46,614 bases of DNA from Jannaschia seohaensis. GTDB lineage: Bacteria; Pseudomonadota; Alphaproteobacteria; Rhodobacterales; Rhodobacteraceae. Under the pieces are notes generated by a model. The model was not told where the DNA came from and made no database searches. It was given only the letters and a program-made list of their open reading frames with translations. Location of the stretch: contig NZ_UETC01000019.1 in the NCBI RefSeq assembly GCF_900116765.1, positions 1 to 46,614 of the forward strand. Direction: 5' to 3'. Positions 1 through 46,614 of the stretch are shown piece by piece; positions within the stretch are counted from its first letter, which is position 1, and every line of letters starts with the position of its first letter. Both the position numbers and the translations under genes were made by a program.

Positions 1-334
1 TACTAGCGCGATATACAGACGTCTGATCCATCGAATGCTCGATCAAACCCAAACCGCCCGCATATCTCTTCAGATATACAATCATGTCAAAAAGCACGAA
101 CGAGAGCGTCAGCCTTGGCCCCCTGGAAGGGGCCTCTGCGTCGACCTTCGTTCGAGATGTTTGCCTAGGCCCTTCGAAGCGTGCGCCCCGTCGTTCCGTC
201 CGGCGTCCCGATCAGCGCCTCAGCGCCGCCGGTGAGGGGGGATTTACGGATGAGGCCGGGGGGCTGCAAGTGCCTTTTGACCGAAAGGTGCATTTTTTTC
301 GGGTGAGCCAGAAAACAACAATTAGATCAGATAT
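1..334. other. Left-end region without a convincing gene
   Basis: No reading frame here looks like a real protein. Open frames begin at 35 and 84 on the plus strand, but their translations are Arg/Pro/Ser-rich, run into the antisense of msrQ and match no family I know. The stretch ends in a T-rich hairpin (see the terminator entry), so it may be the trailer of a rightward transcript, possibly a structured RNA, that begins left of the window. Trailer of an rRNA operon is one possibility, but no rRNA or tRNA sequence is visible here. Confidence 0.35.
264..304 (+). terminator. Candidate rho-independent terminator
   Basis: A short stem formed by CCTTT and AAAGG around 274-289, extended by wobble pairs, is followed directly by a run of seven T (about 292-298). 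The T run is on the right of the stem, so it would stop rightward transcription coming from outside or from the leftmost 250 bases. It does not serve msrQ, which reads leftward. Confidence 0.5.
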
Positions 335-402
335 CTATAGGAAGAATTTTCTCCACGAACCCTCTCCGCGACCGTTGCCGCCCCCTCTCGCGCTCAGAAT
401 CG

Positions 403-417
403 ATGCAGAATCTGCAT
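403..417. promoter_or_regulatory. Perfect short palindrome, possible operator
   Basis: The sequence ATGCAGA-A-TCTGCAT has two perfect 7-base arms around one central base. It sits about 50 bases beyond the msrQ stop codon. It could be a protein-binding site or the base of a small hairpin. No regulator is identifiable. Confidence 0.25.
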
Positions 418-468
418 GCCCTGACTCGGCTCGGACGCCGCGCGCCGCCACATCGGGGGGCGCGCCCC

Positions 469-1080
469 CTACCAGCGGCGAATCCAGAGGAATCGCAGGC
501 TCACGAGGAACAGCGCGGCCGCGAGATAGACCAGCGCCTGCGACAGCCAGACCTTCTCCTGCATGACGAAATGCACTGCCCCGAGAATCACGGCGGGGTA
601 GACCAAGCGATGCAGACGCGCCCAACCCTGGGTGCCCATCCGCGCCACCGCCCCCTGCCAACTGGTGGCGGCGAGCGGCAGCAACATCAGAAACGCGGCG
701 AATCCGATCGTCAGATAGGGCCGCTTGACGATCTCGGACCCGATCAAGCCCCATCGCAGCTGGAGGTCCAGCAAGAGCCAGACCGCGAAATGCAGGCTCA
801 GATAGATCACCGACAGCAGGCCCAGCGCCTTGCGAAACTTGATCAGGTTGATCCGCGCAAACCGCAGCAGCGGTGTCACGACCAGGGAGGCCAAAAGAAA
901 CTGCAAGGCTAGGCTGCCGAATCCATGCAGCAGGATATCGACCCCATCGGCAATGGCCGTCACGCCATCCCAGGCCACAAATACCCCGGGCACGAGCCCG
1001 AGCAGATAGACCGGCCATGTCGGGACCTTCCGAGCATAACTCGAAAGCCACGGGCCAAGGGCTGGGGCGGCCGCCGACAT
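469..1080 (-). CDS. msrQ: MsrQ, heme-binding membrane subunit of the MsrPQ system
   Basis: Polytopic membrane protein of 203 aa that supplies electrons through b-type heme to the periplasmic methionine sulfoxide reductase MsrP. Several hydrophobic segments are visible, with the family's histidines in segments such as LLHGFGS, LSLHFAVW and ARLHRLVYP. Length fits the family (about 200 aa). It lies 3 bases downstream of the msrP stop on the same strand, the usual msrP-msrQ order, so the two are almost certainly co-transcribed. The pair repairs oxidised methionines in envelope proteins. Confidence 0.95.
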   Translation of the reverse strand: MSAAAPALGPWLSSYARKVPTWPVYLLGLVPGVFVAWDGVTAIADGVDILLHGFGSLALQFLLASLVVTPLLRFARINLIKFRKALGLLSVIYLSLHFAVWLLLDLQLRWGLIGSEIVKRPYLTIGFAAFLMLLPLAATSWQGAVARMGTQGWARLHRLVYPAVILGAVHFVMQEKVWLSQALVYLAAALFLVSLRFLWIRRW

Positions 1081-1083
1081 CGG

Positions 1084-1983
1084 TCAGAACTGCACGGTCA
1101 GGTCCATGCCCTCGTAAAGCGAGGCGACCTGGTCCTCATAGCCGTTGAACATCAGCGTGTCCTGGCGGCGGGCGAACAATCCGCCTCCGATCACCCGCTC
1201 GCTCGCCTGGGACCACCGCGGGTGATCCACGTTCGGGTTCACGTTCGCATAGTAGCCGTATTCGTTCGGCTGGCTCTGATTCCAGGTGGCGAAGGGCTCC
1301 TCCGCGACGAGGCTGATCCGCACGATGCTCTTGATCGACTTGAAGCCGTATTTCCAAGGCACCACCAGCCGCATCGGCGCGCCGTTCTGATTGGGGATCG
1401 GACGGCCATAAATGCCTGTCGCCATGATCGTGAGCGGATGCATCGCCTCGTCCAGGCGCAGCCCCTCGCGGTAGGGCCAATCGAGGATCGGGGTGTTCAC
1501 GCCCTCCATCACATCCGGGAGCACCGCCGTCTCGAAGGCGACATGCCGGGCGCCGTCCTGCACGCCGACCTTGGCCAGCAGCTTGTTTAGCTCGAACCCG
1601 TTCCAGGGGATCACCATCGACCAGGCCTCGACACAGCGAAAGCGGTAGATGCGCTCCTCGGTCGGGATGTCGCCGATCAGCTCGGCCAGGGAATACGCGC
1701 CGGGATTGTCCACCAGCCCGTCGACGGTAACGGTCCAGGGATCCGTCACCATGTCTTGCGCATTCCGGGCGGGATCGTCCTTGCGTGTGCCGAACTCGTA
1801 GAAGTTGTTGTAGTTGGTGATCTGCTCCCAGGTATGCGGCTCCAGCGCCTCCTGCGCGCGGGCCGCGAAGGGCGCGCTGGCCCCCGCGACAGATCCGGCG
1901 CCGAGCGCTGCGATCAACTGGCGGCGATTCATCCAGACGGCCTCGGGGGTCACGTCCGCGCGGGTCAGGTCGGGCTTGAACAT
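1084..1983 (-). CDS. msrP: MsrP, periplasmic protein-methionine-sulfoxide reductase, molybdopterin subunit
   Basis: Molybdenum-cofactor enzyme that reduces methionine sulfoxide in periplasmic proteins. I start it at the ATG at 1983 (MFKPDL), giving 299 aa; a longer frame reaches 2061 but the extra residues are not family-like. A twin-arginine signal (NRRQLIAALGAG, residues 19-30) ending near ARAQE predicts Tat export of the folded protein. The Mo-coordinating cysteine is in RFRCVEAWSM (Cys117), and this sulfite-oxidase-fold signature matches MsrP (YedY) rather than other family members. It is followed at once by msrQ, its membrane electron donor. Confidence 0.95.
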   Translation of the reverse strand: MFKPDLTRADVTPEAVWMNRRQLIAALGAGSVAGASAPFAARAQEALEPHTWEQITNYNNFYEFGTRKDDPARNAQDMVTDPWTVTVDGLVDNPGAYSLAELIGDIPTEERIYRFRCVEAWSMVIPWNGFELNKLLAKVGVQDGARHVAFETAVLPDVMEGVNTPILDWPYREGLRLDEAMHPLTIMATGIYGRPIPNQNGAPMRLVVPWKYGFKSIKSIVRISLVAEEPFATWNQSQPNEYGYYANVNPNVDHPRWSQASERVIGGGLFARRQDTLMFNGYEDQVASLYEGMDLTVQF

Positions 1984-2106
1984 TCGGGGCTCCTCGATCT
2001 CGCGTTGCAGGGGACATAGCTTAGCCCGCCCCGCATGGGAGCAAACGTTACAGCTGCTCACGACAACGTAAGACGCCGCGATCCCGTGCCCACTCCGGCC
2101 GGGCCG

Positions 2107-3618
2107 TCACTGCGCGGCGATACGGCTCTCCGGTTCGGGCCGGGGGAAGAGTTCGTTCATCGGGATCGAGGTGCCGTCTGGCTGGACCAGGCGGACATGA
2201 CGCCGGCGCATCTGCCTCGGTTCGGTACAACCGACCGAATGAGCGATGATCTCGACCTCCGACACGATGCCCTGCGCGTAACGGGCAACCTTGTGCCACT
2301 TGTCCTCGACCACCAGCCCTTTCTGGAAGCGAGGATCATGGGTCGTGATGCCGGTCGGACAGGTGTTCTTGTTGCACTTGAGCGCCTGGATGCAGCCCAG
2401 CGAGAACATGAACCCGCGCGCCGAGACGACGAAATCCGCCCCGGCGGCGAGCGCCCAAGCCACATCGCCCGGATTGACCAGCTTGCCCGAAGCAATCAGC
2501 CGGATGCGCCCCTTCAACCCGGCGGCATCGCGCAGCCCGCTCACCAACGGCAGCGCCTCCCGGATCGACATGCCGACCAGGTCGATCAGCGGCATCGGCG
2601 CGGCGCCCGTCCCCCCCTCGCCCCCGTCGAGCGTAATGAAGTCCGGCGCGCAGGCCTCGCCCCGCGCATTGATCCGGTCGAAGAGCTCGCGGAAGGCATC
2701 GGCGTGCCCGCCGACGGTCTTGATGCCGACCGGCTTGCCCGAGACCTCGCGCAGTCGCGCGATCAGGTCCAGGAGTTCATCGACATTCGACGCCTCGGCA
2801 TGACGGTTCGGGCTGATCCCGTCCTCGCCCGGCCGCAGCCCGCGGATCTTGGCGATCTCCGGCGTGATCTTGGCCGCGGGCAGGATGCCCCCCTTGCCGG
2901 GCTTGGCCCCTTGGGCGAGCTTCAGCTCGAACATCTTGATCTCGGGCCGGGCCGCCATCTCGCGCAGCTTCTCCTCCGAGAGATTGCCGGCGATGTCGCG
3001 CACCCCGAACTTGGCCGTGCCGATCTGGTAGACGAGGTCGCAGCCTCCCTCCAGGTGATACTCCGACAGGCCGCCCTCGCCGGTGTTCATCCAGATCCCC
3101 GCCTCCCGGCATCCGCGCGAGAGAGCCTGGATCGCGGGCTTCGAGATCGCGCCATAGCTCATGCCCGAGAGATTAAAGAATGATTTCGCGATATAGGGCT
3201 CCCGCGCGGTTGGCCCGATCACCATGGGCTCCGTCTTGGCGGCCTGCTGATCGAGCGGGGGAAAGGCCGCGTTGATAAAGAGCGGCGTGCCCGGCGCCGT
3301 GATGTTGCGGGTGGACCCGAACGCGACCGTGTTCCCCCTCCCATCGGCGGCGCGCCGCACCCAGTCGCGCTGCGCCCGGTTGAAGGGCAGCTCCTCGCGG
3401 TCCATGGCGAAGAAATACTGCCGGAAGAACTCCCCCAACTCCGTGAAGAGATGCCGGAAGCGGCCGATGACCGGGTAGTTGCGCCGGATCGCGTCCTCAG
3501 TCTGGCGCCGGTCGCGGATGAACATCACCACGGCGATGGCCATCGCGATCCCGATCATGCAGACGAACAGAAGCGCCAGGATCTGGAGCGCCAACCAAGC
3601 CGTTTCCATGAAGATCAT
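2107..3618 (-). CDS. FMN-binding glutamate synthase family protein
   Basis: About 503 aa. An N-terminal hydrophobic helix (residues about 5-28) is followed by a GltB-type FMN-binding (beta/alpha)8 domain. A cysteine cluster CIQALKCNKNTC (about 409-420) matches the 3Fe-4S ligand region of glutamate synthases, and GGEGGTGAAP matches the FMN-site segment. It lacks the glutaminase domain of true GltB, so it is a stand-alone ferredoxin-dependent-type or archaeal-type homologue whose ammonia donor and real substrate are unknown. Start: an upstream ATG at 3633 has no ribosome-binding site, whereas the ATG at 3618 has GGAGGGA 6 bases ahead, so I prefer 3618. It appears to be transcribed alone. Confidence 0.9.
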   Translation of the reverse strand: MIFMETAWLALQILALLFVCMIGIAMAIAVVMFIRDRRQTEDAIRRNYPVIGRFRHLFTELGEFFRQYFFAMDREELPFNRAQRDWVRRAADGRGNTVAFGSTRNITAPGTPLFINAAFPPLDQQAAKTEPMVIGPTAREPYIAKSFFNLSGMSYGAISKPAIQALSRGCREAGIWMNTGEGGLSEYHLEGGCDLVYQIGTAKFGVRDIAGNLSEEKLREMAARPEIKMFELKLAQGAKPGKGGILPAAKITPEIAKIRGLRPGEDGISPNRHAEASNVDELLDLIARLREVSGKPVGIKTVGGHADAFRELFDRINARGEACAPDFITLDGGEGGTGAAPMPLIDLVGMSIREALPLVSGLRDAAGLKGRIRLIASGKLVNPGDVAWALAAGADFVVSARGFMFSLGCIQALKCNKNTCPTGITTHDPRFQKGLVVEDKWHKVARYAQGIVSEVEIIAHSVGCTEPRQMRRRHVRLVQPDGTSIPMNELFPRPEPESRIAAQ

Positions 3619-3800
3619 GCCGCGTCCCTCCATCGCGCTACCCTGCGGCGGCGGTCCCCGCAGTGCAAGCTGTCAGACGACGGCGGCACCGCCCTCGCGG
3701 CACTCGATAGACGCCGGTTGGAAACGCGCGCGGCAGACGGAGAGGCACACCCGCGCCGCCCCCGCCCACAAGGCCGCGCCCCCGCAAGCCCAGGAAACGC

Positions 3801-3832
3801 CCCCCTCTTCTTCCCTGCATAAATATCCCCGC
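3801..3832 (-). repeat. Dispersed intergenic repeat, copy A (tail only)
   Basis: Read on the minus strand, GGGGATATTTATGCAGGGAA followed by GAAGAGG matches the tail of copies B and C (a GGRTATTT core, then a GCA/GCC step and a GAAGA-like purine run). It lies beyond the 3' end of clpB and before the FMN protein, the spacer being 299 bases in all. The GC-rich stem found upstream of the tail in copies B and C is absent or degenerate here. Confidence 0.6.
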
Positions 3833-3881
3833 CGGAGGCGCACATCTCCGCCAAGTGTTCCCGCTCCCACCGGAGCGCAAC

Positions 3882-3910
3882 GAAAAAGGGCGGCCCCGAA
3901 GGACCGCCCT
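3882..3910 (-). terminator. Terminator of clpB
   Basis: On the minus strand AGGGCGG pairs with CCGCCCT around a TTCG-containing loop with one mismatch, and the stem is followed by TTTTT. It begins 8 bases after the clpB stop codon (3918). Confidence 0.8.
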
Positions 3911-3917
3911 ACTGGCG

Positions 3918-6533
<2,616 letters not shown>

Positions 6534-6610
6534 GCCTCTATCTCCTTCGTCAAGCGCCCACTCGACCCCGCCCGATCCTCGGCACGAGAGCCCCCTGAGC
6601 CTCGCTATCG

Positions 6611-6640
6611 AGATGGGAGGTGTGTTGCGCATATGCAACC
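6611..6640 (-). promoter_or_regulatory. Candidate heat-shock (sigma-32) promoter of clpB
   Basis: On the minus strand GTTGCAT is followed, after about 14 bases, by TCCCATCT. This resembles the sigma-32 pattern CTTGAAA, 13-15 bases, CCCCATNT; the -10 part is the better match. It lies about 80 bases upstream of the clpB start, and the regulon membership is what is known for clpB in proteobacteria. Inferred from pattern only. Confidence 0.5.
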
Positions 6641-6701
6641 CTGACCGGAGGCAGAATCGACCGGGCCGCTGCGCCGCCCGGGGCGCTGCCGTCGCACGGG
6701 C

Positions 6702-7106
6702 TTACTGCTTGGCGCGTTTCGGGATATCCGCCAGCGCCTCGACCCAGGGCATGGCCGACTGACACCAGACTTGCACGCGCGGTTGCAGGGCGGCGCGCTG
6801 GCGGATGGTTCCGACGCGCAACCCGAAGAACGCGCCGGGATCGTCCCGAGTTTGCGCGTGGATCCGCGTTCCGCACCGCCCACAAAAGCTGAGCTGTCGC
6901 TTGCGGCCACTTTGGGCAGTCTTCTCGAACTCCGTCAGTTGTCCGGTTCGCAAATGAAACCCCGTACCCACGACCGCGACGATCAAGCCGTAGGCCGCGC
7001 CGGAATTCACCTGACAATCGTCGCAATGACAGATTGCGACGCGGTTCGGGTCGATCTCCGCCTCATAGGTGACATCCCCGCACAGGCAGCCCCCATCCAC
7101 CTTCAT
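6702..7106 (-). CDS. GFA-family (CENP-V/GFA domain) zinc protein
   Basis: 134 aa protein of the glutathione-dependent formaldehyde-activating (GFA) fold. The zinc-binding cysteines are all present: GGCLCG (Cys7, Cys9), CHCDDC (Cys26, Cys28, Cys31) and FCGRCG (Cys75, Cys78). Family members bind glutathione adducts or have no known substrate; the name implies formaldehyde chemistry but most paralogues are uncharacterised, so the substrate here is unknown. It stands 37 bases upstream of nothing co-directional except the clpB promoter region, and follows the DUF2853 gene on the same strand with a 37-base gap, so the two could share a transcript. Confidence 0.88.
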   Translation of the reverse strand: MKVDGGCLCGDVTYEAEIDPNRVAICHCDDCQVNSGAAYGLIVAVVGTGFHLRTGQLTEFEKTAQSGRKRQLSFCGRCGTRIHAQTRDDPGAFFGLRVGTIRQRAALQPRVQVWCQSAMPWVEALADIPKRAKQ

Positions 7107-7143
7107 CGCGGAGACCGGCCGCCCGCGCGGCCCTGGCGGCGCG

Positions 7144-7488
7144 TCACTTGAAGACGCCTTCCTTCCCGAACTGCTTGGTCAGGAGATAATACATCACCGC
7201 GCGGTATTTGTGGGTATTGGAGCGGCCATATCTCTCGATCACCGCGTCGAGTCCCTGATCCAGGCTCGGCCCGTCCGAGAGACCCAGCTTCTTGATCAGG
7301 AAGTTGTTCTTCACCGTCGCCATCTCGCCATCGGAGGTCGAGGACACGGTCTCGCTGTCGCGATTGTAGATCGAGGGACCGCAGGCGATGGTGACCTCGC
7401 GCAGCAGATCCACATCCGGATCGGCCTCGCCGGCCTTGGTCTTGAGGTCGTCGATATACTTTTCGATCAGCTCGTCCCGCTTGCTCAT
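7144..7488 (-). CDS. DUF2853 family protein
   Basis: 114 aa, mainly helical, starting MSKRDELIEKYIDDLK. It matches the DUF2853 family in length and in the segments KNNFLIKKLGL and RAVMYYLLTKQFGK near the C-terminus. No signal peptide or membrane segment. Function unknown. The frame is open to 7638, but the ATG at 7488 is the family start and the upstream residues are unlike any homologue. Immediately upstream lies decayed DNA (7489-8264). Confidence 0.85.
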   Translation of the reverse strand: MSKRDELIEKYIDDLKTKAGEADPDVDLLREVTIACGPSIYNRDSETVSSTSDGEMATVKNNFLIKKLGLSDGPSLDQGLDAVIERYGRSNTHKYRAVMYYLLTKQFGKEGVFK

Positions 7489-7633
7489 GCTGTCCTCGCT
7501 CTTGCTTCCGGGCGCCCCGGACAGGCGCCCTCGATGACATTCCACACGGCGCGCGGGCGCGAAGCAAAGGAAAACTGCCCGGGAGACCGCTCTCGGCAGG
7601 TCCCCCACCCCGGGCCCGCAAATTCCGATGATC

Positions 7634-7717
7634 GGCATGGTTGGCGTCGATGTCGATCGCGATCACGTGGCTGCTCACCCAGATGCCGCCGCGAAGGGCG
7701 CGGCAATCGTAGCTGCC
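7634..7717 (-). pseudogene. Possible remnant of an M15/VanY-type or extensin-type peptidase
   Basis: On the minus strand one frame reads SYDCRALRGG followed by SSHVIAIDIDANH. This resembles the metal-binding region of M15 carboxypeptidases and extensin-like proteins (a Cys-Arg-x-x-Gly step, then Ser-x-His, then Ala-Ile-Asp). The spacing between His and Asp is about three residues too short, and no full domain surrounds it, so if the match is real the gene is broken. Weak evidence. Confidence 0.25.
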
Positions 7718-7818
7718 TTGCGGCGCAGGACGAGCGAGAGAAGAAAGAATACCGCCCTGGCTCATGCCTGCCAGGAGGAGGAACACTGAGCCGATCCCAG
7801 AAACCGGACCAAGCGCTG

Positions 7819-8185
7819 TCAGCCCTGCCGCGCGCGCAAAGCACCCAGGCCCGGAAGCGCGGCCCCGAGCAGACGCAGAGGCGCCGGCAGCGGAACCGGG
7901 GATGCGGTGACGGTCAGGTTGTCGGCTCCGAACTTCCAGCGGTGGCAACGACCCTGACAGTCAAGTCTCCAAATGTCCGCCCTGTCGCCGCCGCTATCCG
8001 TCGGCGTCAGGTTCGCCACGCGGTTGCCGTCCTGGGCCGGGCCCGGCGCGGCTGAGCGGGCGTCTGATCGAAGTCGACGCTGTAGGTCGCAGCCGAGGCG
8101 TTGGAGATCGCGGTCGGGCTGGTGGCCGCCGCGATCATGGCACCGCCCGCCACGATGCGCCGATTGAAGGACGGAGCCACATCGC
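7819..8185 (-). pseudogene. Frameshifted remnant of a VPLPA-CTERM sorted surface protein
   Basis: Two minus-strand frames join into one short protein. The first (from about 8185) gives a signal-peptide-like stretch ending NASAATYSVDFDQTPAQ. Near 8040-8022 the frame must change, after which the reading continues RVANLTPTDSGG, FGADNLTVTA and a C-terminal VPLPA motif, a hydrophobic patch (LRLLGAALPGLGAL) and a basic end (RARQG) before the stop at 7819. That is the VPLPA-CTERM architecture known from Rhodobacteraceae: secreted protein held by a tail that a dedicated sortase-like enzyme processes. The body is only about 60 residues, so internal loss is likely too. No partner sortase is in the window. 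Confidence 0.6.
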
Positions 8186-8264
8186 ATCGGCCTCTTCGAG
8201 CGACGACAACGCGTTCGGACCGCCGCCCCCGCCCTTGGACGAGCGGGGACGGGATCGCTTCGGG

Positions 8265-9650
8265 TCAGTAGCGGTAATGCTCGGGCTTGTAGGGTCCATC
8301 CTGGGGCACCCCGATATAGTCCGCCTGCTCCTTGGAGATCTGCGTCAGCTTCACACCGATCCGGTCCAGATGCAGCCGCGCGACCTTTTCGTCGAGCTGC
8401 TTGGGCAGGATGTAGACGCCGGGCTGATACGCATCGCCCTTTTGCCAAAGCTCCATCTGCGCCAGCACCTGGTTGGTGAAGCTGGCCGACATCACGAAGG
8501 ACGGATGGCCGGTCGCGTTGCCGAGGTTCAGGAGACGCCCCTCGGAGAGCAGGATGATGCGATTGCCCGAAGGCATCTCGATCATGTCCACCTGTTCCTT
8601 GATGTTCGTCCACTTGTGGTTCTTCAGGCTCGCGACCTGGATCTCGTTGTCGAAATGGCCGATATTCCCGACGATCGCCATGTCCTTCATCTCGCGCATA
8701 TGCTCGATGCGGATGACGTCCTTGTTGCCGGTCGTGGTGACGAAAATGTCGGCGGTCGCGACCACCTCCTCCAGGGTCGTGACCTGAAAGCCGTCCATGG
8801 CCGCCTGCAAGGCGCAGATCGGATCGACCTCGGTGACGATGACGCGCGCACCCGCGCCCTTGAGCGACGCGGCCGAGCCCTTGCCCACATCGCCATAGCC
8901 CATGACCACGGCGACCTTGCCAGCCATCATTGTGTCGGTGGCGCGGCGGATCCCGTCGACCAGCGATTCCTTGCAGCCATACTTGTTGTCGAATTTCGAC
9001 TTGGTGACGCTGTCATTCACGTTGATCGCCGGGAAGGGCAGCAGACCCTTCTTATGCAGATCATAGAGACGATGGACGCCGGTCGTGGTCTCCTCCGAGA
9101 CGCCCTTGATCGCGTCGCGGGTCTTGGCGAACCAGCCGGGGCTTTCCTTCATGCGCTTCTGGATCTGGGCCTTGATGACCTCTTCCTCTTCAGAGGTCGG
9201 CACGGCCAGCACGTCCTCGCCCGCTTCCATCCGCGCGCCGAGCAGGACGTAGAGCGTGGCGTCGCCGCCATCGTCCAGGATCATGTTCGGCCCCTCGGGG
9301 AACATGAAGGAGCGGTCGAGATAGTCCCAATGCTCCTCCAGCGACTGGCCCTTGACTGCGAAGACCGGCGTGCCCCCGGCCGCGATCGCGGCGGCGGCGT
9401 GGTCTTGGGTCGAGAAGATGTTGCAGGAGGCCCAACGCACATCGGCGCCCAGCTCCACAAGCGTCTCGATCAGCACCGCCGTCTGGATCGTCATATGCAG
9501 CGAGCCAACGATCCGCGCGCCCTTGAGCGGCTTGGCCTCTCCATACTCGGCGCGCAACGCCATCAGGCCCGGCATCTCCGTCTCGGCGATATCCAGTTCC
9601 CTCCGGCCATAGGCGGCCAAATCGATATCCTTGACGACGTAGTCTTTCAT
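8265..9650 (-). CDS. ahcY: Adenosylhomocysteinase (S-adenosyl-L-homocysteine hydrolase)
   Basis: NAD-dependent enzyme of the activated-methyl cycle that splits S-adenosylhomocysteine into adenosine and homocysteine, relieving product inhibition of methyltransferases. 461 aa, starting [16 protein letters not shown] at 9650 and ending [11 protein letters not shown], the conserved C-terminus that reaches the neighbouring subunit. The NAD-binding GYGDVGKG motif, the [14 protein letters not shown] substrate segment and HPSFVMS are present. A bacterial-type insertion region ([30 protein letters not shown]) makes it about 460 rather than 430 aa. The frame extends to 9881 but upstream residues are not conserved. 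It appears to stand alone. Confidence 0.97.
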
Positions 9651-9738
9651 CTCGCGCTCCTGCGGCAAACCGATTGGCGTCGCCGTATCAAGCGACGGCC
9701 AGCGCTTCAATGCGGCGGGGTCAGCCAGCGAGGCCTCG

Positions 9739-9756
9739 TGCCCCCTCAGGGCACCT
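9739..9756. promoter_or_regulatory. Short hairpin in the ahcY leader
   Basis: GTGCCC and GGGCAC form a perfect 6-base stem around a 5-base loop about 90 bases upstream of the ahcY start. ahcY leaders in some proteobacteria carry SAH riboswitches, but I could not fit the rest of this leader to that consensus, so it is listed only as a hairpin. Confidence 0.25.
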
Positions 9757-9832
9757 GCCGGTATGATAGGTCGCGTTGCGCGGCGCGTCGGCTCCCCCGA
9801 GCGGCGGGCCCCGCCGTCGCGGGTCCGGTCGA

Positions 9833-10141
9833 TCAGGACTTCACGCCTTTGACGATGTGACGCGCGAGTTGCGGCTGCCAATCCGTGCCCGAGGCCAAGA
9901 TGCAGGAGATCCCATTGGGCCGTGTCAGCAAGAGCGTCCAGGTGCCGGCCTCCTCCGAGGTCCAGATTTCGTAGACGGCCTTGTCGTCCTTCAGACCGCC
10001 GCCCGAGAAGTTCTCACCGAACTGATCCAGAAGGGCTGCAACGAGATCCTCGCGCAGTCCGCAGGGCGTCTCCTGGGCCGAGGCCGCGATCGGGGTGAAC
10101 AGCAGCGCCGAGGCGATCAGACTTTGGATTATTGTCTTCAT
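9833..10141 (-). CDS. Small secreted hypothetical protein
   Basis: 102 aa. A clear signal peptide ([22 protein letters not shown], cleavage before QETPC) leads to a mature protein of about 80 residues with two cysteines (in TPCGLRED and GISCILAS) that could form a disulfide. The segment [13 protein letters not shown] is typical of a family of small periplasmic proteins common in Rhodobacterales whose role is unknown. Start chosen at the ATG at 10141, where the signal peptide begins; the frame extends 17 codons further. It is divergent from the HD-domain gene. Confidence 0.75.
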
Positions 10142-10264
10142 CCGGTTGGTCCTCCGGTGGGTTAAAGGTGCCGCGGCACCATTCCATAGCATCCGTGCAA
10201 AAAGCGTTACGCCGGCACCGCCGTTTCGGTTGCATCACGACCCGCCCCGGGTGAGGGAGCGTCC

Positions 10265-10858
10265 ATGGCACAGACGCGCGCATGGCAGAGAATGTTATCG
10301 GGCCGCAGGCTCGATCTGCTGGACCCGACGCCTATGGATGTGGAAATCGAGGACATCGCCCACGGCCTCGCCTTCGTTGCCCGCTGGAACGGCCAAACCC
10401 TTGGCGATTGGCCCTATTCCGTGGCCGAGCATTCCCTGCTCGTGGTCGACATCCTGGAGCGGTCGGGCCCGGCCACGCCCGCCGAGCGGCTGACCGCGCT
10501 GCTTCACGACGCGCCGGAATACGTGATCGGAGATATGATATCGCCTGTAAAACAGGCGGTCGGGCCCGGATATGAGGCGCTCGACGAACGCCTGCAGGCT
10601 GCCATCCACCTCCGCTTCGGACTGCCCGCCGCCACGCCCCAGCGCCTGAAACGCCGCATCAAGCGGGCCGACAAGCTCTCCGCCTGGCTGGAGGCCACGC
10701 AGATTGCGGGCTTCTCCAAGACCGAGGCGGACCGCTTCTTCGGCCGCCCGGATCCTGCACTGCTCGACGGGCTCGCCGTCGCGCTCCGCCCCCCGGCCGA
10801 GGCGCGCGCCGCCTATCTGGCCCGCCATGCGGCGCTCATGGCGGAGCATGCGCCGTGA
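10265..10858 (+). CDS. HD-domain hydrolase, YfbR-like
   Basis: 197 aa metal-dependent phosphohydrolase of the HD superfamily. The metal ligands are visible: His33 in IAHGLA, His56 in VAEHSLLV and the HD pair His81-Asp82 in LLHDAPEYVIGD. The closest named relatives are the 5'-deoxynucleotidase YfbR-like proteins, which dephosphorylate deoxynucleoside monophosphates; this member's substrate is not proven. A GTGA overlap joins it to the acetyltransferase gene downstream, so they are translationally coupled. Confidence 0.88.
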   Translation: MAQTRAWQRMLSGRRLDLLDPTPMDVEIEDIAHGLAFVARWNGQTLGDWPYSVAEHSLLVVDILERSGPATPAERLTALLHDAPEYVIGDMISPVKQAVGPGYEALDERLQAAIHLRFGLPAATPQRLKRRIKRADKLSAWLEATQIAGFSKTEADRFFGRPDPALLDGLAVALRPPAEARAAYLARHAALMAEHAP

Positions 10859-11304
10859 CGCGCATCCATGTCCGCCCCGCCCGCCCTTTCGACGCGGGGG
10901 CGATGGCCGCCCTGCTCAACGCGATCATCGCACGCGGCGGCACCACCGCGATGACGCAGCCGGTGACGGGCGCGCAATTGCGCGACTGGATGGCCGCATC
11001 CGACATCTGGCACGTCGCCGAAGCCGAGGGCGAGATCCTCGGCTTCCAGTGGATCGGCCGTCACGACAGCCTGCCCGAGGGTGCCTGCGACATCGCCACC
11101 TTCGTCGCCCTTGGATCGCACGGCCTTGGCGTGGGCAGCCGTCTGTTCGAGGCCACGCGCAAGGCGGCGAAGGCGGCGGGCCATGCCTGGATCGCGGCGC
11201 GGATCGCCCATTACAACGAAGGCGGGCAGGCCTATTACAAGTCCCGCGGCTTCGAGGACTGGCGCCGCACAGACGACAAGATCATCAAGCGCTACGACCT
11301 GTAG
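10855..11304 (+). CDS. GNAT family N-acetyltransferase
   Basis: 149 aa with a GTG start overlapping the stop of the HD gene. Beta-alpha pattern of the GNAT fold. The acetyl-CoA loop is represented by LGSHGLGVGSRLFEAT (about residues 82-97), close to the Q/R-x-x-G-x-G/A rule, and the C-terminal tyrosine-containing segment QAYYKSRGFED is the usual end of the fold. The acceptor substrate is unknown; similar Rhodobacteraceae proteins are annotated as L-amino acid or phosphinothricin-type acetyltransferases. Confidence 0.88.
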   Translation: MTRIHVRPARPFDAGAMAALLNAIIARGGTTAMTQPVTGAQLRDWMAASDIWHVAEAEGEILGFQWIGRHDSLPEGACDIATFVALGSHGLGVGSRLFEATRKAAKAAGHAWIAARIAHYNEGGQAYYKSRGFEDWRRTDDKIIKRYDL

Positions 11305-11339
11305 ATCCGGCGACCACGAGCGCCCACGATGCGCTCCCA

Positions 11340-11389
11340 CCCTTTCTTCCCTGCCCAAATATCCCGGGGGTCCGGGGGCTGGCCCCCGG
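11340..11389 (-). repeat. Dispersed intergenic repeat, copy B
   Basis: In the 170-base spacer between the convergent acetyltransferase and DMT genes. Minus-strand reading: a stem CCGGGGGCC / GGCCCCCGG-type GC hairpin, then CCCCCGGGATATTTGGGC and AGGGAAGAAAGGG. It matches copies A, C and D and lies downstream of the DMT gene in that gene's reading direction. Confidence 0.65.
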
Positions 11390-11474
11390 TCCGATCCTCC
11401 GGGCAGGCTTCACCGATCCATCTCGGATCGCCACCCAAGGCGAAGACGCCCGACAGGGCGGATGAGCGCCCCCG

Positions 11475-12317
11475 TCAGCGCCGCGCCAGCCCCGTCGCCC
11501 CCACGATCAGCACCGCCCCCAGCCAGAAGCCCGCGCCGGGAACCTCGCCGAACACGAGATACCCGACCGCCGTGGACAGGATCAGGCTGGCATAGCCCAA
11601 CACCGCCAACAGCCCCGCCTCGGCCAGTCGATGCGCCTGGAGAAAGCAGACCTGCGCCGATTGCGCGAAGAGCCCGATGGCCAGCAGCACCGGCCAGGCG
11701 CCGTCCGGCACCGCCTGCCACCCCGTCCAGGCCAGGGGCGCCGTCGCCACGGCCAGGCCGGCCGTATACGCCGCCATCATCACCACCGTCGGCTGGTCGT
11801 TCAACTTGCGCGTGACGACGACGGCTCCCGTCCCCGCAACCACCGTCACCGCCAGCGCCAGCAGCGCCCAGGAGAGCTCGGCCCGAGGATCCACCGCGAT
11901 CACCACGCCCACCAATCCCAGCGCCCCAGCCAGCCAGCGCGCAGGCCCCGCCCGCTCCCCCAGGAACAGCGCGGCCAAGGCGATCATCACCAGCGGCCGG
12001 GTGAAGTTCAGCGCCGTGAACAGCGCCAGCGGCACCCGCGCCACCGCGTAGAACGAGCAGGTGAGCGCGAGCGTCGACAACCCGACCCGCGCCAGATGCA
12101 GCCCCGGCGCGCGCGCCTCGGCAAAGCGCGTGCGGGCGACCCAGATCCAGGGCGAGATCACCGCGAGCCCGACCACCGCCCGCAGGAACACCAGCTGCGC
12201 CGCCGGCAGCTCCGCGCCCCAGGCCTTCACGATGGTCAGCGCCCAGACGTTCAGCCCCATATCGGCCAGCAGCCAGAGCCCGCCCCGCAGGTCGGACCCG
12301 CCGTCAGATCGGCGCAA
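11475..12317 (-). CDS. DMT-superfamily transporter (EamA family)
   Basis: 280 aa integral membrane protein with about ten hydrophobic segments in two EamA repeats, the layout of drug/metabolite exporters. Typical features are the RPLVMIALAALFLGER segment in the first half and TAVGYLVFGEVPGAGFWLGA in the second, each ending in the family's GE motif. It probably exports a small metabolite or amino acid, though substrate cannot be read from sequence. Its start overlaps the end of the PIG-L gene by 14 bases, making it the last gene of a ROK regulator, PIG-L, DMT operon. Confidence 0.88.
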   Translation of the reverse strand: MRRSDGGSDLRGGLWLLADMGLNVWALTIVKAWGAELPAAQLVFLRAVVGLAVISPWIWVARTRFAEARAPGLHLARVGLSTLALTCSFYAVARVPLALFTALNFTRPLVMIALAALFLGERAGPARWLAGALGLVGVVIAVDPRAELSWALLALAVTVVAGTGAVVVTRKLNDQPTVVMMAAYTAGLAVATAPLAWTGWQAVPDGAWPVLLAIGLFAQSAQVCFLQAHRLAEAGLLAVLGYASLILSTAVGYLVFGEVPGAGFWLGAVLIVGATGLARR

Positions 12318-14520
12318 CGAGATTCGCCATCAGGCGGAAGGCTCCGGGCACGAGATGCTCCATCTGATGGTGCAGGATCAGGGCGCAATGGGTATGCCGC
12401 CCCTGCCCCACCTGCCCCGAGAGGAGCGCGCCGCGCAGCGGGGCCTCTCCCGGATCGGCCATCTCCAGCAGCGGCGTATAGGCGGCATCCCAGGACCTCG
12501 CGAAATAGAGCCCCCGCTCCTTGTGCCAGCCCTCCCAGTCGGCGTCGGATATGGGGTTCGGAGCCGCGAGTATGGGATGATCGGCGAGGTGGGTCACTTT
12601 GGCGGCGTTGTCGGTCACGCGCCAGCGCAGGCTCGGCTGGCCGATCTCGATGGGCGCCGGCATCGCGTCAGGATCCCAGGCGTCCCAGGGCCGGTGGTAG
12701 AGCGTCGTCAGCGTCCCCCCGCCTCGCACCCAGTCGGAGAGACGGGGCATCCGCTCCGCCAGCCCGTCGCGGAAGCGCAAGGCGAAGACGCCCAGCAGCA
12801 CCGTATCCGCCTGCGGATCGTCCAGCGCTTCCACATGCGGCTCGGAGACGTCCACGCCGATCCGCCGCAGCCAATGCGCGACCCGGTCGCGCCCGGCCCC
12901 GAAAACGGCGACACGGGCGTCGGGGACCGCCACCTCCAGCGCGCGCAGCCGCAGGATCGCGGGCCGGGCCAGCACGCGGGTCGGGATATGCGGGGCCGCG
13001 ATCTCGGTGACGAGCCGGGCGGGTGCGCCGTCGCGCAGGACGGCGATCTCGTGCAGGCCGACCCTCGGCGGCAGGTGCAGAACCGCGCCCTCCCGCCGCC
13101 ACCCCTCCGGCAGATCCAGGTCGCCATCGCAGCGGACGGCGACGGAGGTCTCTCGCGCGAGGTTCACAACCTCCGCTTCCGGCTTCAGCGCGACGCCGTC
13201 AGGCCGCGCCGCCGGGGTCCGGTCGAGGGGGAGGCGCAGCGAAAGCGGCGTGCCGCGCCAGGTTCCCTCCACCGCGAGGCAGGGCGCGGCGGGGTCGAGC
13301 GGATCGTAGCCGTCCGGATAGGCGGTCGCGTCGACCGAGGGCGACACGGTCACGCCCGCCTCCCCTGTCGTCCAGCCCTCCGGCAGCGCGACCGTTGCGC
13401 TGACCGCCTCCAACGCCCCCGCGCGGGTCTCCAGCCGGATCGGGACATGGGCGCCCGGGCGCACCAGCGGCGCCTCGGCCCAGCCCCGCGCCTCGGCCCC
13501 GGCCGCCAGAAAGAGCGCCCGGTGCAGACGGGTCCGCAGCCGCTCGGCCCTGTGGCCGCGCTCCGGCACCAGCGCCAGCGCCTCGGACCCGGCGCGCGCC
13601 ACGACATCGGGCCGCGCCAGCGCCGCCACCATCTCCGCCACAAGCGCGTCGATCCGCGCGCCGCCGGGCCAGCCGAGATCGGCCCAGCAGACGGGCAACC
13701 CCTCGGTCACGGCCTCCTCGGCACCGCCCTCGACAAGATGCAGGGGCCAGTCCCGTTGAGCCTCCGGCCAGCGCCCCATGCCCTGGGTCCGGTGCATCCC
13801 CCGCGACCACTGGCCGATCCGCGCCCAACTGGCCCCGGTTACCGGGTCGACCCCCTGCCCCGAGACCACCACCGTGGCGGGCGGCGGCGGCAGGTCGTCG
13901 TCATAGGCGGTGCCGGCCCCAGACCAGGCGGGCAGGTAGAGCTTGGTCACCCGCCACGGCTCCTGCTCCGTCTCCCAGGCCGGATCGGCGGCGCGCGCGA
14001 TGGCCTCGGGCGCGAGCAGCGTCATCGCGCGGTGATGTCCGTGCTGGCCCGGCACGTCCAGGAAGGTCGGGCAGAGCAGATCGGGCCGCAGGACGCGCAA
14101 GGCCCGGGCGAAGCGGTCCAGCGTCCGGTCGCGCCCCCAGCGGGCCAGCGCCTCTTCGCCCGACTTGGAGAAGCCGAAATCATGGACCGGATCGCCCGGG
14201 GCGGGCGTCATCCAGCGCACCCGCATGTCGAGGATCTCCGCCGCCCGCTCCATCTCCGCAGTGCGCAACACGCCCAGCGCGGCGCCGGCCTCGCGCCCGA
14301 TATCGTTCTGTCCGCCCTCGCCCCGGGTCGAGCAGACATAGGCCAGATCCAGCCCGTCGCGGAAGCGCAGCGCGGCTAGCATCCCGCTCGTCTCATCGTC
14401 CGGGTGCGCGCCGGATTGCATGAAGGTCAGCGGCGTGCGCATGCCTGTGACGAGGCGCCAGAGCTGCACGATGCGGGGGGCGGCGCGGTCGGCCTCCAGG
14501 CGGGTCTGGTCGGGGGTCAT
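12304..14520 (-). CDS. Large PIG-L (LmbE) family deacetylase with C-terminal amidotransferase-like domain
   Basis: 738 aa, about three times the core family length. The N-terminal 230 residues are the PIG-L/LmbE zinc-dependent N-deacetylase fold with the metal motif AHPDDE (about 38-43), and a later histidine in GQHGHH that completes the site. The family removes N-acetyl groups from amino sugars such as GlcNAc conjugates. The middle portion is beta-rich. The last 220 residues (from about DARVAVFGAGRD) resemble a ThuA/class-I glutamine-amidotransferase-like fold, without an evident catalytic Cys. No signal peptide. It is 8 bases downstream of the ROK gene and facing the sugar ABC operon, which suggests it processes the imported sugar. 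Confidence 0.85.
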   Translation of the reverse strand: MTPDQTRLEADRAAPRIVQLWRLVTGMRTPLTFMQSGAHPDDETSGMLAALRFRDGLDLAYVCSTRGEGGQNDIGREAGAALGVLRTAEMERAAEILDMRVRWMTPAPGDPVHDFGFSKSGEEALARWGRDRTLDRFARALRVLRPDLLCPTFLDVPGQHGHHRAMTLLAPEAIARAADPAWETEQEPWRVTKLYLPAWSGAGTAYDDDLPPPPATVVVSGQGVDPVTGASWARIGQWSRGMHRTQGMGRWPEAQRDWPLHLVEGGAEEAVTEGLPVCWADLGWPGGARIDALVAEMVAALARPDVVARAGSEALALVPERGHRAERLRTRLHRALFLAAGAEARGWAEAPLVRPGAHVPIRLETRAGALEAVSATVALPEGWTTGEAGVTVSPSVDATAYPDGYDPLDPAAPCLAVEGTWRGTPLSLRLPLDRTPAARPDGVALKPEAEVVNLARETSVAVRCDGDLDLPEGWRREGAVLHLPPRVGLHEIAVLRDGAPARLVTEIAAPHIPTRVLARPAILRLRALEVAVPDARVAVFGAGRDRVAHWLRRIGVDVSEPHVEALDDPQADTVLLGVFALRFRDGLAERMPRLSDWVRGGGTLTTLYHRPWDAWDPDAMPAPIEIGQPSLRWRVTDNAAKVTHLADHPILAAPNPISDADWEGWHKERGLYFARSWDAAYTPLLEMADPGEAPLRGALLSGQVGQGRHTHCALILHHQMEHLVPGAFRLMANLVAPI

Positions 14521-14528
14521 GGGGCCTC

Positions 14529-15683
14529 TCAGGCGGCGAGCGCCGGGGTGAAGGTTCGGTTGAGCACCAACGCGCCCGCCCCGATGACGGCGGCGAGGCG
14601 GGAGCAGCGGCCGACCCGCAAGGGGGGCTGCGTTCGGCCTTCGCGGCGGGCGACCGAGCGCTCAGTCAGCGGCGCGGCGGCGATCAGGTCGCGGACGATG
14701 CCCTCGGGCATCGCCCCGCACAGGACGATGGTCTGCGGGTCGAGCAGGTTCTCGATCAGGCCGGTGGCGAGGCCCAGCGGCCCGGCGGCCCCCGCGATCC
14801 AGTCGGCCAGGGCCGGGTCGCCCTCGGCATGCAGCGCGGCGAGCGCGTCCATATCCCCCGCCTTCCGCCCGGCGGCCCGCAGGTGCCGCTCCACCGAGAG
14901 GCGCGACAGCAGCGCCTCCAGGGGTTGCGGCCCGTTGGGCGTCGGGATCGGCACATGGCCGATCTCGCCCGCATTGCCATGGGCCCCGACCACGAGCCGC
15001 CCGTCCTGCACGATAGCGAGGCCCAGACCGGTGCCGAAATAGAGGCAGGCGAAGCTGGTCACCCCCTCGGGGGCCAGCGCGATCCGCGCGCCGAGCGCCG
15101 CCGCGTTGGCGTCGTTCTCGACCGTGACAGTCAAGCCCAGCGGCGCGAAGACCTCGGCCGCTGCAATCCCGTCCCAGCCCGGCAGGTCCGAGGCGATGCC
15201 CGTGCGCCCGAACGGACCCGGCAGCGCCACGCCCGCGCCCAGTAAGCGGCCCTCGGCCTGGGGCGCCGCCGCCAGCGCGGCCGCCAGCAGCCCCGGCAGC
15301 TGCGCCCCTACGTCTTCGGGCGCGGCAGATGCCAGAGGCCGGCGATCGTGCCAGACCGGTCGCCCCTCCAGGTCCAGCAGCGCCGCCAGCAACGCGCCGG
15401 GCCGCACTTCGATGCCCAGCGCGAAGCCCCCCTCGGCGGCCAGCACATATTGCGGCGCGGGCAGGCCCCGACGCCCTCGGGCCAGACCTTGCGTGCGCAG
15501 AAGCCCCTCCCCCTCAAGCTCCGCGATGATGTTGCTCACGGCCTGGGTCGACAGCCCCGCCCGCCGCGCGATCTCGGCCCGGCCCAGCGCGCCCGCGGCT
15601 TGCAGATGCCCCAGCACCAGTTGGCGGTTGTGGTCGCGGGAGCGGGCGGGCGTGACGCCACGGGGGGTCGGAGGCTGGGCCAT
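14529..15683 (-). CDS. ROK family transcriptional regulator
   Basis: 384 aa. An N-terminal winged helix-turn-helix (about 25-70, ALGRAEIARRAGLSTQAVSN) is joined to a ROK actin-like sugar-binding domain (VENDANAAALG, FGTGLGLAI, GNAGEIGHVP). The ROK zinc motif CxCGxxGC is missing: after GEIGH the sequence runs PIPTPNGPQPLE with no cysteine, so it is probably a pure sugar-sensing regulator rather than a kinase. It is divergent from the sugar ABC binding-protein gene with a 105-base gap and heads the PIG-L/DMT operon, and most likely controls both directions. Confidence 0.92.
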   Translation of the reverse strand: MAQPPTPRGVTPARSRDHNRQLVLGHLQAAGALGRAEIARRAGLSTQAVSNIIAELEGEGLLRTQGLARGRRGLPAPQYVLAAEGGFALGIEVRPGALLAALLDLEGRPVWHDRRPLASAAPEDVGAQLPGLLAAALAAAPQAEGRLLGAGVALPGPFGRTGIASDLPGWDGIAAAEVFAPLGLTVTVENDANAAALGARIALAPEGVTSFACLYFGTGLGLAIVQDGRLVVGAHGNAGEIGHVPIPTPNGPQPLEALLSRLSVERHLRAAGRKAGDMDALAALHAEGDPALADWIAGAAGPLGLATGLIENLLDPQTIVLCGAMPEGIVRDLIAAAPLTERSVARREGRTQPPLRVGRCSRLAAVIGAGALVLNRTFTPALAA

Positions 15684-15704
15684 GACCCCGGATAACTCAA
15701 GAAG

Positions 15705-15718
15705 GTTGTGTGTTCAAC
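15705..15718. promoter_or_regulatory. Possible ROK operator
   Basis: GTTG-TGTGTT-CAAC, a 4-base inverted repeat with a 6-base spacer, lies 22 bases from the ROK start in the divergent promoter region. Such sites suit a dimeric winged-helix regulator, but the arms are short. Confidence 0.3.
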
Positions 15719-15746
15719 GAAGGTGATCTAGCGTTGCAGGAAAGGA

Positions 15747-15764
15747 CCGCCCGAGAACGGGCGG
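15747..15764. promoter_or_regulatory. Leader hairpin ahead of the sugar-binding protein gene
   Basis: CCGCCC-gagaac-GGGCGG forms a perfect 6-base stem 25 bases before the start codon. It may stabilise the 5' end of the transcript or shape the ribosome-binding region. Confidence 0.35.
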
Positions 15765-15788
15765 CGGAACAACCGACGGGAGACGACC

Positions 15789-17039
15789 ATGACTTACAGA
15801 ACGACCGCCCTTGCCACGCTCATGGCCGCGGGCCTCGGCACCGCCGCCCAGGCCGAGGTGGAGATCGAATACTGGCAGTATTTCTTCGACGCGCGCGTCG
15901 AGGCGATGGAGCAGCTGATCGAGAATTTCGAGGCGGCCAACCCCGATATCACCGTCACGATGACGCATTTCCCTTATGCCGATTACCGCACTAAGGTCGC
16001 CGCCGCGATCCCGGCAGGCGAGGGGCCGGACGTGGTGCAGCTGTTTTATGGCTGGCTCAACGATTACGTCGAGGCGGATCTGATTCAGCCGCTCCCCGCC
16101 GATGTCTTCCCCGCCGAGAAGATCGACGCGGAGTTCTTCCCCATGGTGCAGGCGATGAAGGACGGGGACGCCTATTGGGCGCTGCCCACCGCCGTCCGCT
16201 CGCTGGCCCTCTTCTACAACGAGCGCCTGTTCGAAGAGGCCGGGATCGAGGCTCCGCCCGAGACCTTGGACGAAATGATGGACATCGCCGCCAAGCTGAC
16301 CAAGCGCGACGGCGCGGGCAACCTCACCCAGGTCGGCATCACCGCCGGCATGACCGCGCAGGACCACCATTGGTGGCGCGAGGGACTGATCAGGCAGATG
16401 GGCGGCGAGCCCTATCTCGATGACTATCAGACCGTGAACTATAACAGCGATGCCGGCCGCGCGGCGCTCGACATGTACACCTCGATGTTCACGGGCGACG
16501 ATGCCGTGACCGCGATCGGCTTCATGGACGAGCCGCAGGCGGCCTTCAAGGCGGGCCGCGCGGGGATGCATATCGACGGCTCGTTCCGCATCGGCTCGCT
16601 CAACGGCACGCGCGGCCTGAAATGGGGCGTGACGGAGCTGCCGGCGACGGCGGACGGCACGCGGTCCAACTACTCCTCCTACTGGGTCAACGCGATCACG
16701 ACCAAGGCCGAGGGCGAGAAATACGACGCCGCCGTCAAGTTCATGGAATACATCACCTCCGACGAGGCGATGCAGATCTGGCTGGACGTGGTGGGCGAGC
16801 TGCCGGCCAAGCCGTCGGTGGGCCTGACCGAAGAGAACGCCAACGATGCGACCTTCGGGCCGTTCATCCGCGGGCTGGCCTATGCCAACACCACCAAATT
16901 CGCCAACGAGAGCGCGCAGCGCCAGCTGATGGTCGAGATGGTGGAGCGGATCACGCTCCAGGACATGGACCCGGCCGAGAGCCTCGCCATCGCCGCCGAG
17001 GCCGAGCAGAAGATCCTCGACGAGTACTACGCCGACTGA
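15789..17039 (+). CDS. Sugar ABC transporter substrate-binding protein (extracellular family 1)
   Basis: 416 aa periplasmic binding protein. Signal peptide MTYRTTALATLMAAGLGTAAQA precedes a mature start EVEIEYWQYFFDAR. The fold markers of family 1 (CUT1) binding proteins are present: the ENFEAANPDITVTM strand-loop, a hinge around FYNERLFEEAGIEAPPETLDEM, and AAFKAGRAGMHIDGSF. It delivers a carbohydrate to the two permeases downstream. The exact sugar is unknown; the operon's lyase, kinase and PIG-L neighbours suggest a substituted amino sugar. A hairpin follows the gene and may raise its mRNA relative to the permeases. Confidence 0.93.
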   Translation: MTYRTTALATLMAAGLGTAAQAEVEIEYWQYFFDARVEAMEQLIENFEAANPDITVTMTHFPYADYRTKVAAAIPAGEGPDVVQLFYGWLNDYVEADLIQPLPADVFPAEKIDAEFFPMVQAMKDGDAYWALPTAVRSLALFYNERLFEEAGIEAPPETLDEMMDIAAKLTKRDGAGNLTQVGITAGMTAQDHHWWREGLIRQMGGEPYLDDYQTVNYNSDAGRAALDMYTSMFTGDDAVTAIGFMDEPQAAFKAGRAGMHIDGSFRIGSLNGTRGLKWGVTELPATADGTRSNYSSYWVNAITTKAEGEKYDAAVKFMEYITSDEAMQIWLDVVGELPAKPSVGLTEENANDATFGPFIRGLAYANTTKFANESAQRQLMVEMVERITLQDMDPAESLAIAAEAEQKILDEYYAD

Positions 17040-17107
17040 CCCGTCGAGAGCGTCGGACGCGCGGCCATCTCCCAGCCGCGCGCCCGGCGACGCCACCGGC
17101 GGCCCGG

Positions 17108-17153
17108 ATCGGGCGCGCGCCGGTCGGCGAAGACCATCTCGGGCGCGCCCGAT
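17108..17153 (+). promoter_or_regulatory. Stem-loop between binding-protein gene and permease gene
   Basis: The 11-base arms ATCGGGCGCGC and GCGCGCCCGAT are perfect complements separated by 24 bases. No T run follows, so it is more likely a stabilising or partial-termination structure that keeps binding-protein mRNA in excess, as known for other ABC operons. A 14-base perfect palindrome (TCGGGCGCGCCCGA) is nested in the right arm. Confidence 0.5.
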
Positions 17154-17183
17154 GACGACCGCAAGACCCAACGGACAGGCCCC

Positions 17184-18080
17184 ATGCAGTTCTACCGCAA
17201 CCTGACGCTGCGCCAGAAGCAGATCGCCTGGGCCTGGGCCTTCCTGGCGGTGCCGGTGCTGTTCTACACGGTCATCCGCTTCTACCCGACCGGCAATGCC
17301 GTCCTGATCTCCTTCCAGGAGTGGAACCTGCTGGGATCGCGCACCTGGACCGGGCTCGACAATTACGAGAAGCTCTGGAACGACCCGGAGTTCTGGACAG
17401 TCTTCGTCAACACCTTCCAATATCTGATCCTGGGCACGCCGATCTCGCTCGTGCTGGCCTTTATCATCGCCTACCACCTCGACAAGCTGCGCTTCGGGCA
17501 TGCCTTTCTGCGGATGCTCTACTTCCTGCCTTTCATGACCAGCGCCGTGGCCATGGCCTGGGTCTGGCGGTGGTTCTATCAGCCGGTGCCTATCGGTCTG
17601 TTCAACAACCTCCTGGCCTCGGTCGGCATCCCGCAGGTGGAGTTCCTGAACTCGGTCGACAACGCCCTGCCCTCGGTCCTCGCGCCCGCGATCTGGGCGG
17701 GGCTGGGCTTTCAGGTCATCATCTTCATGGCCGGGCTGCGCGCCATCCCGGTCAGCTATTACGAGGCGGCGCGGATCGACGGCGTGGGCTGGTGGGTGCA
17801 GCTGACCGAGATCACGCTCCCGCTGCTGCGGCCGACCATCGTCTTCATCGTGGTCTTCTCCTCGATCGGCTTCCTGCGGATCTTCGACCATGTCTTCAAC
17901 ATGACGACGAACAATCCGGGCGGACCGCTGAACTCGACCGAGCCCTTGGTGCTGATGATCTACCAGACGGCCTTCACAAGCTTCGACATGGGATACGCGG
18001 CGGCCCAGACCGTCGTGCTGTTCACGATCCTGCTGATCGTTTCGCTGCTGCAACTCTGGCTATTGCGGGCCGACCGATGA
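17184..18080 (+). CDS. Sugar ABC transporter permease (MalF/UgpA type)
   Basis: 298 aa inner-membrane permease with six hydrophobic segments. The cytoplasmic EAA loop that docks the ATPase reads YYEAARIDGVGWWVQ (about residues 193-207) and is followed by ITLPLLRPTI, the standard sequence of this position. It pairs with the next gene to form the channel. The ATG of that gene overlaps this stop (ATGA), so translation is coupled. Confidence 0.93.
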   Translation: MQFYRNLTLRQKQIAWAWAFLAVPVLFYTVIRFYPTGNAVLISFQEWNLLGSRTWTGLDNYEKLWNDPEFWTVFVNTFQYLILGTPISLVLAFIIAYHLDKLRFGHAFLRMLYFLPFMTSAVAMAWVWRWFYQPVPIGLFNNLLASVGIPQVEFLNSVDNALPSVLAPAIWAGLGFQVIIFMAGLRAIPVSYYEAARIDGVGWWVQLTEITLPLLRPTIVFIVVFSSIGFLRIFDHVFNMTTNNPGGPLNSTEPLVLMIYQTAFTSFDMGYAAAQTVVLFTILLIVSLLQLWLLRADR

Positions 18081-18970
18081 CCGACGCGCCCCTCACCGAG
18101 ATCCCCGAGCGGGTGAAGCCCTCCTCCGATGCGCTCCTGGCCAAGCCCAGGCGGGGCCCGCGCGACAACGCCCAGGTGATCCGCTGGATCCTGCTGTTCC
18201 TGGGCGGTGTCCTGATGGTGATGCCCATCGCCTACATGATCTCGACCTCGCTGAAATGGCCGCACGAGGTTTACAACGTCAACCTGATCCCAGACGAGCC
18301 GACGCTGGAGAACTACACCTACGTCCTGGAGGACGGGCGGTTCTACAACTGGTTCTGGAACTCGCTGATCATCGCGACGCTGACGACGATCTCGAACCTC
18401 TTCTTCGACAGCCTCGTGGGCTACACCCTGTGCAAGTTCCGCTTTCCGGGCCGGACGCTGGTCTTCATCGCGATCCTCAGCACACTGATGATCCCGACCG
18501 AGATGCTGGTCATCCCCTGGTATCTCATGTCCCAGCAATTCGGCTGGCTCGACAGCTATTGGGGCATCATGTTCCCCGGCTTGATGACCGCCTTCGGCGT
18601 CTTTCTGATGAAGCAGTTCTTCGAGAGCGTGCCCGACGACTTCCTCGAGGCCGCGCGGATCGACGGGCTCAACGAGTTCCAGATCTGGTGGGAGGTGGCG
18701 ATGCCGCTGGTCCGACCCGCCCTGGCCGCGCTGGCGATCTTCGTCTTCCTGGGCAACTGGACGGCGTTCCTCTGGCCGCTGATCGTGACCAACTCGGTGG
18801 AGATGTACACGCTGCCGGTGGGTCTGTCGGGCTTCGGCGACGAGGCCGACGTGGCTTGGGAGCTGATCATGACGGGAGCTGCCATCTCGACCATCCCGAC
18901 GCTGATCGTGTTTCTGATCTTCCAGCGGTTCATCATCCGTGGGGTCGTGATGGCGGGGCTGAAGGGGTGA
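18077..18970 (+). CDS. Sugar ABC transporter permease (MalG/UgpE type)
   Basis: 297 aa. After a 40-residue polar N-terminus there are six hydrophobic segments. The EAA loop reads FLEAARIDGLNEFQIWW and is followed by MPLVRPALAAL. The start MTDAPLTEIPERVK overlaps the stop of the first permease by 4 bases. It is the second subunit of the channel fed by the family-1 binding protein. The downstream spacer is filled with hairpins, which may limit read-through into the lyase and ATPase genes. Confidence 0.93.
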   Translation: MTDAPLTEIPERVKPSSDALLAKPRRGPRDNAQVIRWILLFLGGVLMVMPIAYMISTSLKWPHEVYNVNLIPDEPTLENYTYVLEDGRFYNWFWNSLIIATLTTISNLFFDSLVGYTLCKFRFPGRTLVFIAILSTLMIPTEMLVIPWYLMSQQFGWLDSYWGIMFPGLMTAFGVFLMKQFFESVPDDFLEAARIDGLNEFQIWWEVAMPLVRPALAALAIFVFLGNWTAFLWPLIVTNSVEMYTLPVGLSGFGDEADVAWELIMTGAAISTIPTLIVFLIFQRFIIRGVVMAGLKG

Positions 18971-18993
18971 GCGGCGGGTTCGGCGCAGCCGAC

Positions 18994-19014
18994 AAAAGGT
19001 CCAGTGGACCTTTT
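18994..19014. terminator. Strong hairpin after the permease genes
   Basis: Two 9-base arms (AAAAGGTCC and GGACCTTTT) flank a 3-base loop. The right arm ends in four T, and the stop of the second permease is 23 bases upstream. It could terminate or attenuate rightward transcription. Confidence 0.5.
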
Positions 19015-19020
19015 GAGCCG

Positions 19021-19103
19021 CGAACGGGCGGAGCCCCAGACCGGTCCGACACGGTCCGCGAAAGGTCCGGGGGATCTTTCCAGTGCCGAACGGGCGGAGC
19101 CCC
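19021..19103. repeat. Tandem direct repeat inside the spacer
   Basis: The 17 bases CGAACGGGCGGAGCCCC occur at 19021-19037 and again at 19087-19103, 66 bases apart. Each copy is preceded by a hairpin of AAAGGTC type (18994-19014; and GAAAGGTC/GATCTTTC with one wobble near 19059-19080). So the unit is hairpin plus 17-mer, present twice. Confidence 0.75.
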
Positions 19104-19125
19104 GGGGTTTTGCCCCAGGACTGCG

Positions 19126-19150
19126 TCAGACGATCGAAGATCGTCCGACC
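19126..19150. repeat. Inverted repeat GACGATC-gaa-GATCGTC
   Basis: A perfect 7-base stem with a 3-base loop, extended to about 10 pairs on each side with one mismatch (GTCaGACGATC / GATCGTCcGAC). It is one of several stems in the 241-base spacer between the permease and lyase genes. Confidence 0.6.
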
Positions 19151-19153
19151 CGC

Positions 19154-19206
19154 CGGGGGGCTCTGCCCCCCGGACCCCCCGAGGTATTTCCGGCAAGATG
19201 AGGGGG
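19154..19206 (+). repeat. Dispersed intergenic repeat, copy C
   Basis: A GC stem (GGGGGG-ctctg-CCCCCC) is followed by GGACCCCCCGAGGTATTT, then CCGGCAAGATGAGGG. It matches copies A, B and D. The purine tail GATGAGGGGG sits 5-10 bases before the lyase start codon at 19212 and appears to serve as its ribosome-binding site. Confidence 0.7.
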
Positions 19207-19211
19207 TAAAG

Positions 19212-20696
19212 ATGACGGATCTCGATGCTTTTCCCCATCCGGTCTATCGCGACACGGTTCTCGCGCCGCTCTTCGAGGGGGTCAGGGCCCATTACGCGGC
19301 GGGGATGGACGCGATCAATCGGGCCCATCTGGTGATGCTGGTCGAGACCGGCATTCTGTCGCGGGCCGAGGGGGCCGCGTTGGCGGGGGCCCTCGACGCG
19401 ATCTCGGCGGAGGTGGACCCGGCGGCGCTGACCTATACGGGCGAGCACGAGGACTGGTTCTTCCTGGTGGAGGCGCAACTGAGGGAGCGACTGGGCGATC
19501 TGGGCGGGGCGCTGCACACGGCGCGGTCCCGAAACGACATGGACCACACGCTGTTCAAGATGGCGCTGCGTCCGCGCGTGGCGCGGGTGGAGGCGCAGGT
19601 GCACGACCTCGCGGGGACCATGCTCGCCAAGGCGCGGGCCGAGCGAGACACGCTGATTGTGGCCTATACCCATGGACAGCCGGCCCAGCCCTCGACCTTC
19701 GGGCATTACCTCGCCGCCGCGACGGAGGTGTTGCTCCGCGATGCGGCGCGGCTCTCGGACGCCGCAGACGGGCTCGAGCATTCTCCCATGGGCGCCGCCG
19801 CGATCACGACCTCCGGCTTTCCCATCGACCGTGCTCGCGTCGCGGAGTTGCTGGGCTTCGAGGGCGTGCTGCTCAATTCCTATGGCTGCATCGCGTCGGT
19901 CGACTATGTGACCGGGCTCTACTCCGCGATGAAGCTGCCCTTCGTGCATCTGGGCCGGCTGGTTCAGGACTTCGCTTACTGGTCCGCGTTCGAGGTGGGC
20001 CAGCTGCACCTGCCCCGCGCGTTGGTCCAGATCAGCTCGATCATGCCGCAGAAGCGCAACCCGGTGCCCATCGAGCATATGCGCCATCTGGCCGCCGTCA
20101 CCGCCGGGCGCTGCGACATGATGGTCGACACGATGCGCAACACGCCCTTCACCGACATGAACGACAGCGAAGGCGAGGTACAGCAGGCCGGCTATGCCGC
20201 CTTCGAGAGCGGGGGGAGGATGCTGGACCTGTTGGCCGCCGTGATCGCGGCCGCGCGGATCGACGGGGCCCGCGTGCGGCGCAACGCGGACGCGGCTTGC
20301 GTGACGATCACGGAACTCGCCGACACGCTGGTCCGCGACGAAGGGCTGACCTTTCGCGCGGCCCACCACGTCGCCGCCGAGACAGCACGAGCCGTGATCG
20401 CAGAGGGCGTGCCGCTGGGCGTGGGCCACGCCGCATTCGCCCGCGCGTTCGAGGCGCAGACCGGGCGCGCGACCCGGCTCGACGCAGGCGCCTTCGCCGA
20501 AGCCACCTCGCCCGAAACCTTCGTCGCGCGCCGCGATCGGCCGGGCGGGCCAGCCCCCGCCGCGCTCGATGCGGCCTTCGACAGCTATGACGAAACCCTC
20601 GCCCGATTGCGGGACCGAACCCGGTCTCGCGCCGCGCGGCACGCCGCCGCCGACCGGGCGCGCGCGGCCGCCTTCGCCGCCCTGCAGGAGACCTGA
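19212..20696 (+). CDS. Argininosuccinate-lyase-superfamily lyase (EDDS-lyase-like?)
   Basis: 494 aa enzyme of the fumarase/aspartase superfamily, which splits C-N or C-O bonds of N-substituted aspartates to give fumarate. Three conserved blocks are present: GGALHTARSRND (about 98-109), YTHGQPAQPS (152-161) and the signature SSIMPQKRNP (275-284), with the likely catalytic Ser276. The last block differs from classical ArgH (GSSLMPQKKNPD) and resembles variants such as EDDS lyase, so arginine synthesis is unlikely to be its role. It is embedded between sugar permease and sugar ATPase genes; its stop is followed directly by the ATPase ATG (no gap). Start chosen at 19212, where GATGAGGGGG provides a binding site; a longer frame to 19083 lies in the repeats. 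Confidence 0.85.
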   Translation: MTDLDAFPHPVYRDTVLAPLFEGVRAHYAAGMDAINRAHLVMLVETGILSRAEGAALAGALDAISAEVDPAALTYTGEHEDWFFLVEAQLRERLGDLGGALHTARSRNDMDHTLFKMALRPRVARVEAQVHDLAGTMLAKARAERDTLIVAYTHGQPAQPSTFGHYLAAATEVLLRDAARLSDAADGLEHSPMGAAAITTSGFPIDRARVAELLGFEGVLLNSYGCIASVDYVTGLYSAMKLPFVHLGRLVQDFAYWSAFEVGQLHLPRALVQISSIMPQKRNPVPIEHMRHLAAVTAGRCDMMVDTMRNTPFTDMNDSEGEVQQAGYAAFESGGRMLDLLAAVIAAARIDGARVRRNADAACVTITELADTLVRDEGLTFRAAHHVAAETARAVIAEGVPLGVGHAAFARAFEAQTGRATRLDAGAFAEATSPETFVARRDRPGGPAPAALDAAFDSYDETLARLRDRTRSRAARHAAADRARAAAFAALQET

Positions 20697-21743
20697 ATGG
20701 CCGAACTCGCCCTCCGTTCCCTGACCAAGGCCTATGGCCAGACCGAGGTGCTCCACGGCATTGACCTGGAGGTGGCCGACGGCGAATTCGTCGTCCTGGT
20801 CGGCCCCTCGGGCTGCGGCAAGTCCACCACCCTGCGCCTGATCGCCGGGCTGGAGGACACGACCTCGGGCGCCATCGAGATCGGCGGCCGCGACGTCGCC
20901 CGGCTGGAGCCGGCCGCCCGCGACATCGCCATGGTGTTCCAGAACTACGCGATCTATCCGCATATGACCGTGCGCAAGAATATCGGCTTCGGGCTGCGCG
21001 CCTCGAAGCTGCCCCGCGCCGACAAGAAGGAACGGATCGCCGAGGTCGCCGAGATCCTGGGGATGACCCCGCTTCTCGACCGCAAGCCCAGCCAGCTTTC
21101 GGGCGGGCAGCGGCAGCGCGTCGCCATCGGGCGAGCGATGGTGCGGGATCCGGCGGTGTTCCTCTTCGACGAGCCGCTTTCCAATCTCGACGCGCAGCTT
21201 CGGACCCAGATGCGGCTGGAGATCAAGAAGCTGCACCAGCGCGTCGGCACCACCATCGTCTTCGTCACCCATGACCAAGTCGAGGCGATGACCCTGGCCG
21301 ACCGGATCGTCATCATGAAGGACGGGCATATCCGCCAGGTCGGCACCCCGTCTGAAGTTTATCGCAACCCTGCCGATACCTTCGTCGCCCGCTTCATCGG
21401 GGCGCCGTCCATGAACCTGATCGAAGGGCGGGCCGACGGCGCACGGGTGGCGCTGGCCTCGGGCGGGGAGATCGCACTGGCGCGGGGTGGCGGCGACGTG
21501 CTGCTGGGGGTGCGGCCGGACGACCTGCACCCCGTCGAGGGACCGGCGTTGATCGAAGGCCGCGTGACCGTGCAGGAGCCTCTGGGCCCGGAAACGCTGA
21601 TCTACGTCGAGACCAGCGCGGGCGAGGTGATCGCCAAGGCCGATGGCCGCGTGCCCCCCGCCGTGGGCAGCACCGTCCGGCTGGGCGCCGCGCCCGAAGA
21701 CATCCATCTCTTCGATCGCCAGAGCGGGCTGGCTCTGGCATGA
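20697..21743 (+). CDS. Sugar ABC transporter ATP-binding protein (MalK/UgpC type)
   Basis: 348 aa. Walker [10 protein letters not shown], signature [15 protein letters not shown], Walker [13 protein letters not shown] and the H-loop VTHDQVEAM are all intact. A C-terminal TOBE-type domain (residues about 235-348) distinguishes it from peptide-type ATPases and marks it as CUT1. The gene begins at the base after the lyase stop, so the lyase is part of the transport operon. It energises the two permeases upstream. Its stop overlaps the kinase start (ATGA). Confidence 0.95.
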
Positions 21744-22636
21744 GTCAGGATCGGGCAGAGCGGCCGGGCGTTCTCTGCGCGGGGCGCGTCTATTGCGATC
21801 TGGTCTTCACCGGCCTGCCGCGGCTGCCCACGGCGGGAACCGAGATCTTCGCCGACGACCTGTCGCTGCATCCGGGCGGCGGCGCAGCGATCACCGCGGC
21901 CTATATCGCGGCGCTTGGCCGGCCGGCCTTTCTGGCTGCGCATCTGCCCTCCGCCCCCTTCCAGGCGCCGGTCGCGGCCGGGCTGGAGCGCTGCGGCGTC
22001 GATCTGAACCTGTCGAAGCCCTCGACGGAGCCCGGCGCCTTCCAACTGACCGTGGCGATGGCCCATGGCGGTGACCGGGCCTTCGTCACCCGCGATGTCG
22101 GACCGGCCGTGCCGACGCTCGACGCCGCGTCGCTGCGGGCTGCGCGGATCGGCCACCTTCATATCGGCGAACTGAAGACCCTGGTGGAGCGCCCGGACCT
22201 GCTGACCCTTGCCCGCGCCGCGGGGCTGAGCGTCTCGCTCGATTGCGGGTGGGACGATGCTTTGACCGCCTCGGTCGCGCCGCTGATCGAGGCCGTGGAC
22301 CTGTTCCTACCCAACGCCGAGGAGATGGCCCGGCTGACCGCACTGGGCCTCTGCCCGGCGCCCCGGGGCGCAACCGTGGTCAAGCGCGGCGCCGAGGGCT
22401 CATCGACCCCGGGCGGCCCGTGCCTGCCCCCTCCCGCCGCACGGGTCGTGGACACGACCGGCGCGGGCGATGCGTTCAACGGGGGCTTCCTCGATGCCTG
22501 GCTGTCCGGCGCGCCGCTGCTGGCCTGCCAGGAGGCGGGGAATACCTGTGGCGCGCGGGCCGTGTCCCATCCCGGCGGGACGGCGGGGGCCGAGGCGCTA
22601 CGCCGCGCCCGGGTCGAGATGGCCGCCCTGTCCTGA
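21740..22636 (+). CDS. PfkB-family carbohydrate kinase
   Basis: 298 aa ribokinase-fold kinase that phosphorylates a sugar or nucleoside. The N-terminal glycine pair is seen in [17 protein letters not shown], and the C-terminal PfkB signature is [13 protein letters not shown] with the catalytic Asp in GAGDAF (about residue 243). Overlap with the ATPase gene (ATGA) shows it is in the same operon, so it most likely phosphorylates the imported sugar or its lyase product. Substrate specificity is not readable. Confidence 0.92.
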
Positions 22637-22705
22637 CGCGAATTTCCTGGACGGGAGGCCGACCCCTGCTCACTATGTGACGTCGGGGAAGCCGGGGAGC
22701 GCCGC

Positions 22706-23105
22706 ATGACGAAGGATTTGCCGAATGTGCTGGCGGATTACGGCGCGGCCTGGCTCGAACCGGTGGCCGATACGCGCCGCGCTCTCCTCGATGCCTGCTG
22801 GAGCGACGAGGGCGTCTATGCCGACCCGAATTCCATGGCCGTCGGCCGCGCGGCTCTCTCGGATCTGATCGGCGGCTTTCACGCGAAAATGCCTGGCGCC
22901 CGGATCGAGCTGACCAGCGGCGCGAGCGCGCATCACGAGCGCATCCTTTTCAGCTGGCGCATGGTGACGGCCGAAGGCGCCACCGCCCTGGAGGGCGTCG
23001 ATTTCGGACGGCTGGCGCCCGATGGGCGGCTGGCCGAGATCACGGGCTTCTTCGGCCCCCCCCCCGGCGGCCTGACCGGCGCCCCAAGACGAAAGCTCAG
23101 AAAGA
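22706..23105 (+). CDS. NTF2-like (nuclear transport factor 2 family) protein, frame fused to the aldolase as sequenced
   Basis: The first 120 residues are an NTF2/SnoaL-like fold (start MTKDLPNVLADYGAAW, end ITGFFGPPP), a small cone-shaped fold with varied enzymatic or binding roles. In the given sequence the frame does not stop and runs on into the downstream aldolase, making a 387-codon frame (22706-23869). A run of ten C at 23056-23065 interrupts the expected end: with nine C the frame would read GPPPAA and stop at TGA 23073-23075, a normal NTF2 end. I regard a separate 122-aa gene as more likely than a true fusion. Product role unknown. Confidence 0.7.
23056..23065 (+). repeat. Ten-C homopolymer run at a gene junction
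   Basis: Ten consecutive C in the coding strand exactly where the NTF2-like domain should end. Deleting one C creates an immediate in-frame TGA (23073) and separates the two proteins. The run is either a sequencing/assembly error or a slippage-prone contingency tract. Confidence 0.9.
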
Positions 23106-23107
23106 CA

Positions 23108-23869
23108 ATGCCCCAGCCCATGACCCTCAAGACCCGGCTCGCGGATCCCTCGGCCCGGCTCACCATGCATATCTGCACCATCCCCTCTGCCACGGTGACG
23201 CAAGCCATCGCCGCCTCCGGCGCCGATTCCGTGGTGGTCGACATGGAGCATGGCGCCGTCGACCACGCCTCCGCCCATGCGATGATCGCGGCAACCGCCG
23301 GGACGTCATGCGCCCCGATGGTGCGCGTCGCCGAAAACGATCCGGTCCAGGTCAAGCGCGCGCTCGATCTCGGGGCCGAGGGCATCGTCTTCCCGATGGT
23401 CCGCACCGCCGAGGAGGCGCAGCGCGCCGTCGCCTCCTTGCGCTACCCGCCCCACGGGACGCGCGGCTTCGGCCCGTTCATCGCGCAATCGCGCTGGGGC
23501 ACGGGCCTTCTGGACCACCGCGAGACCGTGGACGGGTCGCTGGTCTGCTGCCTTCTGGCGGAGACGGCCGAGTCGATCGAGAATATCGAGGCGATCTGCG
23601 CCGTGCCCGGGGTCGATATGATCGTCCCCGCCCAGTTCGATCTCTCGACGGATCTCGGCATCTCGGGGCAGTTCGACCATCCCGATTTCCAGGCCGCCCT
23701 CGCCAAGGTCGAGGCGGCGGCCGGCAAGGCGGGCATCGCGCTGGGGAATGTCGCGCTGTCCAAGGCCCAAGCGGACGGCCTGTTCGCGAAAGGCTACCGC
23801 GTGGCCTGCGGCTTCGACGTGCTCTGGCTGCGGGCAGCCGCCGCAGAAGCGCAAAGCTGGACCGGGTGA
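23108..23869 (+). CDS. HpcH/HpaI-family aldolase
   Basis: 253 aa class II aldolase with the family metal site in VVVDMEHGAVDHAS (around residues 38-51), GTRGFGPF and the VPAQFDLSTDLGI segment. Family members cleave 2-keto-3-deoxy acids or 4-hydroxy-2-oxo acids to pyruvate plus an aldehyde. ATG at 23108 (MPQPMTLKTRL) is the natural start. The purine-rich stretch 5' of it (GAAAGCTCAGAAAGACA) could bind the ribosome. As the sequence stands it is in frame with the NTF2-like protein upstream. Following a sugar transporter and kinase, it may act on the sugar acid end of the pathway. Confidence 0.85.
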   Translation: MPQPMTLKTRLADPSARLTMHICTIPSATVTQAIAASGADSVVVDMEHGAVDHASAHAMIAATAGTSCAPMVRVAENDPVQVKRALDLGAEGIVFPMVRTAEEAQRAVASLRYPPHGTRGFGPFIAQSRWGTGLLDHRETVDGSLVCCLLAETAESIENIEAICAVPGVDMIVPAQFDLSTDLGISGQFDHPDFQAALAKVEAAAGKAGIALGNVALSKAQADGLFAKGYRVACGFDVLWLRAAAAEAQSWTG

Positions 23870-23973
23870 CGCGGCCACCCCGCTTGCGCCCGCCCGTCAA
23901 CCGTGATCCCTTCTCGCGCATGATGCCGGGCGCGGCGAACGACGCCCGGCCCACCGCGACACGGGAGCACCGA

Positions 23974-25539
23974 ATGCTACGCACCACAGCCCTTATCACC
24001 ATCGCCGCCATGGCCGCCGGCGCCGCCAATGCGGAGACGCTCCGCTGGGCGCGCGCGGGCGACAGCCTGACGCTGGACCCCCACGCCCAGAACGAGGGGC
24101 CGACCCACACGCTGGCGCACCAGATCTACGAGCCGCTCATCATCCGCGACACCAAGGGCGCCTTCCAGGCCGCCCTCGCCACCAACTGGGCGCCCAAGGC
24201 CGACGACCCGAACGTCTGGGTCTTCAAGCTGCGCGAAGGCGTGACCTTCCATGACGGCTCCGAGTTCACGGCGGAGGACGTGGTCTTCAGCTTCGAACGG
24301 GCGAAGTCCGAAACCTCGGCCATGAAAGAGCTGCTGACCTCGATCAACGAGATCCGCGCGGTCGACGACTATACGGTCGAGTTCGTCACCAACGGGCCGA
24401 ACCCGATCCTGCCCAACAACTTCACCAACCTGTTCATCATGGACAAGGGCTGGACCGAAGAGAACGGCGTCACCGAAGTGCAGGACATCGCCAATGGCGA
24501 GACCACCTTCGCCGCCACCAACGTGAACGGCACCGGCCCCTACACGCTGGTCAGCCGCGAGCCCGACGTGCGCACCGTGCTGGAGCAGAACCCCGACTAC
24601 TGGGGCATCGAGGAATTCCCGCTGGAAGTGACCCGGATCGAATACACCCCGATCCAGAACGCCGCGACCCGCGTTGCCGCGCTGCTCTCGGGCGAGGTCG
24701 ACTTCATCCAGGACGTGCCGGTGCAGGATCTGGGCCGCGTGGCCGAGACCGAGGGGCTGGTCGTCAAGACCGCGCCGCAGAACCGGACGATCTTCTTCGG
24801 AATGGACCAGGGCTCCGAGAACCTGCGCTCGACCGAGGGCAACCCCTTCGCCTCCGCCCAGGTCCGTGAAGCGATGAACATGGCGATCAACCGCGACGCC
24901 ATCCAGCGCGTCGTGATGCGCGGCCAGTCGGCGCCGACCGGCGTCATCATGCCCCCCTTCGTCAACGGCTGGACGCCCGAGCTCGACACCGTGCCCGAGG
25001 TCGATACGGAGGCCGCCAAGGCGCTGATGGCCGAGGCCGGCTATGCCGAAGGCTTCTCGGTGCAGCTCGACTGCCCCAACGACCGCTACGTCAACGACGA
25101 GGCGATCTGCCAGGCCGTCGTCGGCATGCTGGGCCAGATCGGCATCGACGTGAACCTTAACGCCCAGTCCAAGGCGCTGCACTTCCCGCTGATCCAGAAC
25201 GGCACGACCGACTTCTACATGCTGGGCTGGGGCGTCCCGACCTACGACTCGGAATACATCTTCAACTTCCTGGTCCACACCAAGGACAGCGAGCGCGGCT
25301 CCTGGAACCCGACCGGGTTCTCGAACGCCGAGGTCGACGCGAAGATCGAGTCGCTGGCCTCCGAGACCGATCTGGACGTCCGTAACCAGACCATCGCGGA
25401 GATCTGGGAGGTCGTGAACGGCGAGACCCTGTATCTGCCGATCCACCACCAAGTGCTGAACTGGGGCATGACCGAGGCCGTCGGCATCGAGGTCTCGCCC
25501 GAGGACGATCCGAAGTTCAAGTTCTTCGAGATGAACTGA
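23974..25539 (+). CDS. ABC transporter substrate-binding protein, family 5 (orphan)
   Basis: 521 aa periplasmic binding protein of the peptide/opine/nickel class. Signal peptide MLRTTALITIAAMAAGAANA, then ETLRWARAGDSLTLDPH, the standard mature start. Family-5 landmarks include LREGVTFHDGSEFTAEDV, NGTGPYTL and VREAMNMAINRDAI. It lacks its own permeases: the next genes are the RimB-RimK cluster. It is clearly related to the second family-5 protein at 30688 (shared TNTNGTGPY-like, CPNDRY, PVQD motifs), so it may use that operon's permeases or be a relic of a duplication. The start is at 23974 although the open frame begins at 23308. Confidence 0.93.
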   Translation: MLRTTALITIAAMAAGAANAETLRWARAGDSLTLDPHAQNEGPTHTLAHQIYEPLIIRDTKGAFQAALATNWAPKADDPNVWVFKLREGVTFHDGSEFTAEDVVFSFERAKSETSAMKELLTSINEIRAVDDYTVEFVTNGPNPILPNNFTNLFIMDKGWTEENGVTEVQDIANGETTFAATNVNGTGPYTLVSREPDVRTVLEQNPDYWGIEEFPLEVTRIEYTPIQNAATRVAALLSGEVDFIQDVPVQDLGRVAETEGLVVKTAPQNRTIFFGMDQGSENLRSTEGNPFASAQVREAMNMAINRDAIQRVVMRGQSAPTGVIMPPFVNGWTPELDTVPEVDTEAAKALMAEAGYAEGFSVQLDCPNDRYVNDEAICQAVVGMLGQIGIDVNLNAQSKALHFPLIQNGTTDFYMLGWGVPTYDSEYIFNFLVHTKDSERGSWNPTGFSNAEVDAKIESLASETDLDVRNQTIAEIWEVVNGETLYLPIHHQVLNWGMTEAVGIEVSPEDDPKFKFFEMN

Positions 25540-25543
25540 CGCC

Positions 25544-26038
25544 ATGCGTCGCCTTCGGCCCCCCCTCGCGGGGGGGCCTTCCAACACGACGGGTTTGCTC
25601 GTCATCGGCTGGCAGGAACGGATCGACCTGCCGCAACTGGGCCTGACCCGGCTCCATGCCAAGATCGACACCGGCGCGCGGACATCGGCGCTGCATGCCG
25701 ACGAAATTAACAGCTTCGACAAGGACGGAGAGACCTGGGTCCGGTTTCACACCCGGTTCGACGACGACGCGCGCGACCTCGATGTCGAATGGCCCGTGCT
25801 GGAGCGCCGCGAGGTCAAGAACACCGGCGGCGTCCCCGAAGAGCGGATCGTGATCCGCACCCGCTTTCGCATCGCGGGCCGCGCCTGGCCGATCGACCTG
25901 TCGCTCACCGACCGCGGAGACATGCGCTTCCGCATGATCGTGGGCCGCACGGCTTTGCGCGGCCATTCCATCGTCGTCCATCCCGGGCGCCGCAATCTTG
26001 CCGGGCCACCCGACCGCCCGAAGGAAATCGACTCATGA
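25544..26038 (+). CDS. rimB: RimB-like retropepsin-fold protease (Zn_protease, PF05618 type)
   Basis: 164 aa as an ATG-started frame. The retropepsin-like signature [13 protein letters not shown] (about 41-53) carries the catalytic Asp-Thr-Gly. The second half has [19 protein letters not shown] and [11 protein letters not shown], the fold's usual second sheet. This family was named an ATP-dependent zinc protease but is a retropepsin-like protease; in Pseudomonas RimB works with RimK in ribosomal protein S6 glutamylation. The first 17 codons overlap a GC hairpin and are low-complexity, so the real start may be TTG at 25595. Four-base overlap (ATGA) with rimK. Confidence 0.88.
25557..25578. terminator. 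GC-only hairpin after the orphan binding protein
   Basis: GGCCCCCCC and GGGGGGGCC form a perfect 9-base stem with a TCGC loop. It sits 17 bases after the stop of the binding-protein gene and lies within the first codons of the retropepsin gene if that gene starts at 25544. No T run follows. Confidence 0.5.
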
Positions 26039-26940
26039 AGATCGCAATGCTGGCCCGCAACCCGACCCTCTACTCGCATAAGCGCCTCAAGGAGGCGGCG
26101 GAGGCACGCGGGCACGAGCTGCGCATCGTCAACACGTTGCGCTGCTACATGAACATCGCCTCGCGCCGCCCCGAGATCTACTATGACGGAGAAAAGTTGA
26201 CCGGCTTCGATGCCGTGATCCCGCGGATCGGCGCCTCGGTCACGTTCTACGGCCTGGCCGTGCTGCGCCAGTTCGAGATGATGGGCGTCTATCCCCTGAA
26301 CGAGAGCGTCGCCATCGGCCGCTCGCGGGACAAGCTGCGTTCGATGCAGCTGCTCGCGCGGGACGGGATCGGCCTGCCGGTGACGACCTTCGCCCATGAC
26401 CCTAAGCAGACCGAGGAGGTGCTGAAGCTCGCCGGGGGCGCGCCACTGGTGGTGAAGCTGCTGGAGGGCACGCAGGGGCTGGGGGTCGTGCTGGCTGACA
26501 CGGACCGCTCCGCCAAGTCGGTGATCGAGGCGTTCCGCGCGACGGGCACCAACATCCTGATCCAGGAATTCATCAAGGAGGCGGGCGGCACCGACATCCG
26601 CGCCCTGGTCATCGGCGGCAAGGTCGTCGCGGCCATGAAGCGAACCGGCGCCGAGGGGGAGTTCCGGTCAAACCTGCATCGTGGCGGCTCGGCCCGAGTG
26701 ATCAAGCTCACGCCCGAGGAACGCTCGACCGCCGTTCGGGCGGCCAAGTGCATGGGCCTCGCCGTCTGCGGCGTCGACATGCTGCGCGCCAATCACGGCG
26801 CGGTGGTGATGGAGGTGAACTCCTCCCCCGGGCTTGAGGGCGTGGAAAAGGCCACGGGCATCGACATCGCCGGCAAGATCATCGAGCATCTGGAGAAAGC
26901 CGCCAAGCCCCACGCGACGCGAACCAAGGGCAAGGGGTGA
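26035..26940 (+). CDS. rimK: RimK, ATP-grasp ribosomal S6 glutamate ligase family
   Basis: 301 aa, the family's normal length. N-terminal pre-ATP-grasp region, then the ATP-grasp fold with [13 protein letters not shown] (nucleotide-binding loop), [17 protein letters not shown] and [10 protein letters not shown] (metal-binding end). RimK adds glutamates to the C-terminus of ribosomal protein S6; other family members ligate different amino acids. Start is ATG at 26035 overlapping the rimB stop, and the stop overlaps the GTG start of the next gene. That tight coupling with a protease and a deacylase-like enzyme suggests a common modification cycle. Confidence 0.93.
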
Positions 26941-27980
26941 CCAAGCGCGCCGCCTTCGTGTTGGACGGGCAGTCGGTCGCCCCCGGCACGCGGGCGGTCA
27001 TCGACCTGCCCGTCAGCCACCTGTCCGACCACACGCCGGTCACGATGTCGGTGCAGGTCGTCCACGGCAAACGCCCCGGGCCCACCGCCTTCGTCAGCGC
27101 CGGCATTCACGGCGACGAGGTGATCGGGGTCGAGATCGTGCGCCGCCTGGTGCGGGTGCCCGCCCTCAGGACGGTGCGGGGCACACTGCTGGTCGTGCCG
27201 GTGGTCAACGCCTTCGGCTTCATGAACCACTCGCGCTACCTGCCCGACCGGCGCGACCTCAACCGCTCCTTTCCGGGGACCAAGGGCGGCTCCCTCGCCT
27301 CGCGGCTGGCGAATCTGTTCCTGACCGAGATCGTGGCGCGCGCGGATTTCGGAATCGACCTGCATTCCGCCGCGATCCACCGCACCAACCTGCCGCAGAC
27401 CCGCGTCTCGCCCGAGACGCCCGAGATGCTGGACATGGCCCGCGTCTTCGGCGCCCCCGTGATCCTGCAATCCCCCCTGCGGGAGGGCAGCCTGCGCCAC
27501 GCCGCCAAGGAAATCGGGCGCGACGTGCTGCTCTACGAGGCAGGCGAGGGGCTGCGCTTCGACGAGTATTGCGTGCGCGCGGGCCTGTCGGGAATCCTCC
27601 GGGTGCTGCGCTACAAGGGGCTGATCGGCGGGCGCGGGATCATGGCGGCCAAGGCGGCGCCACAGTTCTGCACCATGTCGAAATGGCTGCGCGCGCCGGT
27701 GGGCGGGCTGCTCCGGACCTTCCGCGCAGATGGGGACGTGGTCGCCGCGGGCACGATCCTGGGCGCGGTCGCCGATCCGTTCGGCCGCTCCGAGCGCGAG
27801 ATCGCCGCGCCCTTCGACGGGCTGATCGTCGGACGCGCGGTCATGCCCGTCGTCAATGAGGGGGATGCCGTCTTCCATCTCGCGCGGGTCGACTCGGTGG
27901 AACGGGCGGAGTCGACCCTCGACGACCTCGCCGACCAGATCGCGGGCGACCCTCTCTTCGACGAGGACGAGATCATCTGA
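26937..27980 (+). CDS. Succinylglutamate desuccinylase/aspartoacylase family zinc hydrolase
   Basis: 347 aa with GTG start. The zinc ligands of the M14-like fold are present: His58 and Glu61 in GIHGDEVIG, and His143 in [10 protein letters not shown]; a glutamate in [13 protein letters not shown] (about 204) is the likely catalytic base. C-terminal beta domain follows. Known relatives hydrolyse N-acyl amino acids (succinylglutamate, N-acetylaspartate) or act as carboxypeptidases on amino-acid chains. Placed immediately after rimK with a 4-base overlap, it may remove added glutamates or hydrolyse the donor; this is inference. Not AstE itself, since no arginine succinyltransferase genes are nearby. 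Confidence 0.88.
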
Positions 27981-28712
27981 CCTAGGGCCGCTCCGGTTCG
28001 GGATTTTTCCGCGGAAGCGGCGCGTTAAGCTGAAATCATTGCCCTGGCTCGGGGTCTCTTGCCGAATGCCCGGGATAGGTGGCCTCGCGAGATCCGCCCA
28101 TCTGTGTCTCCCCGCCGATGTCCAACCTCTCCCGCGTCTGGCTGGCATATCTCGCCGCGGATCGGGCCGACGGCACGTTCAAGCCCCTTCTGCCAGGGAG
28201 CTGGGAGATGAAGGGCGTGCCGTCCTTCACCGCCGCGGCCGCCGCCTGCAATATCGCGCGAGGGCGCGGGCAGGCGGTCGCAGGCAATTCCTCGATCGAC
28301 ACACGCGGCGCCGGCCCCTATCGGCCGGTCTCGCGGGAGGTCGGCATCCCCTCGGTGATGGAGCGGAAGCCGGGCCATAGCTGATGGCGCGGCGGGGTTT
28401 TCGGCGAGCCCGGTGCGGCCCGGATCGGGCCGTTCGATGGCGGAACCGATCAGGCGTCACCTTTCACCGCCATCGTCTCGGACCAGATCGACCTGGTCCG
28501 CGAAGCGCTGTGTGCGCTCGCGGGGCCAATGGGCACGACCGGCGTTGCCCGCTCCGAGACCGTGACCGCGACTACAGTCTGCATCCGCACCCACCAGGCG
28601 ACGGACGTGGACGGCATGCCCCCCTCTGCCGATCTCCGCGTCCACCGGGCGCTGGCCATGTCGAACGAAGACGACCTGGAACTGGGCTTGGTCCGGGTGG
28701 CCGGGACCCACC

Positions 28713-29093
28713 ATGTCTGCCGGATCCACCCGGAACACGCGGAGGTTCCGCCGCCCGAGACGGACCCGGCCCAGGGGCCTTGCCCTGCTGGAAGAAACTG
28801 GGTTCGCAGTTAAAAAGACCCTCCTGCGCGGCTGCACCTTCTGGAACGACTGCGCCAAATATCCGTTCTCGGCGAGGGACTGGGCGCAGCGGCCGCTGGA
28901 CGCGCTGGCGGTGGCCGGTGCCGATACCCGGCGGGCACTGTCGGCCAAGCTCCCGGCCTTAATGCAGGCGGAGAGCGTGGACCTCTAACCTTATTGGCGC
29001 TCCACCTATCGCTCCGCGCACGACGGCTTGCTGGACGCAGAACGGCAACCGACCTTCGAGATCCACGTCCACAAGCTGGGCTTCGCCGCCTGA
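28713..29093 (+). pseudogene. Fragment of an unidentified gene broken by an in-frame stop
   Basis: The frame reads ALLEETGFAVKKTLLRGC, FWNDCAKYPFSARDW, then ends ...MQAESVDL at a TAA (28986-28988). The same frame continues directly with PYWRSTYRSAHDG and FEIHVHKLGFAA to the next stop at 29091. The continuity of protein-like sequence across the TAA indicates a recently broken gene. I do not recognise the family. Confidence 0.45.
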
Positions 29094-29103
29094 GCGACGT
29101 CAG

Positions 29104-29330
29104 GCGACCAGCTTCGCCCCCGCCAGGACGGGGGGCGGCGCGTGGCGAGCATCCGCCGCGCCTCCTCCCCGCGGCCCAGCCGCATCGGAAGATTGGCCAG
29201 CTGAGCTCCAGCAGATCGCGCTTCGCCCGGCTGCCGCCGAAGCGCTCATGGGTGGCCATGGCCCGCGTCAGCGCCTCAAAATGGGCGGCACTGACGTTGC
29301 GCGGGTCCAGAGCTGCGCGATCAGCCTGGC
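29104..29330 (-). pseudogene. Frameshifted fragment resembling a TPR-type protein C-terminus
   Basis: On the minus strand one frame reads DPRNVSAAHFEALTRAMATH and ERFGGSRAKRDLLEL, after which the sense shifts to another frame (LPMRLGRGEEARRMLATRRP) and again to a last frame (PVLAGAKLVA, stop). Helical repeats with this sort of ending are common in TPR proteins of Rhodobacteraceae. The two frame changes show decay. Confidence 0.45.
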
Positions 29331-29470
29331 GCGCGCTGTCCGTGCGGCCCCGTCGGGGCCGGCGCGGAAGGCCGCCTTCCCCGGGGCGGAACGAGTCGGG
29401 ACGCGCACTGCCTCCGCAGCGCGCGTCCCCGTGGATTTCCTTGGGCGAGACGCCTCAGCGGATACGCGAC

Positions 29471-30439
29471 TCAGAAGAGCAGCACGTCGTCCGGATCGAT
29501 CAGGCCGCCGCCCTCGATCGTCAGGAGCGGCTCCTCCAGACCCGCGACACTGACGTCGCCCGTCTCTTCGTCATAACCGATGAGCCCCAGTGAGACGGCC
29601 TTTTTCAGAAGTCCGAGCGGCACCTGGCGGACGTCGATGGTCTCGTCGCCCAGGCCGAAGAACTGATCGTCCAAGGCGATCTTGTCCTCGTGGTCGAAAT
29701 CCTTGATCCGGCCCGACTGTCCGCGCCCGATCGCCGCGAAGGCGAAGACGTCGGCGCCGAACCCGCCAATCATCTCGTCATCGCCGCCCGCGCCGAACAG
29801 CACGTTGTCGCCCGCATTGCCGCGCAGGACATTGTCGCGGCTGTTGCCCCAGAGATCCAGGTCGTCCTCGCCGGTCAACTCGCCATCGTCGGTCTCGTCG
29901 TCGAGCTTGAGGTCCCGGCGTGCCTCGACCGCCCGCGACCGGCCGGGCGCCTCGCCATCGGGCGGGCCAGCATGGTCGGGCGGGCCTTCGCCGTCCTCTT
30001 CGTCGTCTGCCTCATCCTCCTCTTCGTCGTCTTCCTCGTCGTCCTCGGAGTCGTCCTCTTCGTCTTCCTCGTCGTCCTCTTCTTCCTCGTCGTCCTCTTC
30101 TTCTTCGTCGTCCTCTTCTTCGTCCTCTTCTTCGTCTTCCTCATCGTCCTCGGAGTCGTCCTCTTCGTCCTCCTCCTCATCGTCCTCTAGGTCGTCGCCC
30201 TCGTCGTCTTCCTCATCTTCCTCGTCCGCCGGGTCATCTTCGCCCTCTTCGGCGTCCGGGTCGTCCTTCGGATCGTCCTCCTCAGCCTCGTCGTCCTCGG
30301 AATCGTCCTCCTCCGGCCCCGCCAAACCGGCCAGCACCGCCGTCTCGTCTTTCTCTCCAAGAAGCGACGTCATCTCCTCCGCGCCGAAAATCAGGCGGTT
30401 CGGATCGTCGGTTTCGATCTCGTCGGTCGGAAAGGTCAT
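29471..30439 (-). CDS. Acidic low-complexity protein with RTX-like C-terminal repeats
   Basis: 322 aa. About 100 residues near the N-terminus (roughly 45-160) are almost pure Asp and Glu in runs such as EEEDEEEDDEEEE. The C-terminal third contains degenerate RTX calcium-binding nonapeptides (NVLRGNAGDNVLFGAGGDD, GGFGADVFAF) and the type I secretion-like segment GQSGRIKDFDHEDKI. No N-terminal signal peptide, which fits type I secretion. It starts at ATG 30439 with GGAG 7 bases ahead; a GTG at 30457 has none. Probably secreted and calcium-dependent, but role unknown. The coding strand is a GA-rich tract prone to length change. Confidence 0.85.
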   Translation of the reverse strand: MTFPTDEIETDDPNRLIFGAEEMTSLLGEKDETAVLAGLAGPEEDDSEDDEAEEDDPKDDPDAEEGEDDPADEEDEEDDEGDDLEDDEEEDEEDDSEDDEEDEEEDEEEDDEEEEDDEEEEDDEEDEEDDSEDDEEDDEEEDEADDEEDGEGPPDHAGPPDGEAPGRSRAVEARRDLKLDDETDDGELTGEDDLDLWGNSRDNVLRGNAGDNVLFGAGGDDEMIGGFGADVFAFAAIGRGQSGRIKDFDHEDKIALDDQFFGLGDETIDVRQVPLGLLKKAVSLGLIGYDEETGDVSVAGLEEPLLTIEGGGLIDPDDVLLF

Positions 30440-30687
30440 CGCGATCTCCAAGGTCACAAAGTTCGGGATTGAGACTAGACCATAGATAAAGCCAATCAGA
30501 GTCGTTTATCGGCGCTCATTTCGTCGGAATTGGAAACGATGAAGGCGCAGCCCGAAGCATCGATGCCAAGAACGACACGGTCCGCATCCGAATCGGAGGC
30601 CCGTCCAGCCATGCGTGCCAAGAACTTGATTTGACCTCAGCGCAGAGTGCGGCATCCTGTCCTTCGAAATCATCCTCGGGGGAAATC

Positions 30688-32235
30688 ATGAGACCCATCC
30701 TGACCGCCGCGCTTGTGGCCGCGGCGCTGCCCGCGGGCGCGGCCGAACTGCGCTTCGCTTCGACCACCGATCCGAACACGCTGGACCCGAACGCGGGCAA
30801 CTCCGCCCCGGTCTTCAGCCTGCTGGGGAACGTCTATGAGGGCCTCGTGCGCCGCGGGCGCGACATGTCCATCGAGCCCGCACTGGCGACCTCCTGGGAG
30901 CCGATCGGCGACGGCGAGGGCTGGCGTTTCAACCTGCGCGAAGGCGTCACGTTCCATGGCGGCCAGAGCTTCGACGCCGACGACGTGATCTTCTCCTACG
31001 AGCGCGCCTCCTCCGAGCAATCCGACACATCGAGCTGGTTCGCACCGGTCTCGGAGGTGATCAAGGTGGACGACTACACCGTCGACATCATGACCTCCGC
31101 GCCGAACCCGATCTTCCCCGACAGCATCGCCAACTGGATGATGATGGATGCGGGCTGGGCCGCCGAGAACGGAGCCGAGCGGCCCAATATCGAACAGGGC
31201 AACTACGCCACCACCAACACCAACGGCACCGGCCCTTACATGATCACGGAGCGGCAGCCGGGCCTGCGCACCGTGCTGGAAGCCTATGACGGCTGGTGGG
31301 GCGAGGATCGCGGCAATGTCGAGCGGGCGATCTTCCAGCCGGTCCAGAACTCCGCGACGGCGGTCGCGGCGCTGCTCTCGGGCGAGTTGGACCTGATCGA
31401 GCCGGTGCCGGTTCAGGACGCCAACCGGGTCGAGAGCGCGGAGGGCGTCGACGTTCTGCGCGGGATCGAGGCGCGGGTCATCATGCTGGGCTTCCCGCAT
31501 GACGCCGAGGGCCTGATCGCGGGCGGCGAGGGCAACCCCTTCACCGATCCGCGTGTCCGGCAGGCCGTGGCCCAGGCGATCAACGTGCCCGCCATCCTCC
31601 AGACCGTCATGCGCGGCTCCGCCGAGCCGGTGGCGCAGCTGATGGGCGCGGGCATGCGCGGCTACACCCAGGGCTTGGAGCGCCCCGCCTACGACCAGGA
31701 GGCCGCGCGCGCGCTGCTGGCAGAGGCAGGCTACCCGGACGGGTTCCGGTTCAGCCTGAAATGCCCGAACGATCGCTATCTGAACGACGAAGCGGTCTGC
31801 ACCGCGATCAACGCGATGCTCGCTCAGGTCGGGTTGGAGCCGGTTCTGGAGACGATGCCCGTCGCCAATTACTGGCCCACCCTGCGCGCCGACGACCATG
31901 ACATGTATCTGCTGGGCTGGTCGCCGGGCACCTTCGACGCCGAACACCCGATCCGCTTCCTGCTCGCCACCCCGGACGAGGAGGCGCGGCTGGGATCGTG
32001 GAACTTCGGCGGCTATTCGAACCCGCGCATCGACGAATTGCTGCCGATGATCCAGTCCGAGATCGACGACACCGCGCGCCAGGCGATGCTCGACGAGGTG
32101 GCGCAGATCCAGCTCGACGACGTGGCCTATGTGCCGCTCTACGTCCAGCCGCTGATCTGGGGCGTCAAGGAGGGGATCGAGGTCGTGCAGCGGCCCGACA
32201 ACTTCCTGGTGCTGCGCTGGATAGAGATGGGCTGA
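30688..32235 (+). CDS. ABC transporter substrate-binding protein, family 5
   Basis: 515 aa. Signal peptide MRPILTAALVAAALPAGAAE, mature start LRFASTTDPNTLDPN. Binding-protein landmarks: LREGVTFHGGQSFDADDV, TNTNGTGPYMI, VRQAVAQAINVPAIL, CPNDRYLNDEA. It opens the Dpp/Opp-type operon and captures peptides, opines or other oligo substrates for it. GGGGGA precedes the ATG at 30688 by about 6 bases. A strong hairpin separates it from the permease genes. The same protein family occurs at 23974. Confidence 0.94.
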   Translation: MRPILTAALVAAALPAGAAELRFASTTDPNTLDPNAGNSAPVFSLLGNVYEGLVRRGRDMSIEPALATSWEPIGDGEGWRFNLREGVTFHGGQSFDADDVIFSYERASSEQSDTSSWFAPVSEVIKVDDYTVDIMTSAPNPIFPDSIANWMMMDAGWAAENGAERPNIEQGNYATTNTNGTGPYMITERQPGLRTVLEAYDGWWGEDRGNVERAIFQPVQNSATAVAALLSGELDLIEPVPVQDANRVESAEGVDVLRGIEARVIMLGFPHDAEGLIAGGEGNPFTDPRVRQAVAQAINVPAILQTVMRGSAEPVAQLMGAGMRGYTQGLERPAYDQEAARALLAEAGYPDGFRFSLKCPNDRYLNDEAVCTAINAMLAQVGLEPVLETMPVANYWPTLRADDHDMYLLGWSPGTFDAEHPIRFLLATPDEEARLGSWNFGGYSNPRIDELLPMIQSEIDDTARQAMLDEVAQIQLDDVAYVPLYVQPLIWGVKEGIEVVQRPDNFLVLRWIEMG

Positions 32236-32243
32236 GCCCGTGC

Positions 32244-32276
32244 CCCGGATGCGCGCGACGCGCGCGCGCATTCGGG
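32244..32276 (+). promoter_or_regulatory. Strong stem-loop between binding-protein gene and first permease
   Basis: Fourteen-base arms (CCCGGATGCGCGCG and its complement CGCGCGCATTCGGG, one G-T wobble) flank a 5-base loop, 9 bases after the stop codon. No T run follows. Similar placement to the stem at 17108-17153 in the sugar operon suggests a conserved device to favour binding-protein mRNA. Confidence 0.6.
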
Positions 32277-32391
32277 TTGAGACCAGAATTGCACCATCGG
32301 CACCGGTTTGACGGACAGAATGGCGTCACGGAAGCCTCACGGGGACGCGTGACCGCTTGACCCCGGGCGTCCTCGCGGCGAAACCCCTCAA

Positions 32392-33366
32392 ATGCTCGCA
32401 TACATCATCCGTCGTGTGTTTCAGTCGATCGTCGTGCTCCTGGTGGTGGGCCTTGTCGCCTTCGCCATGTTCCGCTTCGTCGGGGACCCCATCGAACAAC
32501 TCCTGGGCCAGGAACGCACCGTTCAGGACGTCGAGCGCCTGCGCGAGGCGCTGGGGCTGAACGATCCCTTCCCGGTCCAGTATTTCGATTTCCTCGTCCG
32601 CGCGGTGCAGGGCGATTTCGGCATCTCCTACCGACAGTCCCGCCCCGTGGCCGAAATCATCCTGGAGCGCGCACCCGCGACGCTCGAACTCGCGCTGGTC
32701 TCAGGGCTGCTCGCGCTGGTGGTCGGCATCGCGCTCGGCGTGTTCACCGCGATCCGGCGGGACGGTTGGGCGGCCAATGCGATCATGTCGGCCTCGCTGA
32801 TCGGCGTCTCGCTGCCGACCTTCCTGATCGGCATCCTGCTGATCTACGTCTTTGGGGTCCAGCTCCGATGGCTGCCGACCTTCGGACGTGGAGACGTGGT
32901 CGATCTGGGCTGGTGGACGACGGGGTTCCTCACGCCAAGCGGCCTCAAATCGCTGATCCTGCCCTCGATCACGCTGGGTCTGTTCCAGATGACGCTGATC
33001 ATGCGCCTGGTCCGATCCGAGATGCTGGAGGTCTTGCGGCAGGACTACATCCGCTTCGCCCGCGCGCGCGGCCTGTCGGCCAAGTCGGTCAACTTCCGGC
33101 ACGCGCTCAAGAACACGATGGTGCCCGTGATCACGGTCACGGGCCTGCAACTGGGGGCGATCATCGCCTTCGCGATCATCACCGAGACGGTATTTCAGTG
33201 GCCGGGCGTCGGTCTGCTCTTCATCAACGCGGTGCAGTTCGTCGACATCCCCGTCATGGCCGCCTACCTGATGCTGATCTCGGTCATGTTCGTGCTGATC
33301 AACCTGATCGTGGACATCCTCTATGTCTGGGTCGATCCCCGGCTGCGCATTGACGGGAGGCACTGA
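32392..33366 (+). CDS. Peptide-type ABC transporter permease (DppB/OppB type)
   Basis: 324 aa inner-membrane permease with six hydrophobic segments. N-terminal hydrophobic start MLAYIIRRVFQSIVVLLVVG is typical. The EAA-type loop is LRQDYIRFARARGLSAKSVNFRHAL. ATG of the next permease shares one base with the stop (TGATG). Forms the channel with DppC below. Confidence 0.95.
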   Translation: MLAYIIRRVFQSIVVLLVVGLVAFAMFRFVGDPIEQLLGQERTVQDVERLREALGLNDPFPVQYFDFLVRAVQGDFGISYRQSRPVAEIILERAPATLELALVSGLLALVVGIALGVFTAIRRDGWAANAIMSASLIGVSLPTFLIGILLIYVFGVQLRWLPTFGRGDVVDLGWWTTGFLTPSGLKSLILPSITLGLFQMTLIMRLVRSEMLEVLRQDYIRFARARGLSAKSVNFRHALKNTMVPVITVTGLQLGAIIAFAIITETVFQWPGVGLLFINAVQFVDIPVMAAYLMLISVMFVLINLIVDILYVWVDPRLRIDGRH

Positions 33367-34334
33367 TGCCCGATCTCACCGACTCGTCCCGCGCCCCCGG
33401 AGCCACGCCCGCCCCGCAGCCCTCCCGCTGGAAGGTCGCTTGGGACAGCGATATCGCCTATTCCTTCCGCCGCTCGCCGGTGGCCGTGATCGCGGCTTTC
33501 GTCACGCTGCTCTTGGTACTGGCGGCCATCTTCGCGCCGCTGGTGGCGACGACCAACCCGTTCGACCCGTCCTCGCTGAACCTGATGAACGGCTTCTCCC
33601 GGCCCGGTGTGCCGAACGAATTCACCGGAGAGACGTTTTTCCTCGGCACCGACGATCAGGGGCGTGACGTCTATTCGACGATCCTCTACGGGCTGCGCAT
33701 CTCGCTCTTCGTGGGCGTGATGGCGGTCATGTTCGCGATGGTGCTGGGCGTCACGCTGGGCCTGATCGCGGGCTATGTCGGCGGCTGGATCGACAGCCTC
33801 ATCATGCGCGTCGCCGACGTGCAGCTGACCTTCCCGTCGATCCTGGTGGCGCTGCTGATCTTCGGCATCGCGCGGGGCATCATCCCGATCGAGCATCGCG
33901 ACCAGATGGCGATCTGGGTGCTGATCGTCGCCATCGGTCTAAGCGACTGGGTGCAGTTCGCCCGGGTCGTGCGCGGCGCGACGCTCGTGGAGAAGAACAA
34001 GGAATACGTGCAGGCCGCGCGCCTGATCGGGCGCAAGCCGGGCGCCATCATGATGCGCCACATCCTGCCCAACGTGCTGTCGCCGGTGCTGGTCATCGCG
34101 ACCATCTCCCTGGCGCTGGCCATCATCGCCGAAGCGACGCTCAGCTTCCTCGGTGTCGGCGCGCCGCCGACGCAGCCGAGCCTCGGGACGCTGATCCGCA
34201 TCGGCCAGGACTTCCTGTTCTCGGGCGAGTGGTGGATCCTGTTCTTCCCGGCCTGCACGCTGTTGGCCCTTGCACTTTCTGTGAACCTCCTGGGCGACTG
34301 GCTCCGCGACGCGCTGAACCCGAGGCTGCGGTGA
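33366..34334 (+). CDS. Peptide-type ABC transporter permease (DppC/OppC type)
   Basis: 322 aa. A 40-residue cytoplasmic N-terminus precedes the first membrane segment, the DppC hallmark. The conserved GTDDQGRDVYSTILYGLRISL segment and the EAA loop KEYVQAARLIGRKPGAI are present. One-base overlap with DppB. Together they form the inner-membrane channel. Confidence 0.95.
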   Translation: MPDLTDSSRAPGATPAPQPSRWKVAWDSDIAYSFRRSPVAVIAAFVTLLLVLAAIFAPLVATTNPFDPSSLNLMNGFSRPGVPNEFTGETFFLGTDDQGRDVYSTILYGLRISLFVGVMAVMFAMVLGVTLGLIAGYVGGWIDSLIMRVADVQLTFPSILVALLIFGIARGIIPIEHRDQMAIWVLIVAIGLSDWVQFARVVRGATLVEKNKEYVQAARLIGRKPGAIMMRHILPNVLSPVLVIATISLALAIIAEATLSFLGVGAPPTQPSLGTLIRIGQDFLFSGEWWILFFPACTLLALALSVNLLGDWLRDALNPRLR

Positions 34335-34449
34335 CGCGGCTGGGAACAAAGGAGCGCCCTGCGCTCTCGCGCCGCGGCGCGCGCGGCCCGTTCTGGACGC
34401 GGCGCCGCAGGGGCCGCCCGAGAGCCGCCATGCAGGTGCGGAATGCCTG

Positions 34450-34761
34450 ATGCCCAAAGACCCGTTCAAATCCACGCCCTTTTGGCGCCCTGCGGAGGAG
34501 GAACGGGCCTCTCTCCGCAGCCATCTTCTAGCGGAACTCCCGCCCGGCCACGTCCTGTTCACCCATCGCGAGACGCTGGAGGTGCATGCGCGGGACAAGA
34601 ACGCCCTGCGTCTGGTCATCACCTGCAAAGACCCCGCCGCTGCCATCGTCCACATGACCTGGACCGGACGGCCGCCCATGGCTCCGTTCCTGCCCGAGAC
34701 CGAGATCTATCCGTCGCTCGACGGGCTCATCTCCGCTTTGATCGAGAAGGGGGCGGAATGA
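34450..34761 (+). CDS. Small hypothetical protein inside the ABC operon
   Basis: 103 aa, no signal peptide or membrane segment. Sequence begins MPKDPFKSTPFWRP and ends LIEKGAE; a hydrophobic core (ALRLVITCKDPAAAIVHM) suggests a small folded alpha/beta domain. I recognise no family. It lies between the second permease and the first ATPase, a place normally empty in such operons. Frame, composition and stop placement look genuine, but the ribosome-binding site is weak. Confidence 0.6.
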   Translation: MPKDPFKSTPFWRPAEEERASLRSHLLAELPPGHVLFTHRETLEVHARDKNALRLVITCKDPAAAIVHMTWTGRPPMAPFLPETEIYPSLDGLISALIEKGAE

Positions 34762-34972
34762 CGGGCGCCGCGCGTCTCCAGACGGCAGGGCGCGATGCTG
34801 CGCCAACGCGCCCCGCCCATGGCCGTCAGGAAGATTGCAAATATCGGGATAGACAGGCAGAGGACGGCCTCCTCGTAACGGCTTGCCCTCACGGCTACGA
34901 GGCAGACAGACCGGCCGCCCGGCACGCGGGCGCGGGCCGGACCACCCCGCGACACGCGCTCCGGAGGATGAG

Positions 34973-35962
34973 ATGACGAACCCGACCCCCGTTCTGACGC
35001 TCCGCCATCTGACGGTCGACATTCCCACCCGCCACGGCACGCTGCGGCCGGTCGACGACGTCTCCTGGGAGGTGGCCGCCGGCGAGATCCTGGGTGTGGT
35101 CGGCGAATCCGGCGCCGGGAAGTCCATGACCGGGAACGCCGTGATCGGCCTTCTCGACAGCCCGGCCCATATCTCCGGCGGCGAGGTTCTGCTGGAGGGC
35201 CAGCGGATCGACGATCTGCCCCTGCGCGAGATGCGCCGCATCCGGGGCAAGCGGATCGGCATGGTGTTTCAGGATCCGCTGACCTCGCTCAACCCGCTGC
35301 TGACGGTGGGCGATCAGCTGACCGAAACGATCCTGCGCCATCTCCCCGTCTCCGAGAGCGAGGCCCGCGCCCGCGCCGTGCGCGGCCTCGATGAGGTCGG
35401 CATCCCGGCGGCCAAGGACCGGATGGGCGCCTATCCGCACGAGTTCTCGGGCGGGATGCGGCAGCGCGTGGTGATCGCGCTCGCGCTCTGCGCCGAGCCG
35501 ACCCTGTTGATCGCGGACGAACCGACCACGGCGCTCGACGTCTCGGTGCAGGCCCAGATCATCGCGCTGCTCAAGCGCCTGTGCCGCGAGCGGGGAATGG
35601 CCGCGATGCTGGTAACACATGACATGGGCGTCATCGCCGAGACCGCGGACCGCGTCGCCGTGATGTATGCCGGCCGCCTGGCCGAGATCGGACCCGTGGC
35701 GCAGATCATCAGCCACCCGCGCCATCCCTATACGGACGGGCTGATGGCCTCGACGCCCGCCGCCTCGGCCGGCCATGCCCGCCTCCGCCAGATCCCCGGC
35801 AACATGCCGCGCCTGGGCAACCTGCCCCATGGCTGCGCCTTCCATCCGCGCTGCCCCCGCGCCCAGGACATCTGCCGTCACGATCCGCGCCCCGTGGTCG
35901 GAGAGGTCGATGCACAGGCCGCCTGCTACTTCCCAATCGACGCCTCGGAGGATGCCGCATGA
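34973..35962 (+). CDS. Peptide-type ABC transporter ATP-binding protein (DppD type)
   Basis: 329 aa. Walker A GESGAGKS, signature FSGGMRQRVVIALAL, Walker B LIADEPTTALD. C-terminal oligopeptide-type extension with Cys-rich end CAFHPRCPRAQDIC, the DppD/OppD hallmark (4Fe-4S ligands in some). GGAGG ahead of the ATG at 34973 by about 8 bases supports this start over a longer frame from 34883. ATGA overlap with the next ATPase. Confidence 0.95.
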   Translation: MTNPTPVLTLRHLTVDIPTRHGTLRPVDDVSWEVAAGEILGVVGESGAGKSMTGNAVIGLLDSPAHISGGEVLLEGQRIDDLPLREMRRIRGKRIGMVFQDPLTSLNPLLTVGDQLTETILRHLPVSESEARARAVRGLDEVGIPAAKDRMGAYPHEFSGGMRQRVVIALALCAEPTLLIADEPTTALDVSVQAQIIALLKRLCRERGMAAMLVTHDMGVIAETADRVAVMYAGRLAEIGPVAQIISHPRHPYTDGLMASTPAASAGHARLRQIPGNMPRLGNLPHGCAFHPRCPRAQDICRHDPRPVVGEVDAQAACYFPIDASEDAA

Positions 35963-36957
35963 GCCCCCGATCCGCCCTCGTCTCGGTCCAGAACCTCACC
36001 CGCGTCTTCGACGTCTCCAAGCCCTGGCTCAACCGGGTGATCGAGCGTCTGCCCAAGCGCTACCTCACCGCCGTCTCCGATGTCAGCTTCGATATCCCCG
36101 CCCGCACGACCTATGCCCTGGTGGGCGAAAGCGGGTCGGGCAAGTCGACCATCGGCAAGATGGTCGTGGGCCTTCTGCGCCCCTCGGAGGGGCATGTGAC
36201 CATCGACGGCGTGGACCTCGCCACCGAGACGGACCCCGCCGTCATCGACCGCATCCGCACCGATATCCAGATGATCTTTCAGGATCCGTTCGCCTCGCTG
36301 AACCCGCGCTGGAAGGTCCGCGACATCATCACCGAGCCGGTCGCCGCCCGTGGTGGCGACGTGACGGGCCTCGCCGAAAAGCTCCTGACCCAGGTGGGCC
36401 TCGCCCCCGAGGACGCGGGCAAGTATCCGCACCAGTTCTCCGGCGGCCAGCGGCAGCGGCTCTGCGTCGCGCGCGCGCTTGCCTCCGAGCCCAAGCTCAT
36501 CGTCTGCGACGAGCCGACCTCGGCGCTCGACGTGTCGGTTCAGGCCCAGGTGCTCAACCTGATGAGCGACCTGAAGGAGGAGCACGGGCTCACCTACCTG
36601 TTCATCAGCCACGACCTGACGGTGGTGCGCCACATGGCCGACAGGATCGGCGTGCTCTATCTCGGCCGCCTGGTAGAGGAGGCCACGCCCGACGACCTCT
36701 TCACCAAGCCCGCCCATCCCTACACCGCGATGCTGATCGACGCGGCGCCCAAGCTCGACGCCTTCGGGCGCGAGGTGACGCCGCCCGAAGGGGAGATCCC
36801 GGATCCGATCGACCCGCCCAAGGGCTGCGCCTTCCACCCGCGCTGCCCGCTGGCCATCGACCGCTGCAAGGCGGAGCGCCCCAAGCTGGAGCCCTTCGGC
36901 GCGGGCCGGGTGGCCTGCCACCGCGCGGGCGAGATCGCGCTGGAAAGCGCCGCCTGA
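35959..36957 (+). CDS. Peptide-type ABC transporter ATP-binding protein (DppF type)
   Basis: 332 aa. Walker A GESGSGKST, signature FSGGQRQRLCVARAL, Walker B VCDEPTSALD, and the C-terminal CAFHPRCPLAIDRCK motif. Partner of the DppD-type subunit in a heterodimeric motor. Last gene of the operon. Its stop is only 4 bases from the stop of the leftward gene, tail to tail. Confidence 0.95.
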   Translation: MSPRSALVSVQNLTRVFDVSKPWLNRVIERLPKRYLTAVSDVSFDIPARTTYALVGESGSGKSTIGKMVVGLLRPSEGHVTIDGVDLATETDPAVIDRIRTDIQMIFQDPFASLNPRWKVRDIITEPVAARGGDVTGLAEKLLTQVGLAPEDAGKYPHQFSGGQRQRLCVARALASEPKLIVCDEPTSALDVSVQAQVLNLMSDLKEEHGLTYLFISHDLTVVRHMADRIGVLYLGRLVEEATPDDLFTKPAHPYTAMLIDAAPKLDAFGREVTPPEGEIPDPIDPPKGCAFHPRCPLAIDRCKAERPKLEPFGAGRVACHRAGEIALESAA

Positions 36958-36961
36958 CGGA

Positions 36962-37624
36962 TCAGGCCGGCCGATACAGGCCGGCCGCCGCCATCTCCGC
37001 ATCGCGCGCCGGGTCCATCAGCGCATCGCGCAGCCGCACCGCGCCGGGACGCGCCGCAGGCGCGAAGGCCAGGGACTGCGGGATATCCGTGCCAAGCCCC
37101 TCCGGGAACACCGCCGCCGTCACCACGCCGGGCGCGGCGGCGAGCGTGGTCAGCGGCGCAATCGCCAAACTGACCTCGCCGGCGGCCACCGCGCGCACAG
37201 GACCGCCCGCCGGCAAGGGCCGCAGCCGGTCCGCCAGCACCGTCCGCAATCCGATCCGGTCCAGCGCGCCCAGAAAGGTCGCCCCGCTCGTCCCGGCCCC
37301 GGTATAGGCGATCGTTTCGGCCTCGGTCAGCAGCGTCTCCAGCTCGTCCGTGACGGACGCGCCCGCCCGCACCCCCACGGCCAGCGGGATCCGCCCGAGC
37401 GCGACGACGCCATCGGCCGCCAAATGCCCGGCCGCGACAAGCTCGGGCACATACCAGGGGTTCAGGATCGCCACGTCGAACGGGTGCCCCGCAGCAGCGC
37501 GCCGGGGCACTTCGGGGTTAAGGACGATCTCCGTCTCCACCGCCAGCGGCAAATCCGGAAGCAGCCCGCCCAGCAGGTCCCGCAGGGCGAGCGGCGCTAG
37601 AAGACGGACCGCCCCGGCGCTCAT
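36962..37624 (-). CDS. Substrate-binding-domain protein without signal peptide
   Basis: 220 aa. The two-lobe periplasmic-binding fold is suggested by segments such as FDVAILNPWYVPELV, TLLTEAETIAYTGAGTSG and VRAVAAGEVSLAIAPLTT, resembling molybdate-type (ModA) proteins. But there is no export signal; the start MSAGAVRLLAP sits on the overlapping stop of the preceding gene (ATGA). It therefore probably acts in the cytoplasm, as a sensor or carrier. It is the last gene of the purine/Lin0512 unit. Function unknown. Confidence 0.8.
   Translation of the reverse strand: MSAGAVRLLAPLALRDLLGGLLPDLPLAVETEIVLNPEVPRRAAAGHPFDVAILNPWYVPELVAAGHLAADGVVALGRIPLAVGVRAGASVTDELETLLTEAETIAYTGAGTSGATFLGALDRIGLRTVLADRLRPLPAGGPVRAVAAGEVSLAIAPLTTLAAAPGVVTAAVFPEGLGTDIPQSLAFAPAARPGAVRLRDALMDPARDAEMAAAGLYRPA
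36965..36986. terminator. Bidirectional hairpin at convergent gene ends
   Basis: GGCCGGCC-gataca-GGCCGGCC forms an 8-base perfect stem inside the last codons of the leftward binding-like gene, 8 bases after the DppF-type stop. No T run. The only terminator-like structure in this convergent junction. Confidence 0.4.
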
Positions 37625-37983
37625 TCGCGGAGACGGAAGGGCGACCGCTCCGTATCCAGGAAGGCCCGCACGCCCGCGACCGCCAGCGTGGTATCCGCCG
37701 TCCCGCCCATCCCCGTGTCGGTCAGCCCGCCCTGCTGGCAGATCACCTCCACCGTGCCGTAGGGCAGCGCCGCCGCCACGGCCGCCTTGTCGACGGCGTC
37801 CGGGTCCGGGCAGGCGATGGTGACCTCGATCCGCATCCGGTTCGGCACCTTCCAGGTGGCGAAGACCGACATCGACGAGTGCCGGATCGCATCGGACACC
37901 GCGCGTAGCGCCGCCTTGGTCATGTCGCCGCCATGCACGTCGGCGCCCATGCCGATCTCCAGGATCAATTGCTGCTCGCTCAT
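37621..37983 (-). CDS. Lin0512 family protein, paralogue 2
   Basis: 120 aa of the Lin0512 family of unknown function. Conserved pattern: LEIGMGADVHGGDMTKAA near the start, then a PDPDAVD and a PYG step. It is homologous to its neighbour: both share GMG-D, G-D-TKAA-RAV, PDP-AVD and PYG-V. No signal or membrane segment. ATGA overlaps join it to both flanking genes, so the three products are made together. Confidence 0.85.
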   Translation of the reverse strand: MSEQQLILEIGMGADVHGGDMTKAALRAVSDAIRHSSMSVFATWKVPNRMRIEVTIACPDPDAVDKAAVAAALPYGTVEVICQQGGLTDTGMGGTADTTLAVAGVRAFLDTERSPFRLRE

Positions 37984-38324
37984 CGCGCGATCTCGACATC
38001 GAAGCTGACCGAGACGATGGCATTCGCCACGATCACCGTCTTGTCCCGCGACGGGAGCGCCGCGCCGCCCTTCACCGCTTCCACGTGGACCGCCCCATAG
38101 GGCGCCTCCTCCGCCACGGCCGCCACATCGACCGCAGACGGGTCCGGAACTCCCACGCGAATATCCACCAGCATCGCCTCACGCGGGAAGCCGAAGGCCG
38201 GTCCGATGGTCAGCGAATTCCGGTGCAGCGCGTCGAAGACGGCGCGGCGGGCGGCCTTGGTGTGGTCCTCCCCGGTCAGGTCGGTTCCCATCCCCATCTC
38301 GATGGCGAACTGGGTTTTGGGCAT
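37980..38324 (-). CDS. Lin0512 family protein, paralogue 1
   Basis: 114 aa, start MPKTQFAIEMGMGTDL at 38324 (a longer frame to 38420 is antisense to allA). Same motifs as the next gene (GMGTDLTGEDHTKAARRAV, PDPSAVD, PYGAV). Two consecutive paralogues with ATGA overlap suggest a two-chain complex. It follows ureidoglycolate lyase by 1 base, so the pair may act on a ureide-linked substrate; that is inference. Confidence 0.85.
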   Translation of the reverse strand: MPKTQFAIEMGMGTDLTGEDHTKAARRAVFDALHRNSLTIGPAFGFPREAMLVDIRVGVPDPSAVDVAAVAEEAPYGAVHVEAVKGGAALPSRDKTVIVANAIVSVSFDVEIAR

Positions 38325-38325
38325 G

Positions 38326-38793
38326 TCAGGCCTCCACGGTCCAGGGGGTGTCGGAGCGGTGCTCCTCCAGGTTGTCGGCGGTCTCCGCCCGGTCGACGAC
38401 AGCGAAGAGACCCGGCGCATGGAGCGGCGTGCACACCCCGTGCCAGACGCCGCGCGCGAATTGCACGCCCTGATACGGCTCTGTCACGAAGGCCTGCGGC
38501 GTGGCGCCCGGCCCGTCGGAGACAATGACCAGGAACGGATGCGGCGTCATCGGCAGAAACGCCTGAGAGCCTTTGGGATGCCGCTCGATCAGGTCGAACT
38601 TATAGGGGAGCGCCCGGGGCTGGGCATCGAAGATCGAGATCGAGACGGTGCCGTCCACATCAGGGCGGCAACGGTCATGCCAGCGGGTGCACATGCCTTC
38701 GTTGATCGACCGCGCCTCGCCCGCCCCCATGGCGATGAGCGACCCATAGGGAGCGAAGAGCGCTTCCGTGATCGGCCGCGCGCGGATCACCAC
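38326..38793 (-). CDS. allA: Ureidoglycolate lyase
   Basis: 155 aa. Splits ureidoglycolate to glyoxylate and urea in the last part of purine breakdown. The family signature is found in TRWHDRCRPDVDGTVSISIF, the fold's RxxP region LIERHPKGSQAFLPM and the C-terminal GVWHGVCTPL and FAVVDRAE. Its start overlaps the end of the allantoinase fusion by 7 bases (translational coupling). With that protein, this gives hydantoin-ring opening, OHCU decarboxylation and ureidoglycolate cleavage. An allantoate amidohydrolase is not in the window. Confidence 0.93.
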   Translation of the reverse strand: MVIRARPITEALFAPYGSLIAMGAGEARSINEGMCTRWHDRCRPDVDGTVSISIFDAQPRALPYKFDLIERHPKGSQAFLPMTPHPFLVIVSDGPGATPQAFVTEPYQGVQFARGVWHGVCTPLHAPGLFAVVDRAETADNLEEHRSDTPWTVEA

Positions 38794-40220
38794 GGCAGCG
38801 CCTCCAGCCTGAGCCGCGCGATCCGCTCGACCTGAGCGCAGGCCTCAGTGAACTCGGCCTCTTGCGTGTTGCCGATGCGGCGGTGGAACGCGTCCAGGAT
38901 GCTCTCCTTGTTGTGGTCGCGCACCGCGATGATGAAGGGGAAGCCGTGCCGCTCGACATATGTGGCGTTAAGCTTCTGGAACGTCTCCCGCTCCCGGTCG
39001 GTCAACAGGTCGAGCCCGGCGCTGGCCTGCTCGGCCGTGCTGTCGGCGGTCAGACGCCCGGCAGCGGCGAGCTTTCCGGCCAGGTCGGGATGCGCGCGCA
39101 GCACCTCCAGCCGCGCCTCGGGCGGCGCGCTGCGGAACGCGCGGGCCAGGGCGCTGGCGATGCCGGCAGGGTGGTGGTGGGCCGGTCCCAACTCCAATTC
39201 CCAGGCGCGCTCCGCGATCCAGGGGGAATGTTCGTAGATCCCGCCGAAGCGCGCGACGAAGGCGTCCCGGTCCAGCTCATGCGCCATCTCGCCCGCCGAG
39301 ACGGGGACGTCCGAGAGCGCGGCCAGATGGCCCTTCGCCGGATGCACCCGGTCCCAATGCGCGGCGATCTGGGCCCGGGTCGCGATCCAGACATGGTCGT
39401 GCCGGCGCACATGGTCGAGAAAGCGTTTCAGCGCCTGCGCCCGCCCCGGCCGCCCGGCCAGGCGACAATGCAGGCCGATGGTCATCATCCGTCCGCCCTC
39501 GGCATAGAGGCAGTCGAAACTGTCCCGCAGATATTGCTCCCAGGAGGCGCCGTCGGCATGGCCCGCCTGGATGGCGAACCGCATGTCGTTGGCGTCGAGC
39601 GTATAGGGCAGGATCAGCTGCGACCGGTCGCCCAAGCGGACGCGGTAGGGCAGATCGTCGGCATAGCTGTCGGAGATATAGGCGAGGTCGCCCTCCTCCG
39701 CCGCGAGCCGCACCGTATTCATCGAACAGCGGCCCGTATACCAGCCCTTGGGCGGCGCGCCCGTCACCTCCGCATGCAGCCGCAGCGCCTCGCGGATGGC
39801 GGCCCGCTCCTCCGCCTCGGCCATATCCTTGTGCTCGACCCATTTGAGCCCGTGGGACGCGATCTCCCAGCCCGCGCCGCGCATCGCATCGACCTGGAGG
39901 GGCGAGCGGGCCAGCGCGCTCGCGACCCCGTAGACCGTCACCGGCAGGGTGTTGAGCATCCGGTGCAACCGCCAGAAGCCCGCGCGCGCGCCGTATTCGT
40001 AGATCGATTCCATGTTCCAATGCCGCTGCCCGGGCCAGGGCTGCGCGCCGGTGATCTCGGACAGGAACGCCTCGGAGGCTGGATCGCCATGGAGGACGTT
40101 GTTCTCGCCCCCCTCCTCGTAGTTGAGCACGATCGACAGGGCGAGCCGTGCGCCACCCGGCCAATGGGCATCGGGGGGAACGGGGCCATGACCCAGCAGG
40201 TCACGAGGATAGCGGTTCAT
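38787..40220 (-). CDS. puuE: Bifunctional allantoinase (PuuE) / OHCU decarboxylase (UraD) fusion
   Basis: 477 aa. Residues 1-305 are a polysaccharide-deacetylase-fold, metal-independent allantoinase of the PuuE type, starting MNRYPRDLLGHGP with EEGGENNVLHGD and IASHGLKWVEH. Residues about 310-477 are a 2-oxo-4-hydroxy-4-carboxy-5-ureidoimidazoline (OHCU) decarboxylase, with the family's HPDLAGKLA, the SxxEQ step (TADSTAEQASAG) and FPFIIAVRDH. It makes (S)-allantoin from OHCU and then allantoate from allantoin. The two enzymes act in sequence, so fusion may channel allantoin. A lone ATG at 40220 is the start. Confidence 0.93.
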   Translation of the reverse strand: MNRYPRDLLGHGPVPPDAHWPGGARLALSIVLNYEEGGENNVLHGDPASEAFLSEITGAQPWPGQRHWNMESIYEYGARAGFWRLHRMLNTLPVTVYGVASALARSPLQVDAMRGAGWEIASHGLKWVEHKDMAEAEERAAIREALRLHAEVTGAPPKGWYTGRCSMNTVRLAAEEGDLAYISDSYADDLPYRVRLGDRSQLILPYTLDANDMRFAIQAGHADGASWEQYLRDSFDCLYAEGGRMMTIGLHCRLAGRPGRAQALKRFLDHVRRHDHVWIATRAQIAAHWDRVHPAKGHLAALSDVPVSAGEMAHELDRDAFVARFGGIYEHSPWIAERAWELELGPAHHHPAGIASALARAFRSAPPEARLEVLRAHPDLAGKLAAAGRLTADSTAEQASAGLDLLTDRERETFQKLNATYVERHGFPFIIAVRDHNKESILDAFHRRIGNTQEAEFTEACAQVERIARLRLEALPW

Positions 40221-40293
40221 TCGGAGCCCTTCCGGCGGCGGCGTATCGGCGCGAGAATGGCGCGCGGACGCGCGAGGGTCCAGGGCCGCCGCG

Positions 40294-41061
40294 TCAGTCC
40301 GTGACCAGAGCCGCCAAATCGCTCGCCGCCCGCACCAGACGCGGCAGGCAGCCGCGCGCGTCCTCCAGGCTCATCCGCGATGTGGGCGCATGGACCGAGA
40401 GCGTGGCCAGCAGGCGCCCATTCGCGTCGAGCACCGGGACGGCGACGGCGATCATGTCCTCCATGAACTCGCCCCGGTCCTCGGAATGGCCCCGGTCGCG
40501 GATCGCATCGAGCGCCTCGCGCAGGGCCTCGGGCGTGGAATAGGTGCGCGGCGTCCGTGCCTCCAACGTCACGGCGGAGAGGTAGGCATCCAGCATCCGC
40601 GGTGCGAGCGTGGAGAGATACATCTTGCCCGAGGCCGTGCAATAGAGCGGCACACGGGTTCCCGGCGGCAATTGGATGCGCAGGGGCCACTCGGTCTCCT
40701 GCCGTTCCAGATAGACCATCGAGTCGCCATCGGGCAGCGCGATGTTGCAGGTTTCTCCCAGATCGCCCGAGAGCTTGCGCAGGATGGCCTTGCGCGCCGA
40801 CTGGATCGGCGAGGCCGAGAGCACGCCGCCCGACATTCGCCGCAGGCGGGGGCCGGGCAGATATGTCCGGCCGCCCATGTCGCGTTGCAGGAAGCCCTCT
40901 TCCAGCAGCGTGGCGAAGAGACGATGGATGGTGGGCTTCGGCAGGCCCAACTCCGCGTTCACTTCGGTCGGGGTCACTGGCCCGTCCGCCTCGGCGACCT
41001 GCTCCAAAACCAGGAGCAGGCGCAAGTTCGTCGGGATCGTGTCGGAGCGGTGCCCGTCCAA
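40294..41061 (-). CDS. IclR family transcriptional regulator
   Basis: 255 aa. N-terminal winged helix (TPTEVNAELGLPKPTIHRLFATL, residues about 26-48) and a C-terminal GAF-like effector domain (from about 90) with the segment GTRVPLYCTASGKMYLS. Placed between the TRAP permease gene (24 bases upstream) and the allantoinase fusion (73 bases downstream) on the same strand. IclR proteins commonly control catabolic genes, so ureide or purine induction is likely. Start at ATG 41061 (MDGHRSDTIPTNL). Confidence 0.92.
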   Translation of the reverse strand: MDGHRSDTIPTNLRLLLVLEQVAEADGPVTPTEVNAELGLPKPTIHRLFATLLEEGFLQRDMGGRTYLPGPRLRRMSGGVLSASPIQSARKAILRKLSGDLGETCNIALPDGDSMVYLERQETEWPLRIQLPPGTRVPLYCTASGKMYLSTLAPRMLDAYLSAVTLEARTPRTYSTPEALREALDAIRDRGHSEDRGEFMEDMIAVAVPVLDANGRLLATLSVHAPTSRMSLEDARGCLPRLVRAASDLAALVTD

Positions 41062-41085
41062 CGGACTCTCCCTCTTTCTATGGCC

Positions 41086-42444
41086 CTATCTGTTCGGCAG
41101 GAGCGCTGTCGACAGCTCCGGCACGAGGGCGACAATAATCCAGACAGAGATCAGCGCCACGAGATACGGCACCGTGTAGGGCAGCAACCTGAAGTACGGA
41201 ACTCCTGTTACCCCCGACGCCACGTAGAGGTTCAAGCCGTAAGGCGGCGTGATGAACCCGATCGAGGCGCCCACGAGGAAGATCACCGCGAATTGCACCG
41301 GCTCCACGCCCACTTCATGGGCGATTGGCGCAAGGATGGGCGCCAGGATGATCGTCACCGGCAGCGATTCCAGCACCATGCCGCAAACAAAAACGATGGC
41401 CATCGCGGTGAAGAGAACGGCGTAGTAGCCGCCCATCGAGGTGACGAAATTGCCGATCAACTCCTGCGCGCCCAGCACCGAGAGGATCTGCTGCATGACC
41501 ACCGAGACGGCGATCAGCGGCGCCAGGATCCCGGTGATCTGGGCCGAGCGCATCGTGATCGAGGGCAGTTCGATGGGGCTGAAGCCCTGCACGACCAGCA
41601 TTTCGGAGTAGCTGCGTTGCTCGATGGGGCGCTCTTCGTTGCGGCCCATGATCTTATAGAGCGGCAGGCAGAGGAAGCCCACAATGATGCAGAAGCCCAC
41701 GGTCACGCCCGCCGCCTCGGTCGGGGAGAACTTCCCGGTATAGATGCCCCAGAGCACCAGCCCGATGGCGAAGAAGCCGAGCCAGGCGCCGATGCCCGTC
41801 TTGACCATGCGGCCGAAGCTGAGCCCGATCAGCACGCCCCAGCCGTTCTTCCAGCTGAGCAGGAAGGCCGCGGCCATCATCGCCAGAACCATCAGCGTGC
41901 CCGGGATGATTCCCGCCACGAAGAGGTCCGAGATCGGCAGGTTTAGAAGAAAGCCGTAGACGATGAAGATGATCGAGGGCGGGATGATGATACCCACCGT
42001 GCCGCCCGCGGCCGCGGTGGCCGCCGAGAAGCGCTCGTCATAGCCGCCCTTGACCATCTCCGGATGCAGCATCGAGCCGATGGTCGCCGTCGTGGCGGAG
42101 TTGGAGCCCGAGATCGCGGCGAAGAGGCCACAGGCCCCCAGCGCCGCCATGCTCAGCCCACCGCGGATCCAGCCAAGGCAGGCATAGGCAAAGTCGGACA
42201 GACGCCGCGCGATGCCCGACCGGTTGATCAGGTCCCCCGTCAGGATGAAGAGCGGCATGGCCAACAGCGCGAAGCCGTCGGTGAAGACGTCGGACAGCGC
42301 CGCGCCCACATTCAAGAGCGGCAGGTCCAGCACGAAGGACATGCCCACGACCCACCAGCCGATGACCAGAAAGACCGGCACGCCCAGCATGAAGAAGATG
42401 GTGACGCCGACCGAGATCAGCGTGATGATGGTCCCGTCGGTCAT
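41086..42444 (-). CDS. TRAP transporter large permease (DctM type)
   Basis: 452 aa integral membrane protein with about 12 hydrophobic segments, the transport subunit of a TRAP system. Family segments: MPLFILTGDLINRSG, SGSNSATTATIGSM, PPSIIFIVYG, PILAPIAHEVGVEPVQFAV and GFITPPYGLNLYV. Start at ATG 42444 overlapping the small permease by 4 bases. It moves the substrate captured by the periplasmic protein using the sodium or proton gradient. Substrate unknown; its operon suggests a purine-related or carboxylate compound. Confidence 0.94.
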   Translation of the reverse strand: MTDGTIITLISVGVTIFFMLGVPVFLVIGWWVVGMSFVLDLPLLNVGAALSDVFTDGFALLAMPLFILTGDLINRSGIARRLSDFAYACLGWIRGGLSMAALGACGLFAAISGSNSATTATIGSMLHPEMVKGGYDERFSAATAAAGGTVGIIIPPSIIFIVYGFLLNLPISDLFVAGIIPGTLMVLAMMAAAFLLSWKNGWGVLIGLSFGRMVKTGIGAWLGFFAIGLVLWGIYTGKFSPTEAAGVTVGFCIIVGFLCLPLYKIMGRNEERPIEQRSYSEMLVVQGFSPIELPSITMRSAQITGILAPLIAVSVVMQQILSVLGAQELIGNFVTSMGGYYAVLFTAMAIVFVCGMVLESLPVTIILAPILAPIAHEVGVEPVQFAVIFLVGASIGFITPPYGLNLYVASGVTGVPYFRLLPYTVPYLVALISVWIIVALVPELSTALLPNR

Positions 42445-43115
42445 GTGTCGCCTCCGATCACGGCCTGCTCGATCATGGGGCCTTCGCCCCGGAATTTCTC
42501 GATGTCTTCCAGGACGTTCTCGATGACCCGGCCTGACAGAAGCACCCAAGACAGCGGAACGGCGACCAGGAACCACCACTGCATGACGTTGTCGGTGCCC
42601 AGCATGATGCGGAAGTTGGCGGCGGCGGCCACCGTCTCCTTGGCGGCGGTGACGATCACGATCCAGGCGAAGCCCAGCCACAGCACCGCGTCCAGCATCA
42701 GACAAGCGAACTGCCCGCCGCGCGGCATGGCGGTGCGGAATTCGGCGAAGGCGAGATGGGTGCGCAGCCGGACGTTATAGCTGCACCCGACCCAGGTCAT
42801 GATGAGAAAGAGAAAGGGTGGGATCGTCGTCGACCAGGGCGGCTGACCGGACAGGTAAAAGCGCTGGATGACGCCGGCGAAGATGATGCCGCCGATGGTC
42901 AGGTAGCTGACGACCATCACCGTCGGCTCCAGATAGCGTTCGATGATGTTGACGTGCCGATAGATCATCGCCGTGAGGAACCCGCCCCCCAGCGTCACGA
43001 TCAGCCCTAGCGTCCACGCTGCGGCCTCGTTTTGGCGCAGCGCATCCCCCAGCATCCAGGCATCGTTGCCGAATAAGGCCGAGATTATCTCGCCCATGCC
43101 GCCGAAAACTCCCAT
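42441..43115 (-). CDS. TRAP transporter small permease (DctQ type)
   Basis: 224 aa with four hydrophobic segments, the usual small-subunit layout. GGGAGG precedes the ATG (43115) by about 8 bases. ATGA overlap with the large permease. Between the binding-protein gene and the large permease, the standard order P-Q-M. Confidence 0.92.
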   Translation of the reverse strand: MGVFGGMGEIISALFGNDAWMLGDALRQNEAAAWTLGLIVTLGGGFLTAMIYRHVNIIERYLEPTVMVVSYLTIGGIIFAGVIQRFYLSGQPPWSTTIPPFLFLIMTWVGCSYNVRLRTHLAFAEFRTAMPRGGQFACLMLDAVLWLGFAWIVIVTAAKETVAAAANFRIMLGTDNVMQWWFLVAVPLSWVLLSGRVIENVLEDIEKFRGEGPMIEQAVIGGDT

Positions 43116-43250
43116 CGACGGTCCCTCCCTGTTGTTCGTGCGCAGACCCTCCCGGCCGCGCGATGGGTTACGCTAGCACGCGGGTCGCGGCCGTCGCCCC
43201 AGGGGTGGGCCGGACGCGCGCGGCGTCCGGCCCGGTGTTGCGTGCCGGCC

Positions 43251-44480
43251 TCAGGCCTTCCACCAGCGGCGGGGCTCGACGTTCTCGGCCAGGGTGTGCG
43301 GGTTCTGGCGGGCGACGTCGTAGATGGACTGATAGGTGTCGATGCCACCTGCCCATCCGTTGAGCCGCTCGCGCCACTGCTCCCACAGGGCGGGCTGGTA
43401 CTCGGGCGAGCACATCTGCTCGGCCTTGTGGCGCTCCTCGTCCGACAGAGGCGCAACGCGCACGCCGTTCTCGGCGAAGATCGTGCCCGGCAGCTGCGGC
43501 GTCGAGAAGCCGACGGTGTTGACCAGCGCGGCCTCGTTGGCGGCCTGGACATGGACCTGGGCCAAATAGGCCGACTCCATCACCGCGTCCTGCAACTCGC
43601 CGGAAAGCGAATCGAAGGCCGAGGCGGACATCGCCGTGTGCTCGGTGCCGCAGAAGAAGCGCAGGTCGACCGACTGCGAGACGACCGGCGCCATGTTGGC
43701 GTAGGCCACGGCCGAGGCCCAGGTCTCCGCGCCGTCGATCAGGCCCTGCTTGAGGCCGTCCAGCGTCTCTTCCCAGGCGACCGGCACCGGGTTCAGGTTC
43801 AGCGCCTGCATGGCGATCCGGCCCAGCTGTGTGCCGGTCACGCGGTTCTTGGTGCCGAAGAGCTCCTCGATGGAGGTGATCAGCGGCTTGTCGGCGAAGG
43901 TTGCGCCGGTCTGGATGCCGCGCAGCTCGCAATGGGTGAAGAGGAACTTCAGGCCGTGACGCTTCTCGAACGGATCCCGGAGAATTTCGACCGATTCGGG
44001 GCTGTAGAAGAAGTAATACTGATCCGCGCGCGACCGGAACTGATAGGCATAGTCCAGCACGTTCAGATAGGGCGCGCCGCCGGCGGAGTTCTGGGTCGAG
44101 GCGGAGTACATGTCGACGATGCCCGACTGGGTTTTCTCGACACAGTTCAGCTGCCCGCAGATCTGGTTGTCGCCGATAAACTCGACGCGGATCCGGCCGT
44201 CGGTGCGGCTTTCCAGGTCACGGGCGAACTCCAGAACGCCGGCCCGCTCGATCAGCAGGTTTCGCGGGTTAAAGCCCGCCGCGCCCAGCTTGAAGGTGTG
44301 CTCCGGCTCATTGGCGAAGCGCTTCTCGTAGGACGATTCCGCCGCGCGAGCGACTTCGCCGAGGGTCGCGCCCGCCGTCAGGGTCCCCGCGCCAAGCAGG
44401 ACCGACGACATGCCGTACTGACCCGACAGCTTGAACAGGTCGCGGCGCGAAATCGCGCTGAGCGCGTTCGATACTTTCAT
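43251..44480 (-). CDS. TRAP transporter substrate-binding protein (DctP type)
   Basis: 409 aa. A twin-arginine signal (ISRRDLFKLSG, then a hydrophobic stretch, cleavage near ARAAES) predicts Tat export, as in some DctP proteins. The DctP fold is shown by DLESRTDGRIRVEFIGDNQICG, GAPYLNVLDYAYQF and AMQALNLNPVPVAWEETLDGLKQGLIDGAETW. Start at ATG 44480 with GGGAGG about 6 bases ahead; a longer frame starts at 44501. First gene of the leftward unit. Candidate operator upstream. Confidence 0.94.
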   Translation of the reverse strand: MKVSNALSAISRRDLFKLSGQYGMSSVLLGAGTLTAGATLGEVARAAESSYEKRFANEPEHTFKLGAAGFNPRNLLIERAGVLEFARDLESRTDGRIRVEFIGDNQICGQLNCVEKTQSGIVDMYSASTQNSAGGAPYLNVLDYAYQFRSRADQYYFFYSPESVEILRDPFEKRHGLKFLFTHCELRGIQTGATFADKPLITSIEELFGTKNRVTGTQLGRIAMQALNLNPVPVAWEETLDGLKQGLIDGAETWASAVAYANMAPVVSQSVDLRFFCGTEHTAMSASAFDSLSGELQDAVMESAYLAQVHVQAANEAALVNTVGFSTPQLPGTIFAENGVRVAPLSDEERHKAEQMCSPEYQPALWEQWRERLNGWAGGIDTYQSIYDVARQNPHTLAENVEPRRWWKA

Positions 44481-44496
44481 GATTTCCTCCCAGTCG

Positions 44497-44516
44497 TGCA
44501 AATTATGAAACTTGCA
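44497..44516. promoter_or_regulatory. Inverted repeat in the divergent promoter region
   Basis: TGCAA, 10 bases, TTGCA: a perfect pair of 5-base arms in the 122-base gap between the divergent dctP-type and GMC oxidoreductase genes. A dimeric regulator such as the IclR protein of this unit could bind here. The site would control both directions. Confidence 0.4.
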
Positions 44517-44602
44517 GTCTCAATTCTGACCATCCTATGATCGATCTGACAAGCCTTTCTTTTAGGCAAACTGTCGGACCGGCCGGGGGAGGGCCTGAGA
44601 GG

Positions 44603-46219
44603 ATGACCGAAATGACCGCCGATTACGTCGTCGTGGGCGCGGGTTCCGCTGGCTGCGTGCTGGCCAACCGCCTCTCGGCGGACCCGTCCAACAAGGTCGT
44701 CCTGCTGGAAGCGGGCCCCCGTGACTGGAACCCCTGGATCCATGTGCCCGTGGGCTATTTCAAGACGATGCATAACCCGTCGGTCGATTGGTGCTACCGG
44801 ACGGAACCCGATCCGGGCCTCAACGGCCGGCAGATCGATTGGCCGCGCGGCAAGGTGCTGGGCGGGTCGTCCTCGCTCAACGGGCTGCTTTATGTGCGCG
44901 GCCAGCCAGAAGATTACGATCGATGGCGCCAGATGGGGAATCCCGGCTGGGGCTGGGAGGACGTGCTGCCGCTGTTCAAGCGCTCCCAGCATCAGGAACG
45001 GGGCGCGGACGACTACCACGGGACCGACGGACCGCTCTGGGTGTCGAACATGCGGCTGCAGCGCCCGATCTGCGACGCTTGGGTCGCGGCAGCCCAGGCC
45101 GCGGGCTACCCGTTCAACCCCGACTATAACGGCGCCCAGCAAGAGGGCGTGGGCTATTTCCAACTGACCACCAAGAACGGCCGGCGCTGCTCGGCGGCGG
45201 TGGCCTTTCTCAATCCGGCGCGCTCGCGCGCGAATCTCACGATCGTGACGAACGCCCCGGCGACGCGCCTGCTGTTCGAGGGGAACCGCTGCGTCGGTGT
45301 GGCTTGGCGCGACAAGTCCGGCGCGGAAAAGCAGGTGCGCGCGGCGCGCGAGGTCATCGTGTCGGGCGGCGCGATCAATTCGCCGCAACTTCTGATGCTT
45401 TCGGGGATCGGCGAGGCGGACCAGCTGCGCGAGCACGGCATCGAAGTGCGCGCCGACCTGCCCGGCGTGGGCAAGAACCTCCAGGACCATCTGCAAGCGC
45501 GGCTGGTCTACAAATGCCATGAGCCGACGCTGAACGACGAGGTCCGCAGCCTGTTCAACCAGGCACGGATCGCGCTTAAATACGCCATGTTCCGGTCGGG
45601 TCCGATGACGATGGCGGCGTCACTGGCGACCGGGTTCTTGAAGACGGGCGACCATGTCGCGACGCCCGACATCCAGTTCCACGTGCAACCCTGGTCCGCC
45701 GACAGCCCGGGCGAGGGCGTCCATCCCTTCTCGGCCTTCACCATGTCGGTCTGCCAGCTGCGCCCCGAGAGCCGCGGCGAGATCCGCCTGGCCAGCGCGG
45801 AGCCCGGCGTCTACCCCAAGATCATTCCGCGCTACCTGAGCACCGAGACCGACTGCCGCACGATCGTCGAAGGCATCAAGATCGCGCGGCGCATCGCGCA
45901 GCACGCGCCGCTTTCGGACAAGATCTCCGAGTCGTTCCGGCCGGATGCCTCGCTCGCCCTGGACGACGATGCGGGGACGCTGGACTGGGCGCGGGGCAAC
46001 TCGGTCTCAATCTACCACCCGACCGGAACCTGCAAAATGGGCGAGGGCCCGGGCGCCGTGGTCGACGCGCGCTTGCGCGTGCATGGGATCGGCGGGCTGC
46101 GGGTGGCGGATTGCTCCATCATGCCGGAGATCGTGTCGGGCAACACCAATGCGCCCGCGATCATGATCGGAGAGAAGGCGTCCGACCTGATCCTGGAGGA
46201 CGCGCGCGCGACCGCCTGA
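44603..46219 (+). CDS. GMC family FAD-dependent oxidoreductase (choline dehydrogenase-like)
   Basis: 538 aa. The FAD-binding Rossmann motif [15 protein letters not shown] begins near residue 10; [18 protein letters not shown] and the C-terminal HPTGTCKMG and [18 protein letters not shown] carry the GMC catalytic His and Asn. It oxidises an alcohol to an aldehyde; BetA (choline) is the best-known member but the substrate here is unknown. Two near starts exist (44603 and 44612); a longer one at 44537 is unlikely. Divergent from the TRAP operon, so it may oxidise the imported substrate. Confidence 0.9.
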
Positions 46220-46515
46220 TCGGAGCGCGCGCCCGATCCGCCCCCCGGGCCGGGGGCGCGGGGGCGTGGCCCCCGCGCGGTTCGGGCTGGTGGCTCGGGT
46301 GGGGGCTTGCTGTGGGCGGCGGTGTAGGTGGCCCGGGCGGGATTTGAGTATTTTTAGCCAGAAGAAGGAGGGGGCCGGGCGCGGTGCCGGTGCGGGGGCG
46401 CGGGCGGGTTTCGTTGCAGGATCGGGGGGCGCGGTCGCGGGGGCGTGAGGGTCCGTCGCGACGCCGTGAGGGGCGTGCGGAAGAGCGGGCAATCTGTGCG
46501 CAAGCGCGCGTAGAT
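46220..46515. other. Right-end spacer
   Basis: GC-rich, with the repeat copy D and otherwise nothing recognised. The plus frames are Gly/Arg/Ala low-complexity. Confidence 0.6.
46251..46370 (+). repeat. Dispersed intergenic repeat, copy D (split)
   Basis: A GC hairpin region (CGGGGGCGCGGGGGCGTGGCC / GGCCCCCGCG type, 46251-46283) and, 50 bases later, the tail GGGATTTGAGTATTTTTAGC and CAGAAGAAGG (46338-46369). It is the weakest copy and has an insertion between stem and tail, but the tail is clearly related to copies A-C. It lies downstream of the GMC oxidoreductase. Confidence 0.5.
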
Positions 46516-46614
46516 ATGAAGTATTTCACGGTTTCGTTCGTTGATCGTGAGGGCTCAGAGGCGCATATCCCCCTCATCGGCACCGGGCAGACGCCCACCG
46601 CCAAGGACACACGG
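46516..46614 (+). CDS. Possible start of a gene cut by the window edge
   Basis: ATG at 46516 opens a frame MKYFTVSFVDREG with ordinary amino-acid composition that runs to the window edge (33 codons, no stop). AT-richer DNA precedes it, as at a promoter, but no clear ribosome-binding site is seen. Only about half likely to be real. Confidence 0.35.
   Translation, partial: MKYFTVSFVDREGSEAHIPLIGTGQTPTAKDTR

Follow-up and report, generated by a model that had tools for sequence, protein, structure and literature searches.

In the aspartase/fumarase, or argininosuccinate lyase (ASL), superfamily, succinyl groups attached through O, N or S are eliminated as fumarate, as stated in the report that describes the lyase 2SL (PMC9706529). 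By that description 2SL sits in a catabolic operon for a cysteine adduct, together with an ABC transporter, a deacylase and an acetyltransferase, and it resembles the lyase considered here in its superfamily, in the release of fumarate (predicted in our case) and in an operon with an ABC transporter and a deacylase (PMC9706529). A second group of comparable enzymes are BshB, Bca, MshB and Mca, PIG-L deacylases that act on N-acylglucosamine glycosides; here the corresponding activity is predicted from the family, the PIG-L genes lie beside an uptake system, and all scores of the PIG-L proteins examined were below the cut-offs of those four families. The third is the Nag pathway of N-acetylglucosamine and glucosamine catabolism, with which the operon shares a ROK regulator, a sugar kinase and, at some loci, NagB or NagB-II. 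To our knowledge the Nag pathway has no fumarate-lyase step.

The window, a 46,614 bp stretch of the Jannaschia seohaensis genome analysed at its full length (contig NZ_UETC01000019.1), carries a superfamily gene inside a sugar ABC transporter operon. The product of this gene forms a subfamily of its own, with a characteristic set of kept and changed residues and a recurrent set of neighbouring genes. It is probably a fumarate-releasing lyase distinct from the enzyme of arginine synthesis, and on balance we favour an operon that would import and dismantle a conjugate of glucosamine with a C4-dicarboxylate, via release of fumarate, each reaction being predicted from sequence. The lyase represents a new branch within an established superfamily, and its pathway appears to be undescribed; no description of the operon, or of bacillithiol breakdown by a lyase, was found in the open-access literature, the partial coverage of which makes this weak evidence.

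The lyase and its relation to ArgH and EDDS lyase

The open reading frame at 19212-20696 (+ strand) is a real gene encoding a protein of 494 aa. Matches to Lyase_1 (143.9 bits) and ASL_C2 (36.8 bits), both above the Pfam cut-offs, place it in the ASL superfamily, as do its catalytic serine loop and its fold. Relatives are numerous, with 7120 of 7998 scored candidates at E<=1e-60, a set that possibly includes ArgH proteins. Identity to the lyase was 69-100% among the 120 matches listed, in which the nearest relative with a name, from Jannaschia formosa, was 90% identical along 94% of the length. Sixteen positions need mention as invariant in all 59 rows of the family alignment: S106, R107, N108, D109, H154, S275, S276, K281, N283, V285, H289, N310, P312, D315, N317 and D318. 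The lyase of locus L122, outside these rows, has T at 317.

The NCBIfam argH model, TIGR00838, accepts the window lyase (292.5 bits against a cut-off of 279.5) and the L109 relative (314.3 bits), while L116, from Deinococcus, falls below the cut-off (244.4 bits). Because the model accepts such proteins, most of the informatively named relatives listed are labelled argininosuccinate lyase, a few being called lyase family protein. The score is the one point in favour of a second argininosuccinate lyase, or of a hitch-hiking argH paralogue that has kept its arginine function, which we consider very improbable. A dedicated, canonical argH is present on another contig of the genome (C16:917976-919331) and scores 585.6 bits, against 292.3 for the window lyase, which removes the concern, raised in the first-pass annotation, that the gene might be the only argH of the genome. 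The fixed place of the lyase within a sugar operon, with all four parts of the transporter at 76 of 77 loci, argues in the same direction.

Phylogeny also separates the two enzymes. In a tree of 50 rows, in which EDDS lyase was represented by the engineered 6rx8 sequence, the 28 alphaproteobacterial lyases formed a single clade (100/100) and the eight ArgH proteins a separate one (100/100) from which the window lyase was absent. Seven Deinococcus lyases stood beside the alphaproteobacterial clade (98/91), both groups being on long branches. The engineered EDDS lyase was not placed with the lyase family, its position being unsure owing to long branches. Six further superfamily paralogues, L118, L129, L130, L131 and L132 (annotated argH) and the unannotated L112, lay outside both the ArgH clade and the lyase family; they come from non-arginine settings, namely haloarchaeal plasmids, ABC operons and, in Streptomyces, a gene cluster that includes an adenylation domain.

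The motif around the catalytic serine had been read as a departure from ArgH that brought the lyase closer to EDDS lyase, and neither half of this reading held. The canonical ArgH of the same genome reads GSSIMPQKRNPD at this position, and since it too carries SSIMPQKRNP, the motif is not diagnostic; only the replacement of Asp by Val after NP is telling, the window lyase reading SSIMPQKRNPV. Wild-type EDDS lyase (6g3d) reads SSIMPQKKNPD and so keeps the Asp that the window lyase has lost, and the argument from an EDDS-like motif was discarded. The residues of ArgH that face arginine are, we assume, the Asp after NP and the YNKDxQEDK loop. Both are missing from the lyase family alignment, in which V285 occupies the former position in 59/59 rows and the loop has given way to H/R-N-x-P-F/Y-x-D-x-N-D. 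The leaving-group loop is thus LPLAYNKDxQEDK in ArgH and HNTPFTDMND in the lyase family (RNTPFTDMND in the window), and the Asp of the arginine clade contrasts with the Val of a separate clade found in a sugar operon. On the separate argH, the tree and these residues, identity as an ArgH paralogue was rejected.

For EDDS lyase the substrate shell is described as R112, N113, Q159, N288, D290 and Y320 (PMC12363623). When the window lyase was aligned to 6g3d, the R and both N residues were found to be kept, whereas Q159, D290 and Y320 of the Chelativorans enzyme (6g3d, 6g3e) were replaced by H154, V285 and M316. D290 and Y320 presumably lie near the amine of the EDDS lyase substrate, and their replacement by Val and Met speaks against an N-linked substrate cleaved at a C-N bond in the manner of EDDS lyase and ArgH.

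Genes associated with the lyase

As the first-pass annotation had proposed, the lyase gene is inserted in a CUT1 sugar transporter. The solute-binding protein (15789-17039, +; SBP_bac_8/SBP_bac_1) is followed by two permeases (17184-18080 and 18077-18970, both + and PF00528), then by the lyase and by the UgpC/MalK-type ATPase (20697-21743, +; NF008653, 480.9 bits, cut-off 432). The gap between the second permease and the lyase (18971-19211) holds a dispersed repeat found on many contigs of the genome: of 165 candidates 40 matches were scored, the gap itself included, and most of these fall at about positions 173-237 of it with 74-100% identity, one (C22) covering 25-136 instead. In many relatives the permease and lyase genes nearly touch.

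Downstream of the ATPase lies a PfkB-family sugar kinase (21740-22636, +; PF00294, 91.5 bits), predicted to be a glucosamine kinase, although its best score was to ribose-1-phosphate kinase (61.8 bits). It is followed by a 387-aa frame (22706-23869, +) with a SnoaL-like (PF12680) and an HpaI aldolase (PF03328) domain, either a fusion or two genes sharing a frame, which is probably outside the core. On the other strand are a ROK-family transcriptional regulator (14529-15683; PF00480 and HTH matches), a long PIG-L/LmbE N-deacylase of 738 aa (12304-14520) and, overlapping the PIG-L gene, an EamA/DMT-family exporter (11475-12317; PF00892, 80.7 bits). The PIG-L, PfkB and HpaI neighbours named in the first-pass annotation were therefore all detected.

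Assignment of 12304-14520 to PIG-L/LmbE rests on PF02585 (56.7 bits, cut-off 28.2), on an AHPDDE motif invariant in 25 rows and on a PIG-L fold. The protein has an N-terminal PIG-L domain, a beta-rich middle and a C-terminal alpha/beta part, and no signal peptide was seen by eye. Its AlphaFold2 model (pLDDT 88.6) gave MshB first in a fold search, with chitobiose deacetylase and BshB also among the best, while a PDB sequence search with the same protein returned no match at E<=0.001.

Conservation was assessed on 93 distinct lyases of the alphaproteobacterial type, consisting of the window, 58 relative loci, hand-chosen genome loci and 11 of 27 alphaproteobacterial plasmid matches; four duplicates were left out, as were L151, which extends L107, and the short L157, and the seven Deinococcus loci were counted apart. 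Sufficient flanks (at least 7.5 kb upstream and at least 4.5 kb downstream) were available for 77 of these, the other 16 lacking them, and the sample is not random and includes near-copies. A gene was scored as present when tblastn gave 80 bits or more within 10.5 kb, a threshold at which diverged genes may be missed. By this measure the CUT1 binding protein, both permeases and the ATPase occur at 76/77 loci (all four are missing at L168), PIG-L at 69/77, the ROK regulator at 68/77 and EamA at 46/77. PfkB was found at 55/77 and a ROK kinase at 7/77, so that either sugar kinase is present at 61/77; a kinase directly follows the ATPase at 60 loci (54 PfkB, 6 ROK), the remaining matches being a ROK gene far off on the opposite strand (L064) and a PfkB gene on the far side at a distance of 9 kb (L166). 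At the 80-bit threshold PIG-L went undetected at 8/77 loci and a sugar kinase at 16/77.

HpaI reached at least 80 bits to the window protein at 1/77 loci, the window itself, and the aldolase, which the first-pass annotation had counted in the pathway, was set aside on this ground; by eye another HpaI-type frame lies 3' of the ATPase at L050. At L167, L168 and L169 the lyase and PIG-L genes are adjacent and divergent, with CUT1 genes undetected nearby, and in the last two of these loci PIG-L is followed by genes that resemble a peptide-type ABC transporter by eye. At L121 (Terrarubrum, 8953-16107) a hypothetical gene comes after the lyase and ATPase, and behind it stand nadA, L-aspartate oxidase and nadC.

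As control, 20 stretches of 20 kb, each with ArgH at its middle, were taken from related genomes. PIG-L, kinase and deaminase were each found at 0/20 of these; an ABC-ATPase match occurred at 9/20, as it may in any stretch of a genome. Against this control Fisher's test gave p = 1e-14 for PIG-L but only p = 0.02 for the deaminase. The loci are not independent, the L107 and L153 kinases, for instance, being 99.7% alike.

Three other features of the window lie apart from the operon. At 25544-27980, 3' of a family-5 (oligopeptide-type) binding protein, an ATP-dependent zinc protease (PF05618), a RimK-like ATP-grasp protein (by eye) and an AstE/AspA-type deacylase (PF24827) stand in a row. The frame at 29471-30457 encodes a strongly acidic, low-complexity protein with long Asp/Glu runs and a C-terminal RTX calcium-binding repeat (PF00353, 35.2 bits), and that at 38787-40220 joins polysaccharide-deacetylase-like and OHCU decarboxylase domains in a fusion of the ureide-pathway type.

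Deaminases and the predicted substrate

Glucosamine-6-phosphate deaminases provide the link to a specific amino sugar. NagB was found at 3/77 loci and NagB-II at 15/77, so that either enzyme occurs in or beside the operon at 18/77 loci (20/93 of all loci), although in the window genome NagB-II lies outside the window, on another contig (C16:968144-969157, 305.6 bits), and NagB has no match in that genome. A rough binomial estimate, assuming that a 4 Mb genome has two deaminase genes and that the loci are independent, gives 0.8 loci expected against the 18 seen. At 12 of the 20 loci (L009, L012, L016, L019, L027, L037, L105, L134, L137, L138, L145 and L146) NagB-II shares the strand of the kinase and lies 3' of it, its start being 0.85 to 1.42 kb past the kinase match; at five it lies elsewhere, on the other strand at L013, L031, L139 and L171 and on the far side at L017. 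The nagB of L152 has four bases in common with the ROK kinase gene (NagB 242.1 bits, cut-off 236.9), and at L107 and L153 nagB follows the PIG-L gene; as these last two are close kin, the three NagB loci count as two at most. The L107 nagB (17581-18354), beside the PIG-L gene, is itself broken by one in-frame stop. Three SIS-type deaminases that were scanned scored 245.8, 228.0 and 313.4 bits with NagB-II, without reaching the curated cut-off of 430, 99.4-121.3 bits with GlmS, and at most 26.9 bits with the fructoselysine deglycase FrlB. NagB and NagB-II catalyse one reaction but are not related to each other, and the link to glucosamine-6-phosphate therefore seems to have more than one origin. 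Such separate recruitment suggests glucosamine-6-phosphate as a downstream intermediate, and with NagB or NagB-II at some loci and PIG-L at most, the amino sugar is probably glucosamine.

In the pathway that we propose, the CUT1 transporter would import an N-acylated glucosamine bearing a 1,2-dicarboxyethyl group, malyl or aspartyl. PIG-L, cytoplasmic as judged by eye, would take off the N-acyl group as expected from its family; the lyase would beta-eliminate fumarate and free glucosamine, as superfamily chemistry and the kept catalytic residues suggest; and PfkB, or the ROK kinase at other loci, would phosphorylate the sugar, these three steps being named here in no particular order. The glucosamine-6-phosphate so formed could then be converted by NagB-II or NagB to fructose-6-phosphate and ammonia.

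PIG-L also bears on the position of the dicarboxylate. A review gives a core of N-acetyl- or N-acylglucosamine as the target of every PIG-L/LmbE enzyme known when it was written (PMC4101496). An N-acyl group, where there is one, requires the dicarboxylate to be attached at a site other than that nitrogen. As substrate class we regard O-linked malate conjugates as the likeliest, for example GlcNAc-malate or a bacillithiol remnant, although none of the genes at the loci identifies the dicarboxylate. The first-pass annotation had proposed a conjugate of a sugar or amino sugar with aspartate: breakdown of an amino-sugar conjugate agrees with the gene context, whereas O-linked malate suits the PIG-L gene better than aspartate.

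An N-linked substrate is less likely, though conceivable; its C-N cleavage would be that of EDDS lyase and ArgH. It could be glucosamine with the 1,2-dicarboxyethyl group on its amine, the Heyns-type product of fructose and aspartate, or Amadori fructosyl-aspartate. The former would leave the PIG-L enzyme encoded at 69/77 loci no N-acyl group to remove. With the latter, a deglycase of the FrlB type would be expected, while the three SIS proteins score 228-313 bits as NagB-II against at most 26.9 as FrlB, and on these scores the Amadori/FrlB route was disfavoured. GlcNAc-asparagine was dismissed by reasoning, as its sugar is on the side-chain amide and would not be freed by elimination of fumarate.

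It is improbable that the linkage is to sulphur, the lyase freeing fumarate from an S-(2-succino) thiol as 2SL does and PIG-L acting as a thiol-conjugate amidase. For such a substrate, 2SL is described as a proven superfamily lyase of this kind (PMC9706529) and thiol-conjugate amidases are listed among PIG-L enzymes (PMC4101496). Against it, the gene families that recurred at 10 or more loci when clustered were only the transporter, the regulator, PIG-L, PfkB and EamA.

Returning to O-linked malate, the only natural glucosamine-malate compound that we know of is the core of bacillithiol, glucosaminyl-malate. One producer of a bacillithiol, Polaribacter sp. MED152, is marine. This core is described as the alpha-glycoside of glucosamine with L-malate (PMC10950700). 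Bacillithiol or its N-methyl form has been reported from Deinococcus-Thermus, Firmicutes and Bacteroidetes, with about 1,150 pmol of N-methyl-bacillithiol per mg dry weight in strain MED152 (PMC6282198). Producers in these groups make a source of the substrate plausible, its use being a separate matter. It is conceivable, and offered here tentatively, that the lyase eliminates fumarate from glucosaminyl-malate to leave free glucosamine, and that the operon scavenges bacillithiol or N-methyl-bacillithiol. The thiol would be released by Firmicutes, Bacteroidota or Deinococcus, PIG-L would serve as deacetylase or conjugate amidase, EamA would export the cysteine part, and the glycoside would be opened from the side of the aglycone, without a glycosidase.

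Distribution and implications

A related lyase is present on seven Deinococcus plasmids. At four of them (L116, L124, L127 and L128) the ROK regulator, lyase, binding protein, two permeases, a short PIG-L and PfkB lie in one run, the order of which differs from that of the alphaproteobacterial loci. In three of these four the lyase is followed by a long PIG-L or an NEW3-domain protein, and the L128 protein annotated as NEW3 gave no PIG-L match. L117, L125 and L126 yielded only the lyase, the binding protein and the two permeases. At L116 the short PIG-L resembles MshB (160.3 bits, cut-off 224.35); the long one carries CBM9 and is secreted as judged by eye, which hints at a larger substrate. 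Similar functions in another order and with another type of PIG-L favour a functional association over mere inheritance of the block.

Among Alphaproteobacteria the lyase is an accessory trait. At E<=1e-75 it was found in 12 of 385 genomes, that of the window included, and within the genus in 4 of 20, again counting the window's own, the other genomes giving ArgH-like or weaker matches. From this patchy spread and the recurrence in Deinococcus, the substrate should be a natural amino-sugar conjugate of several habitats.

The argininosuccinate lyase labels borne by relatives of this enzyme can mislead the reconstruction of arginine pathways. Bacillithiol has been called the most widespread thiol in bacteria by one study (PMC6282198), and if the substrate is a remnant of it, the operon would represent a breakdown route for that thiol together with a new type of glycoside cleavage.
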